Source: an uncultured Lachnospiraceae bacterium (GTDB lineage Bacteria; Bacillota; Clostridia; Lachnospirales; Lachnospiraceae). Taken from it: 64,000 nt of DNA. The notes under the pieces were generated by a model. It had not been told where the DNA came from. It worked only from the letters and a program-made list of their open reading frames with translations, and did no database searches. Location: the NCBI GenBank assembly GCA_947631955.1, contig CANRNJ010000007.1, forward strand, positions 114,143-178,142, read 5' to 3'. A program made the translations under genes and the position numbers. Positions 1 to 64,000 of the stretch are shown in pieces (the first letter of the stretch is position 1; the number at the start of each line of letters is the position of its first letter).

Positions 1-1
1 T

Positions 2-199
2 TACGACGGCGCAAACGACGGACTGGTGGCGGCCGAGAGCATGAAATGGGGCTCCGGATTCCACTCTCTGAGCGTTCCCAAAGGAAGAGGGATATCCCAC
101 GGCGACATGATCGACCTGAACAGGGAAAACATTCCCGGCTTCGATGTGCGGGAATTCTATGTGCGTCTGGTGCACGATTTAAAAGGGATGGGTTTTTGA
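2..199 (+). CDS. Triacylglycerol lipase-like alpha/beta hydrolase, C-terminal end
   Basis: Only the last 65 codons are inside the window; the gene starts upstream. The reading frame is open from base 2 to the TGA at 197-199. The residues NDGLV and, later, ISHGDMIDL resemble the end of small secreted or membrane-linked lipases, where the Asp of the NDG segment and the His of the SHGD segment complete the Ser-Asp-His triad. The nucleophile Ser must lie outside the window. It converges on the lipoprotein gene at 334. Family assignment is from motif memory and is moderately sure. Confidence 0.6.
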   Translation, partial: YDGANDGLVAAESMKWGSGFHSLSVPKGRGISHGDMIDLNRENIPGFDVREFYVRLVHDLKGMGF

Positions 200-240
200 C
201 CCCTCCCTTTTTATCCTGAATAAATCCCGCGTGTCCGTGC

Positions 241-319
241 CGTTTCCGGCAGGATCTCCTTCCCATGCGTTTCCGGCAGGATCTCCTTCCCGTGCCGTTT
301 CCGGCAGGATCTCTTTCCG
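241..319. repeat. Three tandem copies of a 24-bp GC-rich unit
   Basis: The unit beginning CGTTTCCGGCAGGATCTC occurs at 241-264, 268-291 and 296-319, with three- to four-base spacers; the third copy has two changes near its end. It fills the gap between two convergent genes. No obvious intrinsic terminator hairpin is formed. Function unknown; it could be a variable-number repeat. Confidence 0.8.
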
Positions 320-333
320 CGCTTTTCTATTCT

Positions 334-2778
334 CTACTCCGCCATATAGATGGCCAGCCTTTTCTCTATATCGCCGAGGGTATTTTCCAGAGAACGGTTT
401 CCCTGTATATATTCGCCGCCCAGCGTAAACACCGCATCCTCCATCACGCTGTCGCGGATGTAAGCGGTATCCACGGACGCAAGCTGATCCTTGAACGCCG
501 CGAGCTGTTCGGCCGTGGGGAAATATACGTCAAACTCCACCATATTGCCCTCTTCATCGGTGGTCACCCAGCCGCCGTATTCGTTATTCTCTCCCAATAC
601 GTCCTCCTTCGGCGTAAACTGTATGTCGAACGCCTTTTGATTAAAGGGGATCCCCTCATAGTTTCCCTGCGCCTCGGCGGACAGGAACACATCCATGAAC
701 TCCAATGCTTTCTCCGTCTGTCCCGACATGGCGTTGATGCCGAGCAGGGTATGGGGCATAAAGATACCGCTGCACTGTCCCTGCATCGGAACCGCCGCCG
801 TGTCCTCGTACCCTTCCGTTTTATCCACGGAAATGATCTGTTCGTATTCATATGTACTGGATATCCATCCCGCCAGCATATGGATCCCTCCGGTGATATA
901 ATCCATGATATCCATGTAAGCGCCCAAAGCGTACATACTGCCTTCATCCTCATAGGATTCCATTATTCTGTTATACCGCTCCACCGACTGCTGTACGACA
1001 TCCGCGTCCAGCCCTTCTCTCTGCGCTTCGTAGATCCGTCTGCACTGTTCCAGATACGCGCCGATGGCATCCATATCCATGCTTCCGTCCTCTTTGATCC
1101 ATTCCGGCGCGCTCGTCGCGGCAAACCATTGTAAGATGTGCTTCTCGCCGCACAGGTGAAGGATCAGATCGTCCGGGTACGCGCCGCGCATTTTCTCTAT
1201 GGCGTCGGCAATACCTGACATATCCGTCATATCTGCGGTATACCCGCTTCCGGCGGCAAGCACCGGCACAGACACGGTCGCCGGCGCCATATACGCTCTG
1301 CCGTCGATCATCATAGCTTCGGTCATATTGTCAAAGAGCGGCTCCGCCGCGCTGTACTGCTTCAGATAATCCGTCAGATCCAGCAGAAGTCCTTTTTCTA
1401 CATAGGAATCGATCGGCATATCGTCCAGTATGATCAAATCGGGGCCCTTGCCCGCCATGATCTCCGTGTTGAGTTTTTTCAGCGCGTCGTCCCTCGTCAC
1501 CGCGCTGCCGCTTCCCATGGCTGTTTCATAGGATACGAAGGTGTCCGCGTGGCTGCTCTGGTAATAGGAGATCGCCTGCCGGATATTGTCGTTTTCCTTC
1601 AGACTATAGACCGTCAGCATGTTTTCCGGCACGGACGGCACATTCGGGTCATAGGTAAACCGCACAAGCTTAGAGTTGGCGCACAGCGCCAGAAATACGT
1701 TTTCTTCCGGCTGCAGGACGGAAACCGTGGCCGCATATCTGGGGTTGCCAAGCAGCGACAGTTTGCCGTCAACCACCTGTTCCACCATGTTTCCGCCCAC
1801 CACATGCCGGTGGATGCCTTTCTGCCCTATCACATACACGGTGCCGTCCGCCGCAGGCATCAGCATCATATCGCCGTAATCGGTTCCGTTATAGTGGTGC
1901 CCGCTGTAATTCTCCGCCACAAAATCCTGCAGCACTTCATCCTCCACATAATCGCCCTTATCCAGATCATAGATCATCGGCGTTCTGACATCCTCCCAGT
2001 CACTGTCTATGTAGAGCAGATCATCCTTGACCCATATATAGGAAGAGTATTCGGGCGCCACCAGTTTTTCCGACGTGCCGTCCTGAAAGATCTGATAAAT
2101 GCCCGCAGCCGTCCGCGCAAAGAAACGGCCGTCGCCGCTGGAAACCACCTGATAAATATATTTGTCTTCTTCCGGCAGCGCAATGTCCACAGGCGTTTCC
2201 ACGCCGTCCGGCGTGATGAATTTCAGACTTGTATAGTAATCGTCCGCTCCTGCGTTTTGGCTGTCCGTTTCTGCATAATAGACCACCGCCATCGTTTTGT
2301 CGGGGCCCATGGCAAGCGACGTAATATATGCGTCCCCGCTGCCGTCCAAAGATTTGAACCACTCCGGCGTCTGCTCACTCCATGTGGAGCCTTTGTCCTC
2401 CGACACGAGAAAACCCGCACCATTATCCACAATGACAATGCTGCCGTCGTCCATCATACCCGCAAAAAGCGGACGCCACAACTCTGCCGGAAGCTCGATC
2501 TCTTCCTCCACATAACGCCCCATAGCAGTCTGGCCGCCGTCGGAACCGGCCGCATCCGTACCGTCTCCGGCAGATCCTTCTGCCGCGCCGTCCGTCGTAC
2601 CGTCCGCGCTGTCAGGCGAACCCGCGCAGCCCACCGCGCCAAACGCCATGGCCAGAGCCAGCAGCAGAGCCGGAACTCTGCTTTTTACCTTGTTCTTTAT
2701 GATCCCGTTTCGCTGCTTCTTTTTCGATTTTTCCGATTTTTTCTCCTGATTTCTTATCCCGATCTCTTTTTTTGCCAT
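334..2778 (-). CDS. Large lipoprotein: BNR/propeller-like N-part plus type 1 solute-binding C-part
   Basis: 814 residues when started at the ATG at 2776-2778, which has a GGAGGG ribosome binding site five bases upstream; the frame is open further upstream but without a better start. A long basic N-region is followed by a hydrophobic stretch and lipobox GAVGC with Cys near residue 51, so it should be anchored outside the membrane. A Gly/Ser/Asp-rich linker follows. Residues about 70-340 contain propeller-like pieces such as DKGSTWSE, and about 370-800 resemble an ABC sugar-binding protein (KGPDLIILD, YVEKGLLLDLTDYL). No permease genes adjoin it. It is divergent from the two-component system at 3002, so it may be the sensed or regulated partner (inference). 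Confidence 0.75.
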   Translation of the reverse strand: MAKKEIGIRNQEKKSEKSKKKQRNGIIKNKVKSRVPALLLALAMAFGAVGCAGSPDSADGTTDGAAEGSAGDGTDAAGSDGGQTAMGRYVEEEIELPAELWRPLFAGMMDDGSIVIVDNGAGFLVSEDKGSTWSEQTPEWFKSLDGSGDAYITSLAMGPDKTMAVVYYAETDSQNAGADDYYTSLKFITPDGVETPVDIALPEEDKYIYQVVSSGDGRFFARTAAGIYQIFQDGTSEKLVAPEYSSYIWVKDDLLYIDSDWEDVRTPMIYDLDKGDYVEDEVLQDFVAENYSGHHYNGTDYGDMMLMPAADGTVYVIGQKGIHRHVVGGNMVEQVVDGKLSLLGNPRYAATVSVLQPEENVFLALCANSKLVRFTYDPNVPSVPENMLTVYSLKENDNIRQAISYYQSSHADTFVSYETAMGSGSAVTRDDALKKLNTEIMAGKGPDLIILDDMPIDSYVEKGLLLDLTDYLKQYSAAEPLFDNMTEAMMIDGRAYMAPATVSVPVLAAGSGYTADMTDMSGIADAIEKMRGAYPDDLILHLCGEKHILQWFAATSAPEWIKEDGSMDMDAIGAYLEQCRRIYEAQREGLDADVVQQSVERYNRIMESYEDEGSMYALGAYMDIMDYITGGIHMLAGWISSTYEYEQIISVDKTEGYEDTAAVPMQGQCSGIFMPHTLLGINAMSGQTEKALEFMDVFLSAEAQGNYEGIPFNQKAFDIQFTPKEDVLGENNEYGGWVTTDEEGNMVEFDVYFPTAEQLAAFKDQLASVDTAYIRDSVMEDAVFTLGGEYIQGNRSLENTLGDIEKRLAIYMAE

Positions 2779-2874
2779 AACTACCCTCCGTCGCCAAATT
2801 TTTGAGTTTTCTGCGCTTTCTGCGCTGTGAATCCTGTTTTTTACCGGCAAAAACAGCATAACAGAGCAATCTCT

Positions 2875-2916
2875 AATATTTCTCTAACAGATATTAAGAA
2901 ATTCTTAGAGAATATT
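2875..2916. promoter_or_regulatory. Imperfect dyad in the divergent lipoprotein / response-regulator promoter region
   Basis: AATATTTCTCTAA (2875-2887) is almost the reverse complement of TTAGAGAATATT (2905-2916). The dyad sits in an A/T-rich spacer between two divergent genes, where a response-regulator operator would be expected. A TAAGAT box near 2932 could be the -10 element for the rightward genes. Binding by the adjacent regulator is inference. Confidence 0.4.
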
Positions 2917-3001
2917 TAAAGATTCGTATGGTAAGATATTAGTGTGGGTTTCGATCCTTTCGACGCCCGGTCATAAAACGAGAGCAAAAGGAGCATCCCC
3001 T

Positions 3002-3730
3002 ATGCGTATATTACTCGCCGAAGACGATAAAAACCTGAATAAAGCGATCACATGGCAGCTAAAACGGCAGGGCTACACCGTGGACTCCTGTTATGACGGC
3101 GAGGAAGCGCTCTATTACGGCACGCAGAACATCTACGATGTGATCCTTCTCGACCGTATGCTTCCCGGATGCAACGGCACAGACGTACTGACCTCGCTGC
3201 GCAGGAAATCCTGCAGCGTTCCCGTCATACTGATCACGGCGCTCGGCACATTGCAGGACAAAATAGAGGGGCTGGATCTGGGCGCGGACGATTATCTCGT
3301 GAAACCTTTTGAGTTTGAAGAACTGCTGGCCAGGATCCGCTGCGTCACCCGGCGCCCCGGCACGCTGACGCCGCAGTCCGACTTCCTGTGCTGCCATGAC
3401 GTTACATGGTCCGCGCGCGATATGTGCCTCACCGGTCCCGCAGGCGCCACAACCCTCTCCAAACGGGAAGGACATCTCATGGAAAGCCTGCTGCATATGC
3501 CCGGCCAAACGCTCTCCCGCGAAATGCTCCTGTTAAAAGTCTGGGGCCCTGACAGCGACGTGGAAGACGGCAATCTGGACAATTATATTTATTTTCTGCG
3601 CAGACGTCTTAAGACGGTCCGAAGCGCCCTGCAGATCAAGACCATACGCGGCGTAGGCTACAAACTGTCCTTTGATTCCGAGGCAGCCGCTCCCACGGAA
3701 AAAGGAACAGCGCCTTCCGACCACGATTAA
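3002..3730 (+). CDS. OmpR/PhoB-family response regulator
   Basis: 242 residues from the ATG at 3002, preceded by AAAGGAG. The receiver domain (1-120) has the acidic pair LAEDD, the phospho-acceptor Asp in VILLDRMLPG, the Thr/Ser position in LITALGT and the Lys in DDYLVKPF. The C-terminal winged helix (about 135-230) carries LSKREGHLMESLL and the typical IRGVGYKL ending. It should bind DNA as a phosphorylated dimer. The kinase gene follows 13 bases after the stop. The divergent lipoprotein gene and the dyad between them are likely targets. Confidence 0.93.
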   Translation: MRILLAEDDKNLNKAITWQLKRQGYTVDSCYDGEEALYYGTQNIYDVILLDRMLPGCNGTDVLTSLRRKSCSVPVILITALGTLQDKIEGLDLGADDYLVKPFEFEELLARIRCVTRRPGTLTPQSDFLCCHDVTWSARDMCLTGPAGATTLSKREGHLMESLLHMPGQTLSREMLLLKVWGPDSDVEDGNLDNYIYFLRRRLKTVRSALQIKTIRGVGYKLSFDSEAAAPTEKGTAPSDHD

Positions 3731-3743
3731 AGAAAGGCACGCC

Positions 3744-5051
3744 ATGTTTCGTAAAGCACATTTCTTTTTTACCGCGCTGTACGGCGGCACGACATCCGCT
3801 ATCATCGTTATCCTGTCACTGTTCTATCTGTATACCTCCCAGAAGAACCTGTGGGAGAACCTGTTCGATTCGTTTGAAAATGACATCGGAACGATCGCCG
3901 CAAGCCTCGAACAGTCCTCCGACGTATCCATGCAATGGCTCGCGGGCATAGAGTTTCAAAACAGCTATGAGATATTTATCATCGACAACAACGTCCCTTT
4001 TCTGTATAACACGCTTCACGACCGGACAGGCGGCGGAAGCCTGACGCTGCTCACGGAAAGCCTGAACGCCGGAAGCGGCACGTCCGCGTCCACAGATACC
4101 GCGTCCCATGTAAACAATTATTCCGGCATCCGGCACTCCGAATACCGCTTTCATTCCCCTTCCGCCAACCGGTACTATTTCTGCTCCCTGATCAACATGG
4201 AACGGGATTCCTCCGCCTCGCAGATCGTGATCTTGGACTCTCTGGAATCGGTTCAGGAGTCCATCCGAAAACAGCGCCTGCTTTTCCTGTGTCTTGATCT
4301 GGGCGCGGCCGCCGTACTGTTTACGCTCGCATGGTTTTTTACGGGCTTTCTTCTGAAACCGCTCCGCGAAAACCACGAAAAACAGACCCGGTTTATCGCC
4401 GCCGCATCACATGAACTGCGCACGCCCCTGGCCGTTATCCTCGCAAGCAGCGAGTGCTGCCGGACCTCCGATGAGGCACAGCGGGACGGCTTTTTCCAGA
4501 CCATCGCCAAGGAAGGCCGCCGGATGAACAATCTTATCAACGATATGCTGACGCTCACCCGCGCCGACATACAGAATTTTCCCTTAAACCGCCGGCCGTC
4601 GGAACTGGATACGATCTGCCTGAACGCATACGAATCCTTTGAACCGCTGTGCCGCAGGGAAGGTCTGTCCCTGTCGCTTGTCCTGCCGGATGCGCCAATA
4701 GAACGCTGTACATGCGATCCCGACGGCATCGCGCAGGCGCTGTCCGTCCTTCTGCACAATGCCATCAGCTACACCCCGCCCGGCGGCTTTGTCCGGCTGA
4801 CACTCAGCTACCATAAAGACCGCCATGCCTCCTTTGAGATCACCGTATCCGACACAGGCATCGGCATATCGGATGAAGATAAACGGCACATTTTTGACCG
4901 GTTTTACCGCTCGGAAAAATCCAGAAGCTCCAAAGAACATTTCGGGCTTGGACTGGCCATCGCCCACGAGATCATACGGTCCCATCACGGAAGCATTACC
5001 GTGCAGGACAACCCCGGAGGCGGGAGCGTCTTTACGGTCAGGCTGCCGTGA
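3744..5051 (+). CDS. Membrane sensor histidine kinase
   Basis: 435 residues starting at ATG 3744 just after the regulator stop; a longer in-frame start inside the regulator gene is unlikely. Two membrane segments (about residues 8-32 and 182-208) enclose an extracellular sensor region of about 150 residues with no recognised fold. The H-box HELRTPLAVIL holds the phosphorylated His; the N-box LLHNAISYTPPGG, G1 DTGIGI and G2 GLGLAIAHEI motifs form the HATPase domain. No HAMP domain is obvious. It should phosphorylate the preceding regulator; the signal is unknown. Confidence 0.93.
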   Translation: MFRKAHFFFTALYGGTTSAIIVILSLFYLYTSQKNLWENLFDSFENDIGTIAASLEQSSDVSMQWLAGIEFQNSYEIFIIDNNVPFLYNTLHDRTGGGSLTLLTESLNAGSGTSASTDTASHVNNYSGIRHSEYRFHSPSANRYYFCSLINMERDSSASQIVILDSLESVQESIRKQRLLFLCLDLGAAAVLFTLAWFFTGFLLKPLRENHEKQTRFIAAASHELRTPLAVILASSECCRTSDEAQRDGFFQTIAKEGRRMNNLINDMLTLTRADIQNFPLNRRPSELDTICLNAYESFEPLCRREGLSLSLVLPDAPIERCTCDPDGIAQALSVLLHNAISYTPPGGFVRLTLSYHKDRHASFEITVSDTGIGISDEDKRHIFDRFYRSEKSRSSKEHFGLGLAIAHEIIRSHHGSITVQDNPGGGSVFTVRLP

Positions 5052-5054
5052 CAC

Positions 5055-5083
5055 TTGAATTTATTATGGGAATCCCCTATACT
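5055..5083 (+). promoter_or_regulatory. Promoter ahead of the 59-residue protein
   Basis: TTGAAT (5055-5060) and TATACT (5078-5083) are separated by 17 bases. The first box begins five bases after the kinase stop, so the small gene probably has its own transcript whose leader contains the repeated hairpins at 5087-5134. Confidence 0.6.
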
Positions 5084-5086
5084 GTA

Positions 5087-5134
5087 AGTAAATCCCTGCG
5101 GGATTAACTTAGTAAATCCTTTCGGGATTAACTT
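5087..5134 (+). repeat. Two direct 24-bp repeats, each a small hairpin
   Basis: Copies at 5087-5110 and 5111-5134 differ only at two loop positions. Each contains AATCC and GGATT arms around a three- or four-base loop. They lie in the inferred leader of the small gene at 5180 and could bind a protein or affect RNA stability; no known riboswitch was recognised. Confidence 0.65.
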
Positions 5135-5179
5135 GTAAATTTTTGCAAAAACTGTTTGATTTGAAAGGAGAAAGTCATC

Positions 5180-5359
5180 ATGGCAGATACAACCCCTTCC
5201 GTATTTTTCCCGTCCAACAAATTCGAGGCGCTCACGCTGCTTTATCTGCAGCAGCAGGATTTATCGGGACTAACGCCGGAGCAGGTCCTTGACAAATATC
5301 AGGACGCCTATTCAAAAATGCGCGATCACGAGAGAGCAAAAGGACAGGTCCAATATTAA
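5180..5359 (+). CDS. Small 59-residue protein, function unknown
   Basis: ATG at 5180 follows GAAAGGAG at good spacing and the frame ends at TAA 5357-5359, directly before an intrinsic terminator. The product is soluble, with a predicted helical segment KFEALTLLYLQQQDLSGL and a charged tail; it has no signal peptide or membrane segment. Own promoter, own ribosome binding site and terminator support a real gene. I do not recognise the family. Confidence 0.75.
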   Translation: MADTTPSVFFPSNKFEALTLLYLQQQDLSGLTPEQVLDKYQDAYSKMRDHERAKGQVQY

Positions 5360-5391
5360 AAAGGCGCAGACCAACCGGCCTGCGTCTTTTT
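5358..5391. terminator. Bidirectional intrinsic terminator between convergent genes
   Basis: A stem formed by GGCGCAG and CTGCGTC is flanked by A-run and T-run on opposite sides. It can end the small-protein transcript (plus) and the SDR transcript (minus). Confidence 0.8.
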
Positions 5392-5426
5392 ACCCGTTCT
5401 GCACTCCTGCAGAAACTGCGTCTGCA

Positions 5427-6185
5427 TCAAAGGCTTGCGCCGAAATCCGTCACCATGATCTGCCCCGTCATAGCACGGGATTCATCACTCGCAAGGAACA
5501 GCAGGATGTTCGCCACATCTTCCGGCATACACGGCTGCGTGCGCAGATTGGAATGAGTGGACATTGCGCCGAACATATCCTGATCCAAGGCATCGGCCTT
5601 CATAGAGGAAGTCATAGGCGTTACGATCGTTCCGGGGCATACCGCGTTGCAGCGGATCCCCTGCGCCTGAAAACGCAGCGCCGTGTGTTTGGTCACGCCG
5701 ATAATGGCAGCCTTGGAGGAAACATAAGCTGCGCCGCCGCAGCCCTCATATCCCGCTACAGAAGCCACATTGACGATGCTTGCGCCTGCCTTCATCCTGC
5801 TGCTTGCGGCACGCATACAGCGCATCGTACCTTTCTGGTTCGTTTCCACGATCCTGTCCAGATCCTCGTCGGAAAAACGGTCGATCGGTTTTAACCCCTC
5901 TTCGAGGATTCCCGCATTGTTGACAAGAATATCGATCTTACCGAACTTGTCCATAACAGTCTGCATCAGACGTTCCGGATCCTCCGGCTTGGAAATATCG
6001 GTAGAGATGGCAAGCACGGTCCCGCCCGCCTGTTTGATCTCGTCCGCGATCTGTTCAAGCGCCGCCTCTCTGCGGGCGGTAATGACAACGGCCGCGCCTT
6101 CTGCGGCAAACAGTTTGGCGGTCGCGGCGCCTACGCCGGAATTACCGCCTGTGATAACAGCTACCTTGTCTTTTAATCGATTCAT
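5427..6185 (-). CDS. Short-chain dehydrogenase/reductase
   Basis: 252 residues, normal length for a classical SDR. The N-terminal cofactor motif TGGNSGVGAA, the NNAG motif (LVNNAGIL) and the catalytic Ser...YxxxK set (NVASVAGYEG, then AAYVSSKAA) are all intact, so it should be an active NAD(P)-dependent oxidoreductase. The C-terminus GQIMVTDFGASL is typical. The substrate cannot be read from sequence and no pathway neighbours are adjacent. It is a single gene between two terminators. Confidence 0.9.
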   Translation of the reverse strand: MNRLKDKVAVITGGNSGVGAATAKLFAAEGAAVVITARREAALEQIADEIKQAGGTVLAISTDISKPEDPERLMQTVMDKFGKIDILVNNAGILEEGLKPIDRFSDEDLDRIVETNQKGTMRCMRAASSRMKAGASIVNVASVAGYEGCGGAAYVSSKAAIIGVTKHTALRFQAQGIRCNAVCPGTIVTPMTSSMKADALDQDMFGAMSTHSNLRTQPCMPEDVANILLFLASDESRAMTGQIMVTDFGASL

Positions 6186-6446
6186 GGTTCTCCTCCTTTT
6201 ACATGATAATAGAATGTTTTTGATCCGCTTTTGTATGAATGAATGATGATAACAATCTTATTATATCGGTTCTGAGGGTGCAGGGCAAGTAGAGATGGTA
6301 TGAAAAATACTTATTGGCGGTGGTTTTGTGTGGGACTGGGATGAATCATATTTGACTGGGATAAATTTTTTTGATATATTTAGGCAGGAGGGTTATGCTA
6401 TGGAAAACTAAAATATGTTTATGTCAACACAACATCGTATCATTTG
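6186..6446. other. Non-coding spacer
   Basis: About 260 bases with no convincing gene. It contains the SDR promoter region and a short direct repeat with GACTGGGAT (near 6333 and 6356). A 32-codon frame beginning after GGAGGG near 6398 runs through the tRNA and is probably chance. Confidence 0.5.
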
Positions 6447-6470
6447 AAAAGGGACCCAACAGGTCCCTTT
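6447..6470 (-). terminator. Intrinsic terminator of tRNA-Leu
   Basis: GGGACC and GGTCCC arms around a short loop with runs of A and T on either side lie immediately 3' of the minus-strand tRNA gene; it can work in both directions. Confidence 0.8.
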
Positions 6471-6474
6471 TTTA

Positions 6475-6554
<80 letters not shown>

Positions 6555-6629
6555 TGAAATATACTCCACTCCCGCATCTAAAAGCAGGATCAAAGCCGTT
6601 ATGTATCATATCATCCAGACAGGGCTCTG

Positions 6630-8009
6630 TCAATCCTGACCCGCCTGCTCTTCCCCGATGCGGTTAATGACTTTGTTCCCCATGCGGATGCGGAAAACGA
6701 TGGTCATACTGAGGGACATCAGCTCGGCGATGGGAAACGCCCACCACACATAGTCCACATTACCCAGCCTCGACAGCAGATACGCAATCGGAATCAATAC
6801 CACAAGCTGTCTGGCCACCGACACCAACATACTGTACACACCGTTGCCAAGCGCCTGAAACACCGAACCTTCTATGATACAGAAACCCGCCAGAAGAAAA
6901 CTTATGCTGATCGTGCGCAGCGCGGGAACCCCGATGGCAAGCATCGTTTCCGATGCATCAAACAGCGCGAACAGCTGTGCAGGAAATATCTGGAATACCA
7001 AAAAGCCGACAAACATAATACTGACCGCATAAATCACGCTGAGTTTGATGGTTTTTAACAGCCGCTCTTTTTTTGCCGCGCCATAGTTGTAAGCAACGAT
7101 CGGCACCATGCCGTTATTCAGTCCGAAGATCGGCATAAAAACAAAACTCTGCAGTTTGAAATAGACGCCAAACACAGCGGCCGCCGTAGAGGTAAATACG
7201 ATCAAGATCCTGTTCATACAGTAGGTCATCAGCGATCCGATCGCCTGCATGATAATGGAAGGGATACCCACCACATAGATCTGCCCGATCATAGACAGAT
7301 CCGGTTTGAATCCCTTAAAACGCAGTTGAATATCCGTATTTTTCTTCAGATTAAGGATCAGGGCGATAATGCCCGCCACGATCTGGCCAAACACGGTTGC
7401 CGCCGCCGCGCCTGCAACTCCCATCTTGGGAAAGCCAAAATAACCGAAAATCAGTATCGGATCCATAATGATATTGATGATCGCGCCCGTTCCCTGCGTA
7501 AACATGGTATAAAGCGTCCTGCCCGTGGACTGCAGAAGTCTTTCAAAAATAAACTGTGCATAAACGCCGAAACCGAAACAGCAAACAATCGTCAAATACT
7601 GGCAGCCATAGCCGATGATCTGCGCATCGTCCGTCTGGCTCATGTAAAAAGGTCTGACCGCAAAAAGGCCCACCAACAGAAAAATCACAAAATTGACGCA
7701 TGCGAGGAACACGCCGTTGACCGCCGCTTTGTTTGCCCTGTCATAATCTTTTTCTCCCAGTGCCTTGGACAGCACGGCATTGACACCGACGCCCATACCG
7801 CCGCCCAGAGCGATCATCAGCGTCTGCAGCGGGAAAGCAAGGGAAACCGCCGTAAGGGCGTTTTCGTTGATCCTCGACACAAAAATGCTGTCAACCACGT
7901 TATATAACGCCTGCACCAACATGGACACCATCATCGGGAACGACATCGTAAGCAGCAGCTTGTTTACGGGCATGACGCCCATCTTATTTTCTTCTCTGAT
8001 CTCTTCCAT
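6630..8009 (-). CDS. MATE-family multidrug/metabolite exporter
   Basis: 459 residues with about 12 hydrophobic segments, the usual MATE size. Diagnostic pieces are SFPMMVSMLVQALYNVVDSIFVSR near the N-terminus and LTAVSLAFPLQTLMIALG. It should exchange Na+ or H+ for organic compounds across the membrane. Start is ATG at 8007-8009 after AGAGAGGTG. A hairpin plus T-run lies only about 34 bases upstream of the start, so the transcript may be attenuated. Confidence 0.92.
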   Translation of the reverse strand: MEEIREENKMGVMPVNKLLLTMSFPMMVSMLVQALYNVVDSIFVSRINENALTAVSLAFPLQTLMIALGGGMGVGVNAVLSKALGEKDYDRANKAAVNGVFLACVNFVIFLLVGLFAVRPFYMSQTDDAQIIGYGCQYLTIVCCFGFGVYAQFIFERLLQSTGRTLYTMFTQGTGAIINIIMDPILIFGYFGFPKMGVAGAAAATVFGQIVAGIIALILNLKKNTDIQLRFKGFKPDLSMIGQIYVVGIPSIIMQAIGSLMTYCMNRILIVFTSTAAAVFGVYFKLQSFVFMPIFGLNNGMVPIVAYNYGAAKKERLLKTIKLSVIYAVSIMFVGFLVFQIFPAQLFALFDASETMLAIGVPALRTISISFLLAGFCIIEGSVFQALGNGVYSMLVSVARQLVVLIPIAYLLSRLGNVDYVWWAFPIAELMSLSMTIVFRIRMGNKVINRIGEEQAGQD

Positions 8010-8042
8010 AGATACACCTCTCTATTTACAAAAAGTTAAGCG

Positions 8043-8071
8043 AAAAAATGAGTCCGGAACAACCGAACTCA
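8043..8071 (-). terminator. Intrinsic terminator / possible attenuator upstream of the MATE gene
   Basis: On the minus strand TGAGTTCGG and CCGGACTCA form a nine-pair stem followed by six T. The MATE start codon is about 34 bases downstream, leaving no room for a separate promoter, so a transcript reaching the gene must pass this element. Confidence 0.6.
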
Positions 8072-8165
8072 CATCCTCAAAGAAATCCCCGCCTATAAGC
8101 TTAGAGCCTATTCAATGAACAACAACCCTGCCTAGACAAACACCTCAGAGAAAAAATCAGCGTCT

Positions 8166-8459
8166 TCAACTCTCTGTTCCAAAAGGCTGTTCTTCATCCG
8201 ATCCACTTTCCATATATGCTTCGGGATCATTAACACCGTCCACCAGATATGCATGATTTTCAATCATTTCAAGAGTTTCATCATAAGATAACTCCTGCTT
8301 ATCACCAATGAAATGGAAAGTTACAATCATGCTGTCTTCATAAAGATATACCTTATCGACAAAAATGTCAAGTACATAACGCCTTGCATCTTCATCACCT
8401 TGCTTTTCTTTTATCTTTTCTGCATCCGTGCAGCCGGATAATGTATCTCTTCTTCGCCC
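8166..8459 (-). pseudogene. Serine recombinase C-terminal remnant
   Basis: An open stretch without a good start encodes RRYVLDIFVDKVYLYED and ends with TGA at 8166-8168. This resembles the extreme C-terminus of large serine recombinases (resolvase/recombinase of mobile elements). The catalytic N-terminal domain is missing, so it is a leftover of a lost mobile element. It abuts the Rpn-like remnant at 8509. Confidence 0.55.
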
Positions 8460-8508
8460 TCATTCCTGCTCTGTATCTGATAGACTTTCTTCATCAGGAA
8501 CACGCCTG

Positions 8509-8850
8509 TTACTTTACAAGCAGTTCCTCACGCTCCGCAAGCCACTCACGGACTGTATCTATGCCTGCTTCTACAGCATAGGCTATTTTTTCAATAGGAA
8601 GCTCCATATCCTGCAGCTTATACGCTGTTTCTTTGGCCTGTTCCATCCTGCCCGCTGAAAGTCCTTTATTATAAACACCAACACTCAAGTTGCACACACT
8701 CTGCACCTCCTCGCTCATTTCCCTGCCCACACTGATCTTAAACTCATTCTTAAGCGCATCCAGCTTATCCTCATAACTAAGATCCGCAGAAAACATCTTA
8801 CTCAACAGCCGGACTGCATCATCCCCGCTGTTTTCTCCAAATCTATACCT
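8509..8850 (-). pseudogene. Rpn-type PD-(D/E)XK nuclease/transposase, C-terminal remnant
   Basis: The frame is open from a TAA at 8851-8853 to the stop at 8509 and includes LLSKMFSADLSYEDKLDALK, then a helical tail with Ala/Glu repeats (SAGRMEQAKETAYKLQ). This matches the C-terminal third of the Rpn/PD-(D/E)XK transposase-like family common in Clostridia. The nuclease core is absent. It lies directly beyond the end of the glycan operon. Confidence 0.6.
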
Positions 8851-8893
8851 TTATCTTATCATTGCTTTGGGCATAATGCAATAAGCACAGCAG

Positions 8894-9967
8894 TCAATAT
8901 TCATCCGCGCATACCATTATTTTCAGATAATCTTCCGACTTGTCGAGCATGATGCGCAGTCCTTGTTCCAACTGCGGCATCCTCAGCCTGTGCGAGATCA
9001 GCCGCTGCGGCATGAGCCGCCCCTGTTCCAACAGATGCATTGCATATTGCCAGTCCGTACACTCCCGTTCTTCTGGGATGCCAGCCGCAAAAAAGGATGA
9101 GTTCCATGTACCTGTCAGCGAAAGTTGGTTCCTCAAAATCTTCCAATATGTCTGCTTATCCAACGTCATGTCCGTATATGGGTTTCCCACAAGGCAGATC
9201 TTTCCGCCCGCCGCTGCCAGATCCGTCGCCCAAGAAACTGTCTGGTTCCTGCCGACACATTCAAAAAACACATCTGTGCCGTTCCCGTCTGTGCGCCGTT
9301 TCATCCACTCCGGCACATTTTCCTTCCGGCAGTCGCAGAAATTTTCTTCCGGTATCCCCATTTCCAATGCTTTCTTTCGCTGATATTCCTTATTTCCTAT
9401 AAGCAGGACATTCCCTATGCCGTGATCCATAAGAAGCATGGCAAGCAGCATTCCGATTGTCCCCAACCCGCATACTGTAACCGTTTCTTCCTGCGCAATA
9501 GGAACTCTGCGCATGGCATGTACTGCCACCGACAAGGGCTCCAGCATTGCTGCCTGCTCATAGGATATGGCATCAGGAAGCTCCATCAAATTTTTTTGTG
9601 GAACAATCGCATACTCTGCAAAACCACCGTCACGTCTGGAGCCAAGATAACTGTACTGTCTGCACATTTCATGACGCCCCTTTTGACATGCTATGCAGGA
9701 ATGGCATGGAATCAGCGGATATATGCCCACTCGCTTGTGCAGCCATTTTTTGTCCGTCCATTTTCCCGCAGCAATGACCTCCCCGGCAAATTCATGTCCG
9801 GGAATCAGCGGCATTTTATGTGCACCGTCCCGGTAAATCCGCGGAATATCCGATCCGCAGATCCCGGCCGCTTTTATCCGGATCAACGCTTCCGCATCTC
9901 CCGGCTCCGGATCGTGGACATCCTTGTATGTGATTTTTCCGATATCCTGCAGTACCCATGCTTTCAT
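8894..9967 (-). CDS. Zinc alcohol dehydrogenase of the polyol-phosphate type (TarJ/GatD-like)
   Basis: 357 residues. The catalytic zinc Cys and GHE motifs (AGICGSD, IPGHEFAGEV), the four-Cys structural zinc loop (CHSCIACQKGRHEMC) and the Rossmann motif VCGLGTIGML are intact. By context next to a cytidylyltransferase and a pentose-phosphate epimerase it probably reduces ribulose-5-phosphate to ribitol-5-phosphate, or a related ketose phosphate, for CDP-polyol synthesis (inference). Start at ATG 9965-9967 after AAGGAG. It is the last gene of the glycan operon. Confidence 0.8.
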   Translation of the reverse strand: MKAWVLQDIGKITYKDVHDPEPGDAEALIRIKAAGICGSDIPRIYRDGAHKMPLIPGHEFAGEVIAAGKWTDKKWLHKRVGIYPLIPCHSCIACQKGRHEMCRQYSYLGSRRDGGFAEYAIVPQKNLMELPDAISYEQAAMLEPLSVAVHAMRRVPIAQEETVTVCGLGTIGMLLAMLLMDHGIGNVLLIGNKEYQRKKALEMGIPEENFCDCRKENVPEWMKRRTDGNGTDVFFECVGRNQTVSWATDLAAAGGKICLVGNPYTDMTLDKQTYWKILRNQLSLTGTWNSSFFAAGIPEERECTDWQYAMHLLEQGRLMPQRLISHRLRMPQLEQGLRIMLDKSEDYLKIMVCADEY

Positions 9968-10033
9968 GTTTATACTCCTTGCTGCCGTGCTTCGTTTCCA
10001 TGTAAAGCCGGTCGTCTGACCCGGCGCCCCGTA

Positions 10034-10756
10034 TCAGCCCGATCCGCCGCAGTTCACTGCATTGCGGAAGCGTTCCAGATCCTGCGGTGTCGTGATTTTA
10101 AAATTATTTTCATCGCCAGAAACCATTACAATATCCATACCTGCCATTACCGCAGGTTCTGTAGAGCCGTTAATGGCCGCCAGACGTTCCCGCGTCAATG
10201 CCATATTTGCCTGATAATACTTTCTGAAGCGAAACAGCTCCGGTGCCTGTCCCGCAAAAATGCAATCCCTGTCAAGCAATTCTGATACCGTCCTGCTGTC
10301 CCGGCTCAGATATACGGTGTCTTTCATCGGCAGCACAGGCAGTACACCATCATGCCCATTTAGTGCCGCAAAGCAATCCTCAATCTGCCTCTGCGCGAGA
10401 AAAGGGCGGGCCGCATCATGAATGAATACGGTGTCATCATCCGAAATGCCGCCGTCACCCGTCTGGCGCATGATCTCCCTCATTCCGTTTATGACAGATG
10501 CCTGACGGTTAAAACCCGGCATGGCAAACCCCATAACCTTATCAACCGGCACACCAGCCTCAGCAGCGTCTGACAGGATGGATTCCCGCCATACCTCCTC
10601 AGCCACGATCAACGTCCGATCAATAAAAGGCGACTCCGTAAGAGCCGCCAGCGCATAGGAAATCAACATCTTTCCGCCGACAGATATGTATTGTTTTGGT
10701 ATGTCGGAATGCATCCTGCTTCCGACGCCGCCTGATAATAAAATCGCCGTGTTCAT
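10034..10756 (-). CDS. tarI: CTP:polyol-phosphate cytidylyltransferase (TarI/IspD family)
   Basis: 240 residues. The N-terminal nucleotide-binding loop LLSGGVGSRM with downstream IPKQY, and the motif DDTVFIHDAARPF, identify the IspD/TarI fold. IspD itself would normally sit with isoprenoid genes; here the gene lies between a polyol dehydrogenase and a pentose epimerase in a glycan operon, so CDP-ribitol (or another CDP-polyol) is the likely product. Ribosome binding site GAGGAG. The exact polyol is inference. Confidence 0.75.
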   Translation of the reverse strand: MNTAILLSGGVGSRMHSDIPKQYISVGGKMLISYALAALTESPFIDRTLIVAEEVWRESILSDAAEAGVPVDKVMGFAMPGFNRQASVINGMREIMRQTGDGGISDDDTVFIHDAARPFLAQRQIEDCFAALNGHDGVLPVLPMKDTVYLSRDSRTVSELLDRDCIFAGQAPELFRFRKYYQANMALTRERLAAINGSTEPAVMAGMDIVMVSGDENNFKITTPQDLERFRNAVNCGGSG

Positions 10757-10819
10757 AGATTTCTCCTCATCTGCATCATAAAGGCATCATATCCACCGTG
10801 ATATCCGGTCTTTCTGATA

Positions 10820-11482
10820 TCAGAATCTCAGCTCCCTGATATCGGAAATGGTGGCCCCATAAGGCTTGTCCTTGCCAAACAGAAGCGTCGTACCAAGGAC
10901 AAATCCTCTGACACCTTTGGGGGCATATTCCAAAATGCGCTCCGCACTGCAGGCCCCGTCCCAACAGATTTCAAAATCCATATCTTCTTTCAACGCAAGC
11001 AGCTTTGTAATCTTTTTCCCCACATATGGCAGATACATCTGGCCTGCGTTTCCCGGATTGACCGACATCACAAGCACTTTTTTAACAATGCGCAGCATCT
11101 CCATGACCGTTTCCACACTTGTGCCGGGATTGATGGCAATGCCCGGTATCATGCCGGCATTGATGATTTTCTGCAGCGTTGTGGAGGGATGGTACTCCGC
11201 CTCCGGATGAATATAGACCGTATCACCTTTGCGAAGATTCTCCAGAAAAAGCGCGATGGTATTATTTGGATGCTCGACCATAAGGTGAACATCCAATGGC
11301 TTTTTTGTGGCGCCTGCTATGTAGCGCATGTCATTTAGGGACATGGCAAAATTCGGCACATAACGCCCATCCATGATATCGATATGGAAGGAATCGATGC
11401 CGCCTTCGTCTAGGTTTTTTACCTCGGTCTCCAAATGGGCGTAATTGGCGCACATCATGGAGGCGGTTAATTCAAAGTTCAT
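10820..11482 (-). CDS. Ribulose-phosphate 3-epimerase-like protein
   Basis: 220 residues of the pentose-5-phosphate 3-epimerase TIM-barrel family: ASMMCAN at strand 1, FHIDIMDG and DVHLMVE with the expected His and Asp ligands, and GIAINPGTS. The second catalytic Asp region reads ICWDGACS where housekeeping enzymes have VDGGV, so it is a divergent paralogue. It precedes the cytidylyltransferase and dehydrogenase and could supply the ketopentose phosphate for the CDP-polyol. Whether it is a true D-ribulose/D-xylulose epimerase is uncertain. Confidence 0.75.
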   Translation of the reverse strand: MNFELTASMMCANYAHLETEVKNLDEGGIDSFHIDIMDGRYVPNFAMSLNDMRYIAGATKKPLDVHLMVEHPNNTIALFLENLRKGDTVYIHPEAEYHPSTTLQKIINAGMIPGIAINPGTSVETVMEMLRIVKKVLVMSVNPGNAGQMYLPYVGKKITKLLALKEDMDFEICWDGACSAERILEYAPKGVRGFVLGTTLLFGKDKPYGATISDIRELRF

Positions 11483-11567
11483 CTTTGTATTTCACCATTA
11501 CCTCTCTTTGGCGATTAGGAAAAGTATGTCTATTCTTCACCGCACTTTACATCAAAATGCATTTAAA

Positions 11568-12659
11568 CTATGTCAGAAGTCTGCATCCGGCATGAACAAT
11601 ATTTAACTTGTCCTTATTTATCATAAAATAAAGTGTTTCCAATGTTTCACCTATATAACCAATATATCTGTCCTTTCTCTCGCTCCCTTTCGGCACACTT
11701 AATTCTTCCGTCCTTCCAAGGATTGGAAACAACCAGTTACAGTAATCCCGCAACACACTCTTTTTTGCTAACACTACATTATAGTTGTATAAATATTGTT
11801 GTTGAAAAACTTTCCCCAATGCCTGTGCATACGATGGCTGTAATTCTTCAAGTGCCTGCACTAAGGCTTTCCAATCTGTATCTTTTATGTATCGCTTGTG
11901 ATGGACATGAATATTGGGTTCATACATTAAAGGATAAGGCAGAACTACATCGACATCGTTATCTATCAATCGAAGGAAATCGTCTCCCGTAAAATCAAAT
12001 ACCCTTCTATACTGACATAGTCCGTAATATTGCTTTGTCTCATTATCCTCCGTACTGCTTGCCATAAGCTTGTTTTTCCACATCCAATATAACGCCGTCA
12101 GCTCACAGTAATTACCATTTTTTCCTGAAATATTCTGTCCGGTATTATCCGCAATATCTGCAATCCGTACATTACAGCAATCTGTACCGGCCTGAACCGG
12201 AAAGATATATTCGGGAAATGTGCATGAGCGGCTTAACGGCCTGTCTACATGTGATTTTGCCATGTAAAGCCTGACAAACGGCATATGACAACCCACAGGA
12301 AGAGCTACAAGCGGCAGAAAGCATCCCTGTTTTGCATGAAACAAAGCCATTAACTGCGCCCAACGTTCAAAAGTAAGCCGACTGTAATTGCAAAGGCCGT
12401 AATTTTCAAGTATTTCCTCTATTTCCGAATGAAACTGTTCCGGAGTAGCAATAAGAATTTCTGTTTTTTGCTTTTCCTCCAAAGAAATATCCTGTGCAAA
12501 AGTTGTAATTTCTTTGACTGGACGGTCACCAAGAAAAAAGGTGTTCCCTGCCATACTTGTCACAAGAAAACAAGAAATCCTGCGTTTCGGATATAAAGCT
12601 TTTATCGCTTCATATGTGCTGAGTGCATAACCTTGCGCACCATAAATTACAAGATCCAT
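11568..12659 (-). CDS. DUF4422 glycosyltransferase with N-terminal Rossmann module
   Basis: 363 residues. Residues 1-100 form a PglD-N-like Rossmann unit (VIYGAQGYALSTYE ... EILIATPEQF). The rest matches DUF4422, a capsule-associated glycosyltransferase family: NYCELTALYWMWKN, then YYGLCQYRRVFDF and the DVDVVLPYPL acidic segment. It should transfer a sugar to the growing polymer or its linker in the cytosol. The donor is unknown. Starts 28 bases after the upstream TagF-like gene. Confidence 0.75.
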   Translation of the reverse strand: MDLVIYGAQGYALSTYEAIKALYPKRRISCFLVTSMAGNTFFLGDRPVKEITTFAQDISLEEKQKTEILIATPEQFHSEIEEILENYGLCNYSRLTFERWAQLMALFHAKQGCFLPLVALPVGCHMPFVRLYMAKSHVDRPLSRSCTFPEYIFPVQAGTDCCNVRIADIADNTGQNISGKNGNYCELTALYWMWKNKLMASSTEDNETKQYYGLCQYRRVFDFTGDDFLRLIDNDVDVVLPYPLMYEPNIHVHHKRYIKDTDWKALVQALEELQPSYAQALGKVFQQQYLYNYNVVLAKKSVLRDYCNWLFPILGRTEELSVPKGSERKDRYIGYIGETLETLYFMINKDKLNIVHAGCRLLT

Positions 12660-12687
12660 AAGTAATTCCTCGTACAGTATATCTCTC

Positions 12688-14211
12688 TCATTTTAAATTC
12701 TGCAGTTCTACAACAAAATCATCCAACCGCCATATTTTGCGTTCATCAAGATAATATTCGTAAACCAGCTTTTTTTTGATTTCAAAATAGTACGGTTCTG
12801 TCATGATAACAATCGCATCAAATTCCAAATTTATAATTTGATTTGGTGCCTCAACTTGTATACCATAATAATCGGAACCCCACTTTTTGCTGTCTGAATC
12901 AACCACCGACACTACTGTAAACCTTGCATCGGTTCCCCACCTTTGTTTTTCCATGTAGTAACTGCATATTGTCCCAGTGCCATACAAAATTACTTTAATA
13001 TCATGTCCCGCTTCGCATAATCCGTTTGCAATATCATCCACGATACGCTGCCCACAGGCTCCATCGCATAATGGAAAATTTTCTTTCACGGCCGCTTCCA
13101 ATTCGTGAATCTGCATATTTTCCCCTTGAACGAAAGCATCCAGAAAATCCTCTATATCCTTACAATAACTTCCCTGATAAAAGTTTCTTACTACGTTTTC
13201 AACCGCAGCAACCATCGGCTCCGAATAATCAGAATTTTTCATTAAAAGTACTGGTACAGACAACATAGCAGCCTCTATCATAACTGCGCTTCTGTCTATC
13301 ACAATTGCATCTGCATGATAAAGGGAAGGTCTATAATCGTCGTCCGTGTCAATATAAACGTTTTCTTTTTCGGATAATACAGCAAGCAGCTTTTCTATCT
13401 GCTGCATTAGCGTATCGTCTCCCTGAACATCAGAAGTCACTACACCTTTTAACATTTTGGGATGCGCTAAGACCACAAAAAACAAATTCTGATATTTATC
13501 AATTTTGAGTGCAAAATCAATATATTCTCTAACATACGGCGTAATTTGATACAATTTTTCATTTTCTCTCACCTTTTTAGGAAAATGTATTTTCCATACG
13601 ACAAGTTTTCTGTTCTTGATCCGTTCCGTAATCTCTCCCTTTACAGGCATCTTGTCTTTATTGCAGATTGCGTCAAACTTAGGTGAGCCACAAACTCTTA
13701 CCGCCTCTCTATTGCGGCAATATTTATCATATTCTTTTTTTATTCCATCACAGCTTGTATAGATTCTCCATGCATTTTCCACAACGAAACTATTAAAATG
13801 ATCCTTTTTTGAAAGTTCCGTATCTGAGATTTCAATACCATAAGGCACATACACAACACGCGTACCACGATATCTGAACTGTATGGATAAAGTATCCGGT
13901 GTGTGAGTCGCTGCATCATAGGGAAACTGTATAAAAACAACATGCGGACAATATGTTTTAAAATCCAAGCTCTCATATTCGCAGTAGTTAAAATGATTTT
14001 TTTCCAAAAATTCGCGTGCGCCTTTCATATGTGAAGTTTCAACCGTAGTTTCTTCTATTAATGCCAAACGCACTTCAAATCTTTGATCCTTTAAACAACA
14101 TCTGTAGACACTGTCAAGTGAACTCCAGACTGTCCCTGCCTGAAACATGAATAAAATCTGAATTTTTTGATCATTGACATATTGTCTATAATTTGTAGTA
14201 AGTGTCTGCAA
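12688..14211 (-). CDS. CDP-glycerol/ribitol phosphotransferase-like protein with C-terminal Rossmann module
   Basis: 507 residues. The first ~390 residues resemble TagB/TagF-type polyol-phosphate transferases, with HADAIVIDRSAVMIEAA in place of the classical TDYSS segment and VLAHPKM for the conserved His. Residues about 405-500 form another PglD-N-like unit (VILYGTGTICSYY, AIVIMTEPYYFEI). With CDP-polyol genes downstream it probably moves polyol phosphate onto a lipid-linked glycan at the inner membrane face. No membrane segment is seen. Confidence 0.72.
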   Translation of the reverse strand: MQTLTTNYRQYVNDQKIQILFMFQAGTVWSSLDSVYRCCLKDQRFEVRLALIEETTVETSHMKGAREFLEKNHFNYCEYESLDFKTYCPHVVFIQFPYDAATHTPDTLSIQFRYRGTRVVYVPYGIEISDTELSKKDHFNSFVVENAWRIYTSCDGIKKEYDKYCRNREAVRVCGSPKFDAICNKDKMPVKGEITERIKNRKLVVWKIHFPKKVRENEKLYQITPYVREYIDFALKIDKYQNLFFVVLAHPKMLKGVVTSDVQGDDTLMQQIEKLLAVLSEKENVYIDTDDDYRPSLYHADAIVIDRSAVMIEAAMLSVPVLLMKNSDYSEPMVAAVENVVRNFYQGSYCKDIEDFLDAFVQGENMQIHELEAAVKENFPLCDGACGQRIVDDIANGLCEAGHDIKVILYGTGTICSYYMEKQRWGTDARFTVVSVVDSDSKKWGSDYYGIQVEAPNQIINLEFDAIVIMTEPYYFEIKKKLVYEYYLDERKIWRLDDFVVELQNLK

Positions 14212-14215
14212 AAAA

Positions 14216-14785
14216 TCAACATCCTTTCATACCTGAAAGTATAAACATCATCATATGATTCAAAACAAGATGAACATCCTCTATAATCTGCATATTATCA
14301 ATATTCACATGTATATTGTGTTTAGCTAATTCTTTCAGTTTTCCTCCGCTATAACCTGTAAATGCTATCGTAATTGCCCCCAACTCATTTGCATACTCAA
14401 ATGCCCGAATCACATTCTCGGAATTACCACTGCCCGATATACCAATGAGAATATCTCCTGCTTTCAATTTATTTTTCAATGGAACAACAAATATGTCGTC
14501 ATATCCTATATCATTAGCAATAGCCATCATCATAGGGACGTTATCGCTTAGACATTCGATATCATATTTCACCTTTTGTTCATAACTTATTCCTTTGTTG
14601 AAATCACATTCAAGATGCGCTGCAGTTGAGGCACTTCCACCGTTCCCACAGATAAAAATTCTCTGTTTACGCAATCTTGCATTCTCCAACACATTCATAA
14701 CTGTACTTATTTTTTCACTGTCTAAAGTATCTAGTACTCTTTTTTCCATTTCTATGTACTGACCAATCTGTTCCCGATAATCCAT
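14216..14785 (-). CDS. gmhA: Sedoheptulose-7-phosphate isomerase
   Basis: 189 residues, normal for GmhA. The SIS domain shows CGNGGSASTAAHLECDF with the active-site region, SGSGNSENVI for phosphate binding, and the C-terminal EDVHLVLNHMM with the catalytic Glu and His. It converts sedoheptulose-7-phosphate to D-glycero-D-manno-heptose-7-phosphate, the first step of activated heptose synthesis. It sits five bases after the HddC-GmhB fusion and belongs with HddA at 17080. Confidence 0.9.
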   Translation of the reverse strand: MDYREQIGQYIEMEKRVLDTLDSEKISTVMNVLENARLRKQRIFICGNGGSASTAAHLECDFNKGISYEQKVKYDIECLSDNVPMMMAIANDIGYDDIFVVPLKNKLKAGDILIGISGSGNSENVIRAFEYANELGAITIAFTGYSGGKLKELAKHNIHVNIDNMQIIEDVHLVLNHMMMFILSGMKGC

Positions 14786-14790
14786 GTCGT

Positions 14791-16113
14791 TTATGCGCCT
14801 CCGTAAGCATGAATAATAATCGATACTGCCTCTGTTAAATTCTTTGCCTCATAGTCTGGTGTTACATTGTATTTGCCGTCATTTCCCGCTTGTCCTGTTT
14901 TCAAAAGTATCGTCTGTGCACCGACATTTTTCCCTAATTGCATATCCACCGTCGTATCTCCGACCACCCACGATTTCGCTAAATCAATATGATATGTTTC
15001 CACCAATTGTTCAATCAGTCCGGTGGATGGTTTTCTACAATTGCATGGTATCTTATATAGAGGATTCTCTCCCTTATATCCTTTATCTGGATGGTGCGGG
15101 CAAAAGACAATATCGTCTAAATATGCGCCATTTCTTCCCAAAAGCGTTTGTAACTTTCGGTGTATTCTGTATACTTCGTCTACATCACACAATCCGCGTG
15201 CCACAACAGGCTGATTCGTTACGCAGAATGCCAAATATCCTGAACGGTTAATTTCTCTAACAGCAGAAGCCGCATCACATTCCAATTCCAACTCGTCTGC
15301 ATTGCTTATTAAACCCCTGTATTGATTGAGCGTGCCATCTCTATCGAAAAAAATCGCTTTCTGTTTTTTATTCAGACATTTATCATCCCACAATCCTTTT
15401 CTTTGTTCCTCACAGCAACTCTGAAATCTTTCTGGGGTTCCCGCATCTTTAACATATTCTGAAGTTTTATAGCCGAATACCCTTCCCGTCTTTATCAGAG
15501 GACATAATATATCTTTTTCAAAGTCTTTTCTGACAGCTTTATCAAAAGAGCAGAGTATTTCGCTGTCTATGATATATATCCCTGCATTTACCAAATTATC
15601 ATACCAATCCTGACGAACACTGTTTTTTGGATCAATACCGATTACCTGATACAAAGAATTCACAAGTACTAAATCAGAATCATACGGATGTGCATTCGGA
15701 TGTATCAGGCAAGTCACCAGAGCGTTTCTTTGTTCATGAAAAGCAATCATCCTGTCCCAATCTATTTTTATCATCACATCTCCAAATATCAAGATAATAT
15801 CTTTTGGATCTGTAAAACCTTTAATAAAATATAACGCCCCGGCCGATCCTAATGGCTTATCTTCTCTGATATATGAAATATTCGCCCCATACTTTGTACC
15901 ATCACCAAAATACGCCTCAATTTTTTCTCCTAAATAACCTGTGATTATGCAAATATCCCGAATTCCATGTGTGAGTAGGTTTTCTATCTGCCATTGCAGC
16001 ATTGGCTTTCCATTTATTAAAAGCATAGGCTTAGGAATTTTATTCAATGTCAGCGATTTCATGCGCGTACCTTTTCCGCCCGCTTGAATGACTGCAAGAT
16101 ATTCTTTTCCCAA
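14791..16113 (-). CDS. Fused heptose-1-phosphate guanylyltransferase and heptose-bisphosphate phosphatase
   Basis: 440 residues in two parts. Residues 1-235 are a sugar-1-phosphate nucleotidyltransferase (IQAGGKGTRM, KPMLLINGKPMLQWQI, IILIFGDVMI) of the HddC type. Residues 248-435 are a GmhB-type HAD phosphatase (FFDRDGTLN, TNQPVVARG, a CPHHPD...CNCRKP zinc loop, VVGDTTVDM). Together they turn heptose-1,7-bisphosphate into NDP-heptose, probably GDP-heptose because the partner kinase is HddA-like. In Gram-negative bacteria these are usually separate genes. Fusion is continuous in frame. Confidence 0.85.
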   Translation of the reverse strand: MGKEYLAVIQAGGKGTRMKSLTLNKIPKPMLLINGKPMLQWQIENLLTHGIRDICIITGYLGEKIEAYFGDGTKYGANISYIREDKPLGSAGALYFIKGFTDPKDIILIFGDVMIKIDWDRMIAFHEQRNALVTCLIHPNAHPYDSDLVLVNSLYQVIGIDPKNSVRQDWYDNLVNAGIYIIDSEILCSFDKAVRKDFEKDILCPLIKTGRVFGYKTSEYVKDAGTPERFQSCCEEQRKGLWDDKCLNKKQKAIFFDRDGTLNQYRGLISNADELELECDAASAVREINRSGYLAFCVTNQPVVARGLCDVDEVYRIHRKLQTLLGRNGAYLDDIVFCPHHPDKGYKGENPLYKIPCNCRKPSTGLIEQLVETYHIDLAKSWVVGDTTVDMQLGKNVGAQTILLKTGQAGNDGKYNVTPDYEAKNLTEAVSIIIHAYGGA

Positions 16114-16131
16114 TCCGAACTCCTCATTTCT

Positions 16132-17067
16132 TTATAAATTTTGCCTTATTGTTTTCCTTACCGCTTCATCCGAAGAATATTCCGCTCTCCAACCACTACT
16201 GTGAATCTTATCCATACAATACTGAAATTTAGGAACATCTCCCTTCCAACCACTTTTACCGCCAGAATAAATGTATTTCACATGTTTCAACCCCATTTCC
16301 TCGCATACAATATCTGCAATTGTTTTAACGCTGGTTGTACCTTCTGTGCCTACATTGTATAAAGTGATTCCCGGATCACTCACATCCATATATCTCATGA
16401 TAGCTTTTACCAAATCAAGCACATACATATACGGTTTCGTCTGATTCCCATCTCCTAATATGGTAAGTTGTTCAGGATTGTCTTTTAGGCGATGTATAAA
16501 ATCAAATATTACACCATGCGTAAGCCTTGGTCCGATCACATTTGGGAATCTGAATACCAAGACATTCATCTCATTCATATACGAAAAGGCGCTGATCAGT
16601 GCCTCACTCCCAAGTTTAGCCGCTCCATAGTAAGAGATCGGTGATAAATTGGACGTATTTTCATCCAACACTGTATCTCCTTTATCTCCGTATACGGCAG
16701 ACGTAGATGCAAAAAACAACTTTTTCACCCCATATTTTCTCATACAATCCAAAACCTGAAATGTTGTTGTATAAGTATTCCTATATTCTACCTCCGGATC
16801 AGAAGCACTCGCTTGAATATCCGAATTGGCAGCCAGATGAAAAACACATTCCGGATGCTCTTTCTCAAAAATTGCAGACAAAGAATCAGCGGAAGATGCA
16901 TCTGCATCATATAATCGAAACAACGGATTTTTTTTCAAATGTGCTACATTTTCCCGCGTCCCTAGGGAAAAGTTATCGACACATACAACCGTATTCCCAT
17001 TACGAATCAAAGCATCACACAAATGACTGCCAATAAATCCCGCGCCGCCTACTACTATCGCTTTCAT
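16132..17067 (-). CDS. NAD-dependent sugar epimerase/dehydratase
   Basis: 311 residues of the extended SDR family. The cofactor motif GGAGFIGSHLCDAL, the catalytic Ser-Thr region STSAVYGD and the YYGAAKLG active-site Tyr-Lys are intact; the C-terminal domain is the GalE/RmlB type. Placed between the heptose kinase and the guanylyltransferase, it most likely modifies the NDP-heptose (epimerisation or dehydration). The exact reaction cannot be read from sequence. Confidence 0.85.
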   Translation of the reverse strand: MKAIVVGGAGFIGSHLCDALIRNGNTVVCVDNFSLGTRENVAHLKKNPLFRLYDADASSADSLSAIFEKEHPECVFHLAANSDIQASASDPEVEYRNTYTTTFQVLDCMRKYGVKKLFFASTSAVYGDKGDTVLDENTSNLSPISYYGAAKLGSEALISAFSYMNEMNVLVFRFPNVIGPRLTHGVIFDFIHRLKDNPEQLTILGDGNQTKPYMYVLDLVKAIMRYMDVSDPGITLYNVGTEGTTSVKTIADIVCEEMGLKHVKYIYSGGKSGWKGDVPKFQYCMDKIHSSGWRAEYSSDEAVRKTIRQNL

Positions 17068-17079
17068 TACAATTGCTCC

Positions 17080-18063
17080 TTACCAATATTTGTCGCCAAT
17101 ATGAACTACCGACGTTCCATCATGTTCAAACTTAAAAGGGAATCGTTTGAGTCCCAGAGCTTCCTCTAATTTTTTCTGTTTATACCTTTCGCAGTAAAAA
17201 AGCAAAAAACCTCCACCTCCTGCTCCAAGAAGTTTACCTCCTGAAGCGCCATGCTCAATCGCACACTCATAGAATTCATTTATTTTTAAATTCGTCACTC
17301 CACTGGCCAATTCTCGTTTGCGAATCCATCCTTCATGCAGAATTTTCCCAAAATCTGACAACTCATTCTGTTCCAACGCGGCCTTCATATCCCGTGCAAG
17401 CCTGCACATTTGAAGAAGATTTTCCGTTTTATCTTTTGCGGATATATTTTTCTTTTGTTCCGCTAATATAGTGTTAGCATCATGAGTAAGTCCTGTATAA
17501 AACATAATCAGGTTCTCCTGCAAAGCTTCCTTCGTTTCATAGTCCATAATCACAGGCGACACCGTAACCGATTCATCCTGATGAAATTCTATAAAATTTA
17601 GTCCACCGCAGGCAGCCGCATATTGATCCTGTTTCCCAATCGGATTCCCCAACTCTTCAATTTCTACATGGCACGCCTTCGCCGCTATACTCTCTTTGGA
17701 AACATATTTTCCCAAATAACAATTTAATGTATGTAAAAGACCAACCGTGAAAGAAGATGACGAACCTAACCCTGTACCGCTCGGCACATCCGCCGTACTA
17801 CTAATCTCCACGCCGCTGATATTCATATCTGTCAATACCTGCCGATAAATTGAATGTTTCACTTCCCGCACATCATCAACAATCTCAATGCCAGAATATC
17901 GCAACGCCGTTTTCGTTTCATCAAAATAAGGGTGGATCGTCAGATACATATATCTGTTAATAGAAGCACTCACAACGCAGCCGCCATATTCCCTGTAAAA
18001 GGCTGCCATATCACTTCCGCCTCCGCAAAAACTGATTCTAAACGGCGTTTTGGTAATAATCAT
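17080..18063 (-). CDS. hddA: D-glycero-D-manno-heptose-7-phosphate kinase
   Basis: 327 residues, GHMP kinase family. It starts MIITKTPFRISFCGGGSD, typical of HddA, has the GHMP ATP loop DVPSGTGLGSSSSFTVG and the C-terminal ASGGKLLGAGGGGFLLF. It phosphorylates heptose-7-phosphate at C1 (alpha route to GDP-heptose). A frameshifted copy of its first ~25 codons lies at 19261-19350. The start overlaps nothing and follows the FkbM gene by six bases. Confidence 0.9.
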   Translation of the reverse strand: MIITKTPFRISFCGGGSDMAAFYREYGGCVVSASINRYMYLTIHPYFDETKTALRYSGIEIVDDVREVKHSIYRQVLTDMNISGVEISSTADVPSGTGLGSSSSFTVGLLHTLNCYLGKYVSKESIAAKACHVEIEELGNPIGKQDQYAAACGGLNFIEFHQDESVTVSPVIMDYETKEALQENLIMFYTGLTHDANTILAEQKKNISAKDKTENLLQMCRLARDMKAALEQNELSDFGKILHEGWIRKRELASGVTNLKINEFYECAIEHGASGGKLLGAGGGGFLLFYCERYKQKKLEEALGLKRFPFKFEHDGTSVVHIGDKYW

Positions 18064-18069
18064 TTTCTA

Positions 18070-19188
18070 TTACATTCCTTCCTGCTCATACGAATGGCAA
18101 ATCGCATAAAGTACCGTTTCATTAGTTGCATTCCCATGGTGCCGCATATACAATTGATATTCCGGAACCAGGCTTTTAATATATAACGGCAATGTAATCA
18201 TATCCTCTGGTTTATGGTATATACATATCGCTAACTTTGGTCGATTCTTTTGAATTGTATGTTTTGCCCCTTCCAGAGATTTCAGTTCCGCCCCTTCCAC
18301 ATCCATTTTAATAAATGTAACTCTGTCCGATTCATCAACTATCTCATCAATTGCGACAGCATCTATGCTGGTTTTCCCATTGTTGCTTATACAAGATGTC
18401 CCATCTCCATTTGCTGCAAAGGCCAATCGCTCACTTTTATTCCATGTTCCATACGGATATATATTGACTTGCGATAATCCTTCCTTTTCTTTTCTTCTTA
18501 AACAATCTTGATAGTTTGACGGATCCGGTTCAAATGCGTAAACCTTTTCCAATCGTTTACATTTACGAAGAAGTCCCATGGTAGATCCTAAATTCTTACA
18601 ACCTGCATCAACAAATATTTCCGAATCCTCATATGATATAAAATTCACTCCAAAATACAATGCATCATCTCCACGAAATACGTATGGTTCCATATCAAAA
18701 ATGTGTTCTTCAGGTATTCCCGCCTCAATCATGCTCTTCCTGATTTCCGATTCAGAATGATCTACAGAAATTACAATTGTTTCATTCCGATATTTATCAA
18801 AAAGCACCGTCGGTGCTATAACCGGGAAACCATCAAGTCCTTCTAATTGCTTTTGTTCGTCTCTATCACAGAAGCCTATAAATCTGGCATCATTTCTCCA
18901 AAACTTTATCGTTTTTTTTGCATTAGCACCAGCACCGTACACAATAATTTTTTTCTCTTCGGGCAGTTCTTTAAGAAGCGAGGATATCCCCCCCCCTTTC
19001 ATTACAGTGAGATTTGGGAGATATTTTTCTACTATATTGGCCATGTAATGATAATTACCTGTAACCAAATAATTTAATCTGTTTATATAAACATATTTTG
19101 ATTCTTCATCCATCATCATAGAATAGATTTTTTTTAAGTCTGTCATAGCTGTTATTGCGGTTGCTTCCATAAATCTAATATCCTCCAT
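18070..19188 (-). CDS. FkbM-family methyltransferase with Rossmann module and a G9 run
   Basis: 372 residues. Residues 75-165 are a PglD-N-like unit (KIIVYGAGANAKKTIKF, TIVISVDHSE). Residues 175-365 are an FkbM-type SAM methyltransferase (FVDAGCKNLGSTMGLL, YAFEPDPSN, FIKMDVEGAELKSLEGA), expected to O-methylate a sugar. Nine consecutive G (coding strand; C at 18988-18996) encode Gly-Gly-Gly near residue 65 and are in frame. A gain or loss of one base would truncate the protein before both domains, so the gene may be phase variable. Confidence 0.82.
   Translation of the reverse strand: MEDIRFMEATAITAMTDLKKIYSMMMDEESKYVYINRLNYLVTGNYHYMANIVEKYLPNLTVMKGGGISSLLKELPEEKKIIVYGAGANAKKTIKFWRNDARFIGFCDRDEQKQLEGLDGFPVIAPTVLFDKYRNETIVISVDHSESEIRKSMIEAGIPEEHIFDMEPYVFRGDDALYFGVNFISYEDSEIFVDAGCKNLGSTMGLLRKCKRLEKVYAFEPDPSNYQDCLRRKEKEGLSQVNIYPYGTWNKSERLAFAANGDGTSCISNNGKTSIDAVAIDEIVDESDRVTFIKMDVEGAELKSLEGAKHTIQKNRPKLAICIYHKPEDMITLPLYIKSLVPEYQLYMRHHGNATNETVLYAICHSYEQEGM
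18988..18996 (-). repeat. G9 homopolymer inside the FkbM methyltransferase gene
   Basis: Nine C on the plus strand. It lies upstream of both domains and is presently in frame. Confidence 0.9.
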
Positions 19189-19260
19189 TTCTCAAATATT
19201 ATGACATACAAGTCCCATGCAGATTTCTAATATTGATTTTCCATAATTCCAACCACTTTA

Positions 19261-19350
19261 CCGCCTAAGCAAGCGCATTTTATAGAAGTCTGCCGTATCG
19301 CTTCCGTCTCCGTATAACTGGTTCTAAACGGCGTTTTTGCAATAATTATT
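19261..19350 (-). pseudogene. Frameshifted remnant of an hddA 5' end
   Basis: Read on the minus strand the segment encodes IIAKTPFR in one frame and, after a one-base loss, DGSDTADFYK in the next, matching the start of HddA at 18063 (IITKTPFRISF, GGGSDMAAFYR). The match is close at nucleotide level over about 70 bases, then stops. It has no ATG and lies directly after the stop of the methyltransferase gene at 19353. It marks a past duplication or recombination junction in the operon. Confidence 0.75.
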
Positions 19351-19352
19351 CC

Positions 19353-20429
19353 TTAAATATTTCTCTCTTTACCATGAAAATGGCAAATTGCATACTTTTC
19401 ATCATCGTTATTGCATATCTCCATATCAAACGGAGGATACATTGGTCTTTTTTCAATCACAACAACTCCCGGATAATAGTGAACAGAATGCATTGATCTA
19501 GTGTATTCATTTACTTGTAAATCCTCATCCATAGAAAACCAGGCATGCAAATAATCTATAAAGTTTTTTGAGTACTCTATATAAGTATTCGGGTTTTTAT
19601 ATCCGGATTGATATTTATCTTTATTATATGAAGTAAATGTATCCTCACAAATATACACACCATCTGCCTTGATATGGGAAAACATTTCTTCAAAAGTTAC
19701 TATTTGTTGATTCATATAATGTCCGCCGTCATCTATCAAAATATCAAGTTTGGGAATTTCCTGCTTGATTTTTCTCCAAAAATTTCTATCCTCCTGATTG
19801 CCAATATAAATCTCAATCTGCTCTTCTTCTAGCTGTTTGCAACTTGGCGATATGTCAACACCGATAATCCTGGCTTTAGGTCCTAATACTCGCTTCCACA
19901 ACTGCAGAGAACCGCCCTTATTCACCCCAATCTCCATAATAGTTACTTCTTGATCAATGTACTTGTTAAAATAACGATTATATATTTCAAAATAATGCAG
20001 CCATTTAAAAGAGCGATTGTGTTTTCCAACTAAGAACTCCTTCTCCAACTCACTCAAATCGTCTGCATGACTGCACAATTCATCATACAGCGTATCGTTA
20101 GTAAGATCTTTTCTCCAGTCCGCGATCATCGTTCCTATGTTTTTAGGAGTCAATGACAGATTCAACTCGGTGTAATGCATGATTTTTTCCTTTTTTACTC
20201 CAAGTTGTATCAGAAACTCTTTAATATGAAGGAAATTTTCTACCACACTTACTATAATTTTATCGTAGTCATATACAAGGATTGCTTCAGGCGGTACAAT
20301 CAATATACCCCCCCCCTTATATTTAGCGCCTTCCGGATTCTGATCCGCAATACACAGAACATCATCGGAACTCAGCCCATTTAATACGTTTTGGCAATTT
20401 CGCCCTGCACCGTAAACAATAATTCTCAT
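19353..20429 (-). CDS. SAM methyltransferase with N-terminal Rossmann module and a G9 run
   Basis: 358 residues from the ATG at 20427-20429, which has GGGAGG seven bases upstream; a longer frame start is less likely. Residues 1-95 are a PglD-N-like unit (RIIVYGAGRNCQNVL, YDKIIVSVV). Residues 130-330 are a class I methyltransferase of the CmcI/macrocin type (IMEIGVNKGGSLQLW, IIGVDISP, ILIDDGGHYMNQQ). The nine-G run encodes Gly-Gly-Gly inside the Rossmann unit. The target is presumably a sugar hydroxyl. Confidence 0.8.
   Translation of the reverse strand: MRIIVYGAGRNCQNVLNGLSSDDVLCIADQNPEGAKYKGGGILIVPPEAILVYDYDKIIVSVVENFLHIKEFLIQLGVKKEKIMHYTELNLSLTPKNIGTMIADWRKDLTNDTLYDELCSHADDLSELEKEFLVGKHNRSFKWLHYFEIYNRYFNKYIDQEVTIMEIGVNKGGSLQLWKRVLGPKARIIGVDISPSCKQLEEEQIEIYIGNQEDRNFWRKIKQEIPKLDILIDDGGHYMNQQIVTFEEMFSHIKADGVYICEDTFTSYNKDKYQSGYKNPNTYIEYSKNFIDYLHAWFSMDEDLQVNEYTRSMHSVHYYPGVVVIEKRPMYPPFDMEICNNDDEKYAICHFHGKERNI
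20308..20316 (-). repeat. G9 homopolymer inside the methyltransferase gene at 19353
   Basis: Nine C on the plus strand, encoding three Gly codons in frame near residue 39. Slippage would remove the methyltransferase domain. Confidence 0.9.
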
Positions 20430-20496
20430 TTTACTTCCTCCCATGCACTTTTTTATCATGAATCTCTATCATTTCCCTGCCAACACATTAAATTAC

Positions 20497-22035
20497 CTAT
20501 TGCCAGATTCCTATTATCGGCTTTTCGCAATTCCATCCATTTCTCTCTATCTCCCCTTTAGCATCTTCATAAATAGACCTATCAGATATGCCTATCAAAA
20601 CATAATCGAAATTCATCGTTGCCATGGTCTCCGGTGCCGTTACCATTTCATTCGCAATATTTTGATAACTTCTATCCACCCATCCAACCAATTCACAGTA
20701 TTGTGTCAGCTTTATCGTATTATAAAATTCTCTGCCACAATTCCCAGCCCCGTACAGGCAGACTCTAACTCCCGGCGATATACCGGAATAAGGAAAGGGA
20801 AATCTGCATCTTGACAATAATTTTGTGGATATCTTTATACCCGATACCGCTGTAAGTATCTGCTCCTCGCCTGCTATTCCTTCATTCATCAGCCACTCTT
20901 TCTTTTTATTAATAATGGATTCGTCTTCATCCGATACAATGACAAATTCAAACTCGCTTTGTCGCAAAGCGTCCGGGCTTTGCACGTTTTCTCTCTCCCT
21001 CTCCAGCCACCGACCATCAGCGCAAGTATCGTCAACACAAATAACCAGTTCAAGATAATCCGTTATTAACGCAAGCATTCTCAAGGAGTCGGCTCTTTTA
21101 CCGGAACCATAAATGGCAATTTTACTTCCGTAAGGGATACTGCCATATGGATAATTTGCAGATATATCGTCCAAACTATTTTTAAGCCTTGCCCATTCCA
21201 TATTGCTATAAATCTTTCCATTTTCTTGGGCCGCTACATCAAAAAACTGCAGACACTCGGCCGCATAATGTTTCTCAAATATCCTGCGGTAATCCAAAAG
21301 CATTGATTTGCTGACTGTGTACCCCCATGTTGCCGACAACGCCACAAATAAATCCGCAACATTTTCCCGCGTTTGTTCATTTATCTCAATGGCTCCTATA
21401 TTAGCGTATACTCCATTGATCACTTCAAGATATTTATTTCCTCTTGCTACTGTCAGCAAAAGTTTTGTAGCTATGCGTGAAGCTGCATTTTGCGCCAATT
21501 TCACATTAAAGGATCTACGGTAATTTAAATCAACATCATGCAGGATTACCCACCCCCCCCCATTTATGTAAGGAAGTACACAAAGGAAATCAAGAATTTC
21601 ACCAGGCAGTCTGTGGGTTGTATCTATAATTACAAGATCAATATCTGCGCCGATCTCCTCAATTCTTTCCGCGATCGTTTTCCCCAGTAAAAATATATGA
21701 TTCAGCGAACATTCCGAAAAATCAATGTATCTCTTCATCTTTTCGTATTGATAACCTGTCGTATAATTAGAATCCAGATAAAATTTTTCATTCAAATCTA
21801 CAGATATGACATCGCATTGATCCACGCACATGCTGAGTGCATTCATAAGTACACTGGTAGTTCCTCCCTCCGCCACACCGATTTCAACTACCTTATGCGG
21901 GCGAAGGGTTTTAACGGCTCCGCACAGGAAGCCATGATCATCACGGCTCATTTCGCATAGAAATTCAGATTTATTTCTAAGCATATCTGCAGGCTCATAC
22001 CATTTTTCAACAGTTTTGTATTGCATCACCCTCAC
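20497..22035 (-). CDS. CmcI-like methyltransferase with two C-terminal Rossmann modules and a G9 run
   Basis: 512 residues. Residues 1-220 hold a class I SAM fold of the cephalosporin hydroxylase/CmcI type (KVVEIGVAEGGTTSVLMNAL, DLVIIDTTHRLPGEI, then HDVDLN). Two PglD-N-like units follow: SKIAIYGSGKRADSL with FVIVSDEDES (about 300-395) and VRVCLYGAGNCGREF with YVLIGISDRS (about 420-510). Nine G encode the Gly-Gly-Gly before TrpVal near residue 160, within the catalytic domain. No signal or membrane segment. Sugar O-methylation is the likely role. Confidence 0.78.
   Translation of the reverse strand: MRVMQYKTVEKWYEPADMLRNKSEFLCEMSRDDHGFLCGAVKTLRPHKVVEIGVAEGGTTSVLMNALSMCVDQCDVISVDLNEKFYLDSNYTTGYQYEKMKRYIDFSECSLNHIFLLGKTIAERIEEIGADIDLVIIDTTHRLPGEILDFLCVLPYINGGGWVILHDVDLNYRRSFNVKLAQNAASRIATKLLLTVARGNKYLEVINGVYANIGAIEINEQTRENVADLFVALSATWGYTVSKSMLLDYRRIFEKHYAAECLQFFDVAAQENGKIYSNMEWARLKNSLDDISANYPYGSIPYGSKIAIYGSGKRADSLRMLALITDYLELVICVDDTCADGRWLERERENVQSPDALRQSEFEFVIVSDEDESIINKKKEWLMNEGIAGEEQILTAVSGIKISTKLLSRCRFPFPYSGISPGVRVCLYGAGNCGREFYNTIKLTQYCELVGWVDRSYQNIANEMVTAPETMATMNFDYVLIGISDRSIYEDAKGEIERNGWNCEKPIIGIWQ
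21553..21561 (-). repeat. G9 homopolymer inside the CmcI-like gene
   Basis: Nine C on the plus strand, in frame, in the methyltransferase core just before the conserved HDVD segment. Confidence 0.9.
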
Positions 22036-22049
22036 CTCGTATCATTTCT

Positions 22050-23060
22050 TTATGTAACGCTTTTAACCAGAATAACTGTTCCATACTGATCAGGAATCGG
22101 CACTTTAATCATTGTGCCGTTTATGATTTCAAACTCTTCCAACGCCGTCATCACACCTTTATGTTCTACGGCGTTATAATCATGCAAAAAAATGATTCCT
22201 CCCTCTACTAATCTAGGCCAAAAAAATTCCAAGCCGTCCCTGGTAGGTCTGTACAGATCCATGTCCAAACTTACAAAACAAAAATTTGTATCCTGCTCCT
22301 GCACAGCGCTTTCTGGGAAATTGCCTTTCCTTATATTTACTTTTGCCCCCCCCCTTCTAAGTTTTTTCTTAATATGCTCTATTTGCTGCTCAGAGGTCAT
22401 ATCCTCTCTTGCAAATATATCTTTTCCTGTAAAACTGCCAAATCTCCTTTCAGATGTAAAACCTCTCTCCACATCTGCATCCATATCCCTTTTGTCAAAT
22501 CCGGAAAAAGTGTCATATAAATACAACTCTTTATCCGGGAAACAATAACTTAATGCTTTAGCAAAATTACCCATATAAACGCCGGCTTCTGCCACGGCTC
22601 CATTTAAGTTTTTGCGATATATCTCTTTACATATCAATTCCAGTGTCCTATATCGTACATACTCTCCAAAATTCTCAGCATGGCTTTCTTCTACCTTATC
22701 AATTTCCATCACCGGTACATCATTTCGCTCCCAAATAATTCTATCCTCTTCTTGCAAAAACAATATTTTGCATTTTTCAACGCCAATATCTGATAAAGTT
22801 TTGTAAATTTCATGCTCATATACTTTACTCGTAATCAATATGTAATCATATCCTGCATTTTCTATATTATATAAATCCCAAAATGCTATGCCTGGCGGAA
22901 GTTCTTTCGGATCAACATTCCTGTCAACAATTCCAACTAATTCACAGTATTCTTCGTTGAGTATTCTGCTCGCCACATACTTTCCGATCTCCCCGTATCC
23001 ATACAAGATAACTTTCGCGCCTTTGGGAAGCAGCTGTTTTGGGTATGTATATTTTTTCAT
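22050..23060 (-). CDS. TylF/MycF-type O-methyltransferase with N-terminal Rossmann module and a G9 run
   Basis: 336 residues. Residues 14-110 are a PglD-N-like unit (KVILYGYGEIGKYVA, YILITSKVYE). Residues 130-330 match the macrocin O-methyltransferase family: GVYMGNFAKAL, LYDTFSGFD, SLDMDLYRPTRDGLEFF and FLHDYNAVEHKGV, including the acidic metal-binding residues. Nine G encode Arg-Gly-Gly-Ala (KLRRGGAKV) near residue 238. The start overlaps the preceding stop by ATGA, so translation is coupled. Confidence 0.83.
   Translation of the reverse strand: MKKYTYPKQLLPKGAKVILYGYGEIGKYVASRILNEEYCELVGIVDRNVDPKELPPGIAFWDLYNIENAGYDYILITSKVYEHEIYKTLSDIGVEKCKILFLQEEDRIIWERNDVPVMEIDKVEESHAENFGEYVRYRTLELICKEIYRKNLNGAVAEAGVYMGNFAKALSYCFPDKELYLYDTFSGFDKRDMDADVERGFTSERRFGSFTGKDIFAREDMTSEQQIEHIKKKLRRGGAKVNIRKGNFPESAVQEQDTNFCFVSLDMDLYRPTRDGLEFFWPRLVEGGIIFLHDYNAVEHKGVMTALEEFEIINGTMIKVPIPDQYGTVILVKSVT
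22346..22354 (-). repeat. G9 homopolymer inside the TylF-like gene
   Basis: Nine C on the plus strand in the middle of the catalytic domain, in frame. Confidence 0.9.
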
Positions 23061-24871
23061 AGATACTCGCTCCTTATCATACGCTCTATTTGAGCAGCCA
23101 AATAAGCCTCCGCACGAGGATTTAAATGTTCAGGCGCCTTCCCCCATTTATGCCCTGACTGCGTATATAGAAACACTTCGGGAACATCTATCACATTGAC
23201 CTGACAACCATTCTTATCACACTCTGTAAGGAACAAATCATACATATCTTCTAAGGCATGATTTACCTGTTCTATCTCTCTGATATTGGCATATTTGTTT
23301 CCCATTTCATCTGCTGCGGATAACAGCATACGTACTAAAATCATTTTTGTGTGCCCCATATAAGCACAAAGCAAGGACACAAATTGCATACATGCCCGCT
23401 TCCATATATTCAAAAATCTCTCCGTAGAGCAGTTCGTCATATCCTTCAAATCAATTCCGGTGTCGTTCCATGCGTCGCTGACCGTCAAATAATGATCCTC
23501 ATCTGGTTTCCATACACCAAATCTTTCTTCGAGAAAATCGATCAACATATAATCTATATTTTCCAAATACGCCCCACACTCACTGGCAAAAATTTTTTTA
23601 AGATCATGGATAAGCATTTGCTTTCTATGCGAATTGGAGGTGGTTATCTGAGGATATTCTTCCAACTTTCTCGAAAACAAACTGACAATACTGTTATTGC
23701 TAATATGAAATACCAATTCCCCGCTTCTTAAAGCTGTTCCCCGCAAGTTAAAACTCCCCCAAACTCCATAGCGAATTTTTCTGCAATTCTGCCATGCGTC
23801 CGATAAAGATACATATTTAATCTGTTCAAGAAATCTCGCGCGGGTCACAGGTTCCTCCACACTGGTGACAGTCATCGTCTCGGAACGAGTCACTGAATTG
23901 GCTTCCATTCTTTCATAACACATTTCATTTTTGATATTCTCAAACAGTTTTAATCCTTTTAGACTATTAACCATTACTAAAGAAGTTCCCGATGGATGAA
24001 AAGTCCCTGGACTATTTTTGTATATACTCCAAAAATCAGCCAGTGTAATATCGCTTTTCCTGTTTGTAATTCCTCTAAATACACAAGTATAACACGACTT
24101 TTTCAATGCTAAATTACTTAAGAAAATCTGCATATATAGATCATGATCTTTGTCGCAAAAATATGTCTTTCCGTTTTCAAAGTCTATTTTTATACCAAAA
24201 TTAAACCAACCATATTTTTTATCTCTAAAAGAAACAGATTTTATTTTTGAATCGTATTCTTCACACTTTTCTTTCAAATACTTTTCCCAGACTTCCGGCA
24301 TCACCGTCCCATGACATACAAGATCCTGCGTATATAGGCGATCCGTATTGATACCTTCACAGTTTAAATAAGCCAAAAGTCCTTCCACCTGACAACTCGT
24401 TCCGCTAAACAACACCGTCCTTCCTTCGTTCAAATATCCTTTTACATCGCAATATGTATTTCCAACATTACTATGCACATATTTGGATCTGCGGATTTTG
24501 TCTAAGCTATGTATATCGGTAACTCCTATATGCCTGACGTGAAACTCCGCGTCAAATCCTGCTCCAAACACCACGCCATTCTTTTTCAAAATCTCTTCCG
24601 CAATTAACGAAAAAATTCCTCCCGAAGAACTTTGGCGCACAAGATCCTCTTTTTTTGCATACGCAGCATATATATTTATTTCCTTCAAATGCTTCTGCAC
24701 AGGGCAGACTCGTATACAATTTCCACAGGCAATACATTCGTCTTCTCTGATATAAGGCATGTTAGCTTTATTATCATATTCCATACATTGCCGCGGACAA
24801 ATATTCACACACGCCAAGCACGCGGTGCAAGAAGCTTCAGCAATCCGTGCCGCAGCCCTTTCCTTATCCAT
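23057..24871 (-). CDS. F420-hydrogenase beta-like ferredoxin protein fused to a DUF6270/SGNH-like domain
   Basis: 604 residues. Two [4Fe-4S] motifs open the protein (CTACLACVNICP and CIACGNCIRVCP), followed by the coenzyme F420 hydrogenase/dehydrogenase beta domain (SSGGIFSLIAEEIL, VLFSGTSCQVEGLL, CVFRGITNRKSDITLADFW) to about residue 360. In glycan clusters this family accompanies polysaccharide pyruvyltransferases. Residues about 375-600 (GVWGSFNLRGTALRS, HISNNSIVSL, GHKWGKAPEHLNP) look like DUF6270, an SGNH-hydrolase-like family. A redox or sugar-modifying step is inferred; the reaction is unknown. Confidence 0.7.
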   Translation of the reverse strand: MDKERAAARIAEASCTACLACVNICPRQCMEYDNKANMPYIREDECIACGNCIRVCPVQKHLKEINIYAAYAKKEDLVRQSSSGGIFSLIAEEILKKNGVVFGAGFDAEFHVRHIGVTDIHSLDKIRRSKYVHSNVGNTYCDVKGYLNEGRTVLFSGTSCQVEGLLAYLNCEGINTDRLYTQDLVCHGTVMPEVWEKYLKEKCEEYDSKIKSVSFRDKKYGWFNFGIKIDFENGKTYFCDKDHDLYMQIFLSNLALKKSCYTCVFRGITNRKSDITLADFWSIYKNSPGTFHPSGTSLVMVNSLKGLKLFENIKNEMCYERMEANSVTRSETMTVTSVEEPVTRARFLEQIKYVSLSDAWQNCRKIRYGVWGSFNLRGTALRSGELVFHISNNSIVSLFSRKLEEYPQITTSNSHRKQMLIHDLKKIFASECGAYLENIDYMLIDFLEERFGVWKPDEDHYLTVSDAWNDTGIDLKDMTNCSTERFLNIWKRACMQFVSLLCAYMGHTKMILVRMLLSAADEMGNKYANIREIEQVNHALEDMYDLFLTECDKNGCQVNVIDVPEVFLYTQSGHKWGKAPEHLNPRAEAYLAAQIERMIRSEYL

Positions 24872-25934
24872 TTGCCCCGCTCCTTACCACTTGCAAAAAA
24901 GTATTTAAGTCTGCACATAGTTTATTCTCATAGACAATTCCCTCTACATTTACAGTTTGTCTGATATATTGGTCAGAATTGAGTAATCGTATGCTAATCT
25001 CACTGCACAAATTTGTCTTTAAATCCCAGCTTACCAAATTGTCGCTATCCATCGTATTAAGATATAAAACAGAATTTTCTAATTCCACCCATCTTATGCG
25101 CATAACTTTACCGTCAAAGTGAGCATCTGGCAGTATGCCTTCTACTTTCCTGAACACTGTTTTCTCAACATCGAGCACATAGATATCCCCATTAAGGTAA
25201 TTTATAATAATCGTATCGTTTTTTGCGCAAAACAGGTGAAAGTAACCATCCAGTTCAACTTGACCTGTTTCGAATCCCGCTGTAGTTCCACATCTCCGTT
25301 TCGGAACATATACAAGTTTTCCGCTTCTCGGCAATCCATATACTCCCGCATCTGTAATAACCAAATCACTAAGCGGTCTGTCAATCAAATCTATTTTTTT
25401 AAACTCTCCCTCTTTTGTGCATATATCCCAATAATATATGTTGGAACTTATCGCATTAGGAAGTATAAGTTTCCCATTGTGTATCCAAGCTTTCCCACGG
25501 CTCCAAATTCCATTTGATGCTTTATCGTTCAACACAATATCAAACAGTTCAATGCTATATGTTTCCGGATTGACTTTTGCAATTACAGGCTGTGTGCCTG
25601 TAAAATACGCGCAGTTCTGATATTGATATCCATAAGAAAAATCGTACGTTCTGTTTTTATTCAATTCTACGATTTTGAAGTTTTTTCCCTGCAAATGATA
25701 AAAGTAAAAACAGTTCCCTGCATACGGCGCAAGAATTATGCAGTCTCCAATTTTTATCATCGCCTTAAACAAATCAGAAGCATATCGCGGAACAGTAATA
25801 GATGTGTAATACATTAATCCCCCGCTTGCAAGGTCCAACGCATATAAACTTCTGGTGTTGTAAGGTACAAACCAAAGCTTGCCCTGTTCAAGACAAGCCA
25901 TATTTATTTTTAGAAATCCAACCTCTGATTTCAT
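24864..25934 (-). CDS. Cytosolic beta-propeller-like protein, function unknown
   Basis: 356 residues with repeated strand-turn units of about 45-50 residues (GKLWFVPYNTRSLYALDL, GDCIILAPYAGNCFYFYHL, GKLILPNAISSNIYYWDI, GVYGLPRSGKLVYVP), the pattern of a six- or seven-bladed propeller. No signal peptide or membrane segment is present, so it should stay in the cytosol, perhaps as a scaffold. It overlaps both neighbours (ATGA with the pyruvyltransferase, eight bases with the ferredoxin gene), so it is tightly co-translated. Confidence 0.65.
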   Translation of the reverse strand: MKSEVGFLKINMACLEQGKLWFVPYNTRSLYALDLASGGLMYYTSITVPRYASDLFKAMIKIGDCIILAPYAGNCFYFYHLQGKNFKIVELNKNRTYDFSYGYQYQNCAYFTGTQPVIAKVNPETYSIELFDIVLNDKASNGIWSRGKAWIHNGKLILPNAISSNIYYWDICTKEGEFKKIDLIDRPLSDLVITDAGVYGLPRSGKLVYVPKRRCGTTAGFETGQVELDGYFHLFCAKNDTIIINYLNGDIYVLDVEKTVFRKVEGILPDAHFDGKVMRIRWVELENSVLYLNTMDSDNLVSWDLKTNLCSEISIRLLNSDQYIRQTVNVEGIVYENKLCADLNTFLQVVRSGANG

Positions 25935-27265
25935 TTTATATCCTCTTCTATACCCGGAAAAATTTTATAATATGTATCATACAATATATCCGGATTTGCG
26001 TAGATTTTATATTCACCTTTCAGAATATTTTTTGTGAAATTCAAAGCTTCATCAATATCCTTGGCAAAATAAATATTTTTAAACATACTGTTATCAAACC
26101 ACTTTATTCCTTCTGACAGCTTATGATCCGTCGATGGCAAGACCACCACAGGCGTATTCGCAATAAGCGAAAATATCATTCCGTGAAAACGGTCAGTAAT
26201 CACCACACGATATTTGGCAAATGTTTCAAATGTAGTTTCTATGACTTCCTTTCGCCTTTTCCGTATTTCTGTCCACGGCATATCTGAATCGGTATCGCCC
26301 ACCTCCGTATCCTCCAATACAGATAACTTTTTGGCAAACTCTGCCTGCGTGTTTGCATCAAATGCCGACTCTGCATAAATACTTCCTCGGAGACAAAGCA
26401 AGATACCATGTCTGTCGAAAGCATATGTTCTGCGTCCAATCAGAGCTGTAACAACATCTGGATACAGAACAACCGTACAATTCGTATAATATTTTTGGGC
26501 CAGTTCATATGACTTCCCATCTCTGCACATTATTGTCAGATTTCCATGTGCATTATATATTTTTTGCGAGCGTTTTCTCGCCGCAATTTTCTGAAAAAAT
26601 ACCGTTTGTGGTAAAAACAGCAACTTTCTTTCGGGAAACAAAAGCACTATTTTTTCGTTTAAATCCTCTTCCTTCTGAAATAGATCCGTGCAATGGTACC
26701 CACTATGTACAAGAATCGTATCATCCTTACATACAGCGAATTTAATCAGGTATAGTAAAAAATAGTAATCCCTGCGTAATGTGTTGCCTTCAAAAACAAA
26801 AACTTCACAATTCGCAAATTCTTCTTCTATCAATGATTTGATACAGTAAGTCTGTGCCTGATCTCCCAGATTCCGATGTGCCGGAGCGCCCAACAGTAAT
26901 ACTCTTTTCTTTTTGGAATGCAAAAAATTCAAGAGTTCATCGTGCTCTATTTCACATTTTTGCTTCATCCACTCTTCACATAAAATTTCATTTATATGTA
27001 CATGCTTCACCTTCAGGACACGCAGTTGTTCCGCTATACTATCATACATGTCCTGATTTTGAACCGAGATCAGAACAATATACTCTCTGTCATTTTCCAA
27101 TTCTTCCGGCGATATGCAAAAATACTTATTTTTCCATAATTTTCCCTGTAAATCCGGATTATTATCGCAAACTGCTTCTATCTCAAGCAACTTTTCAATC
27201 ATGCTAAAATATCGCTCAGAATATTTTCCGCATCCAAACAAAATATATTTTCTCAATCTTTTCAC
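25931..27265 (-). CDS. Polysaccharide pyruvyltransferase with N-terminal Rossmann module
   Basis: 444 residues. Residues 1-95 are a PglD-N-like unit (RKYILFGCGKYSERYF, YIVLISVQNQ). The remainder is the CsaB/WcaK-type pyruvyltransferase fold: LLGAPAHRNLGDQAQTYCI, LVHSGYHCTDLF, then DRFHGMIFSLIANTPVVVLPS with the conserved His. It would transfer pyruvate from phosphoenolpyruvate as a ketal onto a glycan sugar. Its neighbour at 23057 is a usual companion family. Confidence 0.82.
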   Translation of the reverse strand: MKRLRKYILFGCGKYSERYFSMIEKLLEIEAVCDNNPDLQGKLWKNKYFCISPEELENDREYIVLISVQNQDMYDSIAEQLRVLKVKHVHINEILCEEWMKQKCEIEHDELLNFLHSKKKRVLLLGAPAHRNLGDQAQTYCIKSLIEEEFANCEVFVFEGNTLRRDYYFLLYLIKFAVCKDDTILVHSGYHCTDLFQKEEDLNEKIVLLFPERKLLFLPQTVFFQKIAARKRSQKIYNAHGNLTIMCRDGKSYELAQKYYTNCTVVLYPDVVTALIGRRTYAFDRHGILLCLRGSIYAESAFDANTQAEFAKKLSVLEDTEVGDTDSDMPWTEIRKRRKEVIETTFETFAKYRVVITDRFHGMIFSLIANTPVVVLPSTDHKLSEGIKWFDNSMFKNIYFAKDIDEALNFTKNILKGEYKIYANPDILYDTYYKIFPGIEEDIK

Positions 27266-27269
27266 CTTT

Positions 27270-28667
27270 TCAGCATTGAATCATCCGAGCAGCACAGATC
27301 ACTTGATCTAAAAGAGCAATTCTTCCTTCGGGAACTTGAAATTCTTCCATTAATCTCTTCTTAATATCAAAATAATATTGCCCTGATGAAATCAAAACCA
27401 GATCATATCCCATATCACAAATCTGAGAGGGATAAATCCGTTTGCGTTCTGATTGCATATTCGCATCATCGCTGTCTGTCAATGCAACAATTTCCATCCC
27501 CATTTCACGCCAAACTTTCCCATGTCTTTTTGTAAATTCTCTGTAAGCCTGTCCAAGTCCATAGATAATGATCCTTTTTGCAAGACCAAGAGTCAAAAAA
27601 TTGTTCCATGCCCCCACACAATCATCATTAGAAATCCCACCCGGATAGATACTATATAACATTTCTTTAAGCTTCTCTGAAAATGGTCTTGCGTCATTTA
27701 CTTTTATGCCGTTTAATATAACTGACAATTCTCGAATATAAAGTCTTTTGGCGATATTACTAAAAATCCACAAAAATCTTCTCGTAAGAACTTGTGCAAA
27801 TACATCCGGTTTTATAAAACACAATTTCTGATTAATCTGTTCCAAATATGATGTGAAAGCAATATTCTCTTTCAATAATTCCCATAGTTTTTTTTCTGGC
27901 AGACTATCTGGAAAATTTCTCCAAGGACAAAATAATTCTTGGTGCCACGCCTTGCTGTCGATTCCCAAATAATGTTCCAATGCACATTGAATCGTTTTCA
28001 CATTCTCGTCATACAGCGCTTTCCCTTTTTGCTCAGATATATTGCCATAGCCATAACGATGTTTTACTAATACCTCATTCACATTAGCCATTCTGACCTT
28101 ATCTAGTATGCGAATCCACAAGTCATAGTCTTCTGCCAATTTATTTCCATCATAGAACCATTTATTCTGTATAAATAATGCCCTGCGGAACATAACAGAT
28201 GTATGACTCAACTGACATCCAAACAACATTTCCGCTTTCAGAGTTTCACTGTCGGAGGCACACTGTAATATATTCTCTGTATCGCATTTTAAAGTTACTT
28301 GCAATCCGCCGCAGATTCCAATATCCGGCTCATTTTCCAACAGTTCTCTTTGTCTTAAGAATCGGCAAGGCAAAGAAATGTCATCATCGTCCATACGCGC
28401 TATATATTTTCCTTTTGCCCTCCTAATACCTTCATTTAGCGATTCCGCTAACCCAAGTCGTTTCTCATTCCAAACAAGGCAAATTCTTTTATCTAATTTA
28501 GAATATTTTTGTACAAGATCCACCGTCGTCTTGTCTGCTCCATATTCAATGACAATTATGAATTCAAAATTCTCATACGTTTGTTTTAAAACGGATAAAA
28601 TTGCCTCTTCCAGAAAGCTTTCATCAGCATAAACCGTCATTACAACAGATATGTCAATTTCATTCAT
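27270..28667 (-). CDS. Family 2 glycosyltransferase with C-terminal Rossmann module
   Basis: 465 residues. The N-terminal GT-A domain shows ISVVMTVYADESFLEEAI, NEKRLGLAESLNEGI and the metal-binding ARMDDDD, as in inverting GT2 enzymes. Residues about 370-460 are a PglD-N-like unit (RIIIYGLGQAYREFT, LVLISSGQYYFDI). It should add one sugar to a lipid-linked intermediate in the cytosol. The acceptor and donor are unknown. It follows the TagF-like gene at 28688 by 20 bases. Confidence 0.85.
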   Translation of the reverse strand: MNEIDISVVMTVYADESFLEEAILSVLKQTYENFEFIIVIEYGADKTTVDLVQKYSKLDKRICLVWNEKRLGLAESLNEGIRRAKGKYIARMDDDDISLPCRFLRQRELLENEPDIGICGGLQVTLKCDTENILQCASDSETLKAEMLFGCQLSHTSVMFRRALFIQNKWFYDGNKLAEDYDLWIRILDKVRMANVNEVLVKHRYGYGNISEQKGKALYDENVKTIQCALEHYLGIDSKAWHQELFCPWRNFPDSLPEKKLWELLKENIAFTSYLEQINQKLCFIKPDVFAQVLTRRFLWIFSNIAKRLYIRELSVILNGIKVNDARPFSEKLKEMLYSIYPGGISNDDCVGAWNNFLTLGLAKRIIIYGLGQAYREFTKRHGKVWREMGMEIVALTDSDDANMQSERKRIYPSQICDMGYDLVLISSGQYYFDIKKRLMEEFQVPEGRIALLDQVICAARMIQC

Positions 28668-28687
28668 AACCCGCTTACTCCTATGAA

Positions 28688-30169
28688 CTAAAACTTTATA
28701 AGTACAAGGAATTGATCGTAGTTTATAATCTTATTCTTGGGCCAGTTTATTTGTGCGGTTAATTGAAAATAAATATCTGTATAATACTTATCTGAAGCAA
28801 TCACTACATAGTCGATTTGTTGTGATTTTAATTTTTCAGGTGCAAGTACAGCCTTGCCTTCATACAAGCTTTCTTGCTTTTTCTTATTATTATCAACAAA
28901 AAAAGCAATCTGCATATTTCTATTTGGATTTTCCTTTAATACGTCCATGCAGTAGGCCGCCAGATCCCCTGTTCCAAAAATTGCAATCCGATCTTCATCC
29001 TTAAGCGCATACGGCATATCCACACTAATATTTTGGTGTGCATCCTGCCATATATCTTCTTTGATTCTATCCGCACAGTTACCATCGCAAAATGGAACAC
29101 ATTCCGCAAATGCCCTGTGACGAATTTGCTTTTTTTCATCTTCTCCCCGCCTGACCATGTCACAGAATCGTATCATCATTTCTGAATCCGTTCCCTGATA
29201 GTAACTATCTAATAATTTTTGTATTGGCTCCGGAACTGGTTCATGATATTTAGGATTACTCATAAATAACACAGGAACCCCTGTTGCCCCTGCCTCTACC
29301 ATAATTGCGCTTCTGTCTACTATAATGGCATCCGCGTTTGTCAGGGAAACCCGATAATCGTCATTTTTATCAATAAATACATTTGCCATCGCTGCCAAGC
29401 GCTGTATAAGTTGTATCGCTTTTACCCTCAATTCCGGCGCAATCGTATTATCTGTAAATTTAGGATGCGGCATAAAAACAAAAAATAAATCCTGCGATTT
29501 CTCTATATATTCGGCAAATTGCAGATACTCATCTAAATCAGGGGTCGTCTGACATTTTTCACCATTTTCAATAAAAATTTTAGGAAAATGGGATTTCCAC
29601 AATATCACCCTTCTTCCAGCAATGCGATTCAACAGTTCATCCAGCCAAACATATTTTTTCTTTAAAGTGTCAAACCGCGGCAATCCTAAGGCTCTTACAG
29701 CCTGCCAGTTCATACAATGCTTTTTGTATTCATTCCTGATACTCTCAGACAATACATATACTATATGCGCATTCAAAACGACCGACAAAGAGAAGTGTTT
29801 ATAACGTGATTCCAACGTATCTGATATTTCAATTCCATATGGAATATAAACAATGCGAATCCCTTCCCGTTTGTATCTCGCTGTCCACGTATCTATCTTT
29901 CTATGTCCTTTATCATATGGAGTTTGATAGATCATATAATCCGGTTTAAACTGCATGACCCGATCATATGAAAATGGCTCATATGGTATCTGCATATTCT
30001 GTAAAAATTCTTCTGCATGCTCCATCTGCGCCTGATCACCTGCAGAACCGTCGATCCATAACAACTTTGTTTCAAATCGATCATCTTTAGCAACCCCCTC
30101 ATATAAGGATTCCCACGAAGGCCAAAAAGACGGAACCTGAAATACATATAGGATTTTAACTTTTTTCAT
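28688..30169 (-). CDS. CDP-glycerol/ribitol phosphotransferase-like protein with C-terminal Rossmann module
   Basis: 493 residues, clearly paralogous to the protein at 12688: both open with an ILYVFQ/ILFMFQ strand, share YIPYGIEISDT and the segment NADAIIVDRSAIMVEAG, and end in a PglD-N-like unit (RIAIFGTGDLAAYCM, YVVIASDKYYTDI). The family moves polyol phosphate from CDP-glycerol or CDP-ribitol. It is the first gene after the nuclease-dead TnpB gene and its putative RNA region, about 290 bases downstream of it. Confidence 0.72.
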   Translation of the reverse strand: MKKVKILYVFQVPSFWPSWESLYEGVAKDDRFETKLLWIDGSAGDQAQMEHAEEFLQNMQIPYEPFSYDRVMQFKPDYMIYQTPYDKGHRKIDTWTARYKREGIRIVYIPYGIEISDTLESRYKHFSLSVVLNAHIVYVLSESIRNEYKKHCMNWQAVRALGLPRFDTLKKKYVWLDELLNRIAGRRVILWKSHFPKIFIENGEKCQTTPDLDEYLQFAEYIEKSQDLFFVFMPHPKFTDNTIAPELRVKAIQLIQRLAAMANVFIDKNDDYRVSLTNADAIIVDRSAIMVEAGATGVPVLFMSNPKYHEPVPEPIQKLLDSYYQGTDSEMMIRFCDMVRRGEDEKKQIRHRAFAECVPFCDGNCADRIKEDIWQDAHQNISVDMPYALKDEDRIAIFGTGDLAAYCMDVLKENPNRNMQIAFFVDNNKKKQESLYEGKAVLAPEKLKSQQIDYVVIASDKYYTDIYFQLTAQINWPKNKIINYDQFLVLIKF

Positions 30170-30462
30170 ATTTCATTGTCCTTGTTCATTAAACATGTTA
30201 TCATCATAAGAATTAGCTTGGCTTCCGCCTCTGCGCAAAAAACATTCCTCATGCTTTCACGCAGTTCGCTCCGCATAAAGCCGCGGTCCTGGCGTACAAG
30301 CAGAACCTCGAAGGCTCCTGATAACGCCGTCTGGACATTTGCTGTCCGCTTTTATCATAAACGCTGTTTCCTGCGATACGGCTGCGCCGTTCAAACAGTT
30401 TCCTGTTCATTCTCAGGTCATGCTGTTTTATCGTTGTTCCTTCACATTTCCCTTTATGCAGA
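30170..30462 (-). ncRNA. Possible guide-RNA (omega-RNA-like) region 3' of the TnpB-like gene
   Basis: The 293-base gap holds no convincing gene. On the minus strand it has several hairpin-forming segments, including GCTTTATGCG pairing with CGTGAAAGC near 30253-30285, then ATGAGGAATG. TnpB and its dead relatives use an RNA encoded at or beyond the 3' end of the gene, ending in a guide. A 74-codon minus frame here is not protein-like. The RNA ends and guide are not defined by sequence alone. Confidence 0.35.
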
Positions 30463-31875
30463 TCAGTCTGCATCTGCGGTCTGATCTGCTCCGCTTTTTT
30501 CGATCCTCTCTATATTCCTTGCCGAATTGACCGCTATCGTGCTGCGGTATCCGCAGGAATCACAGATAAAATCCGCTTTGACCCGCTTTCCTTCCTTTCC
30601 GCAGTTTGAACAGACGCTCCCTGTTCCTTTAGAACTGATCTCGATAAGCTCAACCATATTCAAACGGCACTTAAAAGCGATCTGGTCCCGGATATACCCC
30701 CGAAAACTCCTCGACATTTTGCGGTTCAGAACTTTGGAATAATTCTTTGCCCGGTTTTTCGTGACCGGCTTCGTGACCACGATCTTTTCCGGTTTCTCCT
30801 CGCGGAACATGCGGTTTAATTCCGCATTGATAAAATTCTGTGTCTTTTCCCGCATCCGGCGTTTCTGTGCATCATATTTTTTGCTGCCGAGGTTGTTTTC
30901 TTCCAGTTTCTTTTTCAGGCTTTCGTTTCCTGCTTTCTGTCCTGCCGCGGCAATGACGTTTTCCGGAATTTCTTCCCTGTTTCTGCCTTTATCTGCTGCA
31001 TATGTTGCATAAATCCTGCCGCGCGCCTTATTTTTTTCCGAAAGTCTTTCCGTTTCCGGCGTGACCAGGCTGCCCAGATCTTTTCCATAAACGTTTCCGT
31101 TGGAAAGCGTCAGCATATCGCTGTAGCCGATATAGGCATAAACGGTATTGGTGTAATCCTTCCTTTTTCTTGCTTCTACATCTACGGGAAACACGATTTT
31201 TACACTGTTTTCCCTGATGATGATCCGCAGCTGCCTGTTTCCGTCCGCAATTCCTTTTACGGCGATAAAAACGCGTCTGCGCGGAGTCCGGCTTGTAAGA
31301 TACAGGCCGTTTTCATCCGTCCGGTAGCCGTTCGGCGATACCAGAAAGCTGTCGGCCTTCTGCTGTTTCGGCGTTTTCAGATGCCGCCTTGCCAGCCTGC
31401 AAAGCAGATTGTTCAGCCTTTTGACGTCAAGTTCTATATCTTTCACTTTGTCAGGCATGTCATATTCCTGACGGTTCAGCACCGCCGCAAATGTGCTGTT
31501 TATCTTCAAAACTGTCCTGAGATACAGCCGGTCGTCTTCACTTAAATTTTCATTTTCATTGATCAGGGTGCGGATCTTATTTTTCAGCATCCCCCACATT
31601 CCCTTGATGTCCCCCACCGCTTCTGCAATGGCGAGTTCATAGTATACGGCCGGCATGTTGAGCTGCTGTCTGAGCCCGCAGCAGCGCATCTCATTTAAAA
31701 TGCTGTAAACCGGCGTCAGGCGGTTTACGTTTGCAATGCCGGAGTAACGCCCGTACACATAATTTTTTACTTTGCAGTAATCCCGCGCGATGCCGCGCAG
31801 GAACTCCATCGTTTCATCCGTCAGCGGCCCGCTGTAAAGCGCTGCGGTCTTGGTAATGATCTCTTCTGTTTTCAT
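30463..31875 (-). CDS. TnpB-like protein with all three RuvC catalytic acids replaced
   Basis: 470 residues from ATG 31873-31875, which overlaps the upstream stop as ATGA. The C-terminal half follows TnpB closely: the first RuvC motif, usually GIDxG, reads AYIGYSDMLTLSNG with Tyr at 248 for Asp; the second, usually VVEDL, reads IVVTKPV with Thr at 368 for Glu; the zinc ribbon Cys 422, 425, 438, 441 is complete; the third, usually DVNAARN, reads AVNSARN with Ala at 448 for Asp. It should bind RNA and DNA without cutting, as reported for TnpB-like dead repressors (TldR). No TnpA partner is intact nearby. Confidence 0.85.
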   Translation of the reverse strand: MKTEEIITKTAALYSGPLTDETMEFLRGIARDYCKVKNYVYGRYSGIANVNRLTPVYSILNEMRCCGLRQQLNMPAVYYELAIAEAVGDIKGMWGMLKNKIRTLINENENLSEDDRLYLRTVLKINSTFAAVLNRQEYDMPDKVKDIELDVKRLNNLLCRLARRHLKTPKQQKADSFLVSPNGYRTDENGLYLTSRTPRRRVFIAVKGIADGNRQLRIIIRENSVKIVFPVDVEARKRKDYTNTVYAYIGYSDMLTLSNGNVYGKDLGSLVTPETERLSEKNKARGRIYATYAADKGRNREEIPENVIAAAGQKAGNESLKKKLEENNLGSKKYDAQKRRMREKTQNFINAELNRMFREEKPEKIVVTKPVTKNRAKNYSKVLNRKMSRSFRGYIRDQIAFKCRLNMVELIEISSKGTGSVCSNCGKEGKRVKADFICDSCGYRSTIAVNSARNIERIEKSGADQTADAD

Positions 31876-33233
31876 ACATCTATGTTCTGAATCATGACGG
31901 GCATTTCCCTTTCCCTGCAAAGCTGCACTACGCTGCTCCCATCGCCGTAATAGGCGTCGCTTATAACGACCGCTCTGTCAATATCCGCGCTGTCGTCGTA
32001 GATGCCCCATCCTTCCTGTCTGTACGTTTCAACGATCCTGCTGTATCCTTCCCATAAATATGGGCGCATGGCGCGTATCGTAGACGGAATCAGCGGATGC
32101 GGTCTCCACAAAAGCGCGATATCGTCCCGGTGTTCCTTAAATATTTCAAATACGCGGCTCATTTTTTCAAGCATCTTTTCTCCATGCTCCAACAGTGCCG
32201 TAATGCTTGTATTGTAAAAAACGATCTTTTTGTCCGTGCCGTCGGCTTTCCGGATAACCGTAAACCAGTCCGGCGGTATTTCCAGATCCTCTTTCCGGAT
32301 CCTCTGCACTCTGTCCAGTTTCGGCGAACCGGCGCCGCTTATTTTCTGTTCCACATATTTTCTGTCAATATGCTCCCCTTTGAAACCGCTTTCCTTCGCC
32401 GCCTTCAGGTACTCATTCACATAGATCTGCTTCATCTTTTCCGACTGGACGATCACCTTATCGGCGCAGATAACGCCCGGCAGAAAGATAAAATGTTTCA
32501 TGGAGTCCACCGCGGCCTGATCGTCCGGATCGATCTCGCCCAAAACAAAATAGGGGATGTATACCAGCTTGTCCGTGTATTTTCTCAAATTGCGCGCATA
32601 AAACCGCGGATGAACGCTTGTAACAAGATTGCAGTCGTCATACGCGTTGTGGATATAGATCTCATCCGGCATACGCTCTTCAAAGTTGTATGTCTGCCAA
32701 TCCGTGATCTCAATGTCTTTAGGATAATCCCCGCCCTCATAGTGCATCTCTCCGAAGCTGCGGTCGGGATTGAGATCAAAATAAGGGATCGGCACGCAGT
32801 AGGCGTCGCATTGCGGATCGGCTTTTGCCTCCAGATATACGCTTTCCAACGAGTCCCACATGCTTGCCTTATACGGGAAGAAAACCGCCTCTTTTTTGAC
32901 ATCAACGTCATTTTTCACGATGTTTTCAATTTTTATAAGCTGCTTATGCAGTACCTTGTATGTCTTATTGGGGCTGCAGTCGCCCGACTCTAACGCTTCA
33001 TATATGCTATATAATGTCTCGCAGTATTCCTCAAGACAGGCGACCGCCGCATGACCCTCTCCTTCGGTCTGCTCAATGCTCGTGCCCACTGCGACGGCAG
33101 CCTGCTGACATTCCGCCAGAATATCACATGCCTCCCGGATGCTCCCTTTATCAGCGGTGTCTTTCACCGCTCCATGCGCTGTGTCTAGTGTATGCAGGAT
33201 TCCTAATATCTCCTGTTTCTGTTTGTTTCTCAT
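31872..33233 (-). CDS. CDP-glycerol glycerophosphotransferase-like protein, first gene of the glycan operon
   Basis: 453 residues if started at ATG 33231-33233 (AGGAAA upstream); the open frame extends to 33401 and the true start is not certain. An N-terminal helical region of about 120 residues precedes a TagF-like domain: FFPYKASMWDSLESVY, LVYIPYFVLGEID, LLWRPHPLIPST and ISDAYYGDGSSVVQL. It should transfer polyol phosphate. Unlike its two paralogues in the operon it lacks the Rossmann tail. Its leader begins at the edge of the inverted repeat at 33386-33412. Confidence 0.75.
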   Translation of the reverse strand: MRNKQKQEILGILHTLDTAHGAVKDTADKGSIREACDILAECQQAAVAVGTSIEQTEGEGHAAVACLEEYCETLYSIYEALESGDCSPNKTYKVLHKQLIKIENIVKNDVDVKKEAVFFPYKASMWDSLESVYLEAKADPQCDAYCVPIPYFDLNPDRSFGEMHYEGGDYPKDIEITDWQTYNFEERMPDEIYIHNAYDDCNLVTSVHPRFYARNLRKYTDKLVYIPYFVLGEIDPDDQAAVDSMKHFIFLPGVICADKVIVQSEKMKQIYVNEYLKAAKESGFKGEHIDRKYVEQKISGAGSPKLDRVQRIRKEDLEIPPDWFTVIRKADGTDKKIVFYNTSITALLEHGEKMLEKMSRVFEIFKEHRDDIALLWRPHPLIPSTIRAMRPYLWEGYSRIVETYRQEGWGIYDDSADIDRAVVISDAYYGDGSSVVQLCREREMPVMIQNIDV

Positions 33234-33385
33234 AATGATCCCATTTCCTGATAACAGGCAGACACCCTCTTTATTTTCTTGTGCATATTTCTTGATAAGA
33301 TGACCCATTCTGCTGATAATGGTATCTGTACAGCTTTTTCTCAAAACGGATTTCTTGGGAAAGCGGACAAATATCAGAAATATCG

Positions 33386-33412
33386 TTCGCAGATTACGCA
33401 AATCTGTGAAAA
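33386..33412 (+). repeat. Left 27-bp inverted repeat (recombinase core site)
   Basis: Starts with arm TTCGCAGATT, then five-base spacer ACGCA, then arm AATCTGTGAA, then AA. The arms form a dyad with one mismatch, as expected of a tyrosine recombinase core site with an asymmetric crossover spacer. Confidence 0.85.
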
Positions 33413-33444
33413 TGTGCCGTAATCCCCATTATGAGGTAATTCAT

Positions 33445-34593
33445 TTAACCTGTTCTACCCAGAATCTGACCATGAAGCCTTATGTAAAACGCGCATAGAC
33501 TGTCCGCATACATACGCTTGGTGTCCATAGACGGATGCACATAATAATTTAGGGTGATCTTCACGTTGGAATGTCCCAGCATTTCGCTCAAAGATTTGAC
33601 ATCTGTTCCGCCTTCAATGCAGTTTGTGGCATATGTGTGACGCAATGTGTGGAAATTTTTATAAGCTATGCCCGCTTCTTTTAAAATCTTTTTGTAATGG
33701 TTCTGCATAGTCTTTGGATCAAGCGGCTTATCGCCGCCAAATACATATTCCTTTGCGTTTCTAAAATCATTCAACAGAGTAACGATGGTGTCCTGCAATG
33801 GGAGTTTGCGTTTTGAATTTCTGCTTTTCGGGGCTGTTTCCACCAAAGCCGTTTTTTTCGCTGCGGTTTCCACATAAAGCCTCTGGACAGTCCTTCTTAC
33901 CGTGATCGTTTTGTTTGCAAAATCAATGTCGGACCATTTCAGGGCGCACAACTCCCCAAGACGCAGACCGGTAAAAAGGCATAAGAGTACGCCCAGTCTG
34001 AACCGATCCGTATCGCTGCAGAGAACGGACAGGAGTTTCGCCTGCTCGGATTTGGTAAATGTCCCCACTTCTTTCCTGTTTGCCTTCACAGACGGCCTTT
34101 TTACTTCCGAAAGCGCCATATGGTATTGGCATGCAGCATATCGCAGGATGCCGTTTAATACACCGTAAATACTTTTCAGCAGGCTTTCCGATGCCGCCCC
34201 GCAGGATGCAAGGCTATCGTGGGCGAAGTTTTCTGTAATCTGCAAAAGCGGCATGTCCCTGAACGCTTTTTCAAGATAACTATGATATATAAAGTTGTAC
34301 TTCTCATAGGTGGACGGTTTCTGGGCGGATTTCACGGCAGCCAGCCATTCTTGCGCCGCTGTCGCAAAATCAATGTCCCTCGGCGCGTCAATTCCCTGCC
34401 CCAAAGTATTTTCTGTTCTAGTTGACGCTGCAGGCAGCCTTGATGCCGCTGCACGTTTTTTCTTGGCTTCCTCATATGTATATCCATATACGGAACGACA
34501 GACTGTTTTTCTTTTCCCCTCATCATATACCATATAGCGCGCTTCCCAGCGCCCGTCGCTGCGTTTCCTTATATTCTCACCGTGTCTTCCCAT
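33445..34593 (-). CDS. Tyrosine recombinase (phage-type integrase family)
   Basis: 382 residues from ATG 34591-34593, placed eight bases after GGAGGG. The N-terminal arm-type DNA-binding region (KRSDGRWEARYMVYDEGKRK) and SAM-like core-binding domain precede the catalytic domain with all residues: Arg in TGLRLGELCALKW, HTLRH, GHSNVKITLNYYVH containing the nucleophilic Tyr. It looks like Tn916-type integrases but has no excisionase or cargo; the only nearby sites are the two inverted core repeats flanking it. Transcribed toward the glycan operon in the present orientation. Confidence 0.92.
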   Translation of the reverse strand: MGRHGENIRKRSDGRWEARYMVYDEGKRKTVCRSVYGYTYEEAKKKRAAASRLPAASTRTENTLGQGIDAPRDIDFATAAQEWLAAVKSAQKPSTYEKYNFIYHSYLEKAFRDMPLLQITENFAHDSLASCGAASESLLKSIYGVLNGILRYAACQYHMALSEVKRPSVKANRKEVGTFTKSEQAKLLSVLCSDTDRFRLGVLLCLFTGLRLGELCALKWSDIDFANKTITVRRTVQRLYVETAAKKTALVETAPKSRNSKRKLPLQDTIVTLLNDFRNAKEYVFGGDKPLDPKTMQNHYKKILKEAGIAYKNFHTLRHTYATNCIEGGTDVKSLSEMLGHSNVKITLNYYVHPSMDTKRMYADSLCAFYIRLHGQILGRTG

Positions 34594-34776
34594 TCCATTA
34601 ACCCTCCGTTTGCCGCTGATTTTTGACCACATATCTGACCACAAAAGATGCTGTTTCCCATGAAATTAAAAATTCTTCCTGTTTTATCTTTTTTAATGTT
34701 TATCCTCCCGTGCTTATTGATGCGAATTTTAGTTAAATAATCTGCGTAAATTTGAATAAAATCGAGAAAAAAACTA

Positions 34777-34805
34777 TTGTAATGACAAAAAAACTATGCT
34801 ATACT
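34777..34805 (+). promoter_or_regulatory. Strong promoter inside the invertible segment, pointing out through the right repeat
   Basis: TTGTAA (34777-34782), 17-base spacer, TATACT (34800-34805) with an extended TGC just before the -10. Transcription would start near 34812, about 37 bases before the right repeat. No gene lies immediately to the right, only an IS remnant, so in this orientation it appears to drive nothing useful. Confidence 0.75.
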
Positions 34806-34848
34806 AAAACAAAATTGTGCATAATTGACATACAGATGCCGTACTTCC

Positions 34849-34875
34849 TTTTCACAGATTTGCGTAATCTGCGAA
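34849..34875 (-). repeat. Right 27-bp inverted repeat (recombinase core site)
   Basis: Exact reverse complement of 33386-33412. A partial extra half-site, TAATCTGCG, lies inside the segment near 34739 and might be an accessory binding site. Confidence 0.9.
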
Positions 34876-35316
34876 GCCGCCGTCACCAGTAAAACGGGCG
34901 GCTCGGCCTGTTGGGTATAACCCTTTGACACCGGACAGCATTTCAAGGCGCCCTTGACTTTCTCTCCGTTCAAGTCACTTGCACTTGACGCGTTGCTTAT
35001 ACCCCTGATGGAGGTACTGCTCCACTCAACCCTTAAAAGGGCCTTCATACTCCTTTACGCTGAGCATATCCTGTATGATATCGTACTTCTCTTGGTCTAC
35101 GGTGTATTTTCTGATTGTTGCTTCATTAAAACCCGCTGTGCTGACATAATATCCTTCTGACCCCAATACCGGTTTCCGAACTTGTACTTCAAAATTGATT
35201 ATATATAACTTTTCGCTTATACTTAGGAATGAATACGATATGATATCTGCACATCCACTTTTTATGTGCCAGATCATAGTTCTTACTCGCCAAATCCCAT
35301 AAAAAAACAGAGCCAT
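34876..35316 (-). pseudogene. IS200/IS605-like TnpA remnant and element end
   Basis: The minus frame 35316-35026 ends in GSEGYYVSTAGFNEATIRKY and LSVKEYE, matching the C-terminal end of IS200-type Y1 transposases (GYYVSTVG...). The His-x-His and catalytic Tyr core is missing, so it is not functional. Between 34876 and 35025 an inverted pair GGGTATAA / TTATACCC (34913 and 34998) and inner hairpins look like an IS200/IS605 subterminal structure. It occupies the right flank of the invertible segment. Confidence 0.6.
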
Positions 35317-35338
35317 GTTTTAGTCACATGACCCTGTC
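35301..35338 (-). terminator. Intrinsic terminator
   Basis: ACAGGGTCATGT and ACATGGCTCTGT form a stem followed by seven T on the minus strand. It would stop transcription coming from the tRNA cluster before it reaches the IS remnant and the invertible segment. Confidence 0.7.
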
Positions 35339-35557
35339 TGCTGCTTAATGCATATTATACAATTTTTAATGTCCTGAAAGCCTTCAAAACATCATGATTA
35401 TTCTTCACCATCACCGGATTCCCGCATAGGTAAATGAATAACCGTTGGAAAACAACACCTCGACATCACACCCCAATGTATTAAATATAATGCCAAACTC
35501 ATGTTTCAATACCGCAATACTGCGGATTTGGACGGTGTTCAACCGTTCGTGCTGTAG
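35339..35557 (-). other. Spacer with an unrecognised open stretch
   Basis: A minus-strand frame ending at TGA 35411-35413 encodes about 45 residues including SIAVLKHEFGIIF and VEVLFSNGYSF, directly after tRNA-Lys. It has no good start or ribosome binding site and may be a gene fragment. No family recognised. Confidence 0.25.
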
Positions 35558-35630
35558 TGAACCACTGGGGATTCGAACCCCAGACAACTTGATTAAAAGT
35601 CAAGTGCTCTACCGCCTGAGCTAGTGGTCC
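35558..35630 (-). tRNA. tRNA-Lys (anticodon TTT)
   Basis: Minus strand: begins GGACCAC, anticodon stem ACTTGA/TCAAGT around loop CTTTTAA, T-arm GGTTCGAATCC, discriminator A. Confidence 0.94.
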
Positions 35631-35634
35631 ATAA

Positions 35635-35706
35635 CTGGGCTAGCTGGATTTGAACCAGCGAATGCAGGAGTCAAAGTCCTGTGCCTTACCGCTTGGCGAT
35701 AGCCCA
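35635..35706 (-). tRNA. tRNA-Gln (anticodon TTG)
   Basis: Minus strand: TGGGCTA acceptor, loop CTTTGAC between AGGA and TCCT, T-arm GGTTCAAATCC, discriminator G. Confidence 0.93.
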
Positions 35707-35767
35707 TCATTCCAATAATAATGAAACCAAACAATTACGGGCTTTGGCGACTGCATCTTCCCTGTAG

Positions 35768-35842
35768 GGTGGATAGAGGGACTCGAACCCTCGGCCTCCA
35801 GAGCCACAATCTGGCGCGCTAGCCAACTGCGCCATACCCACC
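35768..35842 (-). tRNA. tRNA-His (anticodon GTG)
   Basis: Minus strand: an extra 5' G pairs with C73 as in tRNA-His; loop contains GTG; T-arm GGTTCGAGTCC. Confidence 0.93.
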
Positions 35843-35849
35843 ATAAAAA

Positions 35850-35923
<74 letters not shown>

Positions 35924-36148
35924 ATATCGAATCGGACAGCAGACAAAACCACTACAACAAAAAGGTCTGCCAGTAGTCACAGGTTATATGGTAGCACAGC
36001 AATCTGTAATCTGTCAAGGAATATTTGCCCAAAAATCACCCTAAAATTCAAAAAACAGATTATTTGCAGACTTTTTTGAACAACAGCCAAACCGCCTCTG
36101 GCACACGCAAACATTCTCAGCTGCTTTTTTCAATTTTATTTTTGATAA

Positions 36149-36177
36149 TTGTTAAATCGCCTGTCTTATGTTACGAT
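36149..36177 (+). promoter_or_regulatory. Promoter of the type I toxin gene
   Basis: TTGTTA (36149-36154), 17-base spacer, TACGAT (36172-36177). Start near 36184 would give a leader of about 60 bases before the toxin ATG. Confidence 0.55.
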
Positions 36178-36244
36178 ACTTTTAGGAACAACCGTGTTGC
36201 AGGGTGGGCTGACCTTTCATTCTCTTAGAATGGAGGTGATGCCT

Positions 36245-36334
36245 ATGGGAAATCGCTTTGATTTCAAGGATATGCTGACCTTTGGCATATTCCTTCTGGC
36301 ATTACTTACTTTCGTTTTTACGTTTGCTAAGTAA
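36245..36334 (+). CDS. Hol_Tox-like small membrane toxin (29 residues)
   Basis: ATG 36245 follows a near-perfect GGAGGTGAT ribosome binding site. The product starts MGNRFDFKDMLTFG and then has one hydrophobic helix (FLLALLTFVFTF) ending in AK, the pattern of putative holin-like toxins of Firmicutes type I toxin-antitoxin systems. A terminator hairpin at 36404-36430 and a consensus promoter on the opposite strand just beyond it complete the classical layout. It should damage the membrane when over-expressed (family knowledge). Confidence 0.75.
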   Translation: MGNRFDFKDMLTFGIFLLALLTFVFTFAK

Positions 36335-36434
36335 AGCTACATAGAAAAACCACCCCTAAACTTTGGCAGGTGGCAGGGTGGCATTTCTACTTTGTCAATC
36401 AGTCAACCCACCCTTGTGGGCGGTTGTTTCCTTT
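36335..36434 (-). ncRNA. Candidate antisense antitoxin RNA
   Basis: The promoter at 36441-36468 would start a minus-strand RNA near 36434 that runs back over the toxin 3' UTR and probably into the toxin gene, as in txpA/RatA-type pairs. The 3' end is not defined; the left boundary given here is a minimum. Confidence 0.5.
36404..36430 (+). terminator. Terminator of the toxin mRNA
   Basis: CAACC and GGTTG arms plus an inner CCC/GGG pairing around a four-base loop, then TTTCCTTT. It lies wholly within the region covered by the antisense RNA. Confidence 0.55.
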
Positions 36435-36440
36435 AATTTC

Positions 36441-36468
36441 AGTATAGCCGTTCCGACGGAAATGTCAA
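36441..36468 (-). promoter_or_regulatory. Consensus promoter for the antisense RNA
   Basis: On the minus strand TTGACA (36468-36463), 16-base spacer, TATACT (36446-36441). One of the best promoter matches in the window, with no minus-strand gene in front of it. Confidence 0.75.
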
Positions 36469-36545
36469 GTTTTTTATATTCGGAAACGGCAGCTTTCATA
36501 CAGTCGTCACGCCCCGGTTTTCTTATGGGTGCAGGGATCGGATCG

Positions 36546-36554
36546 CCCCCCCCC
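36546..36554. repeat. C9 run in a non-coding region
   Basis: Nine C between the antitoxin promoter and the tRNA-Gly terminator. Same length as the five coding runs in this window. Not inside a recognised gene. Confidence 0.85.
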
Positions 36555-36593
36555 AGTTAAAAGCGGTTAAAGCCTCTGCACCGAAACAAAAAT

Positions 36594-36630
36594 AGCGGGA
36601 AACCCGATAAACTCAGGGTTTCCCACTAAA
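36594..36630 (-). terminator. Intrinsic terminator of the tRNA-Pro/tRNA-Gly unit
   Basis: GGGAAACCC and GGGTTTCCC arms followed by GCTATTTTTG on the minus strand, just 3' of tRNA-Gly. Confidence 0.75.
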
Positions 36631-36638
36631 ATGAACAG

Positions 36639-36709
36639 AGCGGGTGATGGGAATCGAACCCACGTATCCAGCTTGGAAGGCTGGTGTTCTACCATTGAAC
36701 TACACCCGC
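36639..36709 (-). tRNA. tRNA-Gly (anticodon TCC)
   Basis: Minus strand: GCGGGTG acceptor, loop CTTCCAA with TCC, T-arm GGTTCGATTCC, discriminator T. Confidence 0.93.
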
Positions 36710-36755
36710 ATAATCTTACTTATTCTGTTTATCCTGATCTGTTTGCCAACATGCA

Positions 36756-36830
36756 TCGGGGTGACAGGATTCGAACCTGCGACCTCTTGGTCCCAAACCA
36801 AGCGCTCTAGCCAAGCTGAGCCACACCCCG
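36756..36830 (-). tRNA. tRNA-Pro (anticodon TGG)
   Basis: Minus strand: CGGGGTG acceptor, loop TTTGGGA with TGG, T-arm GGTTCGAATCC, discriminator A. Confidence 0.93.
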
Positions 36831-36943
36831 CAATCAGCGCCTGTGCCATCCCATCCGCAACGCAAGTTACATTATATAATATAGCTATTTTGCTGTCAAC
36901 TTATTTTTCAATTCTATGACCCTATTTTTTTATACTCTTCCTT

Positions 36944-37423
36944 TTATATGTAGTTGACCGTATAGTGCGCTTCCCCTTCGCGGTCGATCTCCATCACGAT
37001 ATAACTGGGGCGGCGGTTCTCCTGTCTGGGATAACTGATGCTGCCGGGATTGATCAGGGTCAGATCGTTTTCAATGTCCACCAGCGGCTTATGGGTATGT
37101 CCGCACATCACGATATCCACTTCCCGCGACCGGGCCTCCTGTTTGATTATCTCGTTATTCATGGAAATATAGTAATTGTGTCCGTGGGTCAGCCACACTT
37201 TGTACGATCCGACCATAAATTCCTTTTCCTTCGGAAGATCCGTGAAGAAATCATTGTTTCCTTGGACCATTTCCACCGGACAGTCCACCGCCTTGGAAAT
37301 GACAAGCTCGCTTCCTTCCACGTCACCGCAATGTATCACCATGTCCAACGGGCCCGTCTTCTCGACTGCTTTCAGGAAATTTGTATTGTTGCGATGGGTA
37401 TCACTGACGATCAGTATCTTCAT
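36944..37423 (-). CDS. YfcE/MJ0936-family metallophosphoesterase
   Basis: 159 residues with all five metal motifs: VSDTHRN, HCGDVEGS, GNND, THGHNY and CGHTHKP. Small calcineurin-like phosphodiesterases of this kind hydrolyse phosphodiesters with Mn2+; the biological substrate is unknown. It is the last gene of a four-gene operon and overlaps the end of rdgB by 23 bases, a common pairing in Clostridia. Confidence 0.9.
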   Translation of the reverse strand: MKILIVSDTHRNNTNFLKAVEKTGPLDMVIHCGDVEGSELVISKAVDCPVEMVQGNNDFFTDLPKEKEFMVGSYKVWLTHGHNYYISMNNEIIKQEARSREVDIVMCGHTHKPLVDIENDLTLINPGSISYPRQENRRPSYIVMEIDREGEAHYTVNYI

Positions 37424-38051
37424 AATATTCAGACATCCTTTTCTTTAGTTCCTCTTTCATTGCTTCCAAAGCTCTGCCGCGGTGGCTGATCCTGTTTTTC
37501 TGTTCTTCGGTAAGCTGCGCCATCGTGCATCCGTATTCCGGCACATAAAATATCGGATCGTATCCGAAACCGTTATCGCCTTTTTCCTCGTGATCGATCT
37601 TTCCTTCTATCGTCCCGTGCGTTGCAAAAGTTTCCCCGTCCGGCATAACGGCCGCGATCGCGCATACAAACCGCGCCGTGCGTTTTTCATCCGGCACGCC
37701 TTCAAGCCGCTCGATCAGATTACGGCACTTGACGTCATAGGGCGTATCGGCTCCCATATATCTTGCCGAATAAACTCCCGGTTCCTTATGCAGATAGTCG
37801 ATCTCCAGACCGGAATCATCCGCCAGCACGACCGCGCCGCCGTATTCCGCGCCGTCTGCCGCAAGCGCGCGCGCTATGGTTTCCGCCTTAATATATGCGT
37901 TCTCCTCAAAAGTGGTTCCGTCCTCCACGATATCCGCGTGGATCCCCGCTTCCTTCATGGACAGGATCTCCATGCCGGTATCGCTCAGTATCTCTTTGAT
38001 TTCGCGCAGTTTCCCTGCATTTCCGGTGGCGAATATGATCTTTGGTTTCAT
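37401..38051 (-). CDS. rdgB: XTP/dITP diphosphatase (non-canonical purine NTPase)
   Basis: 216 residues of the HAM1/RdgB family. IIFATGNAGKLREIKEIL binds the triphosphate, VLADDSGLEIDYL holds the catalytic Asp pair, and FGYDPIFYVP with SHRGRALE closes the base pocket. It removes dITP and XTP from the nucleotide pool. The start overlaps the amidase-like stop by ATGA. Confidence 0.95.
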   Translation of the reverse strand: MKPKIIFATGNAGKLREIKEILSDTGMEILSMKEAGIHADIVEDGTTFEENAYIKAETIARALAADGAEYGGAVVLADDSGLEIDYLHKEPGVYSARYMGADTPYDVKCRNLIERLEGVPDEKRTARFVCAIAAVMPDGETFATHGTIEGKIDHEEKGDNGFGYDPIFYVPEYGCTMAQLTEEQKNRISHRGRALEAMKEELKKRMSEYYEDTDRQ

Positions 38052-39178
38052 CTTCCCTGCTCCTCATATGCTTTGACGATCGTCTGGTAGATCCCTTCCG
38101 CGATACGATCTATATAATCCTCCCTCCGCAGCAGGATCTGCTCCTGCCCGTTGGTAAGGTATCCTACTTTGACCGCCGCCGCCGGAACCGTGGCGTCACG
38201 GATCACAGCGTCTTCCTCTCCGGCTTCAAGAAGCCCGTTCGCCTTGCCGCTTATCGCCGTCACCACTTCTCTTTCCAACAGATCCGCCAGTTCTATGCTT
38301 CCGAACCCCGGTATAAAAAACCTGCTGTTATAAACCGCTTCCGTGCCGTACTGCTTGCTGTTGTCGTCCCCGCCCACTTCTATGCGGATCAGCATATCCG
38401 CCTTGGTAGCCGCAGCAAGTTTCACACGCTCCGAAGCGTCGGGATCCGTATCGTCCATTCTCGTATAATAAACTTTGATATCCGTTTCATCCAATCTGGC
38501 TTTCAGCGCCTTGGCGATCTCCAGCGTGATGTCTTTCCCGTTCACGCCGTCAGCCGTAACGCCCATATCGAGATCTCCGTAGGCCGGATCGACCACCACG
38601 ATCTTGTCGTACACTTCTTTGGGTGCAGCAAATTCCACATACAAGGTATTATCTTCAAAAATGCTGTGATATTCATATACGTCCGTCACTTCAAACCGCA
38701 GGCACATTCTGTGGTCTTCCAGATCATAATGACCGTCCAGCACATTTTCGCAGTTGCCGTAAGCGCTGTTTTCCGCATAAAAATCTTCCAGTCGGCTCGG
38801 TTTCTGGCTCTCGATGCTCACCCACAGCTCCCTGTCCATATAGTGGTTCTCAATGACCACTTCCTCCGCGCGCACATCAGCCGGGAGCGGGATACAGAAA
38901 TAATTTGTATTCTGGTTTGAACGGTCGATGTTCAGCCGGTCGGTATCTTCGACAGCCGCTTCATTCCCGGCCGCAGCGTTTCCGCCTGTGCTCCCTGCGG
39001 CCGCGGCCTCTCCGGCAGGAACGCCGCTTTCAAAGGATGCGGCGACTTCGTCCTGAGCCACATCGGCCACCACGATAACTTTATTGGCGCTGTAATAGAG
39101 CATGGCGCCCATAGCCGACGCCACGAACACCAAACAATATACTGCCATTCTTATCATTACTATTTTATTCTGCTGCAT
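38048..39178 (-). CDS. Amidase_3-like cell-wall protein lacking zinc ligands
   Basis: 376 residues with an N-terminal membrane anchor (about 8-28) and an Ala/Gly-rich linker. A lipocalin-like or AMIN-type segment (about 80-175) precedes an N-acetylmuramoyl-L-alanine amidase fold. The zinc and catalytic positions are changed: DPGHGG reads DPAYGD (His to Tyr), the SIHAN segment reads RIEVGG (His to Glu), and the catalytic Glu of VEVGFLSN reads VKVGYLTN (Lys). It is probably a non-catalytic peptidoglycan-binding or regulatory protein. Start overlaps the THUMP gene by 14 bases. Confidence 0.8.
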   Translation of the reverse strand: MQQNKIVMIRMAVYCLVFVASAMGAMLYYSANKVIVVADVAQDEVAASFESGVPAGEAAAAGSTGGNAAAGNEAAVEDTDRLNIDRSNQNTNYFCIPLPADVRAEEVVIENHYMDRELWVSIESQKPSRLEDFYAENSAYGNCENVLDGHYDLEDHRMCLRFEVTDVYEYHSIFEDNTLYVEFAAPKEVYDKIVVVDPAYGDLDMGVTADGVNGKDITLEIAKALKARLDETDIKVYYTRMDDTDPDASERVKLAAATKADMLIRIEVGGDDNSKQYGTEAVYNSRFFIPGFGSIELADLLEREVVTAISGKANGLLEAGEEDAVIRDATVPAAAVKVGYLTNGQEQILLRREDYIDRIAEGIYQTIVKAYEEQGR

Positions 39179-40319
39179 ATCTCTTCTCCGGCTTCGGCCC
39201 CTGAAACTGATAAAAATAAGTTTTCATCATGCCGTTGTATATTTTCCGGTTTCTGTCCGCTTTTCTCCCGATCGCCTGCTCTGCCTTTTCATAAGCGGTG
39301 ATCAGATACATGGACCAGCTGTCGAGCATACGATACCGTTCACCGAGCGTTCCGTACAGCGCCGCCAGATTCTCTTTATCCTCCAATCTCTCCCCATAGG
39401 GCGGATTGGTAATGATAAACCCGTACTTTTTGGCGTGGCTGAGCGCGCTGATGTCCCGCTTTTGAAAATGGATCAGGTTCTCTACACCGGCCAGCTTCGC
39501 GTTGGCCCTCGCGATCGAAACCATATCGTCGTCCACGTCGTACCCTTGGATATCCGCCGCCGCGTTCCTGTCGATCAGCGACTCCGCCTCATCCACCGCC
39601 CGGTACCAGTCTTTTTTTTCGATGATCTGCGTCCAATTCTCCGCCGTAAAACTGCGGTTCATCCCCGGCGCAATACCGGCCGCCATCATAGCCGCTTCGA
39701 TCGGGATCGTACCGCTGCCGCAGAACGGATCTACCAGAATACGATCTTTCTTCCACGGCGTCAGCATAATGAGGGCCGCGGCCAGATTCTCCGCTATGGG
39801 CGCTTTCGCCGTCAGTTTTCTGTAACCGCGTTTATGTAGAGATTCTCCGGTGGTATCAAGTCCCACCGTCACTTCATCCTTCATCAGGAAGACCCGCACG
39901 GGATACGGATCCCCGCTCTCCGAAAACCAGTCTGCATGATATGATCTCTTCATGCTTTCCACCATAGCTTTCTTCATGACCGACTGGATGTCGGACGGGC
40001 TGAAAAGTCTGCTTTTTACGCTTGCGGCCTTTGTTACCCAGAATTTGGCATTTTTCGGAAGATACTCTCCCCATGGGAGAGATTTTGTTCCCTGAAAAAG
40101 TTCTTCGTACGTTTCCGCATGAAAGCTGCCGACTTTTAACAGGATACGCTCTGCCGTACGCAGGAAAATATTGGCGCGGCACACCGCCTGTGCGTCGCCC
40201 TCAAAAGTGACTCTGCCGTCTTCCACGGAAACGACGTCATACCCAAGATGCGCGATCTCTCTTTTTAAAACCGCCTCCAAGCCAAAATGACAGGGCGCAA
40301 TATATTCAAATCTGTCCAT
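39165..40319 (-). CDS. THUMP-domain rRNA guanine-N2 methyltransferase (RlmL N-part/YpsC-like)
   Basis: 384 residues from ATG 40317-40319 (AAGGTGG upstream); longer frames lack a good start. The THUMP domain (about 45-155) is followed by a class I methyltransferase with VDPFCGSGTIPIEAAMMA for SAM binding and the NPPYGERL catalytic motif typical of N2-guanine or N6-adenine methylation. It acts on 23S rRNA in known homologues. First gene of the operon with the amidase-like protein, rdgB and the phosphodiesterase. Confidence 0.92.
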   Translation of the reverse strand: MDRFEYIAPCHFGLEAVLKREIAHLGYDVVSVEDGRVTFEGDAQAVCRANIFLRTAERILLKVGSFHAETYEELFQGTKSLPWGEYLPKNAKFWVTKAASVKSRLFSPSDIQSVMKKAMVESMKRSYHADWFSESGDPYPVRVFLMKDEVTVGLDTTGESLHKRGYRKLTAKAPIAENLAAALIMLTPWKKDRILVDPFCGSGTIPIEAAMMAAGIAPGMNRSFTAENWTQIIEKKDWYRAVDEAESLIDRNAAADIQGYDVDDDMVSIARANAKLAGVENLIHFQKRDISALSHAKKYGFIITNPPYGERLEDKENLAALYGTLGERYRMLDSWSMYLITAYEKAEQAIGRKADRNRKIYNGMMKTYFYQFQGPKPEKRYAAE

Positions 40320-40468
40320 GATCCACCTTCCGGCATCCGCCGCTCTTGCCTGCATACGCTCAACATCAAAGCCTTTGTTTCCACAATAGACATTGTATAC
40401 TAAAGTTTCTAAAATAACAATCTGGAAGTGATTGTTTTTTATTTCCACTGTTTTTTATTTCCAACGCG

Positions 40469-40500
40469 TAAAAAGCGGTACTGCCATATGGCAATACCGC
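40469..40500 (-). terminator. Intrinsic terminator after the small N/Q/S-rich gene
   Basis: GCGGTATTGCC and GGCAGTACCGC form a long stem followed by TTTTT on the minus strand. Confidence 0.8.
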
Positions 40501-40537
40501 TTCTTGTTCCCGCCGCGCAGGAATCACGCAGAATGTC

Positions 40538-40693
40538 TTAGTAATTGCAATTCTTCTGGCTGTCCTGTGTGCTGTTGCTGGAGCTGTTCTTGGAACTGCT
40601 GTTGTTCTTCTGGCTGTTCTGGCTGCTCTGGCTGTTGGACTTGTCCTGCTGCTTATCATTCTGGGAATTCTGGTTATAATCATTCTTAGACAT
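40538..40693 (-). CDS. 51-residue Asn/Gln/Ser-rich protein
   Basis: ATG 40691-40693 follows AGGAGG at nine bases and the frame stops at 40538-40540, just before a strong terminator, so it is very likely a real gene. The product is low complexity: repeated QNSQ, SNSQSSQNSQKNN and SSSKNSSS blocks with many Lys and no hydrophobic core. It is likely disordered. Some short Gln/Asn/Lys-rich proteins in Clostridia are spore components, but no such family signature can be claimed here. Confidence 0.75.
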   Translation of the reverse strand: MSKNDYNQNSQNDKQQDKSNSQSSQNSQKNNSSSKNSSSNSTQDSQKNCNY

Positions 40694-40995
40694 TTTCAAA
40701 TACCTCCTGATTAATTTTTGTTACAGGAATAGTATTGCATGATCATAATCAAAGTATTCAGCGTCCGTCTAGTGCTTTAGTACCAAATTTTTATATAAAA
40801 TCACCAAATATGGGTCTAGGACTTTAGTACTATTTTTAATTGCGTTTTTTTCAAATAGGTATATAATAATAAATGTAAATAGAGAAACCCTTCACTTTCT
40901 ATTTACAGACCCTTATATAATTATTTATATACTCCCCTCAAGAGTTGGCTTAACCGCCAACTCTTTTGTTTACGTCAAAAAAACGCCGTTTCCGC
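40694..40995. other. A/T-rich intergenic region with direct repeats
   Basis: No gene seen. Two copies of a 17-base direct repeat (GTCTAG..CTTTAGTAC) at 40767-40783 and 40814-40830 are 47 bases apart, start to start. A hairpin AGAGTTGGC/GCCAACTCT followed by TTTTG at 40941-40970 is a probable intrinsic terminator. Confidence 0.5.
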
Positions 40996-41454
40996 TCAGC
41001 GGATATAATTTTGAAAGATTTTGACAATAAGGATCACCGCCAAGACCACAAAAATGGCGGGCGCGAAAAAGCTGAGCAGCGCGGTGGCGACCCCGATGAT
41101 CAAAAGCACCACCACCGTTATGATGAGCATGATAAGCCATCCCGGCATCACGATCTTTCTTCCGGACGCTTCCGCGCCGTCCCATCCCGTATTCTGCGGA
41201 CCCGCCGCGATCTCTTCATCGTATTCGAGATTGGAGCCGTAACTTGCGCCCGCGCGTTTATTTGCCTCAATGATGCTCTTGGCAAGCAGTCTGGGATCGC
41301 CGAGCTGATCTAAAACTTCCCGCTCGCTTCTTCCTCTGCGCACCTCCGAATCGATGTATTCCTGATAATACCGCACGTTCTCGGCCACCTGAGCGCTGTC
41401 TAAGCCGCCCGCAAGCACCCTTTGCAGTTTTTCTATAAATTCTGATTTGTTCAT
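40996..41454 (-). CDS. HAAS/DUF1700-type membrane protein
   Basis: 152 residues. The N-terminal helical domain (KSEFIEKLQRVLAGGL, VRYYQEYIDSEVRRGRSEREVL, LGDPRLLAKSIIEA) is the HAAS fold; a C-terminal hydrophobic hairpin or two helices (about 105-148) inserts in the membrane. Such proteins often pair with PadR regulators, but none is adjacent. The gene upstream at 41479 ends 24 bases before it. Function unknown. Confidence 0.75.
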   Translation of the reverse strand: MNKSEFIEKLQRVLAGGLDSAQVAENVRYYQEYIDSEVRRGRSEREVLDQLGDPRLLAKSIIEANKRAGASYGSNLEYDEEIAAGPQNTGWDGAEASGRKIVMPGWLIMLIITVVVLLIIGVATALLSFFAPAIFVVLAVILIVKIFQNYIR

Positions 41455-41478
41455 ACTTTCATCCTAACCGCCGCGGAC

Positions 41479-41874
41479 TTACGGCATTTTATCCATTCCG
41501 AAACCGTCCTGCCATTCGCGGGACCTCTTATCCGGATCTTTTTTCAGCTGTACCATCCTGTCAAAAGCATCCAGCACCATGGCCTCCTTATTGCAGGCCG
41601 CGGTGTGCTTGCCGGTATCCTGCCTCAGATTATACAGGTCCAGCTGCTGCACATACAGGTCCGACAGGGAGTATCCGCCTGCTTTTGCCTTATCTAAGAA
41701 GCCATGATGATTCATATAATATGCAAACTCTTCAAACAGCTCCGCGTCTTCAAGAAGAGCCGCCCACAGTCCGTCGCACCATGCCGGTGTTTTCCCGGCA
41801 TACACGCACAGATCCTGCATACGCTCGTACATTACCACGCGATTCCCGTCATAGATCAACCAAGGTTCCGCCAT
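41479..41874 (-). CDS. Hypothetical protein (131 residues)
   Basis: Start chosen at ATG 41872-41874, five codons inside the open frame, because GGGGTGG precedes it. The product is soluble and acidic with aromatic residues (ELFEEFAYYMNHHGFLDKA, LYNLRQDTGKHTAACNKEAM) and no motif I recognise. It is probably co-transcribed with the HAAS protein. Codon use is like its neighbours. Confidence 0.65.
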   Translation of the reverse strand: MAEPWLIYDGNRVVMYERMQDLCVYAGKTPAWCDGLWAALLEDAELFEEFAYYMNHHGFLDKAKAGGYSLSDLYVQQLDLYNLRQDTGKHTAACNKEAMVLDAFDRMVQLKKDPDKRSREWQDGFGMDKMP

Positions 41875-41889
41875 ACCGCCACCCCGCAT

Positions 41890-42195
41890 TACATGTTTCC
41901 CACTTCACAGTGTATCACAAACCACATTCCATTACCATTGCTTCCGCCTTAAAATTTTATGAATGATGCCGTCTTAAATTTTTATGGATGATGCTATGGG
42001 ACCGTCAGTCAGCATACAATATCCTGTATGTACTTTTTTTGTTGCCACTAGTTTTGTGAAAAGTCTTGTTTTTCCCGATAACTTGTGACAAAATATGACT
42101 TACCGAACTATAACCCTTGGTTAGAGTTTTATGTAAATCGCTTTATATTTAAAACCTATTCATATACAGTAAATCCCTTTAGGAGTATTCTCAGC
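41890..42195. promoter_or_regulatory. Divergent intergenic region with dyad and direct repeat
   Basis: AACTATAACC and GGTTAGAGTT (42106-42128, three-base centre, one mismatch) form a likely operator ahead of the MerR gene. A direct repeat of about 20 bases around TTTTATGAATGATGC and TTTTATGGATGATGC lies at 41949-41995. No gene is seen here. Confidence 0.5.
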
Positions 42196-43041
42196 ATGAG
42201 TCAATATATGTCCATAGGAAAAGTATCCAAACTGAAAAACGTCAGTATCAAATCTCTGCGCTACTACGATCAGATTGGTATCCTGAAACCTGCTTTCGTA
42301 AACACGGAAACGAACTACCGTTATTATACCCAAGACCAACTATATCTTCTGGATGCGATCACCGTCTGCATCAAACTGGGGATCCCTTTGAAAGATCTGA
42401 ACAATTACGTCGAGAAGGACTCCATCAATTTACAGAAACTGCTCTATGACGGCAAGATATTGGCCGAGCAGAAAATACTGGAGATCCATAACTGCCTTGG
42501 CACTTTGCAGGATACCCTGCAGAATATAGGCAGTTCCGTCACCGGTCTGGCCAAAATCCCCGCAAGCAGGAGCGGCATCCTGCTGCCCGACGGATTCTAT
42601 CACAGCGTCATTGACAGGCGGCAGGTCCTTACCGTGCCGTTAGACGAAATGGATATCCCGAAGTATTACGGCCAGCATATCCTGAAATTATTTGTCACCG
42701 CACAGCAGCAGGGCATTACGGCTTCCTATCCGTCAGGCGTCCTGCACGAATATACAGACGGCGTTTACCGCCGCAGCATGTTCTTAACGGTCACGGACGC
42801 CTCCGCGGCTGCGCCGGACGATCCCGCCCAAAATGCGGATCATCATGTCCGCGATCTGCCGCAGGGTGACTACGCCTGTCGAAGGATCTCTACTCACATG
42901 TCAGACTTTAATGCCGTTCGTGAAGAAATGAAAGAAGTATTGAAGGGTGAAGATTTCTGCATCATAGAAACGGACACCTTGTCCGAGCAGAATAAAAAGG
43001 ACGGGTATCCGTTTGAACTGGAATATCGTATCGAACGTTAA
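42196..43041 (+). CDS. MerR-family transcriptional regulator with GyrI-like effector part
   Basis: 281 residues from ATG 42196 after TTAGGAG. The MerR winged helix reads MSIGKVSKLKNVSIKSLRYYDQIGILKPAF, with YRYYTQDQLYLLDAI, then a dimerisation helix (about 80-125). The C-terminal ~150 residues resemble the effector domain of BmrR-type regulators. It should twist its target promoter in response to a ligand. No exporter gene is adjacent; autoregulation through the dyad at 42106 is possible. Confidence 0.85.
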   Translation: MSQYMSIGKVSKLKNVSIKSLRYYDQIGILKPAFVNTETNYRYYTQDQLYLLDAITVCIKLGIPLKDLNNYVEKDSINLQKLLYDGKILAEQKILEIHNCLGTLQDTLQNIGSSVTGLAKIPASRSGILLPDGFYHSVIDRRQVLTVPLDEMDIPKYYGQHILKLFVTAQQQGITASYPSGVLHEYTDGVYRRSMFLTVTDASAAAPDDPAQNADHHVRDLPQGDYACRRISTHMSDFNAVREEMKEVLKGEDFCIIETDTLSEQNKKDGYPFELEYRIER

Positions 43042-43601
43042 ACCTCCCGCTCGGTTTCCACTATACCGTTTACGGTTTCGTCGATCTCGCGGAGCGCGTC
43101 GCGCGCCTGTTTCACTTCCAATATCTTGTGCATGATCGCCGTGATGTCCTCCGGAGAAAACATATCAAGGCACTTCATCAGGCTCTCCGTGTCGTTTAAG
43201 TCGATATTGACCGTTCCCACAGAAGTATTGACGTGGATCCAGTCCGGATCTGCACTTCCGCCGATGGTAATGCTGTTTCCGTGCATGGGATCCTTTGTCA
43301 CTACCACTCTGACGCCGTTGTGATATACTTCCTGGCTGATCGGCGAACCCGCCTGCGGCTCGCCCATGCGGCGCAGAATGATCCCGATGGAATCCGTTGC
43401 GCCGCATTTCTGCCCCGACTCCAAATATTCGTCCGCCTGCTTCAGCTTGGCGGCAAAAGAACTGCCGTCCGTACCATCTCCGGAAAGTCCCATTTTCCCG
43501 CGCCGCGCCACAGTTTCCGCATACTCTCTGATCTGATCTGCGGTCTTGCCGTTACCGGCCGCGCCTGTATAAAATGTACCGAATCGATCGTTCCCTATCA
43601 T
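43038..43601 (-). CDS. Hypothetical protein (187 residues) in the sigma-factor operon
   Basis: Soluble protein starting MIGNDRFGTFYTGAAGNGKT, with a Ser/Gly-rich N-part and a C-terminal acidic helical segment (SPEDITAIMHKILEVKQARD). No known catalytic motif; the GNGKT is not in a P-loop context. It overlaps the upstream gene stop by ATGA, so it is translationally coupled to it and to the ECF sigma factor above. Unrecognised family. Confidence 0.7.
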   Translation of the reverse strand: MIGNDRFGTFYTGAAGNGKTADQIREYAETVARRGKMGLSGDGTDGSSFAAKLKQADEYLESGQKCGATDSIGIILRRMGEPQAGSPISQEVYHNGVRVVVTKDPMHGNSITIGGSADPDWIHVNTSVGTVNIDLNDTESLMKCLDMFSPEDITAIMHKILEVKQARDALREIDETVNGIVETEREV

Positions 43602-44113
43602 ATTTCCTCTCCTTGTCCGGAATTTTTCACCTGCTGCGTCGTCTGCAACGCGAAACGTTCTATCATATGCTGTGTGTGGTCCGAAACAGCGGCTATCTCC
43701 ACATGAAAGGCCTCCGTTCTGCCGTCTTCGTATTTTGCTTCCACATAGACCTGCGGTCCTTCCATCTTTCCTTTCAGCGTGTAGCCTTCCGTTACTGCGA
43801 TCTCGATGTTGTCGCTCTCTTCATAGCTCATGTGCCTGACCTCCGTCGGCTGCACAGCCTTACTTTGCGGCGCCGCGCTCACCCGCACGCCCGCCCTGCT
43901 CCCAAGCATACCGGCTGCCGGCGTTTCGCCGCTTTTTTGCATACCGTTTTCCTTCAAAGCCTTGCGCCCGGTCTTTTCCTCCGTCATGTCCTGCTGCCTG
44001 TGCGATTCCATATTTTGTATCAATCTGTCCTGAAATCTGTCGGACTGTACGCTGTGGCGCTTGTTCGGATACTCCTGTATGCCCTTTTTCCCTTTGATCT
44101 CCTGTACGCTCAT
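43598..44113 (-). CDS. Hypothetical protein (171 residues) in the sigma-factor operon
   Basis: Begins five bases after the sigma factor stop. The first ~95 residues are charged and disordered-looking (RLIQNMESHRQQDMTEEKTGRK); the remainder (YTLKGKMEGPQVYVEAKYEDGRTEAFHVE) is a likely beta-rich domain. There is no membrane segment, so it is not a typical membrane anti-sigma factor, though its position fits a sigma regulator. Family not recognised. Confidence 0.7.
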   Translation of the reverse strand: MSVQEIKGKKGIQEYPNKRHSVQSDRFQDRLIQNMESHRQQDMTEEKTGRKALKENGMQKSGETPAAGMLGSRAGVRVSAAPQSKAVQPTEVRHMSYEESDNIEIAVTEGYTLKGKMEGPQVYVEAKYEDGRTEAFHVEIAAVSDHTQHMIERFALQTTQQVKNSGQGEEI

Positions 44114-44118
44114 AAACT

Positions 44119-44622
44119 CTACGGCCTCCTTTCCGTAAGAATCTTCTTTACCTCTTCCCTCCCGCGCCTCAGTCTTGTCTTGATGGTTCCTTCCTTCTCG
44201 TTCAAGACCCCCGCGATCTCCTGTATGGAGTAGTCTTCATAATAGAAAAGATAGATCGGGTTGCGATAGTGCACCGGCAGCTTAAGCACCGCTTCCAGCG
44301 TCCGGTCGTCTTTTATCTGGTAGGGCAGATAGACATTTCTTGTTTCCGCCGCCGCTTCCTCGAACGCCACCGTCCTGCGCCGCCATCCGCTTTTCAAGAT
44401 GTCCGTGCAGATATGAATGGTGGTCCGTATCAGCCATGCCCGTTCATGCTCTTTGTTCTGAATCGGCTTTTCGTCCTTCATATAGCGCAGAAAGGCCTCC
44501 TGCACCGCATCCTCGGCGTCCGCTCGGTTCTTCAGATTGGAAAAGGCGATCCGGTACAACATCGTCTGGTATTCGTCCGCCAGATCACCCCACCGTTTCT
44601 CCCGTTCAAACTTGTGCTCCAT
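44119..44622 (-). CDS. ECF-type RNA polymerase sigma factor
   Basis: 167 residues. Region 2 shows YQTMLYRIAFSNLKNRADAEDAVQEAFLRYM and region 4 LPVHYRNPIYLFYYEDYSIQEIAGVL followed by GTIKTRLRRGREEVKK, both complete. It should direct RNA polymerase to a stress or surface regulon. The two following genes are unknown and might control it. A long inverted repeat (44651-44692) lies upstream. Confidence 0.92.
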   Translation of the reverse strand: MEHKFEREKRWGDLADEYQTMLYRIAFSNLKNRADAEDAVQEAFLRYMKDEKPIQNKEHERAWLIRTTIHICTDILKSGWRRRTVAFEEAAAETRNVYLPYQIKDDRTLEAVLKLPVHYRNPIYLFYYEDYSIQEIAGVLNEKEGTIKTRLRRGREEVKKILTERRP

Positions 44623-44650
44623 CCCGGTCTAATCCCTTGCTTTATCACAT

Positions 44651-44692
44651 AATAATGCCGTTTCTGTATATAACACGAATCAGAAGCGGCAA
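44651..44692. repeat. Inverted repeat upstream of the ECF sigma gene
   Basis: TGCCGTTTCTG and CAGAAGCGGCA (one mismatch) are separated by about 17 bases. It is not followed by a T-run, so it may be an operator rather than a terminator. Confidence 0.45.
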
Positions 44693-44801
44693 AAGTTTCA
44701 TTTTTCGGACAATTTTTTAAAAATATATCTTCCGGAGCAGTCCTGCGCCGGTCCGCTCCGGCGCCGGCCCGATCCGTTCGACGCAGGCGGCCTTTCTCCG
44801 A

Positions 44802-45500
44802 TCAAGCATAATCCCGCCTGCTGCATACCGCGGAAGCTATGAAGACAGCGATCACGGTAAATACCGCCGCAATCAAGAGCGCCCCGGCCGCACCCACGGA
44901 CGGATGTTTCCCCAGCCAGACGACCGCATCCATGATCCACGCATACTGTATCCCTTCCTCCTCAATGACCGACAGAAGGCTCGTGGCGGCAAAATAGGCG
45001 GCCATCGGCAGGATCAGACGCAGCAGATTTAAAAGATACGCGCTGTTGATCCCGCTTCCCGTCAGATAACAGAGCAGATACTGCATATCTGTCAGCACTA
45101 TCGTAACGCTCACCGCAAGAAACAGTATTAAAAACGTCTGGCTTACGCTCATGTCCGCTACGCCTGACACAAGTGTCACAATCGTATAGCATACGCCCAA
45201 GACTCCTATTTCCACGATGCCGTACAGGAACCTGCCGCTTACACGCTGCAGGGTGCTGCCCGGCAGCAACAGCGTAAACATCGACCGCACCGACATATTT
45301 TTGCCTGTACACTCGGCAAAAGCAGCTGAGGTGATCACACAGGCAAAAAACATCATATAGATCAGCCCCATCAGATAAGAATATACATTGCTCAGTCTGC
45401 TTCCCGCAAAAAGTCCTACGCCCAGCGCCAGCACCGAGCAGAGCAGGTCCATCTTTCTACCCTTGATAAAATCCAGTTTCATATATTTCAACGCTCTCAT
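44802..45500 (-). CDS. ABC transporter permease
   Basis: 232 residues from ATG 45498-45500 (AAAGGAG upstream). About six hydrophobic segments, with MDLLCSVLALGVGLFAG at the N-terminus and repeated Leu/Val-rich helices; soluble domains are absent. It follows an ATP-binding subunit and a YtrA-type regulator, so it is the membrane half of a small exporter of the YtrBC/BcrA type. Substrate unknown; peptide antibiotics or lipid II-like stress is common for such operons. Confidence 0.8.
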   Translation of the reverse strand: MRALKYMKLDFIKGRKMDLLCSVLALGVGLFAGSRLSNVYSYLMGLIYMMFFACVITSAAFAECTGKNMSVRSMFTLLLPGSTLQRVSGRFLYGIVEIGVLGVCYTIVTLVSGVADMSVSQTFLILFLAVSVTIVLTDMQYLLCYLTGSGINSAYLLNLLRLILPMAAYFAATSLLSVIEEEGIQYAWIMDAVVWLGKHPSVGAAGALLIAAVFTVIAVFIASAVCSRRDYA

Positions 45501-45543
45501 ATCGTTCTCCTTTTCCCTTTTTACCGAAGCTGCGTTTATGCTC

Positions 45544-46401
45544 CTAAGCTCTGTTCTTGTTCTTAATAAAATGAATGACGATCTGGTCAATATCCGGCTT
45601 CTCGCACACAACGCCGCGGGGCAGCATATCCGCCCGGTCGCTGGGCGCCACCGCCTCGAAACCGTATGCATGTTCCTCGATACCGATCAGCTGCTCCCGC
45701 AGCGTATCATCCAGAAGCGCCAGTTCGCCTTTTACCAGCAGATAATTTTCCAACAGTTCATCCTTGGCGTCGTACATCACCGTCCTGCCGTCGTCGATAA
45801 AATAAATATAGTCCGCGATCTGCTCCAGATCGCGCAGGATATGGGTGGAAAAAAGGATGCTGTGCTCCCCGTCCGCGATGTATTCCTGCAAAAGGCCGAG
45901 CACCTCCTGCCGCGCCACCGGGTCCAGACCGTTGGTCGCTTCGTCTAAGATCAGCAGTTTCGTCTGTCTGGCAAACACCGCGGCGAACATCAGCTTGACG
46001 CTCATTCCCTGTGAAAAGGCGCTGACCCTCTTTTTCTCCGGCAGCCCGAATCGTCCGGCCAGTTCATTAAACCGCGGGATATCAAAATCCGGATAAAAGC
46101 TGCGCATAACGATCCGGATCTCCTTCAGCGTAAAATCCGACGGAAACTGGAATCCCTCGCCGATATAACCTATATTTTCCAGATAACGGACCGGATCGTC
46201 CTCATACCGCAGGCCGTCCACCCGCACTTCGCCTTCCGCCGCCTTGTATACATGAGTGATCAGGTTGAGCGTGGTCGTCTTGCCCGATCCGTTCTGCCCT
46301 ACATATCCCATGATATAGCCTTTGGGCAGGGTAAACGATATATCCTCCAGACGGAAATCCTTATACTTCTTGCCCAGATTTTTTACCTCTAACAGTTCCA
46401 T
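45544..46401 (-). CDS. ABC transporter ATP-binding protein
   Basis: 285 residues with Walker A GQNGSGKTTT, Q-loop YIGEGFQFPSDF, signature FSQGMSVK (variant of LSGGQ), Walker B LLILDEATNGLDP and switch FSTHIL. It energises the permease at 44802. The C-terminal 70 residues are the extra domain found in exporters with antibiotic-resistance roles. In an operon with the GntR gene 33 bases upstream. Confidence 0.92.
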   Translation of the reverse strand: MELLEVKNLGKKYKDFRLEDISFTLPKGYIMGYVGQNGSGKTTTLNLITHVYKAAEGEVRVDGLRYEDDPVRYLENIGYIGEGFQFPSDFTLKEIRIVMRSFYPDFDIPRFNELAGRFGLPEKKRVSAFSQGMSVKLMFAAVFARQTKLLILDEATNGLDPVARQEVLGLLQEYIADGEHSILFSTHILRDLEQIADYIYFIDDGRTVMYDAKDELLENYLLVKGELALLDDTLREQLIGIEEHAYGFEAVAPSDRADMLPRGVVCEKPDIDQIVIHFIKNKNRA

Positions 46402-46434
46402 AACTTCCTCCGTTCCGAAGTCCCTTGCTTCTGT

Positions 46435-46815
46435 TTATTTTCGTTCCGCATGGAGCAGCTTCTCAAACATCCCGGTCAGTTCCGCATCCGTGATCCCCAC
46501 CATCCGCGCCGTGCTGACGGCCGTAGCAAGTCCCTCTTCCACACGGGCGAGATACTGCCCGCGCACGATGCCGCTGTCCTTGGAGAGCACCACGCTTCCC
46601 TTGCCCTGCATAGTGGCGATAAACCCTTCCGCTTCCAGATCGCTGTAAGCCCTTGTGGTGGTGATCACGCTGACCCCCACTTCCTTCGCCAGCTGTCTGA
46701 TGGATGGCAGCGTGCTTCCCTCCGGGATCTGCCCGTTTAATATCTGCTCCTTAAGCTGCTCCTTGATCTGCGCATAGATCGGCAGTTCAGATTGATTGGA
46801 TATAATGATCTTCAT
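46435..46815 (-). CDS. GntR-family regulator of the YtrA type
   Basis: 126 residues, short as expected for YtrA. The winged helix shows PIYAQIKEQLKEQILNGQIPEG, LPSIRQLAKEVGVSVITTTRAY and AEGFIATMQGKGSVV; the C-terminal dimerisation helix is short. It probably represses its own ABC operon by binding the 31-bp palindrome at 46869-46899 and releases on envelope stress. Confidence 0.9.
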   Translation of the reverse strand: MKIIISNQSELPIYAQIKEQLKEQILNGQIPEGSTLPSIRQLAKEVGVSVITTTRAYSDLEAEGFIATMQGKGSVVLSKDSGIVRGQYLARVEEGLATAVSTARMVGITDAELTGMFEKLLHAERK

Positions 46816-46868
46816 CGGTCAACCTCCTCACGGCTCCTGTCGTCACAGCGGCCGCGATCATAAGTATA

Positions 46869-46899
46869 TATACTGTATATAATAATTATATACAGTATA
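46869..46899. promoter_or_regulatory. 31-bp perfect palindrome, likely GntR/YtrA operator
   Basis: Two 15-base arms beginning TATACTGTATATAAT around one central base lie 53 bases upstream of the GntR start and contain several TATA-like boxes. Perfect symmetry and position argue for the operator of the regulator gene. Confidence 0.7.
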
Positions 46900-46976
46900 G
46901 TCAGTTTGTCAATAGGGAAAACTTAATTTTTGAAAACAGGTGTCTGGTATTGAAACGCAGCAGGAAATGAAGCAGA

Positions 46977-47013
46977 CAAAAAAAGATGCGAACACTCCAA
47001 AGAGGGCTCGCAT
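46977..47013 (-). terminator. Intrinsic terminator of tRNA-Arg
   Basis: GATGCGA and TCGCATC arms followed by a run of seven T on the minus strand, directly 3' of the tRNA gene. Confidence 0.75.
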
Positions 47014-47026
47014 CCGGCTGTGAAAG

Positions 47027-47100
47027 CGTGCGTTAGAGGATTCGAACCCCCGGCCTTTTGGTCCGTAGCCAAACGCTCTATCCAGCTGAGCTAAACGCAC
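47027..47100 (-). tRNA. tRNA-Arg (anticodon ACG)
   Basis: Minus strand: GTGCGTT acceptor, loop CTACGGA with ACG, T-arm GGTTCGAATCC, discriminator G. Confidence 0.94.
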
Positions 47101-47251
47101 ATGTTATGAAATTCACAACAAAAGTTATTATATAGACATTCTGCATAATTGTCAAGAGTCTGCGCGTTCGTTTTTTGCATTGCCTTGTGCGCGGCCGTCT
47201 TTTGCATTGCGCATCCGCTTTTACAACCGCACACATCTTTCTCTGTGTCCG

Positions 47252-48187
47252 TCACAGAATCGTCTGCAGGACGATCATGATTGCAAAGAACACATAATAA
47301 AGTATCATCCCAACGTTGAGAAGCGCGGCTTTGGTCCGTTCTTTCTCCACCGCCGGACCATATCCCTCGTTTATCTTAAACTTGGACAGATTTACCAGGA
47401 TCAGCACAAGCCCGGCTATGCAGATGCCATACACAAGGACTACATAAACCGCGGTAAAAACGATCATGCCGGGCGTTATGTTCTCCGGATCAAAATTCTG
47501 CAGGTACAGCCCGCCGACCACGCTGCCTAAGAAATTGACCATCATGTGCAGCCCTATGGTGTATAAGATGTTCCCTGTATTTACATAGATAAATGCGAAG
47601 AAACATCCTATGAAAAAGGCGTAGAAAAACTGATTGAAATTGCCGTGGAACAAGCCGAACAACAGACCGGAGAGCAGGATCGCCCTCTTGTACCCATACC
47701 GCGCCACCCGGTCGCAAAGGAACTTTCTGAACAGCAATTCCTCAAATATCGGCGCAAGAAGCACGGTAAAAACTGCTGTGCTCCAAATATTCGTACCGGC
47801 CACGATATCCTGAATGGAGTTTGCCACCGGCTCGCCTTTGAGAAAGCCGATCCCGTATGTGACGATCAGACCTATGATATTGCCCGCCATCAGAAACGCA
47901 TAGGACATCAGGAACGCTATAAAAAAGTGTCCGATCTTCATCTTGCGCTTTCCGACCGCCGCCGCGCCGTTCTCCTCTTTCATGATCAGAAAAGAAACCG
48001 GGTAGCCCAGAACAAACATCGGGATCATGGACACCGCAAGCGCAGCGTTCATGTCGTTTTCCCATTTCACGCCGAAATAAGACAACAGGATCGGAACAAC
48101 GATCTGGACGGCGTTGATAACGACCGCACACGCCAGCATCCTGAAACCCAGTCCCGAATATTTTTTCTGAAATTCTTTTGTATCCAT
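47252..48187 (-). CDS. CPBP-family intramembrane metalloprotease
   Basis: 311 residues and about eight membrane segments. The conserved motifs are EELLFRKFL (EExxxR), FGLFHGNFNQFFYAF (FxxxH) and GLHMMVNFLG (HxxxN/B), all intact, as in Abi/CAAX protease-like enzymes. Such proteins process peptides or lipoproteins in the membrane or give bacteriocin immunity; the role here is unknown. Confidence 0.9.
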   Translation of the reverse strand: MDTKEFQKKYSGLGFRMLACAVVINAVQIVVPILLSYFGVKWENDMNAALAVSMIPMFVLGYPVSFLIMKEENGAAAVGKRKMKIGHFFIAFLMSYAFLMAGNIIGLIVTYGIGFLKGEPVANSIQDIVAGTNIWSTAVFTVLLAPIFEELLFRKFLCDRVARYGYKRAILLSGLLFGLFHGNFNQFFYAFFIGCFFAFIYVNTGNILYTIGLHMMVNFLGSVVGGLYLQNFDPENITPGMIVFTAVYVVLVYGICIAGLVLILVNLSKFKINEGYGPAVEKERTKAALLNVGMILYYVFFAIMIVLQTIL

Positions 48188-48222
48188 TCAAACACCTCCC
48201 GCAAAAAAACAGCCGCCGCATC

Positions 48223-48711
48223 TTATGCCTTCTGTACCCATTCCAGATCTCTGGCCGGAACCACCGTATATTCATCCGCGCCCTCGCCCACACGCAGGTA
48301 TACGTTCCGTATCCCCGCCTGTATGATCGTTCTGGCGCATACAGGACACGGCTTGGCGCTGTGGATCGAATTGTCCTCCGGATTGATGCTCACCAGATAC
48401 AGATCCGCATCGATCGTCTGCTGTCTGGAACAGTTTAAAAGCGCGTTCGCCTCCGCATGAATCGCCCGGCAGATCCCATAGCCCTCTCCCTGATGCATAT
48501 TGAGCGCCATCCGCGGACATGTCCCCAGATCGCAGCAGTTCTCGAATCCCCGCGGAGAACCGTTATATCCGGTGGAGATCACCACGTCGTCCTTCACTAT
48601 GACGGCGCCGTATTTTCTCTTGATGCAGGTGCTCCGGTACGCAAATGTTTCCGCACAGTTCAGGTAGGTATCTGTTTTTGATATCCTTTCTCCGTTTTTC
48701 GGCTTAACCAT
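48223..48711 (-). CDS. dCMP deaminase/ComEB-like cytidine deaminase
   Basis: 162 residues. The zinc motif HAEANALL supplies His and catalytic Glu, and PCPVCARTI supplies the two Cys ligands; a CGAVIVKDD-type substrate strand reads YGAVIVKDDVVISTGYNG. The extra CCDLG/CPRM loop is typical of ComEB/dCMP deaminases. It would convert dCMP to dUMP for thymidylate synthesis. Stand-alone gene. Confidence 0.9.
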   Translation of the reverse strand: MVKPKNGERISKTDTYLNCAETFAYRSTCIKRKYGAVIVKDDVVISTGYNGSPRGFENCCDLGTCPRMALNMHQGEGYGICRAIHAEANALLNCSRQQTIDADLYLVSINPEDNSIHSAKPCPVCARTIIQAGIRNVYLRVGEGADEYTVVPARDLEWVQKA

Positions 48712-48753
48712 AACGCTCCTCCCGCTTATTCTTACTTTTATTGTACCATATTC

Positions 48754-50361
48754 TCAGGGTGTCAGTGCTGTCGATCCTTCATTCTGCAGCACGACGCCGT
48801 CAAGACCATAAAAACGCGCAACGCCTCTGTTTGTCCAGTCGTCCGCATTTTCCGTGATATCAGAGAAAAACAGCAGTTCCGGTTTCTGTTCCAAAGGCGG
48901 CACTTCGATCTGCGCTCCCGCGCTTTCTTTGTACAGGACCGCACGCGCGTCCAAAGCCTCGCCGTACGCTTCTGCGCTGCCGTTGATACAGTCCACCGCC
49001 GCGCTGCCAAAAACAAATCTCCGAGGCGACGGTATCAGAGTCAGTATAATGCCAAACGCAAGAAAAAGCAGACATCCTGTGAGGCAGAGGCTCTCCGCCG
49101 CGCCATATCCGCTGCGGCCGCCTGTCTTACTCTCCGCCGCATCGTTTCCGCAGTACCCCCCCCCAGTCCTTTCAGCCGATGCGCCGTCATATCTTTTTCT
49201 CGCCCATCCGGCCACATACACCGTACACAGGACCGCCGTCAAAATAAACATGCCGTACACCGTGCCCTGCGCTCTGCCGCTGTCTATATTGCCGACCGCA
49301 AAAAGAGGCGGCGTCATCATTGCGGATACCAGACAATAACCGAATAATACCACAAGAAACGGAGCCGGAAAACGAAACGCCGTCCTGCCGACGCCACGCC
49401 ATACCAATGCCGCCGTCATTACCAGGACCACCGCCACCGGCCATGTCAGCCATTCATTAAAGACCAGGTCCAGACAATAATAAAAAGAGATCAGGACCGC
49501 TTTGACCGGATTCATGCCCGATGTCGAAGCGGCACGCACATAATTTCCCGGCGCCGCAATGCCGAGCACAAAGCCCGCATAAAATACAAGGATCGGGATC
49601 AGCAGGCCCATTGTCCGCCCCTTTTCCTTCCGGCCAATGACATACAGCGCCAATACGGCCATCAAAACGGCGGCGTTTAACGCTGTCATTTGATTTGCGC
49701 CGCCAACCATAAAGCCAAGAACGGACGCGGCGGCAATCCGGCCGCGGTACCATCTGCCTCCGCCGTTCAGCAAGGACAGCATAACGCTGTAAAACAGCAG
49801 AGAAACGCCAAACATAAACGTATAATTGACAGCGCCGCTGTACCAGTAAAAAAGTTCCACCCCGCCCGGCGTACACTGAACCATCAGAAATAACGCCAAC
49901 GCCGATGCACTCATGCTTGTCCATTTATCCATATCCAATATTTTGACCATGATCTTATGAAACAGGCAGAATACGGAAACTGTGATCATAATAAGGATCA
50001 TCCATGTCGTGATCCCGTAAAAATTTTCCCCGAATATCTGCGGCGGCAGCGCCGAAAAAAAGGCGGACGTATAGCATCCTCTCCATGTGTGCCATTCCAT
50101 GGCCGCCCTGCTGACCGCGGTGCACAGCAGCTTCCATGCGGAGTGGCTGTCTGTCCACACATGGTAACACATTTCCCCATTCGTATAATCATCCGCGCTT
50201 GCATGATTGTACCGGGCCAGTATCAGAAGCGGGACCAGACTGATAAAATAAGCCGCCGTCAGACCGACAGCAACTGTGCGCGGCGTACAGATCCGCTGTA
50301 TAAATGACTGGATTTTCTCAGCAGCCGCCTGTCCGTTCTGCTTTTTTTCTTTTATGCTCAT
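48754..50361 (-). CDS. DUF6056-type polytopic membrane protein with a G9 run
   Basis: 535 residues, about 11 membrane segments and an extracellular-looking loop with SADDYTNGEM and WRGCYTSAFF, as in DUF6056 proteins that resemble membrane glycosyltransferases. Residues about 395-425 form a soluble Gly-rich loop in which nine G (C at 49156-49164) encode Gly-Gly-Gly in frame. Slippage there would remove the last membrane segment and C-terminal 130 residues. A surface glycan role is inferred. Confidence 0.75.
   Translation of the reverse strand: MSIKEKKQNGQAAAEKIQSFIQRICTPRTVAVGLTAAYFISLVPLLILARYNHASADDYTNGEMCYHVWTDSHSAWKLLCTAVSRAAMEWHTWRGCYTSAFFSALPPQIFGENFYGITTWMILIMITVSVFCLFHKIMVKILDMDKWTSMSASALALFLMVQCTPGGVELFYWYSGAVNYTFMFGVSLLFYSVMLSLLNGGGRWYRGRIAAASVLGFMVGGANQMTALNAAVLMAVLALYVIGRKEKGRTMGLLIPILVFYAGFVLGIAAPGNYVRAASTSGMNPVKAVLISFYYCLDLVFNEWLTWPVAVVLVMTAALVWRGVGRTAFRFPAPFLVVLFGYCLVSAMMTPPLFAVGNIDSGRAQGTVYGMFILTAVLCTVYVAGWARKRYDGASAERTGGGYCGNDAAESKTGGRSGYGAAESLCLTGCLLFLAFGIILTLIPSPRRFVFGSAAVDCINGSAEAYGEALDARAVLYKESAGAQIEVPPLEQKPELLFFSDITENADDWTNRGVARFYGLDGVVLQNEGSTALTP
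49156..49164 (-). repeat. G9 homopolymer inside the DUF6056 gene
   Basis: Nine C on the plus strand, in frame, in a loop between the last two hydrophobic regions. Confidence 0.9.
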
Positions 50362-50481
50362 ATCAAGTCTATCCTTTCAACCGCCAACAACATGAAGGGG
50401 TGCCGTGCTCCACGCATGAATCTGCGCTTATTATACCACAATTATTCCCAGAAAAAAATAAACAAGTTAAGTCGTCACACA

Positions 50482-50505
50482 TATCTGTCAAAACTATGCT
50501 ATAAT
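50482..50505 (+). promoter_or_regulatory. Extended -10 promoter for ktrB-ktrA
   Basis: TATAAT at 50500-50505 is preceded by TGC, an extended -10; the -35 region is weak. Located about 100 bases before the transporter start codon. Confidence 0.55.
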
Positions 50506-50611
50506 AGATACCGGTCATACGGCCTGCACCCTTAAGTCCACCGGCGGCGGACGGCCGATGCAGGAAGACCGCCTTCACGAACGTGCATTAACAGATGCAG
50601 GGGATATCATT

Positions 50612-51973
50612 ATGAAAAAAGGATTTCATCAGGGTTTATCCACAACGCGGACGATCATGCTCAGTTTTCTTCTCGCCATTTTGGTTGGAAGTCTGCTTCT
50701 TGTACTGCCCGTCAGTTCTTCGGACGGACAGCCGGTTCCCTATATCGACGCGCTGTTCACGGCCACAACCGCCATATGCGTAACGGGTCTGGTAACGGTG
50801 CCCACTTTTTCCACATGGAGTTTCTTCGGACAGGCAGTCATACTGGTCTTAATGCAGATCGGAGGACTGGGCGTGATCACGGTCCTGTCCGCCCTGCTGA
50901 TCGGCCTGCACCGCAGGATAGGCATCGGCGACCGGATGCTGATACAGGACTCTTTCAACCTCAATACCCTGTCGGGGATCGTAAAATTTACCCGCAAAGT
51001 CCTGTTGGGCACTTTGGTGGTGGAAGGGACCGGCGCGCTGTTATACATGACGGTATGGATACCCGATCACGGCGTCCGGGGGATCTGGATCTCCGTATTC
51101 AACGCGGTATCGTCATTCTGCAACGCCGGAATGGACATCCTGTCCGAAGACAGCCTGTGCGCTTACGTCACAAACCCCGTTATCAATCTGGTGACATGCG
51201 CCCTGATCATCCTAGGCGGTATCGGCTATATTGTCTGGTGGGACGTGGTCAGAGTGGTGAAGGCAGGCAGACGTTTCGGCGCCCATGTTTTCCGCAGCCT
51301 GACGCTTCACAGCAAGATAGCGCTCTCGGTCACGGGTCTGTTGATCTTTACGGGGACCGTATCTTTCCTTTTGTTGGAATACCATAATCCGCTGACTCTG
51401 CAGCCGCTTTCTCTGCCTGACAAGATCATGGCAGCATTTTTCCAGTCAGTCACTACCAGAACCGCCGGTTTTGCAACGATACCTCAGCAGGATCTGACCA
51501 ACGCATCCGCTTTCGTTTCCCTGCTTTTGATGTTTATCGGCGGATCGCCCGTAGGAACGGCGGGCGGCGTCAAGACCGTCACCGTCGCCGTACTGCTTGT
51601 TTCCGCATTTGCCGCTGTAAGGAGTCAGTCCGACGGAGCGTTTTTTCACCGGACGATCCCAAAACATGCCGTCAGCAAAGCTGTGGCGGTGGTATGCATG
51701 GCTTTTATCATCATGTTTACATCCACCTTGCTGCTGTCCGTCTGCACCGACGCCGACGCACTCGACATCGTATACGAAGCGGTCAGCGCCGCCGCGACCG
51801 TAGGTCTGACAAGAAACCTGACGCCCTCGTTAAACATATGGGGAAAACTGATCATCATCGTTACCATGTATCTGGGCAGGGTCGGTCCGCTCTCACTCGT
51901 GATCGCATTTCATACCAAGAAACAAAAAACCAGCATCATCAAAAACCCGACGGAAGAGGTCAGCGTCGGCTGA
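50612..51973 (+). CDS. ktrB: Potassium uptake channel subunit, TrkH/KtrB family
   Basis: 453 residues from ATG 50612 (AGGGG upstream). The four selectivity-filter loops with their key Gly are visible: TAICVTGLV, SSFCNAGMD, TTRTAGFAT and AATVGLTRN. The family forms dimers driven by Na+ or H+ gradients and gated by an RCK ring. The RCK gene follows 22 bases downstream, so a Ktr-type system is likely. Confidence 0.93.
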   Translation: MKKGFHQGLSTTRTIMLSFLLAILVGSLLLVLPVSSSDGQPVPYIDALFTATTAICVTGLVTVPTFSTWSFFGQAVILVLMQIGGLGVITVLSALLIGLHRRIGIGDRMLIQDSFNLNTLSGIVKFTRKVLLGTLVVEGTGALLYMTVWIPDHGVRGIWISVFNAVSSFCNAGMDILSEDSLCAYVTNPVINLVTCALIILGGIGYIVWWDVVRVVKAGRRFGAHVFRSLTLHSKIALSVTGLLIFTGTVSFLLLEYHNPLTLQPLSLPDKIMAAFFQSVTTRTAGFATIPQQDLTNASAFVSLLLMFIGGSPVGTAGGVKTVTVAVLLVSAFAAVRSQSDGAFFHRTIPKHAVSKAVAVVCMAFIIMFTSTLLLSVCTDADALDIVYEAVSAAATVGLTRNLTPSLNIWGKLIIIVTMYLGRVGPLSLVIAFHTKKQKTSIIKNPTEEVSVG

Positions 51974-51995
51974 CACATAATGGAGGAAGAAAAAA

Positions 51996-52646
51996 ATGGG
52001 AGTCAACAGATCATATGCAGTATTCGGTCTTGGCAGATACGGCCGTGCCGTTGCCAAAGAACTGGTAAGAAACGGAGCGGAAGTTCTGGCCGTCGATATC
52101 GACGAAGAACTGGTCAATAATGCGATCGCCGACATTCCTTACTGCAAATGCGCAGATGTCACGGACGCGGAAGTCCTAAGACGCCTTGGCATCGCCAACA
52201 TAGATGTTGTGATCGTTGCTATGGCAACCAATCTGGAAGCAAGCGTCATGGCCGTCATGCTCTGCAAAGAGATCGGCGTCAAGACCGTGATCGCCAAATG
52301 CTCCAGTGAAATGAACTGCCGGATCCTGAACAAAGTCGGCGCGGACAGGATCGTTTTCCCGGAAAGCGAATCCGGCATCCGCCTTGCCAAAAATCTGTTG
52401 AGTTCCGGTTTTGTTGATATCATGGATCTGTCAACGGATGTGTCTATGATCGAACTGGATATCAGGCAGGAATGGATCGGCAAAGATCTCATTGAATTAA
52501 ATCTCCGGCAGAGATTCGGCGTCAATATCGTTGCCGTTATCCAAAACGGAGAAGTCAACACCAATATCGATCCCGCAAAACCTCTGGAAGCTTCCATGCG
52601 GCTGATCGTCATAGCCAATCCTGCAAAGCTGAAAAAACTGAAATGA
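51996..52646 (+). CDS. ktrA: Potassium uptake RCK regulator, KtrA/TrkA family
   Basis: 216 residues, single RCK unit as in KtrA. The RCK_N domain begins YAVFGLGRYGRAVAKEL with the GxGxxG motif and acidic VDIDEEL for adenine nucleotide, and the RCK_C domain follows (MIELDIRQEWIGKDLIELN). It forms the cytosolic gating ring of the preceding channel. Ribosome binding site GGAGG. Confidence 0.94.
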   Translation: MGVNRSYAVFGLGRYGRAVAKELVRNGAEVLAVDIDEELVNNAIADIPYCKCADVTDAEVLRRLGIANIDVVIVAMATNLEASVMAVMLCKEIGVKTVIAKCSSEMNCRILNKVGADRIVFPESESGIRLAKNLLSSGFVDIMDLSTDVSMIELDIRQEWIGKDLIELNLRQRFGVNIVAVIQNGEVNTNIDPAKPLEASMRLIVIANPAKLKKLK

Positions 52647-52676
52647 TTGTTTACGCGTCGTAAAAATTTTTCTATC

Positions 52677-52705
52677 TTTACATTCTATCTTTATTTTTAT
52701 ATAAT
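52677..52705 (+). promoter_or_regulatory. Promoter of the AbiE pair
   Basis: TTTACA (52677-52682), 17-base spacer, TATAAT (52700-52705), 36 bases before the antitoxin start codon. Confidence 0.7.
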
Positions 52706-52740
52706 TAACGCATAATAGTTTTGTGCAGGGAGATGGTAGA

Positions 52741-53358
52741 ATGTCACCGCAAAAAGAAAAAAAAGTTGAAAAAATAAAAAATCTGGCTCAAAAAAATGGC
52801 GGCATGATCACTACCGCCCAGATTGAAAGCTGTGGCATCAGCCGGGCAATGATTCCGTCCCTCATAGGGGATGGACTGCTTACCAAAGAGGCTCATGGAA
52901 TCTACTGCTATTCCGGCGAGCTGCCTGACGAAATGCAGATCTTACAGCAGCGGAGTCCAAAACTTATCTTTTCCTATGGTACGGCGCTCTTTCTCTGGGA
53001 TATGTCCGACCGCATCCCGCACTTATGGGACATTACCGTACCACAGGGATTTAACGCATCCTTGATCAAAAGAGACAATCCCCATATCAGGCTTCATTAT
53101 ATTTCCGCCGATAAATGGAAAGTGGGAATCACACAGGCCAACACGCCGGAAGGAAATCCGGTCCGCCTATACAACAAAGAAAGATGCATCATTGATCTGG
53201 TAAAAAGACGGGATAAAATCGATCGGCAGCTCTATCTCCAAGCAATGCGCGAATATTTTTCCAGCAGGGATACCGACCGGAACCGCCTGTTGGAATATGC
53301 AAGAATCTTTCGGGTAGAGCGCTCCATACGCGAATATTCAGAACTGCTTTCATCATAA
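52741..53358 (+). CDS. AbiEi-type antitoxin
   Basis: 205 residues from ATG 52741 (GGGAG upstream). The N-terminal winged helix (KIKNLAQKNGGMITTAQIESCGISRAMI, DGLLTKEAHGIYCY) is the AbiEi_4 antitoxin type, and the C-terminal domain contains the typical GTALFLWDMSDRIP. It represses its own promoter and counters the nucleotidyltransferase toxin encoded 20 bases downstream (family knowledge). Confidence 0.88.
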   Translation: MSPQKEKKVEKIKNLAQKNGGMITTAQIESCGISRAMIPSLIGDGLLTKEAHGIYCYSGELPDEMQILQQRSPKLIFSYGTALFLWDMSDRIPHLWDITVPQGFNASLIKRDNPHIRLHYISADKWKVGITQANTPEGNPVRLYNKERCIIDLVKRRDKIDRQLYLQAMREYFSSRDTDRNRLLEYARIFRVERSIREYSELLSS

Positions 53359-53378
53359 GAAAAAGGAAACTGCATACT

Positions 53379-54251
53379 ATGAAAACACCTGAACAGCTGA
53401 AGGGAGCCATACGAAACATTGCCAGAGAAAAAAATCTGCGCGCACAGGAAGTATTGCAGATATTCTTCTTTGAACGCATACTGACGCGACTGTCAGCTTC
53501 TCCGTACAAGACAAACTTCATTCTCAAAGAAGGACTGCTTATCTCCTCCATGATCGGCATATCAGAGCGCACTACGATGGACATGGCTACCACCGTGCGC
53601 GGAATACCTATGGAAGAAGACGCCATAGAGCATATCGTCACAGAGATTCTGGATATTGATGCCGGTGACGGAATCACCTTTTCCTTTACCAAAATGGAAC
53701 CCATCAGAGAAGATGATGTGTATAATAATTTCCGTGTACATTTCACAGCATCTTACGGCAAAATCCAAAACAAAATGAAAATAGACATTACCACCGGCGA
53801 TCAGATCACTCCTGCCGCTGTCAGATACAATTTTCATTCCCTGTTTGGCGAAAAGGATATTCCTATCATGGCATACACGTTGGAAACAATCCTCGCCGAG
53901 AAATATGAAACCATACTCCGGCGGAATATCGGCAACACAAGGGCGAGAGATTTTTATGACCTTTATGTGCTGTTCCATTTATACCATGACCGCATCAATC
54001 CATCCTATTTTCAGTTGGCTGTAGAACATACCTCTGCTAAACGCGGTTCATCAGAACTGATGCCGCAGTTTGAAGAACTATGCAAAATAATCTCAGCCGA
54101 ACCGGATCTGCTTGCACAGTGGAAAGCTTACACAGAAGATTTCAGCTACGCTGCATCTTTGTCGTTTCAGGAGGTAGTTCAGAACGTAATTGAGGTTGGA
54201 AATTATCTTTCCATCATTAAAAAAAGAGTTGACCTTCCCACCCGATTCTAA
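53379..54251 (+). CDS. AbiEii-type nucleotidyltransferase toxin, active-site variant
   Basis: 290 residues. The family fold is clear (NFILKEGLLISSMIGIS, ERTTMDMATTVRG, LETILAEKYETIL, TRARDFYDLYVL). Family members usually have a GG pair in the first motif and D-x-D in the second; here they read EG and D-M-A, where codon GCT stands in place of an expected GAT. Catalysis by metal-bound Asp could be impaired, so the toxin may be attenuated. The rest is full length. Confidence 0.85.
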   Translation: MKTPEQLKGAIRNIAREKNLRAQEVLQIFFFERILTRLSASPYKTNFILKEGLLISSMIGISERTTMDMATTVRGIPMEEDAIEHIVTEILDIDAGDGITFSFTKMEPIREDDVYNNFRVHFTASYGKIQNKMKIDITTGDQITPAAVRYNFHSLFGEKDIPIMAYTLETILAEKYETILRRNIGNTRARDFYDLYVLFHLYHDRINPSYFQLAVEHTSAKRGSSELMPQFEELCKIISAEPDLLAQWKAYTEDFSYAASLSFQEVVQNVIEVGNYLSIIKKRVDLPTRF

Positions 54252-54286
54252 TAATACTAAACCAATTCCAGAAGACACCAAAACTG

Positions 54287-54334
54287 CTGCATTTATGGCA
54301 TACTCTCACACCTATGCTGTGGCAGTTTTTATTT
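54287..54334 (+). terminator. Intrinsic terminator of the AbiE operon
   Basis: AAAACTGC and GCAGTTTT arms followed by TATTTT close the operon; the loop is long. Confidence 0.55.
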
Positions 54335-54435
54335 TCTTCATCTTCCCCACAGCATAATAAGCAGACCAGAAGAGCCGCCGGGATACTGCGCTATACAAGA
54401 CAGCAGCTGCCATTATCGGATTGCTGTCAGGCAAA

Positions 54436-54475
54436 GAAAAAGAACCCGCCCAAGCGACTAACTAAAGCGAGTTCC
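54436..54475 (-). terminator. Intrinsic terminator of the tRNA cluster
   Basis: GAACTCGC and GCGGGTTC arms followed by TTTTTC on the minus strand, 3' of tRNA-Leu. Confidence 0.65.
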
Positions 54476-54488
54476 CAAGTTAATACAT

Positions 54489-54571
54489 GCAGGTAGCCGG
54501 ACTTGAACCGGCACGGAGTTGCCCCCGAAAGATTTTAAGTCTTTTGTGTCTGCCTATTCCACCATACCTGC
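54489..54571 (-). tRNA. tRNA-Leu (anticodon TAA)
   Basis: Minus strand: GCAGGTA acceptor, loop CTTAAAA with TAA, long variable arm, T-arm GGTTCAAGTCC, discriminator A. Confidence 0.93.
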
Positions 54572-54682
54572 TTAGTGGTTGAAAATCATCCCTTTTCCAT
54601 TACATTCCAAACCGTTCCAAAACTTTTGGAGAGATGTTATAAGGGATGAAATTCAAAAAACGATATTCAATGTCTGCCATAA

Positions 54683-54755
54683 TGGGACCTATAGGGCTCG
54701 AACCTATGACCCTCTGCTTGTAAGGCAGATGCTCTCCCAGCTGAGCTAAGATCCC
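54683..54755 (-). tRNA. tRNA-Val (anticodon TAC)
   Basis: Minus strand: GGGATCT acceptor, loop CTTACAA with TAC, T-arm GGTTCGAGCCC, discriminator A. Confidence 0.92.
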
Positions 54756-54793
54756 TCGTGTATAAAGGAGTATGGCAACTGTTTACAGATTTG

Positions 54794-54964
54794 TATAAGC
54801 ATTATGTGCTTGCACACTTAATGCTTATCAAAGCTGGAAACAGGCATCTGACTGCGAACGCGGGATGACGATTCACAGAATCGGCATACTGCGGGCGCAG
54901 CCGCCATACGGTATAGGCGCATATAACAGATCTGTAAGGCATTGTGTGCTTGCACACTTAATGC
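54794..54964. repeat. Two related hairpins in the tRNA-Val/tRNA-Asp spacer
   Basis: The element GTGCTTGCACACTTAATGC occurs at about 54806 and 54946 with matching 5' arms, each forming a perfect stem (GCATTA..TAATGC). The first is extended to ATAAGC/GCTTAT. They may be processing signals between tRNAs. Confidence 0.65.
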
Positions 54965-54971
54965 GCAACAG

Positions 54972-55045
54972 CGACCCGAATGGGACTCGAACCCACGACC
55001 TCCGCCGTGACAGGGCGGCGCTCTAACCAACTGAGCCATCGGGCC
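54972..55045 (-). tRNA. tRNA-Asp (anticodon GTC)
   Basis: Minus strand: GGCCCGA acceptor, loop CTGTCAC with GTC, T-arm GGTTCGAGTCC, discriminator G. Confidence 0.94.
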
Positions 55046-55138
55046 AACGCACATCACAGGTTTCCTGTGATGTTTCTGCTATTTTGAGAATTTCTCATAA
55101 AACAGCTTCTTAAATATGTTCGACTGTTCGTGCTGTAG

Positions 55139-55212
55139 TGGACCTTCGGGGACTCGAACCCAGGACCGACCGGTTATGAGCCGGTTGCTCTAACCAACTG
55201 AGCTAAAGGTCC
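55139..55212 (-). tRNA. tRNA-Met (anticodon CAT)
   Basis: Minus strand: GGACCTT acceptor, loop CTCATAA with CAT, T-arm GGTTCGAGTCC, discriminator A. Elongator Met is likely; an Ile tRNA with modified CAT cannot be excluded. The 3' trailer shares 15 bases with that of tRNA-Lys at 35558. Confidence 0.9.
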
Positions 55213-55218
55213 ATAAAA

Positions 55219-55290
55219 TGACTCCAACGGGAATCGAACCCGTGTTACCGCCGTGAAAGGGCGATGTCTTAACCGCTTGACCATGGAGCC
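55219..55290 (-). tRNA. tRNA-Glu (anticodon TTC)
   Basis: Minus strand: GGCTCCA acceptor, loop CTTTCAC with TTC, T-arm GGTTCGATTCC, discriminator A. First gene of the five-tRNA cluster. Confidence 0.93.
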
Positions 55291-55408
55291 TTGTTGTTTC
55301 TGCCCCTCATATTCAACGGAAATCAGTGTACCATGAATAGACCCCTTACGTCAAGAGCAAACTTGCGTTTCTTTCCCGTTTTTCTCCCCATTTTTACAAT
55401 CTTGGCCG

Positions 55409-56347
55409 CTACCACTCCTCAGTTTCCGGAATGATCTTATAGACCGCCGTGTTCTGGTATGCCTTTGGCTCTGCGTGAGCAAACAGAAGAGTGCCTTCCG
55501 CCGGTGAATAGATCTCATCCACGATCTGTCCTTTACAGCAGTCCACGATACAGGCCAAGATCTGCCCTTTTCTCACATGCTCTCCCGCGCTTACCTTTCC
55601 TTCAAAAAAGCCCGCCGTTCTGTTGCGGACTGTGATCATTTCCTCGGTGGATGCCACTTTTGACACATAGCCCGCGGCGCCGCCGTATTCTATGATGCCC
55701 ATCCGCTGCAGAAAGCCAAGCACGGATTCCACCGCCCATCTTGCACTTGTCCGGTCAATTTCTTCCGTTGTCGTCGTGTAGATGGAAAACGCTTTTGTTT
55801 CCCAGATCTGCCAGTTATAGTTTAAGGTCGTGGTGTCAAAGGGTCTGGGCGTATGCAGGATCACATAAGGAAATCCGAACTTTTTTGCCAGTTCCACATC
55901 TTCAAACCCGGTTTTCATGATGCGGATATGCGGTACGAATCTGCCCGGCATATAAAAAGACGCGAACTGCAGGCCATAGACATAATCCTTGATCGCATCG
56001 AACACCCCGCCCGCGATTCTCTGCGTCGTTTCTCCCTCCTGATATCCGGGAAACATCCGGTTGATATCCGTATTGTCAATACTCCAGAAGCGTTTTTTGA
56101 TATTCATGGAATAGGGATTGACGCAGGGTATCACCAGAATTTCTTTTCCGTTTTTGATCTTTCCCTTTTCTTCCAGTTCCTTTAACTTTCTGACCAGCTG
56201 GGAACAGCAGTACATCTGCTGGTTTTCATTGCCCCGCATACTTCCTACGATACATGCGGCCTTTTCGCCCTCGCCAAAGGAAAATCCCGTGACGCGGAAG
56301 TCGTCGCGGTACAGCGCTTTTATTTCAAACAAAGTTTTTTCAGTCAT
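55409..56347 (-). CDS. Succinylglutamate desuccinylase/aspartoacylase-family paralogue lacking zinc ligands
   Basis: 312 residues, same fold as the upstream gene (NPYSMNIKKRFWSIDNTDINRMFPGY; C-terminal lipoyl-like barrel SAGEHVRKGQILACI). The zinc motif HGDE reads RGNE (His to Arg) and the DIH segment reads LQFAS, so two His ligands are gone and the catalytic Glu is not evident. It overlaps the intact paralogue by eight bases, suggesting a two-subunit complex in which this one is structural or binding. Confidence 0.78.
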   Translation of the reverse strand: MTEKTLFEIKALYRDDFRVTGFSFGEGEKAACIVGSMRGNENQQMYCCSQLVRKLKELEEKGKIKNGKEILVIPCVNPYSMNIKKRFWSIDNTDINRMFPGYQEGETTQRIAGGVFDAIKDYVYGLQFASFYMPGRFVPHIRIMKTGFEDVELAKKFGFPYVILHTPRPFDTTTLNYNWQIWETKAFSIYTTTTEEIDRTSARWAVESVLGFLQRMGIIEYGGAAGYVSKVASTEEMITVRNRTAGFFEGKVSAGEHVRKGQILACIVDCCKGQIVDEIYSPAEGTLLFAHAEPKAYQNTAVYKIIPETEEW

Positions 56348-57269
56348 ACAGGATCCTCCCTATCAGTGAGCCCTCATTTACGACCGGATATTCCCGGATC
56401 GTGAACAGCCAGCCGTCTACAGGTGATTTGATTTCATCTATGACCGTGCCGGACAGCGGATCAACGATCGCACCGATCTGTTCGCTTTTTTTCACATAAG
56501 CGCCGTGAACCGCATTTTTCAGAAAAATGCCTGACGCCGATGCATTTAAAAAACAGACGTCTTTGTGGTCGAAAGATTTTTCGGGTTTTCTGACCTCAGG
56601 ATCTTCCCCGCTCCATATCCCCATCCGATGCATCAGATGAAGGATCCCTTTAAAAAGCTGATTGCCATACTCCTTCGTAATACGCATCCCCACGCCCATT
56701 TCCACCACAAGCGTAGGCGTTCCCATCGTATTCAGGCTGTGGGCAAAGGTAGATTCCAAAACGGTGCTCGCCCCATGCACCCAGATAAAATCCACATTGG
56801 CTTCCTCGGCAAAGGGGATCAGCGTCTTTTCATGCAGTTCATTGATCCGGATCTGCGGCACTTCCGTCAGAAAGATATTGCTGGCATGGATATCCAGAAC
56901 AAGCGAAGAGCCCGCCACATCCCTGATGATCTGCGACGCCAGATATTCGTTCATGTCCCCTTCGCTGCTGCCGGGAAAGATCCTGTTCATATCCAGATCA
57001 AACGCAGGGATGCCTCTTGTGATGGAATCGATTCCAAAGGGATTCAAGGCGGGATAAATGTCCACCGTCCCTTTTAATAAACCGATATTTTTCTGCAGAT
57101 AGTCGGACAGCTGATAACACACATACTGCCCCTCCAGCTCGTCGCCGTGGATGCCCGTCACGATGCTGATCCGTTTATCACATGACTTTACTTCCGGCTC
57201 CAGCCGCATTTTTTTGATCTCCAGCGATTCATTGACCGGAAGCTTCACTTTTACCACTGTTGTGATCAT
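56340..57269 (-). CDS. Succinylglutamate desuccinylase/aspartoacylase-family zinc hydrolase
   Basis: 309 residues. The zinc site is complete: TGIHGDELEGQY (His, Glu) and LDIHASNI (His), with substrate Arg in DLDMNRIFPG and catalytic Glu in VVEMGVGM. The C-terminal barrel (VKKSEQIGAIVDPLSG) is typical. It should hydrolyse an N-acyl amino acid or modified peptide end. It lies 90 bases downstream of the transglutaminase gene, in the same direction, probably one operon. Confidence 0.87.
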   Translation of the reverse strand: MITTVVKVKLPVNESLEIKKMRLEPEVKSCDKRISIVTGIHGDELEGQYVCYQLSDYLQKNIGLLKGTVDIYPALNPFGIDSITRGIPAFDLDMNRIFPGSSEGDMNEYLASQIIRDVAGSSLVLDIHASNIFLTEVPQIRINELHEKTLIPFAEEANVDFIWVHGASTVLESTFAHSLNTMGTPTLVVEMGVGMRITKEYGNQLFKGILHLMHRMGIWSGEDPEVRKPEKSFDHKDVCFLNASASGIFLKNAVHGAYVKKSEQIGAIVDPLSGTVIDEIKSPVDGWLFTIREYPVVNEGSLIGRILYD

Positions 57270-57359
57270 GGTACCCCATTCCTCCTATGAACTTATCGCT
57301 TCACACATACACCGGGCCGCTGTCCTGCATACGGACCGATATCCTTTAACGTGACCGCT

Positions 57360-58154
57360 CTATTCTTCTGACACCTCTGCCAGTATGCTCTGACTCTGCT
57401 TCCCCTGTCCGGTAAAGACCCCTCTGTTGATGGAGCAGTCGCTGTAGTCCCTGCCGTGGGAGATTTTAATATAGGAATCGTTGACCACCAGATCGTTGGT
57501 GGGATCATAGCCTTTCCATGTCGTGCCGTCATAGACCTCTACCCATGCATGGCTCTCTCCCTCGCCCATCAACATTCCGACCACATACCGCGCAGGCATC
57601 CTGTCCTCCCTGCACAGCGACAGCATGATATGAGCGTAGTCCTGACATACGCCCTGCCCCAGCGCCAGCGCTTCCTCCGCCGTCGTACGGATCGTGGTGA
57701 TCCCTTTGCCATATTCCAGCCGCTCATGCACGGCCTGCATATAAAACCGCGCCTTTTCGTCCACAGACAGCGGCACGGTTTTCTCTTGTCCCCGGCAGTC
57801 CGCAAGCAGCTTACCGATCCTCTCCTGCGGCTTGGTGAGCACAGTCTGATATTTGTAGACGGAAATATCCGTCCTTTCGCCTGTCACATCCGCAGTACAG
57901 ATGCCTGTCACCGCCCGGCCCGTCACGTCCACCTGAAACAGGGTATGTTCCTCCTCTGCGGTGCCGTAAAGCATCCGATTTCCAAAAGAATCATAGCTCT
58001 CCTGTATCCTGTCTGACGGGCAGACGGTATAGTTACATTCCGTTATCTGCTGCGTACCTGTTGTTACCGGCAGACACTTCAGCGTATAAATGTGGCTGTG
58101 TACCGGCTCGGAAAACGAAATTTCCATGTGATAATGAAAACGTAGTTTTTTCAT
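57360..58154 (-). CDS. Transglutaminase-like cysteine protease
   Basis: 264 residues from ATG 58152-58154, four bases after the alpha-E stop. The catalytic triad is visible as GQGVCQDYAHIML (Cys), GESHAWVEVYDG (His) and YDPTNDLVVND (Asp). The N-terminal beta domain is that of bacterial transglutaminase-like proteins that travel with ATP-grasp and alpha-E genes. It may cleave or build isopeptide links in a peptide substrate. No signal peptide. Confidence 0.87.
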   Translation of the reverse strand: MKKLRFHYHMEISFSEPVHSHIYTLKCLPVTTGTQQITECNYTVCPSDRIQESYDSFGNRMLYGTAEEEHTLFQVDVTGRAVTGICTADVTGERTDISVYKYQTVLTKPQERIGKLLADCRGQEKTVPLSVDEKARFYMQAVHERLEYGKGITTIRTTAEEALALGQGVCQDYAHIMLSLCREDRMPARYVVGMLMGEGESHAWVEVYDGTTWKGYDPTNDLVVNDSYIKISHGRDYSDCSINRGVFTGQGKQSQSILAEVSEE

Positions 58155-58158
58155 AGGG

Positions 58159-58827
58159 TCAGTCCTTGCGCAGCGTATCTGCCAATGCGACGATCTCATC
58201 ATAGTCGATCGGGTCCTGCTCTGCCAGCCCGCGCAGTTTGTCCAGTTTGTCCTCGTCATAGTGCAGATTGGTTTTGGCGATCCTGCCCGCCAGTCTGTGG
58301 ATCTCCCTGTTGATGGATTCCCGATCCGCCTGCAGCCGTCCGTACAGATCCAGACGTTCGATCCTTTTTCCGGTCTTAATGATGTTTCTGATATTCTCGT
58401 TTTCTATCATATCATCCACAATGCCCCAGAACGCCAGAATATTGTCTACTATTTTCTGCAGTCCCACGATCGGCGCGCTGGCCGTCCGGTTTCTTTTCAT
58501 TGCATATACGCAGAGCTGTATATACGCGATCGGCTCGCTTCCGATCTCGTTGCGGAGCACAACAGCGTTGTCGTACGCGCGCATCAGGTTGGAATAGATG
58601 GAATTCGGATCATTCTCGTCATGAATATACCGCCTGCAGAAATCCTCTTTGGAGCAGTATATGTTGGGAATGTCCAGCTGCGCGCAGAAAACCTCATAAT
58701 TTTCAAGATCCATATCGATCATTTTGTCAAAACTGTCCGCAAACAGCCGGGCCGATGTATAGACCCTCTCGGAATACCTGCCGAGCCAGAATAACCTGTC
58801 TGAATTTTCTACCGAGATAATACCCAT
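58159..58827 (-). CDS. Alpha-E domain protein
   Basis: 222 residues, helical; starts with SVENSDRLFWLGRYSERVYTSARL, the signature of the alpha-E family, and continues in regular amphipathic helices. The family always accompanies circularly permuted ATP-grasp enzymes and transglutaminase-like proteases and is thought to be a scaffold or substrate-binding subunit. It overlaps the ATP-grasp gene by 19 bases. Confidence 0.85.
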   Translation of the reverse strand: MGIISVENSDRLFWLGRYSERVYTSARLFADSFDKMIDMDLENYEVFCAQLDIPNIYCSKEDFCRRYIHDENDPNSIYSNLMRAYDNAVVLRNEIGSEPIAYIQLCVYAMKRNRTASAPIVGLQKIVDNILAFWGIVDDMIENENIRNIIKTGKRIERLDLYGRLQADRESINREIHRLAGRIAKTNLHYDEDKLDKLRGLAEQDPIDYDEIVALADTLRKD

Positions 58828-60128
58828 GTGTCTTTAAAACCTCCTCCCTGCGATGAATTGACGATGAACGAATCCGGATTTCTGGAAAACCGTGTCAGCC
58901 CGCTCTTCCACACCATCGGTTCGTCAGCCATCAGCACAAATGCCCGCAGATCCGCTTTTCTCGGCTTGCGGACGCCGTCCTCCAGAATATCGATATCCAT
59001 AAAGTCGATGACCTCCTGCGCAATAAAACGACGCGGTTCCTTTTGCAGCAGGTTCAGGAAATCCTCTTTTTCCTGCGCCGTCATCTTGTTGGCAAACACG
59101 ACGCCGTAACCGCCCGCTTCCGCCACATCCTTCAGCACCAGTTCGTCGAAATGCTCCAAAACATATTTTCTGTCTTCCTCGTAAAAAGGCAGATAGGTAG
59201 GCGCATTTTGCAAGATCGCATCCTCTCCCAGATAATAGGAGATCATCTTGGGCACAAAATAGTAGATCCCCTTATCGTCCGCGACCCCGTTTCCCGGCGC
59301 ATTGATCAGCGCCACGTGCCCTTTCCGGTACACATCATATATGTTGGGGATACCGATCACCGACTCCTCGTTGAAGGTCATGGGATCCAAATATTCGTCT
59401 GAGATCCGCCTGTATACAGCGCCCACCTTTTCTTTTCTTCCGGAATAATCCACAAAATATAGATAATCATCCTCAACCGTAAGCTCACTTCCGGTCGCCA
59501 GATGAGCGCCCGTTTTTTCCGCAAAATAAGAATGTTCAAAGTAGGCGGCATTGTATCTGCCCGGCGTAAGGATCACCGTATGGCCTCCGGTATTGACGTA
59601 ATCCATCATCCAGCGGAGCAGTTTGGTATAGTATCTGTTGTCCTCTATGCAGTTCGATTCAAAAGTATCGGGACTGCTCCTGCGGCAGATCTCTCTGGCG
59701 ATCATCGGGTACGAAGCCCCGGACGGCACACGCAGATTATCCTCCAAAACATACCACTCTTTATTTTTTCCCTGCACCAGATCGATGCCCGCTATATGCG
59801 TATAGACCCCTTTGGGCGGCACAACGCCGTCGCAGGCTGCCAGATATCCCGACGAGATATATACAAATTCCTCCGGCACTACCTTATCCTTTATGATCTT
59901 CTTCTCGCCATAAATATCTTTGATAAAACAGTTGAGCGCCATCACGCGCTGCTTTAATCCCTTTTCCAGATAGGCGAACTCCTCTTTTTCGATCACGCGC
60001 GGAATCGTGTCAAAAGGGAACAACTGCTCTTTAAACTCATGATTCTTATATATTCCGAATTTCACACCGTATCGTGCCAAAAGTTCATTGACTGTTTCCG
60101 ATTGTCTGGTCAGTTCAAAATCCTTCAT
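58809..60128 (-). CDS. Circularly permuted ATP-grasp type 2 ligase
   Basis: 439 residues from ATG 60126-60128 (GAGGAAG upstream). Signature segments are FDTIPRVIEKEEFAYLEKGLKQRVMALN, VRVPSGASYPMIARE-like LRVPSGASYPMIAR, VILTPGRYNAAYFEHSYFAEKTGAHLATGS and LVLKDVAEAGGYGVVF for nucleotide binding. It should join an amino acid or amine to a carboxylate with ATP. First gene of the five-gene operon 60128-55409. Confidence 0.87.
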   Translation of the reverse strand: MKDFELTRQSETVNELLARYGVKFGIYKNHEFKEQLFPFDTIPRVIEKEEFAYLEKGLKQRVMALNCFIKDIYGEKKIIKDKVVPEEFVYISSGYLAACDGVVPPKGVYTHIAGIDLVQGKNKEWYVLEDNLRVPSGASYPMIAREICRRSSPDTFESNCIEDNRYYTKLLRWMMDYVNTGGHTVILTPGRYNAAYFEHSYFAEKTGAHLATGSELTVEDDYLYFVDYSGRKEKVGAVYRRISDEYLDPMTFNEESVIGIPNIYDVYRKGHVALINAPGNGVADDKGIYYFVPKMISYYLGEDAILQNAPTYLPFYEEDRKYVLEHFDELVLKDVAEAGGYGVVFANKMTAQEKEDFLNLLQKEPRRFIAQEVIDFMDIDILEDGVRKPRKADLRAFVLMADEPMVWKSGLTRFSRNPDSFIVNSSQGGGFKDTWVLSR

Positions 60129-60177
60129 TGCTCTTCCTCGCTTTCCCCGCGGCATTTCCATGTCCATTTTCGCGTAA

Positions 60178-60205
60178 AAAAAAGACGTCTGGATATTCCA
60201 AACGC
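60178..60205 (-). terminator. Intrinsic terminator in the leader of the ATP-grasp operon
   Basis: GCGTTTGGA and TCCAGACGT arms around ATA, then eight T, end about 50 bases before the ATP-grasp start codon. The promoter lies upstream of it, so the operon must be read through it. Confidence 0.7.
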
Positions 60206-60311
60206 CTTCGTTTCACTCTTCATCTTCTATTCCGGAAGCCGCCATCCAAAGCGACTGTCTGCCGACAGCCGTCTTCCGTATGCCGTCTTCACACTGTTCA
60301 TTGCTGAATCT
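60206..60311 (-). promoter_or_regulatory. Transcribed leader with hairpins and a possible 24-codon leader peptide
   Basis: From the inferred start near 60311 the RNA contains paired GACGGCTGTC/GACAGTCGC-type segments before the terminator. A small frame from ATG near 60300 to TAG near 60229 encodes 24 residues rich in Arg and Ser, without a clear ribosome binding site. No known riboswitch class was recognised. Confidence 0.45.
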
Positions 60312-60317
60312 GCGTTC

Positions 60318-60347
60318 ACTATACCACGGACTGTGCCTGCTTGTCAA
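60318..60347 (-). promoter_or_regulatory. Promoter of the ATP-grasp operon
   Basis: On the minus strand TTGACA (60347-60342), 18-base spacer, TATAGT (60323-60318). Confidence 0.7.
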
Positions 60348-60403
60348 TGCGAATTTTCCGATGCACCTGATAAAAAAATCAAACAAAAATTACAGAGCAA
60401 TAT

Positions 60404-61288
60404 TTATACTATTATATCATCATCATTTATATTAAAATTATCAAAAAATTCTTTTCTTTTATCTTTCATTTGGTTTACTTGCTGGCACATAAACTCACAG
60501 CAGAAATCATAAAATGGTTTATTAGTTCCAACATCCTGCCTTTTTTCAAACTTTAAGGCAACATCATAATAGTTTACTAATGTTCCATCTTCAGATAAAT
60601 CAGCAGCAAAAAGAAATGCATATTCGCAGCCTGCAATTTCTTGAACCTTAAAAAACTTTGGTACAATAAACTTCCAATATAAAGTTTCTCCCATTGTATG
60701 TCCGAAACCATATTTCTTCCATTTTTCCTGCATATTATCATTTGTACAAAAATGTACTAATTCCACTCCTGGGTGCGTATTCTGCACTCGTAAAATTTTA
60801 TCATTATCCTCTTTTGCTTTATCTCCAAGCAATTGCTCTAAAAATGTCTTTTTCCCATGCATCTTCCTAAGCAATAATTTATTAAAATCTTCTATTGAAA
60901 TTCGATCACCCACTTGATATTTTGTCAAAATCTCATTCGCTTCTTTTGCTTCGCTGCCATCCCCATTTGCATTTTCTACAGCTTGAAGAAGTATTAACAA
61001 TCTTTGAAAATCCTGCTTGACTTTGCCTTCATCTTGTAATGGTTCAAATAAAGTTCCACACTTCAGCGAGAAAAACATCAACACTTCATTATCTTTCGTC
61101 TTTATGATATAGTATGTAGTCGAACCATCAGTATCTTCTCTTAAACCGAATTGCTTAAAATAGGAAACGAGAGCCGAACCTCTTTTGCTGAAAAATGATT
61201 GAATCAATTTTCCATTTATTGCATTTGACGACAGCCTCTCGCATTTAAAACTGTTAAGAATTTGCTCTTGTTCTTTTGTAATCTGCAT
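60404..61288 (-). CDS. Probable toxin partner of a Panacea antitoxin (GNAT-like C-terminal part)
   Basis: 294 residues, starting three bases after the Panacea-domain gene. The N-terminal half (LVSYFKQFGLREDTDGSTTYYIIKTKDNEVLMFFSLKCG) and C-terminal segment (GCEYAFLFAADLSEDGTLVNYYDVALKF) resemble a GNAT-type acetyltransferase split by an insertion of about 110 residues. Panacea antitoxins are known to neutralise many unrelated toxins encoded beside them. The toxic activity is inferred from position. Confidence 0.6.
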   Translation of the reverse strand: MQITKEQEQILNSFKCERLSSNAINGKLIQSFFSKRGSALVSYFKQFGLREDTDGSTTYYIIKTKDNEVLMFFSLKCGTLFEPLQDEGKVKQDFQRLLILLQAVENANGDGSEAKEANEILTKYQVGDRISIEDFNKLLLRKMHGKKTFLEQLLGDKAKEDNDKILRVQNTHPGVELVHFCTNDNMQEKWKKYGFGHTMGETLYWKFIVPKFFKVQEIAGCEYAFLFAADLSEDGTLVNYYDVALKFEKRQDVGTNKPFYDFCCEFMCQQVNQMKDKRKEFFDNFNINDDDIIV

Positions 61289-61291
61289 GTT

Positions 61292-61771
61292 TCACACTTT
61301 CTGACATAATCCAAGTTGTGAAAGCATTTCTCTCCTCTCACGGATCCGATTTGCATCCATTCTTATGTCTTCTAGTTTCATTGGTAAATCACCGTTTTCT
61401 CCATCAGGAATACCAATACGAGAGTTTTTCCATGCATATTCTCCATGAGTCAATCTGCTCAGACTCCATGAATCTTTTCCGGCATATTCCTCAAAGACCT
61501 TATCCATTATAGGAGTAATCCTATCAACTACTTCGCTTGGAATGGACGTATAAAATGAATCATCTCTATAAGCTATTCTAATCTCTTTCAATATCGGACC
61601 AAATTTCCATCCATAAAAAACAGCATCGAAAAGAGGTTCCTGTCTTTGGATCAAAGACTCTCTTTGCGCAAAATACAATAACTTATGCAGTTTCATCTCA
61701 TCAATTTTCAAACCAAACTCACCAAAGTATCTATTATACACATAAGAAGCAACGCACATTAAGTCTTCCAT
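61292..61771 (-). CDS. Panacea (DUF4065/SocA-like) antitoxin
   Basis: 159 residues with the Panacea core: VASYVYNRYFGEFGLKIDEMKLHKLLYFAQ, then FYGWKFGPILKEI and the C-terminal SRLTHGEYAWKNSR. This is the order in SocA/GepA-like proteins that act as general antitoxins. It is the upstream gene of the pair, as expected for the antitoxin. Start ATG 61769-61771 after GGAGG. Confidence 0.87.
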   Translation of the reverse strand: MEDLMCVASYVYNRYFGEFGLKIDEMKLHKLLYFAQRESLIQRQEPLFDAVFYGWKFGPILKEIRIAYRDDSFYTSIPSEVVDRITPIMDKVFEEYAGKDSWSLSRLTHGEYAWKNSRIGIPDGENGDLPMKLEDIRMDANRIRERREMLSQLGLCQKV

Positions 61772-61810
61772 AATCCAAACCTCCTATCTCAAATTTTAAG
61801 AGAATGTGAA

Positions 61811-61910
61811 TAGTATATCATACCATTAATGCGGACACCGTACATCATTCTAGGAGAATTACAAAGTAATTCTCTTAGCGCAGAGTGCTGACTCTGCGCT
61901 TAGTATATCA
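61811..61910 (-). promoter_or_regulatory. Panacea operon control region: two extended -10 boxes around two perfect hairpins
   Basis: TGATATACTA (extended -10) occurs twice on the minus strand (61811-61820 and 61901-61910). Between them lie two palindromes, at 61850-61878 (GAGAATTAC/GTAATTCTC) and 61874-61903 (GCGCAGAGT/ACTCTGCGC). This is a likely autoregulatory region. Confidence 0.55.
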
Positions 61911-62034
61911 CAAAATATATAAAAAAACACGCTTTTTCCCTTATTTATATTATATTCCACAGCAAGCAACAAGGCAATGATTAAGTGTCCAATGACTTGT
62001 ACGGCCGCCTCTTTCCGTTTATTTCCATCTTATA
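61911..62034. other. Spacer without recognised gene
   Basis: A/T-rich segment between the Panacea control region and the end of the GyrI-like pseudogene; nothing else recognised. Confidence 0.5.
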
Positions 62035-62300
62035 TCAAAATTTTTCCTTCTTTTTGATCGGAATCCGAATGACCGTCTTCAATTTGTCCGGTGCGCATCT
62101 TCTCGCATCGCTCAGATAGATCTCATGATGAAACCTTTGATCCGTAATGTCCGATACATACCCCTGCTCTTCTATGTACCGATGCATCGCTTCCACCGTC
62201 CCCGGACCGCGATAAAATTCATCTCAGGAACCGTGACGATGCCCGGCACAGCCTTCGGAAGATAAAATTCCTTATATTCTTTCTTATAATCAAACGCCAT
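62035..62300 (-). pseudogene. GyrI-like small-molecule-binding protein with a large internal deletion
   Basis: The minus frame starts normally (MAFDYKKEYKEFYLPKAVP, then PEMNFIAVRGRG) but after about 36 codons passes into a different frame that encodes the family's C-terminus (EEQGYVSDITDQRFHHEIYL, APDKLKTVIRIPIKK) to TGA 62035-62037. About 110 central residues of the ~210-residue family are missing and the junction near 62185-62195 is out of frame, so the gene is dead. Confidence 0.8.
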
Positions 62301-62305
62301 CTTTA

Positions 62306-62953
62306 TCACCCTTTCAACCGCTTTACTCTGTCAGACACCGTCTGCATAAATTCCTCTTCCGACAGGCTCGGATCCCTCGTCCCCAAGATCAACTCACAGG
62401 GAAGTTTTCCGCACTCTCCGCAGGAAGAAAAACTATTTTGCAGCCTGCAGCAGTCGTAAATAGGACATTCTTTTCCCTCCGGCGCATGGAACACCCTGCC
62501 GCACACGGCATTGCACCCTTGGCACATTTCCCCGTAACAATAACAGGCAGCGCAGTCCGCACCGCAGCAGCTGATCGGATCGTCCTTTTTTGCCGTTTCC
62601 AGAATCTCTTTCTGCTTTTTCTTACTCAAGCCTCCAAGTACGATCCGGTAAGACTTATCCAACAGGTCTTTTAAAAGATCGTCCGGCACATTCCCGTCCG
62701 CTTTCACTGAGTTCCAGTGTGTTTTGTTCATATAGTAGCCGGGAATGATGTCTTCATATTGCCTGCGCAGGAAATCGCCTTCCAACGGTTCCAGTTTCAG
62801 CGTAATGTAATAAGGCTTGCCATTCCAATCCATGCATATGGCTGCAAACATTTTTCCGCCGATCTGATACCGCATCCAGTTCCAGTCCTTCTGCAGATCT
62901 CTGGTCACTCCCGCTTTTTTCATCAAATACTCGTCCACCCATTCATACTTCAT
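62306..62953 (-). CDS. MmcQ/YjbR-like protein with Cys-rich C-terminal domain
   Basis: 215 residues. Residues 1-115 are a YjbR-type DNA-binding-like fold (GKMFAAICMDWNGKPYYITLKL, NKTHWNSVKADG). Residues 120-205 are Cys-rich (SCCGADCAACYCYGEMCQGC, CPIYDCCRL, CGECGKLPC), matching DUF3795-like putative zinc-binding modules. It overlaps the WYL regulator stop by ATGA, so the two are co-translated. Function unknown. Confidence 0.8.
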   Translation of the reverse strand: MKYEWVDEYLMKKAGVTRDLQKDWNWMRYQIGGKMFAAICMDWNGKPYYITLKLEPLEGDFLRRQYEDIIPGYYMNKTHWNSVKADGNVPDDLLKDLLDKSYRIVLGGLSKKKQKEILETAKKDDPISCCGADCAACYCYGEMCQGCNAVCGRVFHAPEGKECPIYDCCRLQNSFSSCGECGKLPCELILGTRDPSLSEEEFMQTVSDRVKRLKG

Positions 62954-63954
62954 TTGGCTGCATCCTCCCGTAAGTCCTGTTCATTGGTTTCTCGCATTGA
63001 TTCCTTTCGCTGCTTTCCTCCATGGATTCTTTTCATTGATTGCTGCATTGGTTTCGCGCATTGATCCTTTTCTTTTCGCCGGTTCCCTTCATTGTTTCTT
63101 TTTACAGGTTTCTGATAGATCCTTCCCACGGCCTCCGCTATATGGCGGATCCTCTCCCGCACCTGCGCCGGTTCCAAAACCTCCGCTTTTTCTCCAAAGG
63201 TTAGGATCCATTCGATAAGATTTTCCATATCCGTATAATCTGCGTGAAAAAGCAGGCGCCCGTCGTCCGTTTCGGTAAAACAGTGCGGGCCGAACTCTTC
63301 CACCAGACGCCATTTCACATCCGGATCAAAAAGCGCCTTGACCCGGATACCTCCCGGAAATATCTTTTCATTGGAAAGGTCCGGCATCGGAACTTCCCGG
63401 CACACAAAGGTATGCTCGGAAACAGCAAGCTGATCCATACGATTCAGTTTAAACAGGCGGAAATCCCTGCGCATCATGCACCACGCCCAAACATACCAGC
63501 TTGTCCACTTAAACACAACGTAATAGGGTTCTACCGTTCTGGTGCTTTCACCCGACGGTGCGTAATACCTGAAAGAAAGCAGGCGCCTGTTCTCGATTGC
63601 ATCCTGTATCATCTCGATTTTCGGGGCGAGCGTCCCTTTATACCAAGAAGACAGATCGATCAGCATGGAGTCCCTGCCGCTTACAAATTCCGAAGCGCCG
63701 GTCTGAAGCTTTTCCATCAGCCGGCTGTAATATCTGCTCCCGCTCACGCTGTCAAGACTGCGGAGTCCGGCAAGGATCCCCTGCATGTCCTTTGACGTCA
63801 GGATCGTCCTGTCCACCCGGTATCCGTCCATGATACAGATACCGCCGCCTGCCCCCTGCATCGTTCTGACAGGGATCCCCGCCCTGCAGAGATCTTCGAT
63901 ATCCCGATTTATCGTTCTTCTGGAAACTTCAAAATTTCTCGTGTATTTCTCCAA
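62950..63954 (-). CDS. WYL-domain (YafY-type) HTH regulator, 5' end uncertain
   Basis: The frame 63954-62950 starts at TTG and lacks the first ~20 residues of the usual HTH; it retains FEVSRRTINRDIEDLCRAGIPV (recognition helix) and the WYL domain (RLLSFRYYAPSGESTRTVEPYYVVFKWTSWYVWAWC). Upstream bases up to 64000 read like the missing helix (MLMGGK, then PVNTGKLEKY) only if a +1 shift is allowed near 63968, and an in-frame TAG lies above. It may be frameshifted or start beyond the window edge. Confidence 0.7.
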   Translation of the reverse strand: MEKYTRNFEVSRRTINRDIEDLCRAGIPVRTMQGAGGGICIMDGYRVDRTILTSKDMQGILAGLRSLDSVSGSRYYSRLMEKLQTGASEFVSGRDSMLIDLSSWYKGTLAPKIEMIQDAIENRRLLSFRYYAPSGESTRTVEPYYVVFKWTSWYVWAWCMMRRDFRLFKLNRMDQLAVSEHTFVCREVPMPDLSNEKIFPGGIRVKALFDPDVKWRLVEEFGPHCFTETDDGRLLFHADYTDMENLIEWILTFGEKAEVLEPAQVRERIRHIAEAVGRIYQKPVKRNNEGNRRKEKDQCAKPMQQSMKRIHGGKQRKESMRETNEQDLREDAAK

Positions 63955-64000
63955 CTTTCCAGTATTTACAGGCTTTCCCGCCCATCAACATCTATGTAAT

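What the first reader, a model, noticed from the sequence alone, without database searches (positions are those of the whole stretch)
33386..34875. Self-contained invertible promoter switch upstream of a 24-kb glycan operon
Seen: perfect 27-bp inverted repeats, each an imperfect dyad of two 10-base arms around an asymmetric five-base spacer, flank a complete tyrosine recombinase. A near-consensus promoter (TTGTAA, 17 bases, extended TATACT) lies 44 bases inside the right repeat and points outward to the right, where only an IS remnant is found. If the segment inverts, the promoter points through the left repeat into the first operon gene with about a 150-base leader. The present state would be OFF. 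Known: tyrosine recombinases acting on inverted sites give inversion, and invertible promoters control surface structures in gut bacteria. Inference: this one phase-switches the whole polymer.
Basis: partly seen in the sequence, partly recalled or inferred. Interest (0 to 1): 0.93.

Follow-up and report, generated by a model that had tools for sequence, protein, structure and literature searches.

The report
Flipping promoter heads dead-TnpB glycan operon
A likely gut bacterium carries a 1.5-kb DNA segment, with a recombinase gene and an outward-facing predicted promoter between perfect inverted repeats, that is predicted to flip and so switch a 24-kb predicted sugar-polymer operon on or off; the operon's second gene is a relative of the RNA-guided nuclease TnpB that has apparently lost its cutting residues, and a conserved, predicted structured RNA follows it.

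Summary
Two perfect 27-bp inverted repeats flank a tyrosine recombinase and an outward promoter; the window copy points away from the operon (OFF). Relatives hold the same cassette: 30 of 34 recombinase entries have such a repeat pair, and the outward promoter is a perfect TTGACA-17-TATAAT in 12 of 30. Relatives with homologous operon-side DNA carry the segment the other way round. In the window's own genome the promoter end of a second switch is joined to two different flanks, with a 77-nt contig overlap, as expected if both orientations coexist. The larger find is what the switch controls. The operon's second gene encodes a protein of predicted TnpB fold with the RuvC catalytic positions replaced, followed by a conserved RNA that covaries in a sister clade and had no Rfam match. 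This pair sits behind switch sites in many related genomes, eight genera counted. It resembles TldR (nuclease-dead TnpB repressors), but no guide match was found, so membership is not shown. What the pair does is inferred. A new variant of known kinds.

The parts
33386..33412 (.). left recombination site (operon side), TTCGCAGATTACGCAAATCTGTGAAAA
   Evidence: site motif shared by most relatives
34849..34875 (.). right recombination site, exact inverted copy
33445..34593 (-). tyrosine recombinase (382 aa from ATG; ORF open to 34644)
   Evidence: PF00589 E 1e-29, PF14659; best PDB sequence matches are Int proteins 6en0/6emz
34777..34805 (+). outward promoter-like sequence TTGTAA-17-TATACT with extended -10 TG; points away from the operon in this orientation (OFF)
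   Evidence: similar place in relatives
31872..33233 (-). operon gene 1, 453 aa, no Pfam family; 4 of 120 listed homologs carry PF04464 (Glyphos_transf)
   Evidence: conserved near switches
30463..31875 (-). operon gene 2, 470 aa: predicted TnpB/Cas12-fold protein, RuvC catalytic positions replaced, zinc ribbon kept
   Evidence: PF07282, NF040570 below cut-off, residues in 121 sequences, model and fold search
30200..30331 (-). conserved RNA element directly 3' of gene 2
   Evidence: covariation shown in the sister clade; no Rfam match
8894..30169 (-). glycan genes: glycosyltransferase, pyruvyltransferase, FrhB-type, methyltransferases, GHMP kinase, epimerase, nucleotidyltransferase-HAD, SIS, DUF4422, ribulose-P epimerase, IspD-like cytidylyltransferase, dehydrogenase; some members without a family

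Best explanation
The 1,490-bp segment at 33386-34875, which holds a tyrosine recombinase and an outward-facing predicted promoter between perfect inverted sites and whose counterparts in relatives stand in both orientations, is predicted to be flipped by its own recombinase and so to switch on or off the 24-kb operon to its left, whose second gene is a TnpB relative that has apparently lost its catalytic residues and is followed by a conserved, predicted structured RNA. Shown: the sites, the recombinase gene, the shared promoter position, opposite orientations against homologous operon DNA, the replaced residues in the alignment, the RNA covariation in a sister clade and the linkage. Predicted or inferred: the TnpB fold (a model), that the window copy is OFF, that inversion changes transcription, that the recombinase acts on these sites. 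For the protein-RNA pair I commit, with low confidence (about 0.35), to a ribonucleoprotein that is made only in ON cells and acts on the operon's own transcription (antitermination-like), not to a guide-directed repressor, since no guide match was found.
For: Inverted sites in 30 of 34 entries (two of the four misses are the same contig); 26 of these 30 fit the site motif and 24 of the 26 have equal spacers at both ends. Outward promoter at least 10 of 12 in 20 of 30, against 4.7% of shuffles. Of 15 loci with gene 2 (window included), 6 have the operon on the promoter side (ON) and 9 on the recombinase side (OFF). Homology of the operon flank starts within 20 nt of the site edge in ON/OFF pairs: window OFF and L008 ON, 78% over 3.2 kb; L073 OFF and L083 ON, 85% over 1.0 kb; L072 OFF and L071 ON, 75% over 3.0 kb. 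Own genome: contigs C10 (operon side) and C4 (another flank, with a terminator-like hairpin beside the site) share exactly 77 nt, the promoter end plus site; a 36-mer of this end occurs at these two places only. Gene 2: 24 of 77 congeneric genomes and 15 of 397 family genomes in 13 genera, the own included.
Against: No reads and no expression data. The window's own switch is seen in one orientation only. The 77-nt join could also come from two loci with an identical switch end; the inner contig was not found in the assembly. The window promoter alone is not above chance. The pairs were picked with a filter for site-like strings (the unfiltered one search gave the same kind of pair as best hit except for L013, where it came second). 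ON/OFF was assigned from gene layout. Four genus loci with gene 2 show no site upstream, and 9 of 19 family loci lack the motif. For the protein-RNA pair: antitermination rests only on position and on 4 sense-strand terminator-like hairpins in the operon against 0.6 expected, a small count; three other operon stretches gave 0, and control regions also show some.
Confidence: 0.82

Rival explanations
1. The protein-RNA pair is a TldR-type RNA-guided repressor: the sequence right after the RNA scaffold is a short guide that blocks a promoter elsewhere, for example a rival glycan locus, so that only one polymer is made at a time.
For: Replaced catalytic positions, adjacent RNA, domestication next to non-transposon genes, and DNA inversion next to csrA-tldR loci are as described for TldR (PMC13418256, passages). 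Sequence after the scaffold differs between loci.
Against: The 16 nt after the window RNA has no match in its genome at 0-1 mismatches other than itself. Own and sister switch regions: 0 of 23 guides better than shuffles at p<0.05. Whole loci: runs are in the range of shuffles, though L081, L118 and L119 equal the shuffled maximum of 11-12 nt. The sequence is not conserved between the close relatives L007 and L008. But a 6-9 nt guide would escape these tests.
Confidence: 0.33
2. The switch is a relic stuck OFF and the operon is driven by another promoter in the leader.
For: A 9-of-12 promoter-like match at 33344-33316; the window switch was assembled in one orientation.
Against: Its -35 is not conserved; spacers stay equal in 24 of 26 loci; both orientations occur in relatives and probably in the own genome for the second switch.
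Confidence: 0.08
3. The cassette is a mobile element, and the repeats are its ends.
For: The recombinase's best PDB matches are Int proteins (from Tn1549, recalled); a unit from left site to RNA end is mostly 95-100% identical at two loci of one genome and ends there.
Against: The sites are inverted, not direct, so such an enzyme would invert rather than excise; the copied unit includes the operon head, so it fits gene conversion or duplication as well; the promoter keeps its place relative to the site.
Confidence: 0.05
4. Gene 2 and its RNA are only a decayed transposon gene.
For: Predicted TnpB fold; pieces of a broken IS200-type transposase lie near the right repeat; one relative (G036) has stops in gene 2.
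Against: Among 121 sequences the RuvC-I and RuvC-III positions are never acidic while the zinc-ribbon cysteines read are kept in 120; compensatory RNA changes; 26 of 28 RNAs sit directly behind gene 2 and the other 2 are at contig ends.
Confidence: 0.04

Closest known systems
Invertible promoters of gut bacteria (invertons; Bacteroides capsule switches; Clostridioides difficile flg and cwpV switches, seen as abstract starts)
   Same: Promoter or control DNA between inverted repeats, site-specific recombinase, surface-structure target, ON/OFF by orientation.
   Different: Recombinase inside the inverting segment; site TTCGCAGA-N9-TCTGCGAA; dead-TnpB/RNA genes at the operon head. PMC11892184 (passages) lists a Firmicutes_A inverton group 139 with a nearby tyrosine recombinase, which may overlap this family; its supplement was not open to me.
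TldR, TnpB-like nuclease-dead repressors, including csrA-tldR loci with hin (PMC13418256, passages)
   Same: TnpB homolog with inactive RuvC, adjacent RNA, non-transposon neighbours, DNA inversion close by.
   Different: Glycan operon rather than flagellin; tyrosine recombinase rather than Hin; the pair lies inside the switched operon; no guide or target found.
TnpB-omegaRNA of IS200/IS605 and IS607 elements
   Same: Predicted fold (8h1j TMt 0.63, 8iaz TMt 0.51), zinc ribbon, RNA directly 3' of the gene.
   Different: Catalytic positions replaced; sits in a glycan operon.
UpxY/UpxZ of Bacteroides capsule operons (recalled; UpxY named in PMC11892184)
   Same: Regulators encoded first in a phase-variable polysaccharide operon.
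   Different: Other protein family; here with an RNA.

Membership tests
Invertible promoter (inverton) | inverted repeat pair around a promoter | tested here: met
   the promoter is predicted
Invertible promoter (inverton) | site-specific recombinase that could act on it | tested here: met
   PF00589, inside the segment; action on these sites not tested
Invertible promoter (inverton) | both orientations occur | tested here: met
   between relatives; within the own genome for the second switch, by contig overlap; not seen for the window switch itself
Invertible promoter (inverton) | orientation changes transcription of the neighbour | not testable with these tools
   no RNA data
TldR | TnpB homolog with inactivated RuvC | tested here: met
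   RuvC-I and RuvC-III positions never acidic in 121; RuvC-II non-acidic in the 120 of 121 that the call shows; fold. Positions I and II are placed by recalled TnpB motifs; loss of activity is inferred
TldR | adjacent structured guide-RNA scaffold | tested here: met
   an adjacent structured RNA; that it is a guide RNA is not shown
TldR | guide complementary to a target promoter | tested here: inconclusive
   no match found; guides shorter than about 10 nt are not excluded
TldR | represses transcription | not testable with these tools
   needs experiment
Active TnpB nuclease | D-E-D catalytic residues | tested here: not met

The most novel reading that the evidence does not exclude
A domesticated, nuclease-dead TnpB with a guide-less descendant of its omegaRNA has become the dedicated regulator of phase-variable glycan operons: the flip turns on the operon, the RNA folds in the nascent transcript, the protein binds it and carries RNA polymerase through the long operon. 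That would be a further use of TnpB-type proteins beside cutting and guided repression.
Probability: 0.22. Interest if true: 0.95.

Novelty: new variant of a known kind. Interest (0 to 1): 0.84.

Why it matters
It joins two fields: phase variation of surface glycans in little-studied Lachnospiraceae-type bacteria, and exaptation of TnpB. If the pair works with a guide, it could explain how one cell chooses among glycan loci; if without a guide, it would be a new mode of action for a TnpB-RNA complex. Either is directly testable, since protein, RNA and switch are small and the family is large.

Tried and rejected
Guide targets: 16-mer after the window RNA in the whole genome (25 hits at up to 3 mismatches, 22 for the reversed control); 23 guides against switch regions and loci: negative. 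Rfam: at gathering level only an unrelated RNase P in five relatives; at E 1 in window 28000-36000 only tRNAs and two sub-threshold hits lying on the tRNAs. Stand-alone RNAs without gene 2: none convincing. Same contig-end signature in G111: uninformative, that sequence occurs on five contigs there. Antitermination terminators: suggestive only. Mobile-element reading considered and set low. Defence-system reading: PADLOC gives only weak Cas12f/Cas12u matches to gene 2 and none to gene 1 or the recombinase. Single-sequence folding of the window RNA is not exceptional (z -1.29; two clade II RNAs -3.23 and -2.82). One covariation measure, further pair types, was not above shuffles (41 against 40.2). 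An earlier count said 12 of 19 family loci with sites; the correct count is 10.

Literature: ten searches, judged from titles and abstract starts of the listed papers (searches listed only 15 of 139 and 12 of 28), showed no paper on a dead TnpB at glycan operons. PMC13418256 and PMC11892184 were seen as passages only. The 2024 Nature paper on TldR was not held and is known to me from its citation and recall.

Full report
What is in the window. Two perfect 27-bp inverted repeats, 33386-33412 and 34849-34875, enclose a tyrosine recombinase gene on the minus strand and a promoter-like sequence that points out through the right repeat. The operon starts 152 nt left of the left repeat and runs co-directionally to 8894. 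In this orientation the promoter faces pieces of a broken IS200-type transposase (weak Pfam match on one of two pieces) and tRNA genes on the other strand, so the state would be OFF.

A family of cassettes. One scan of genome contigs gave 35 loci; the 12 close ones (63-82% identity) are all from bins named Lapin (French for rabbit) and labelled Lachnospiraceae, Clostridia or Acetatifactor. A search of 98 related genomes, the own included, gave a recombinase at E 1e-60 or better in 18. Of 34 entries examined with flanks, 30 have an inverted pair around the recombinase; the misses are L010, L070, L078, L085, of which L010 and L085 are one contig. Sites read TTCGCAGA-N9-TCTGCGAA, with small variations, in 26 of 30, with equal spacers at both ends in 24 of the 26. 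Spacers differ between the two switches of the window's genome. The outward promoter lies 33-47 nt from the site in the window clade and 57-87 in the more distant one; 12 of 30 are perfect TTGACA-17-TATAAT, and 20 of 30 score at least 10 of 12 against 4.7% of shuffles. The window promoter alone (9 of 12) would not stand out.

Evidence for inversion. Among 15 loci with gene 2, the operon lies on the promoter side in 6 (ON) and on the recombinase side in 9 (OFF, the window included). Homology of the operon flank begins within 20 nt of the site edge in ON/OFF pairs: window/L008 78% over 3.2 kb, L073/L083 85% over 1.0 kb, L072/L071 75% over 3.0 kb. For one search I set eight loci as ON from layout and left the rest as OFF. 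In the window's own genome a second switch has one end on contig C10, reading from the promoter through the site into gene 1 of a second operon, and one end on contig C4, reading from the same promoter end through the same site into another flank. The two contig ends share exactly 77 nt, and a 36-mer of this end occurs at these two places only. One DNA molecule with one promoter end cannot give both joins, so either both orientations were in the sample or two loci share an identical end. A length of 77 is a usual assembler word size (recalled). Beside the site, C4 carries a hairpin with T runs on both strands, which would stop OFF-state transcription (read).

The genes behind the switch. Gene 2 (30463-31875) matches the TnpB/Cas12f zinc-ribbon family and, below its cut-off, NCBI's guided TnpB model. 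Its AlphaFold model is of middling quality (pLDDT 80, pTM 0.57); the 50 PDB hits listed are all TnpB, Fanzor or Cas12 types, with modest TM-scores. In 121 aligned sequences the positions that match the RuvC-I and RuvC-III aspartates are never acidic (Y/H/F/C; A/P/S/G or a gap), and the RuvC-II position is non-acidic in the 120 shown. The first two positions are placed by recalled motifs, the third also by the alignments. A 45-sequence profile reached 18 PDB sequences, TnpB/Cas12 types by name, mostly through the C-terminal part.

The RNA. The gap after gene 2 (window 30170-30462) holds a conserved RNA element. In 19 sister-clade RNAs a 32-pair structure with a pseudoknot forms in 94.3% of cells against 36-44% when slid; 21 of 32 pairs change on both sides (15.1 shuffled), and the covariation score is 0.473 against 0.227 shuffled and 0.08-0.12 slid; the number of further pair types is not above shuffles. 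The structure was drawn on one of these sequences, which favours it over the slid versions. A model of the window-clade RNA finds exactly two copies in the own genome, both behind gene 2. A model of the sister clade finds 28 in 21 of 77 congeneric genomes: 26 directly behind gene 2, 2 at contig ends. Of 19 loci from other genera of the family, 18 have it, one of them (L167) weakly.

Linkage of switch and pair. Of 30 gene-2 loci in the genus, 18 show a TTCGCAGA-type site just upstream, one (L110) has the recombinase with the repeats seen for the same place, and four have gene 1 between and a switch site beyond it; four have none (L115, L117, L118, L128) and three start at contig ends, of which L124 and L125 still show a site or part of one at the contig start. 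Three of the 18 (L111-L113) are mini-switches of 387-398 bp with no recombinase and a perfect promoter, two pointing away and one towards the operon. Of 19 family loci, 10 show the site, in seven other genera, and 8 the recombinase; L169, L172, L174, L181 and the genus locus L115 have short inverted pairs of another kind, for which no chance control was run. So different switches may stand before the same pair.

How it may work. Inversion would place the promoter before gene 1, giving a leader of about 215 nt. Gene 2 and the RNA would then be made only in ON cells. A TldR-like guide was looked for and not found; very short guides remain possible, since a 6-nt guide sufficed in the TldR work (PMC13418256, passages). 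The alternative, action on the own transcript, fits the strict position of the RNA near the operon head and a few sense-strand terminator-like hairpins: 4 against 0.6 in the window operon, 2 against 0.5 in the C10 operon, 0 in three shorter ones. This is weak.

Other targets. Related switches without gene 2 face CpsB/CapC and Wzz genes (L003, L005), a glycosyltransferase (L013), HSP70-type genes (L009, L011, L012) and a BspA-type leucine-rich protein (L016), so the switch family is not limited to glycans.

Limits. No reads, no expression data, one genome per species, and the supplement of the inverton paper not open.

Noticed in passing
window 35029-35323: Broken IS200-type transposase pieces on the minus strand just right of the switch; one of two pieces matches Y1_Tnp at E 8e-4, below the curated cut-off.
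   Followed up: partly
L006 9735-14548 and L014 6914-11746: Two loci of one genome are mostly 95-100% identical (two blocks 86 and 90%) from the left site to the RNA end and unrelated outside; the own C7 and C10 loci are 100% identical over the gene 2 blocks, with a few differences in the RNA. Points to gene conversion or copying of the operon head.
   Followed up: partly
L111, L112, L113 upstream of gene 2: Mini-switches of 387-398 bp with inverted sites and a perfect promoter but no recombinase; presumably flipped in trans.
   Followed up: partly
L011, L012, L009: The same switch family before HSP70-type genes, an unusual target for phase variation.
   Followed up: no
L069, L111-L114, L119, L124, after the RNA: A shared block like ACCTTGACAATTTCATACTTTA followed by promoter-like sequence between the RNA and the glycan genes.
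   Followed up: no
window 33316-33350 (leader): A conserved leader stretch GCTG..CAGATACCATTATCAGC in relatives, possibly a hairpin.
   Followed up: no
L169, L172, L174, L181, L115: Short inverted pairs of another kind (around AAAAAGTATA..TTTTT in four of them) before gene 2, possibly a second kind of switch for the same module.
   Followed up: partly
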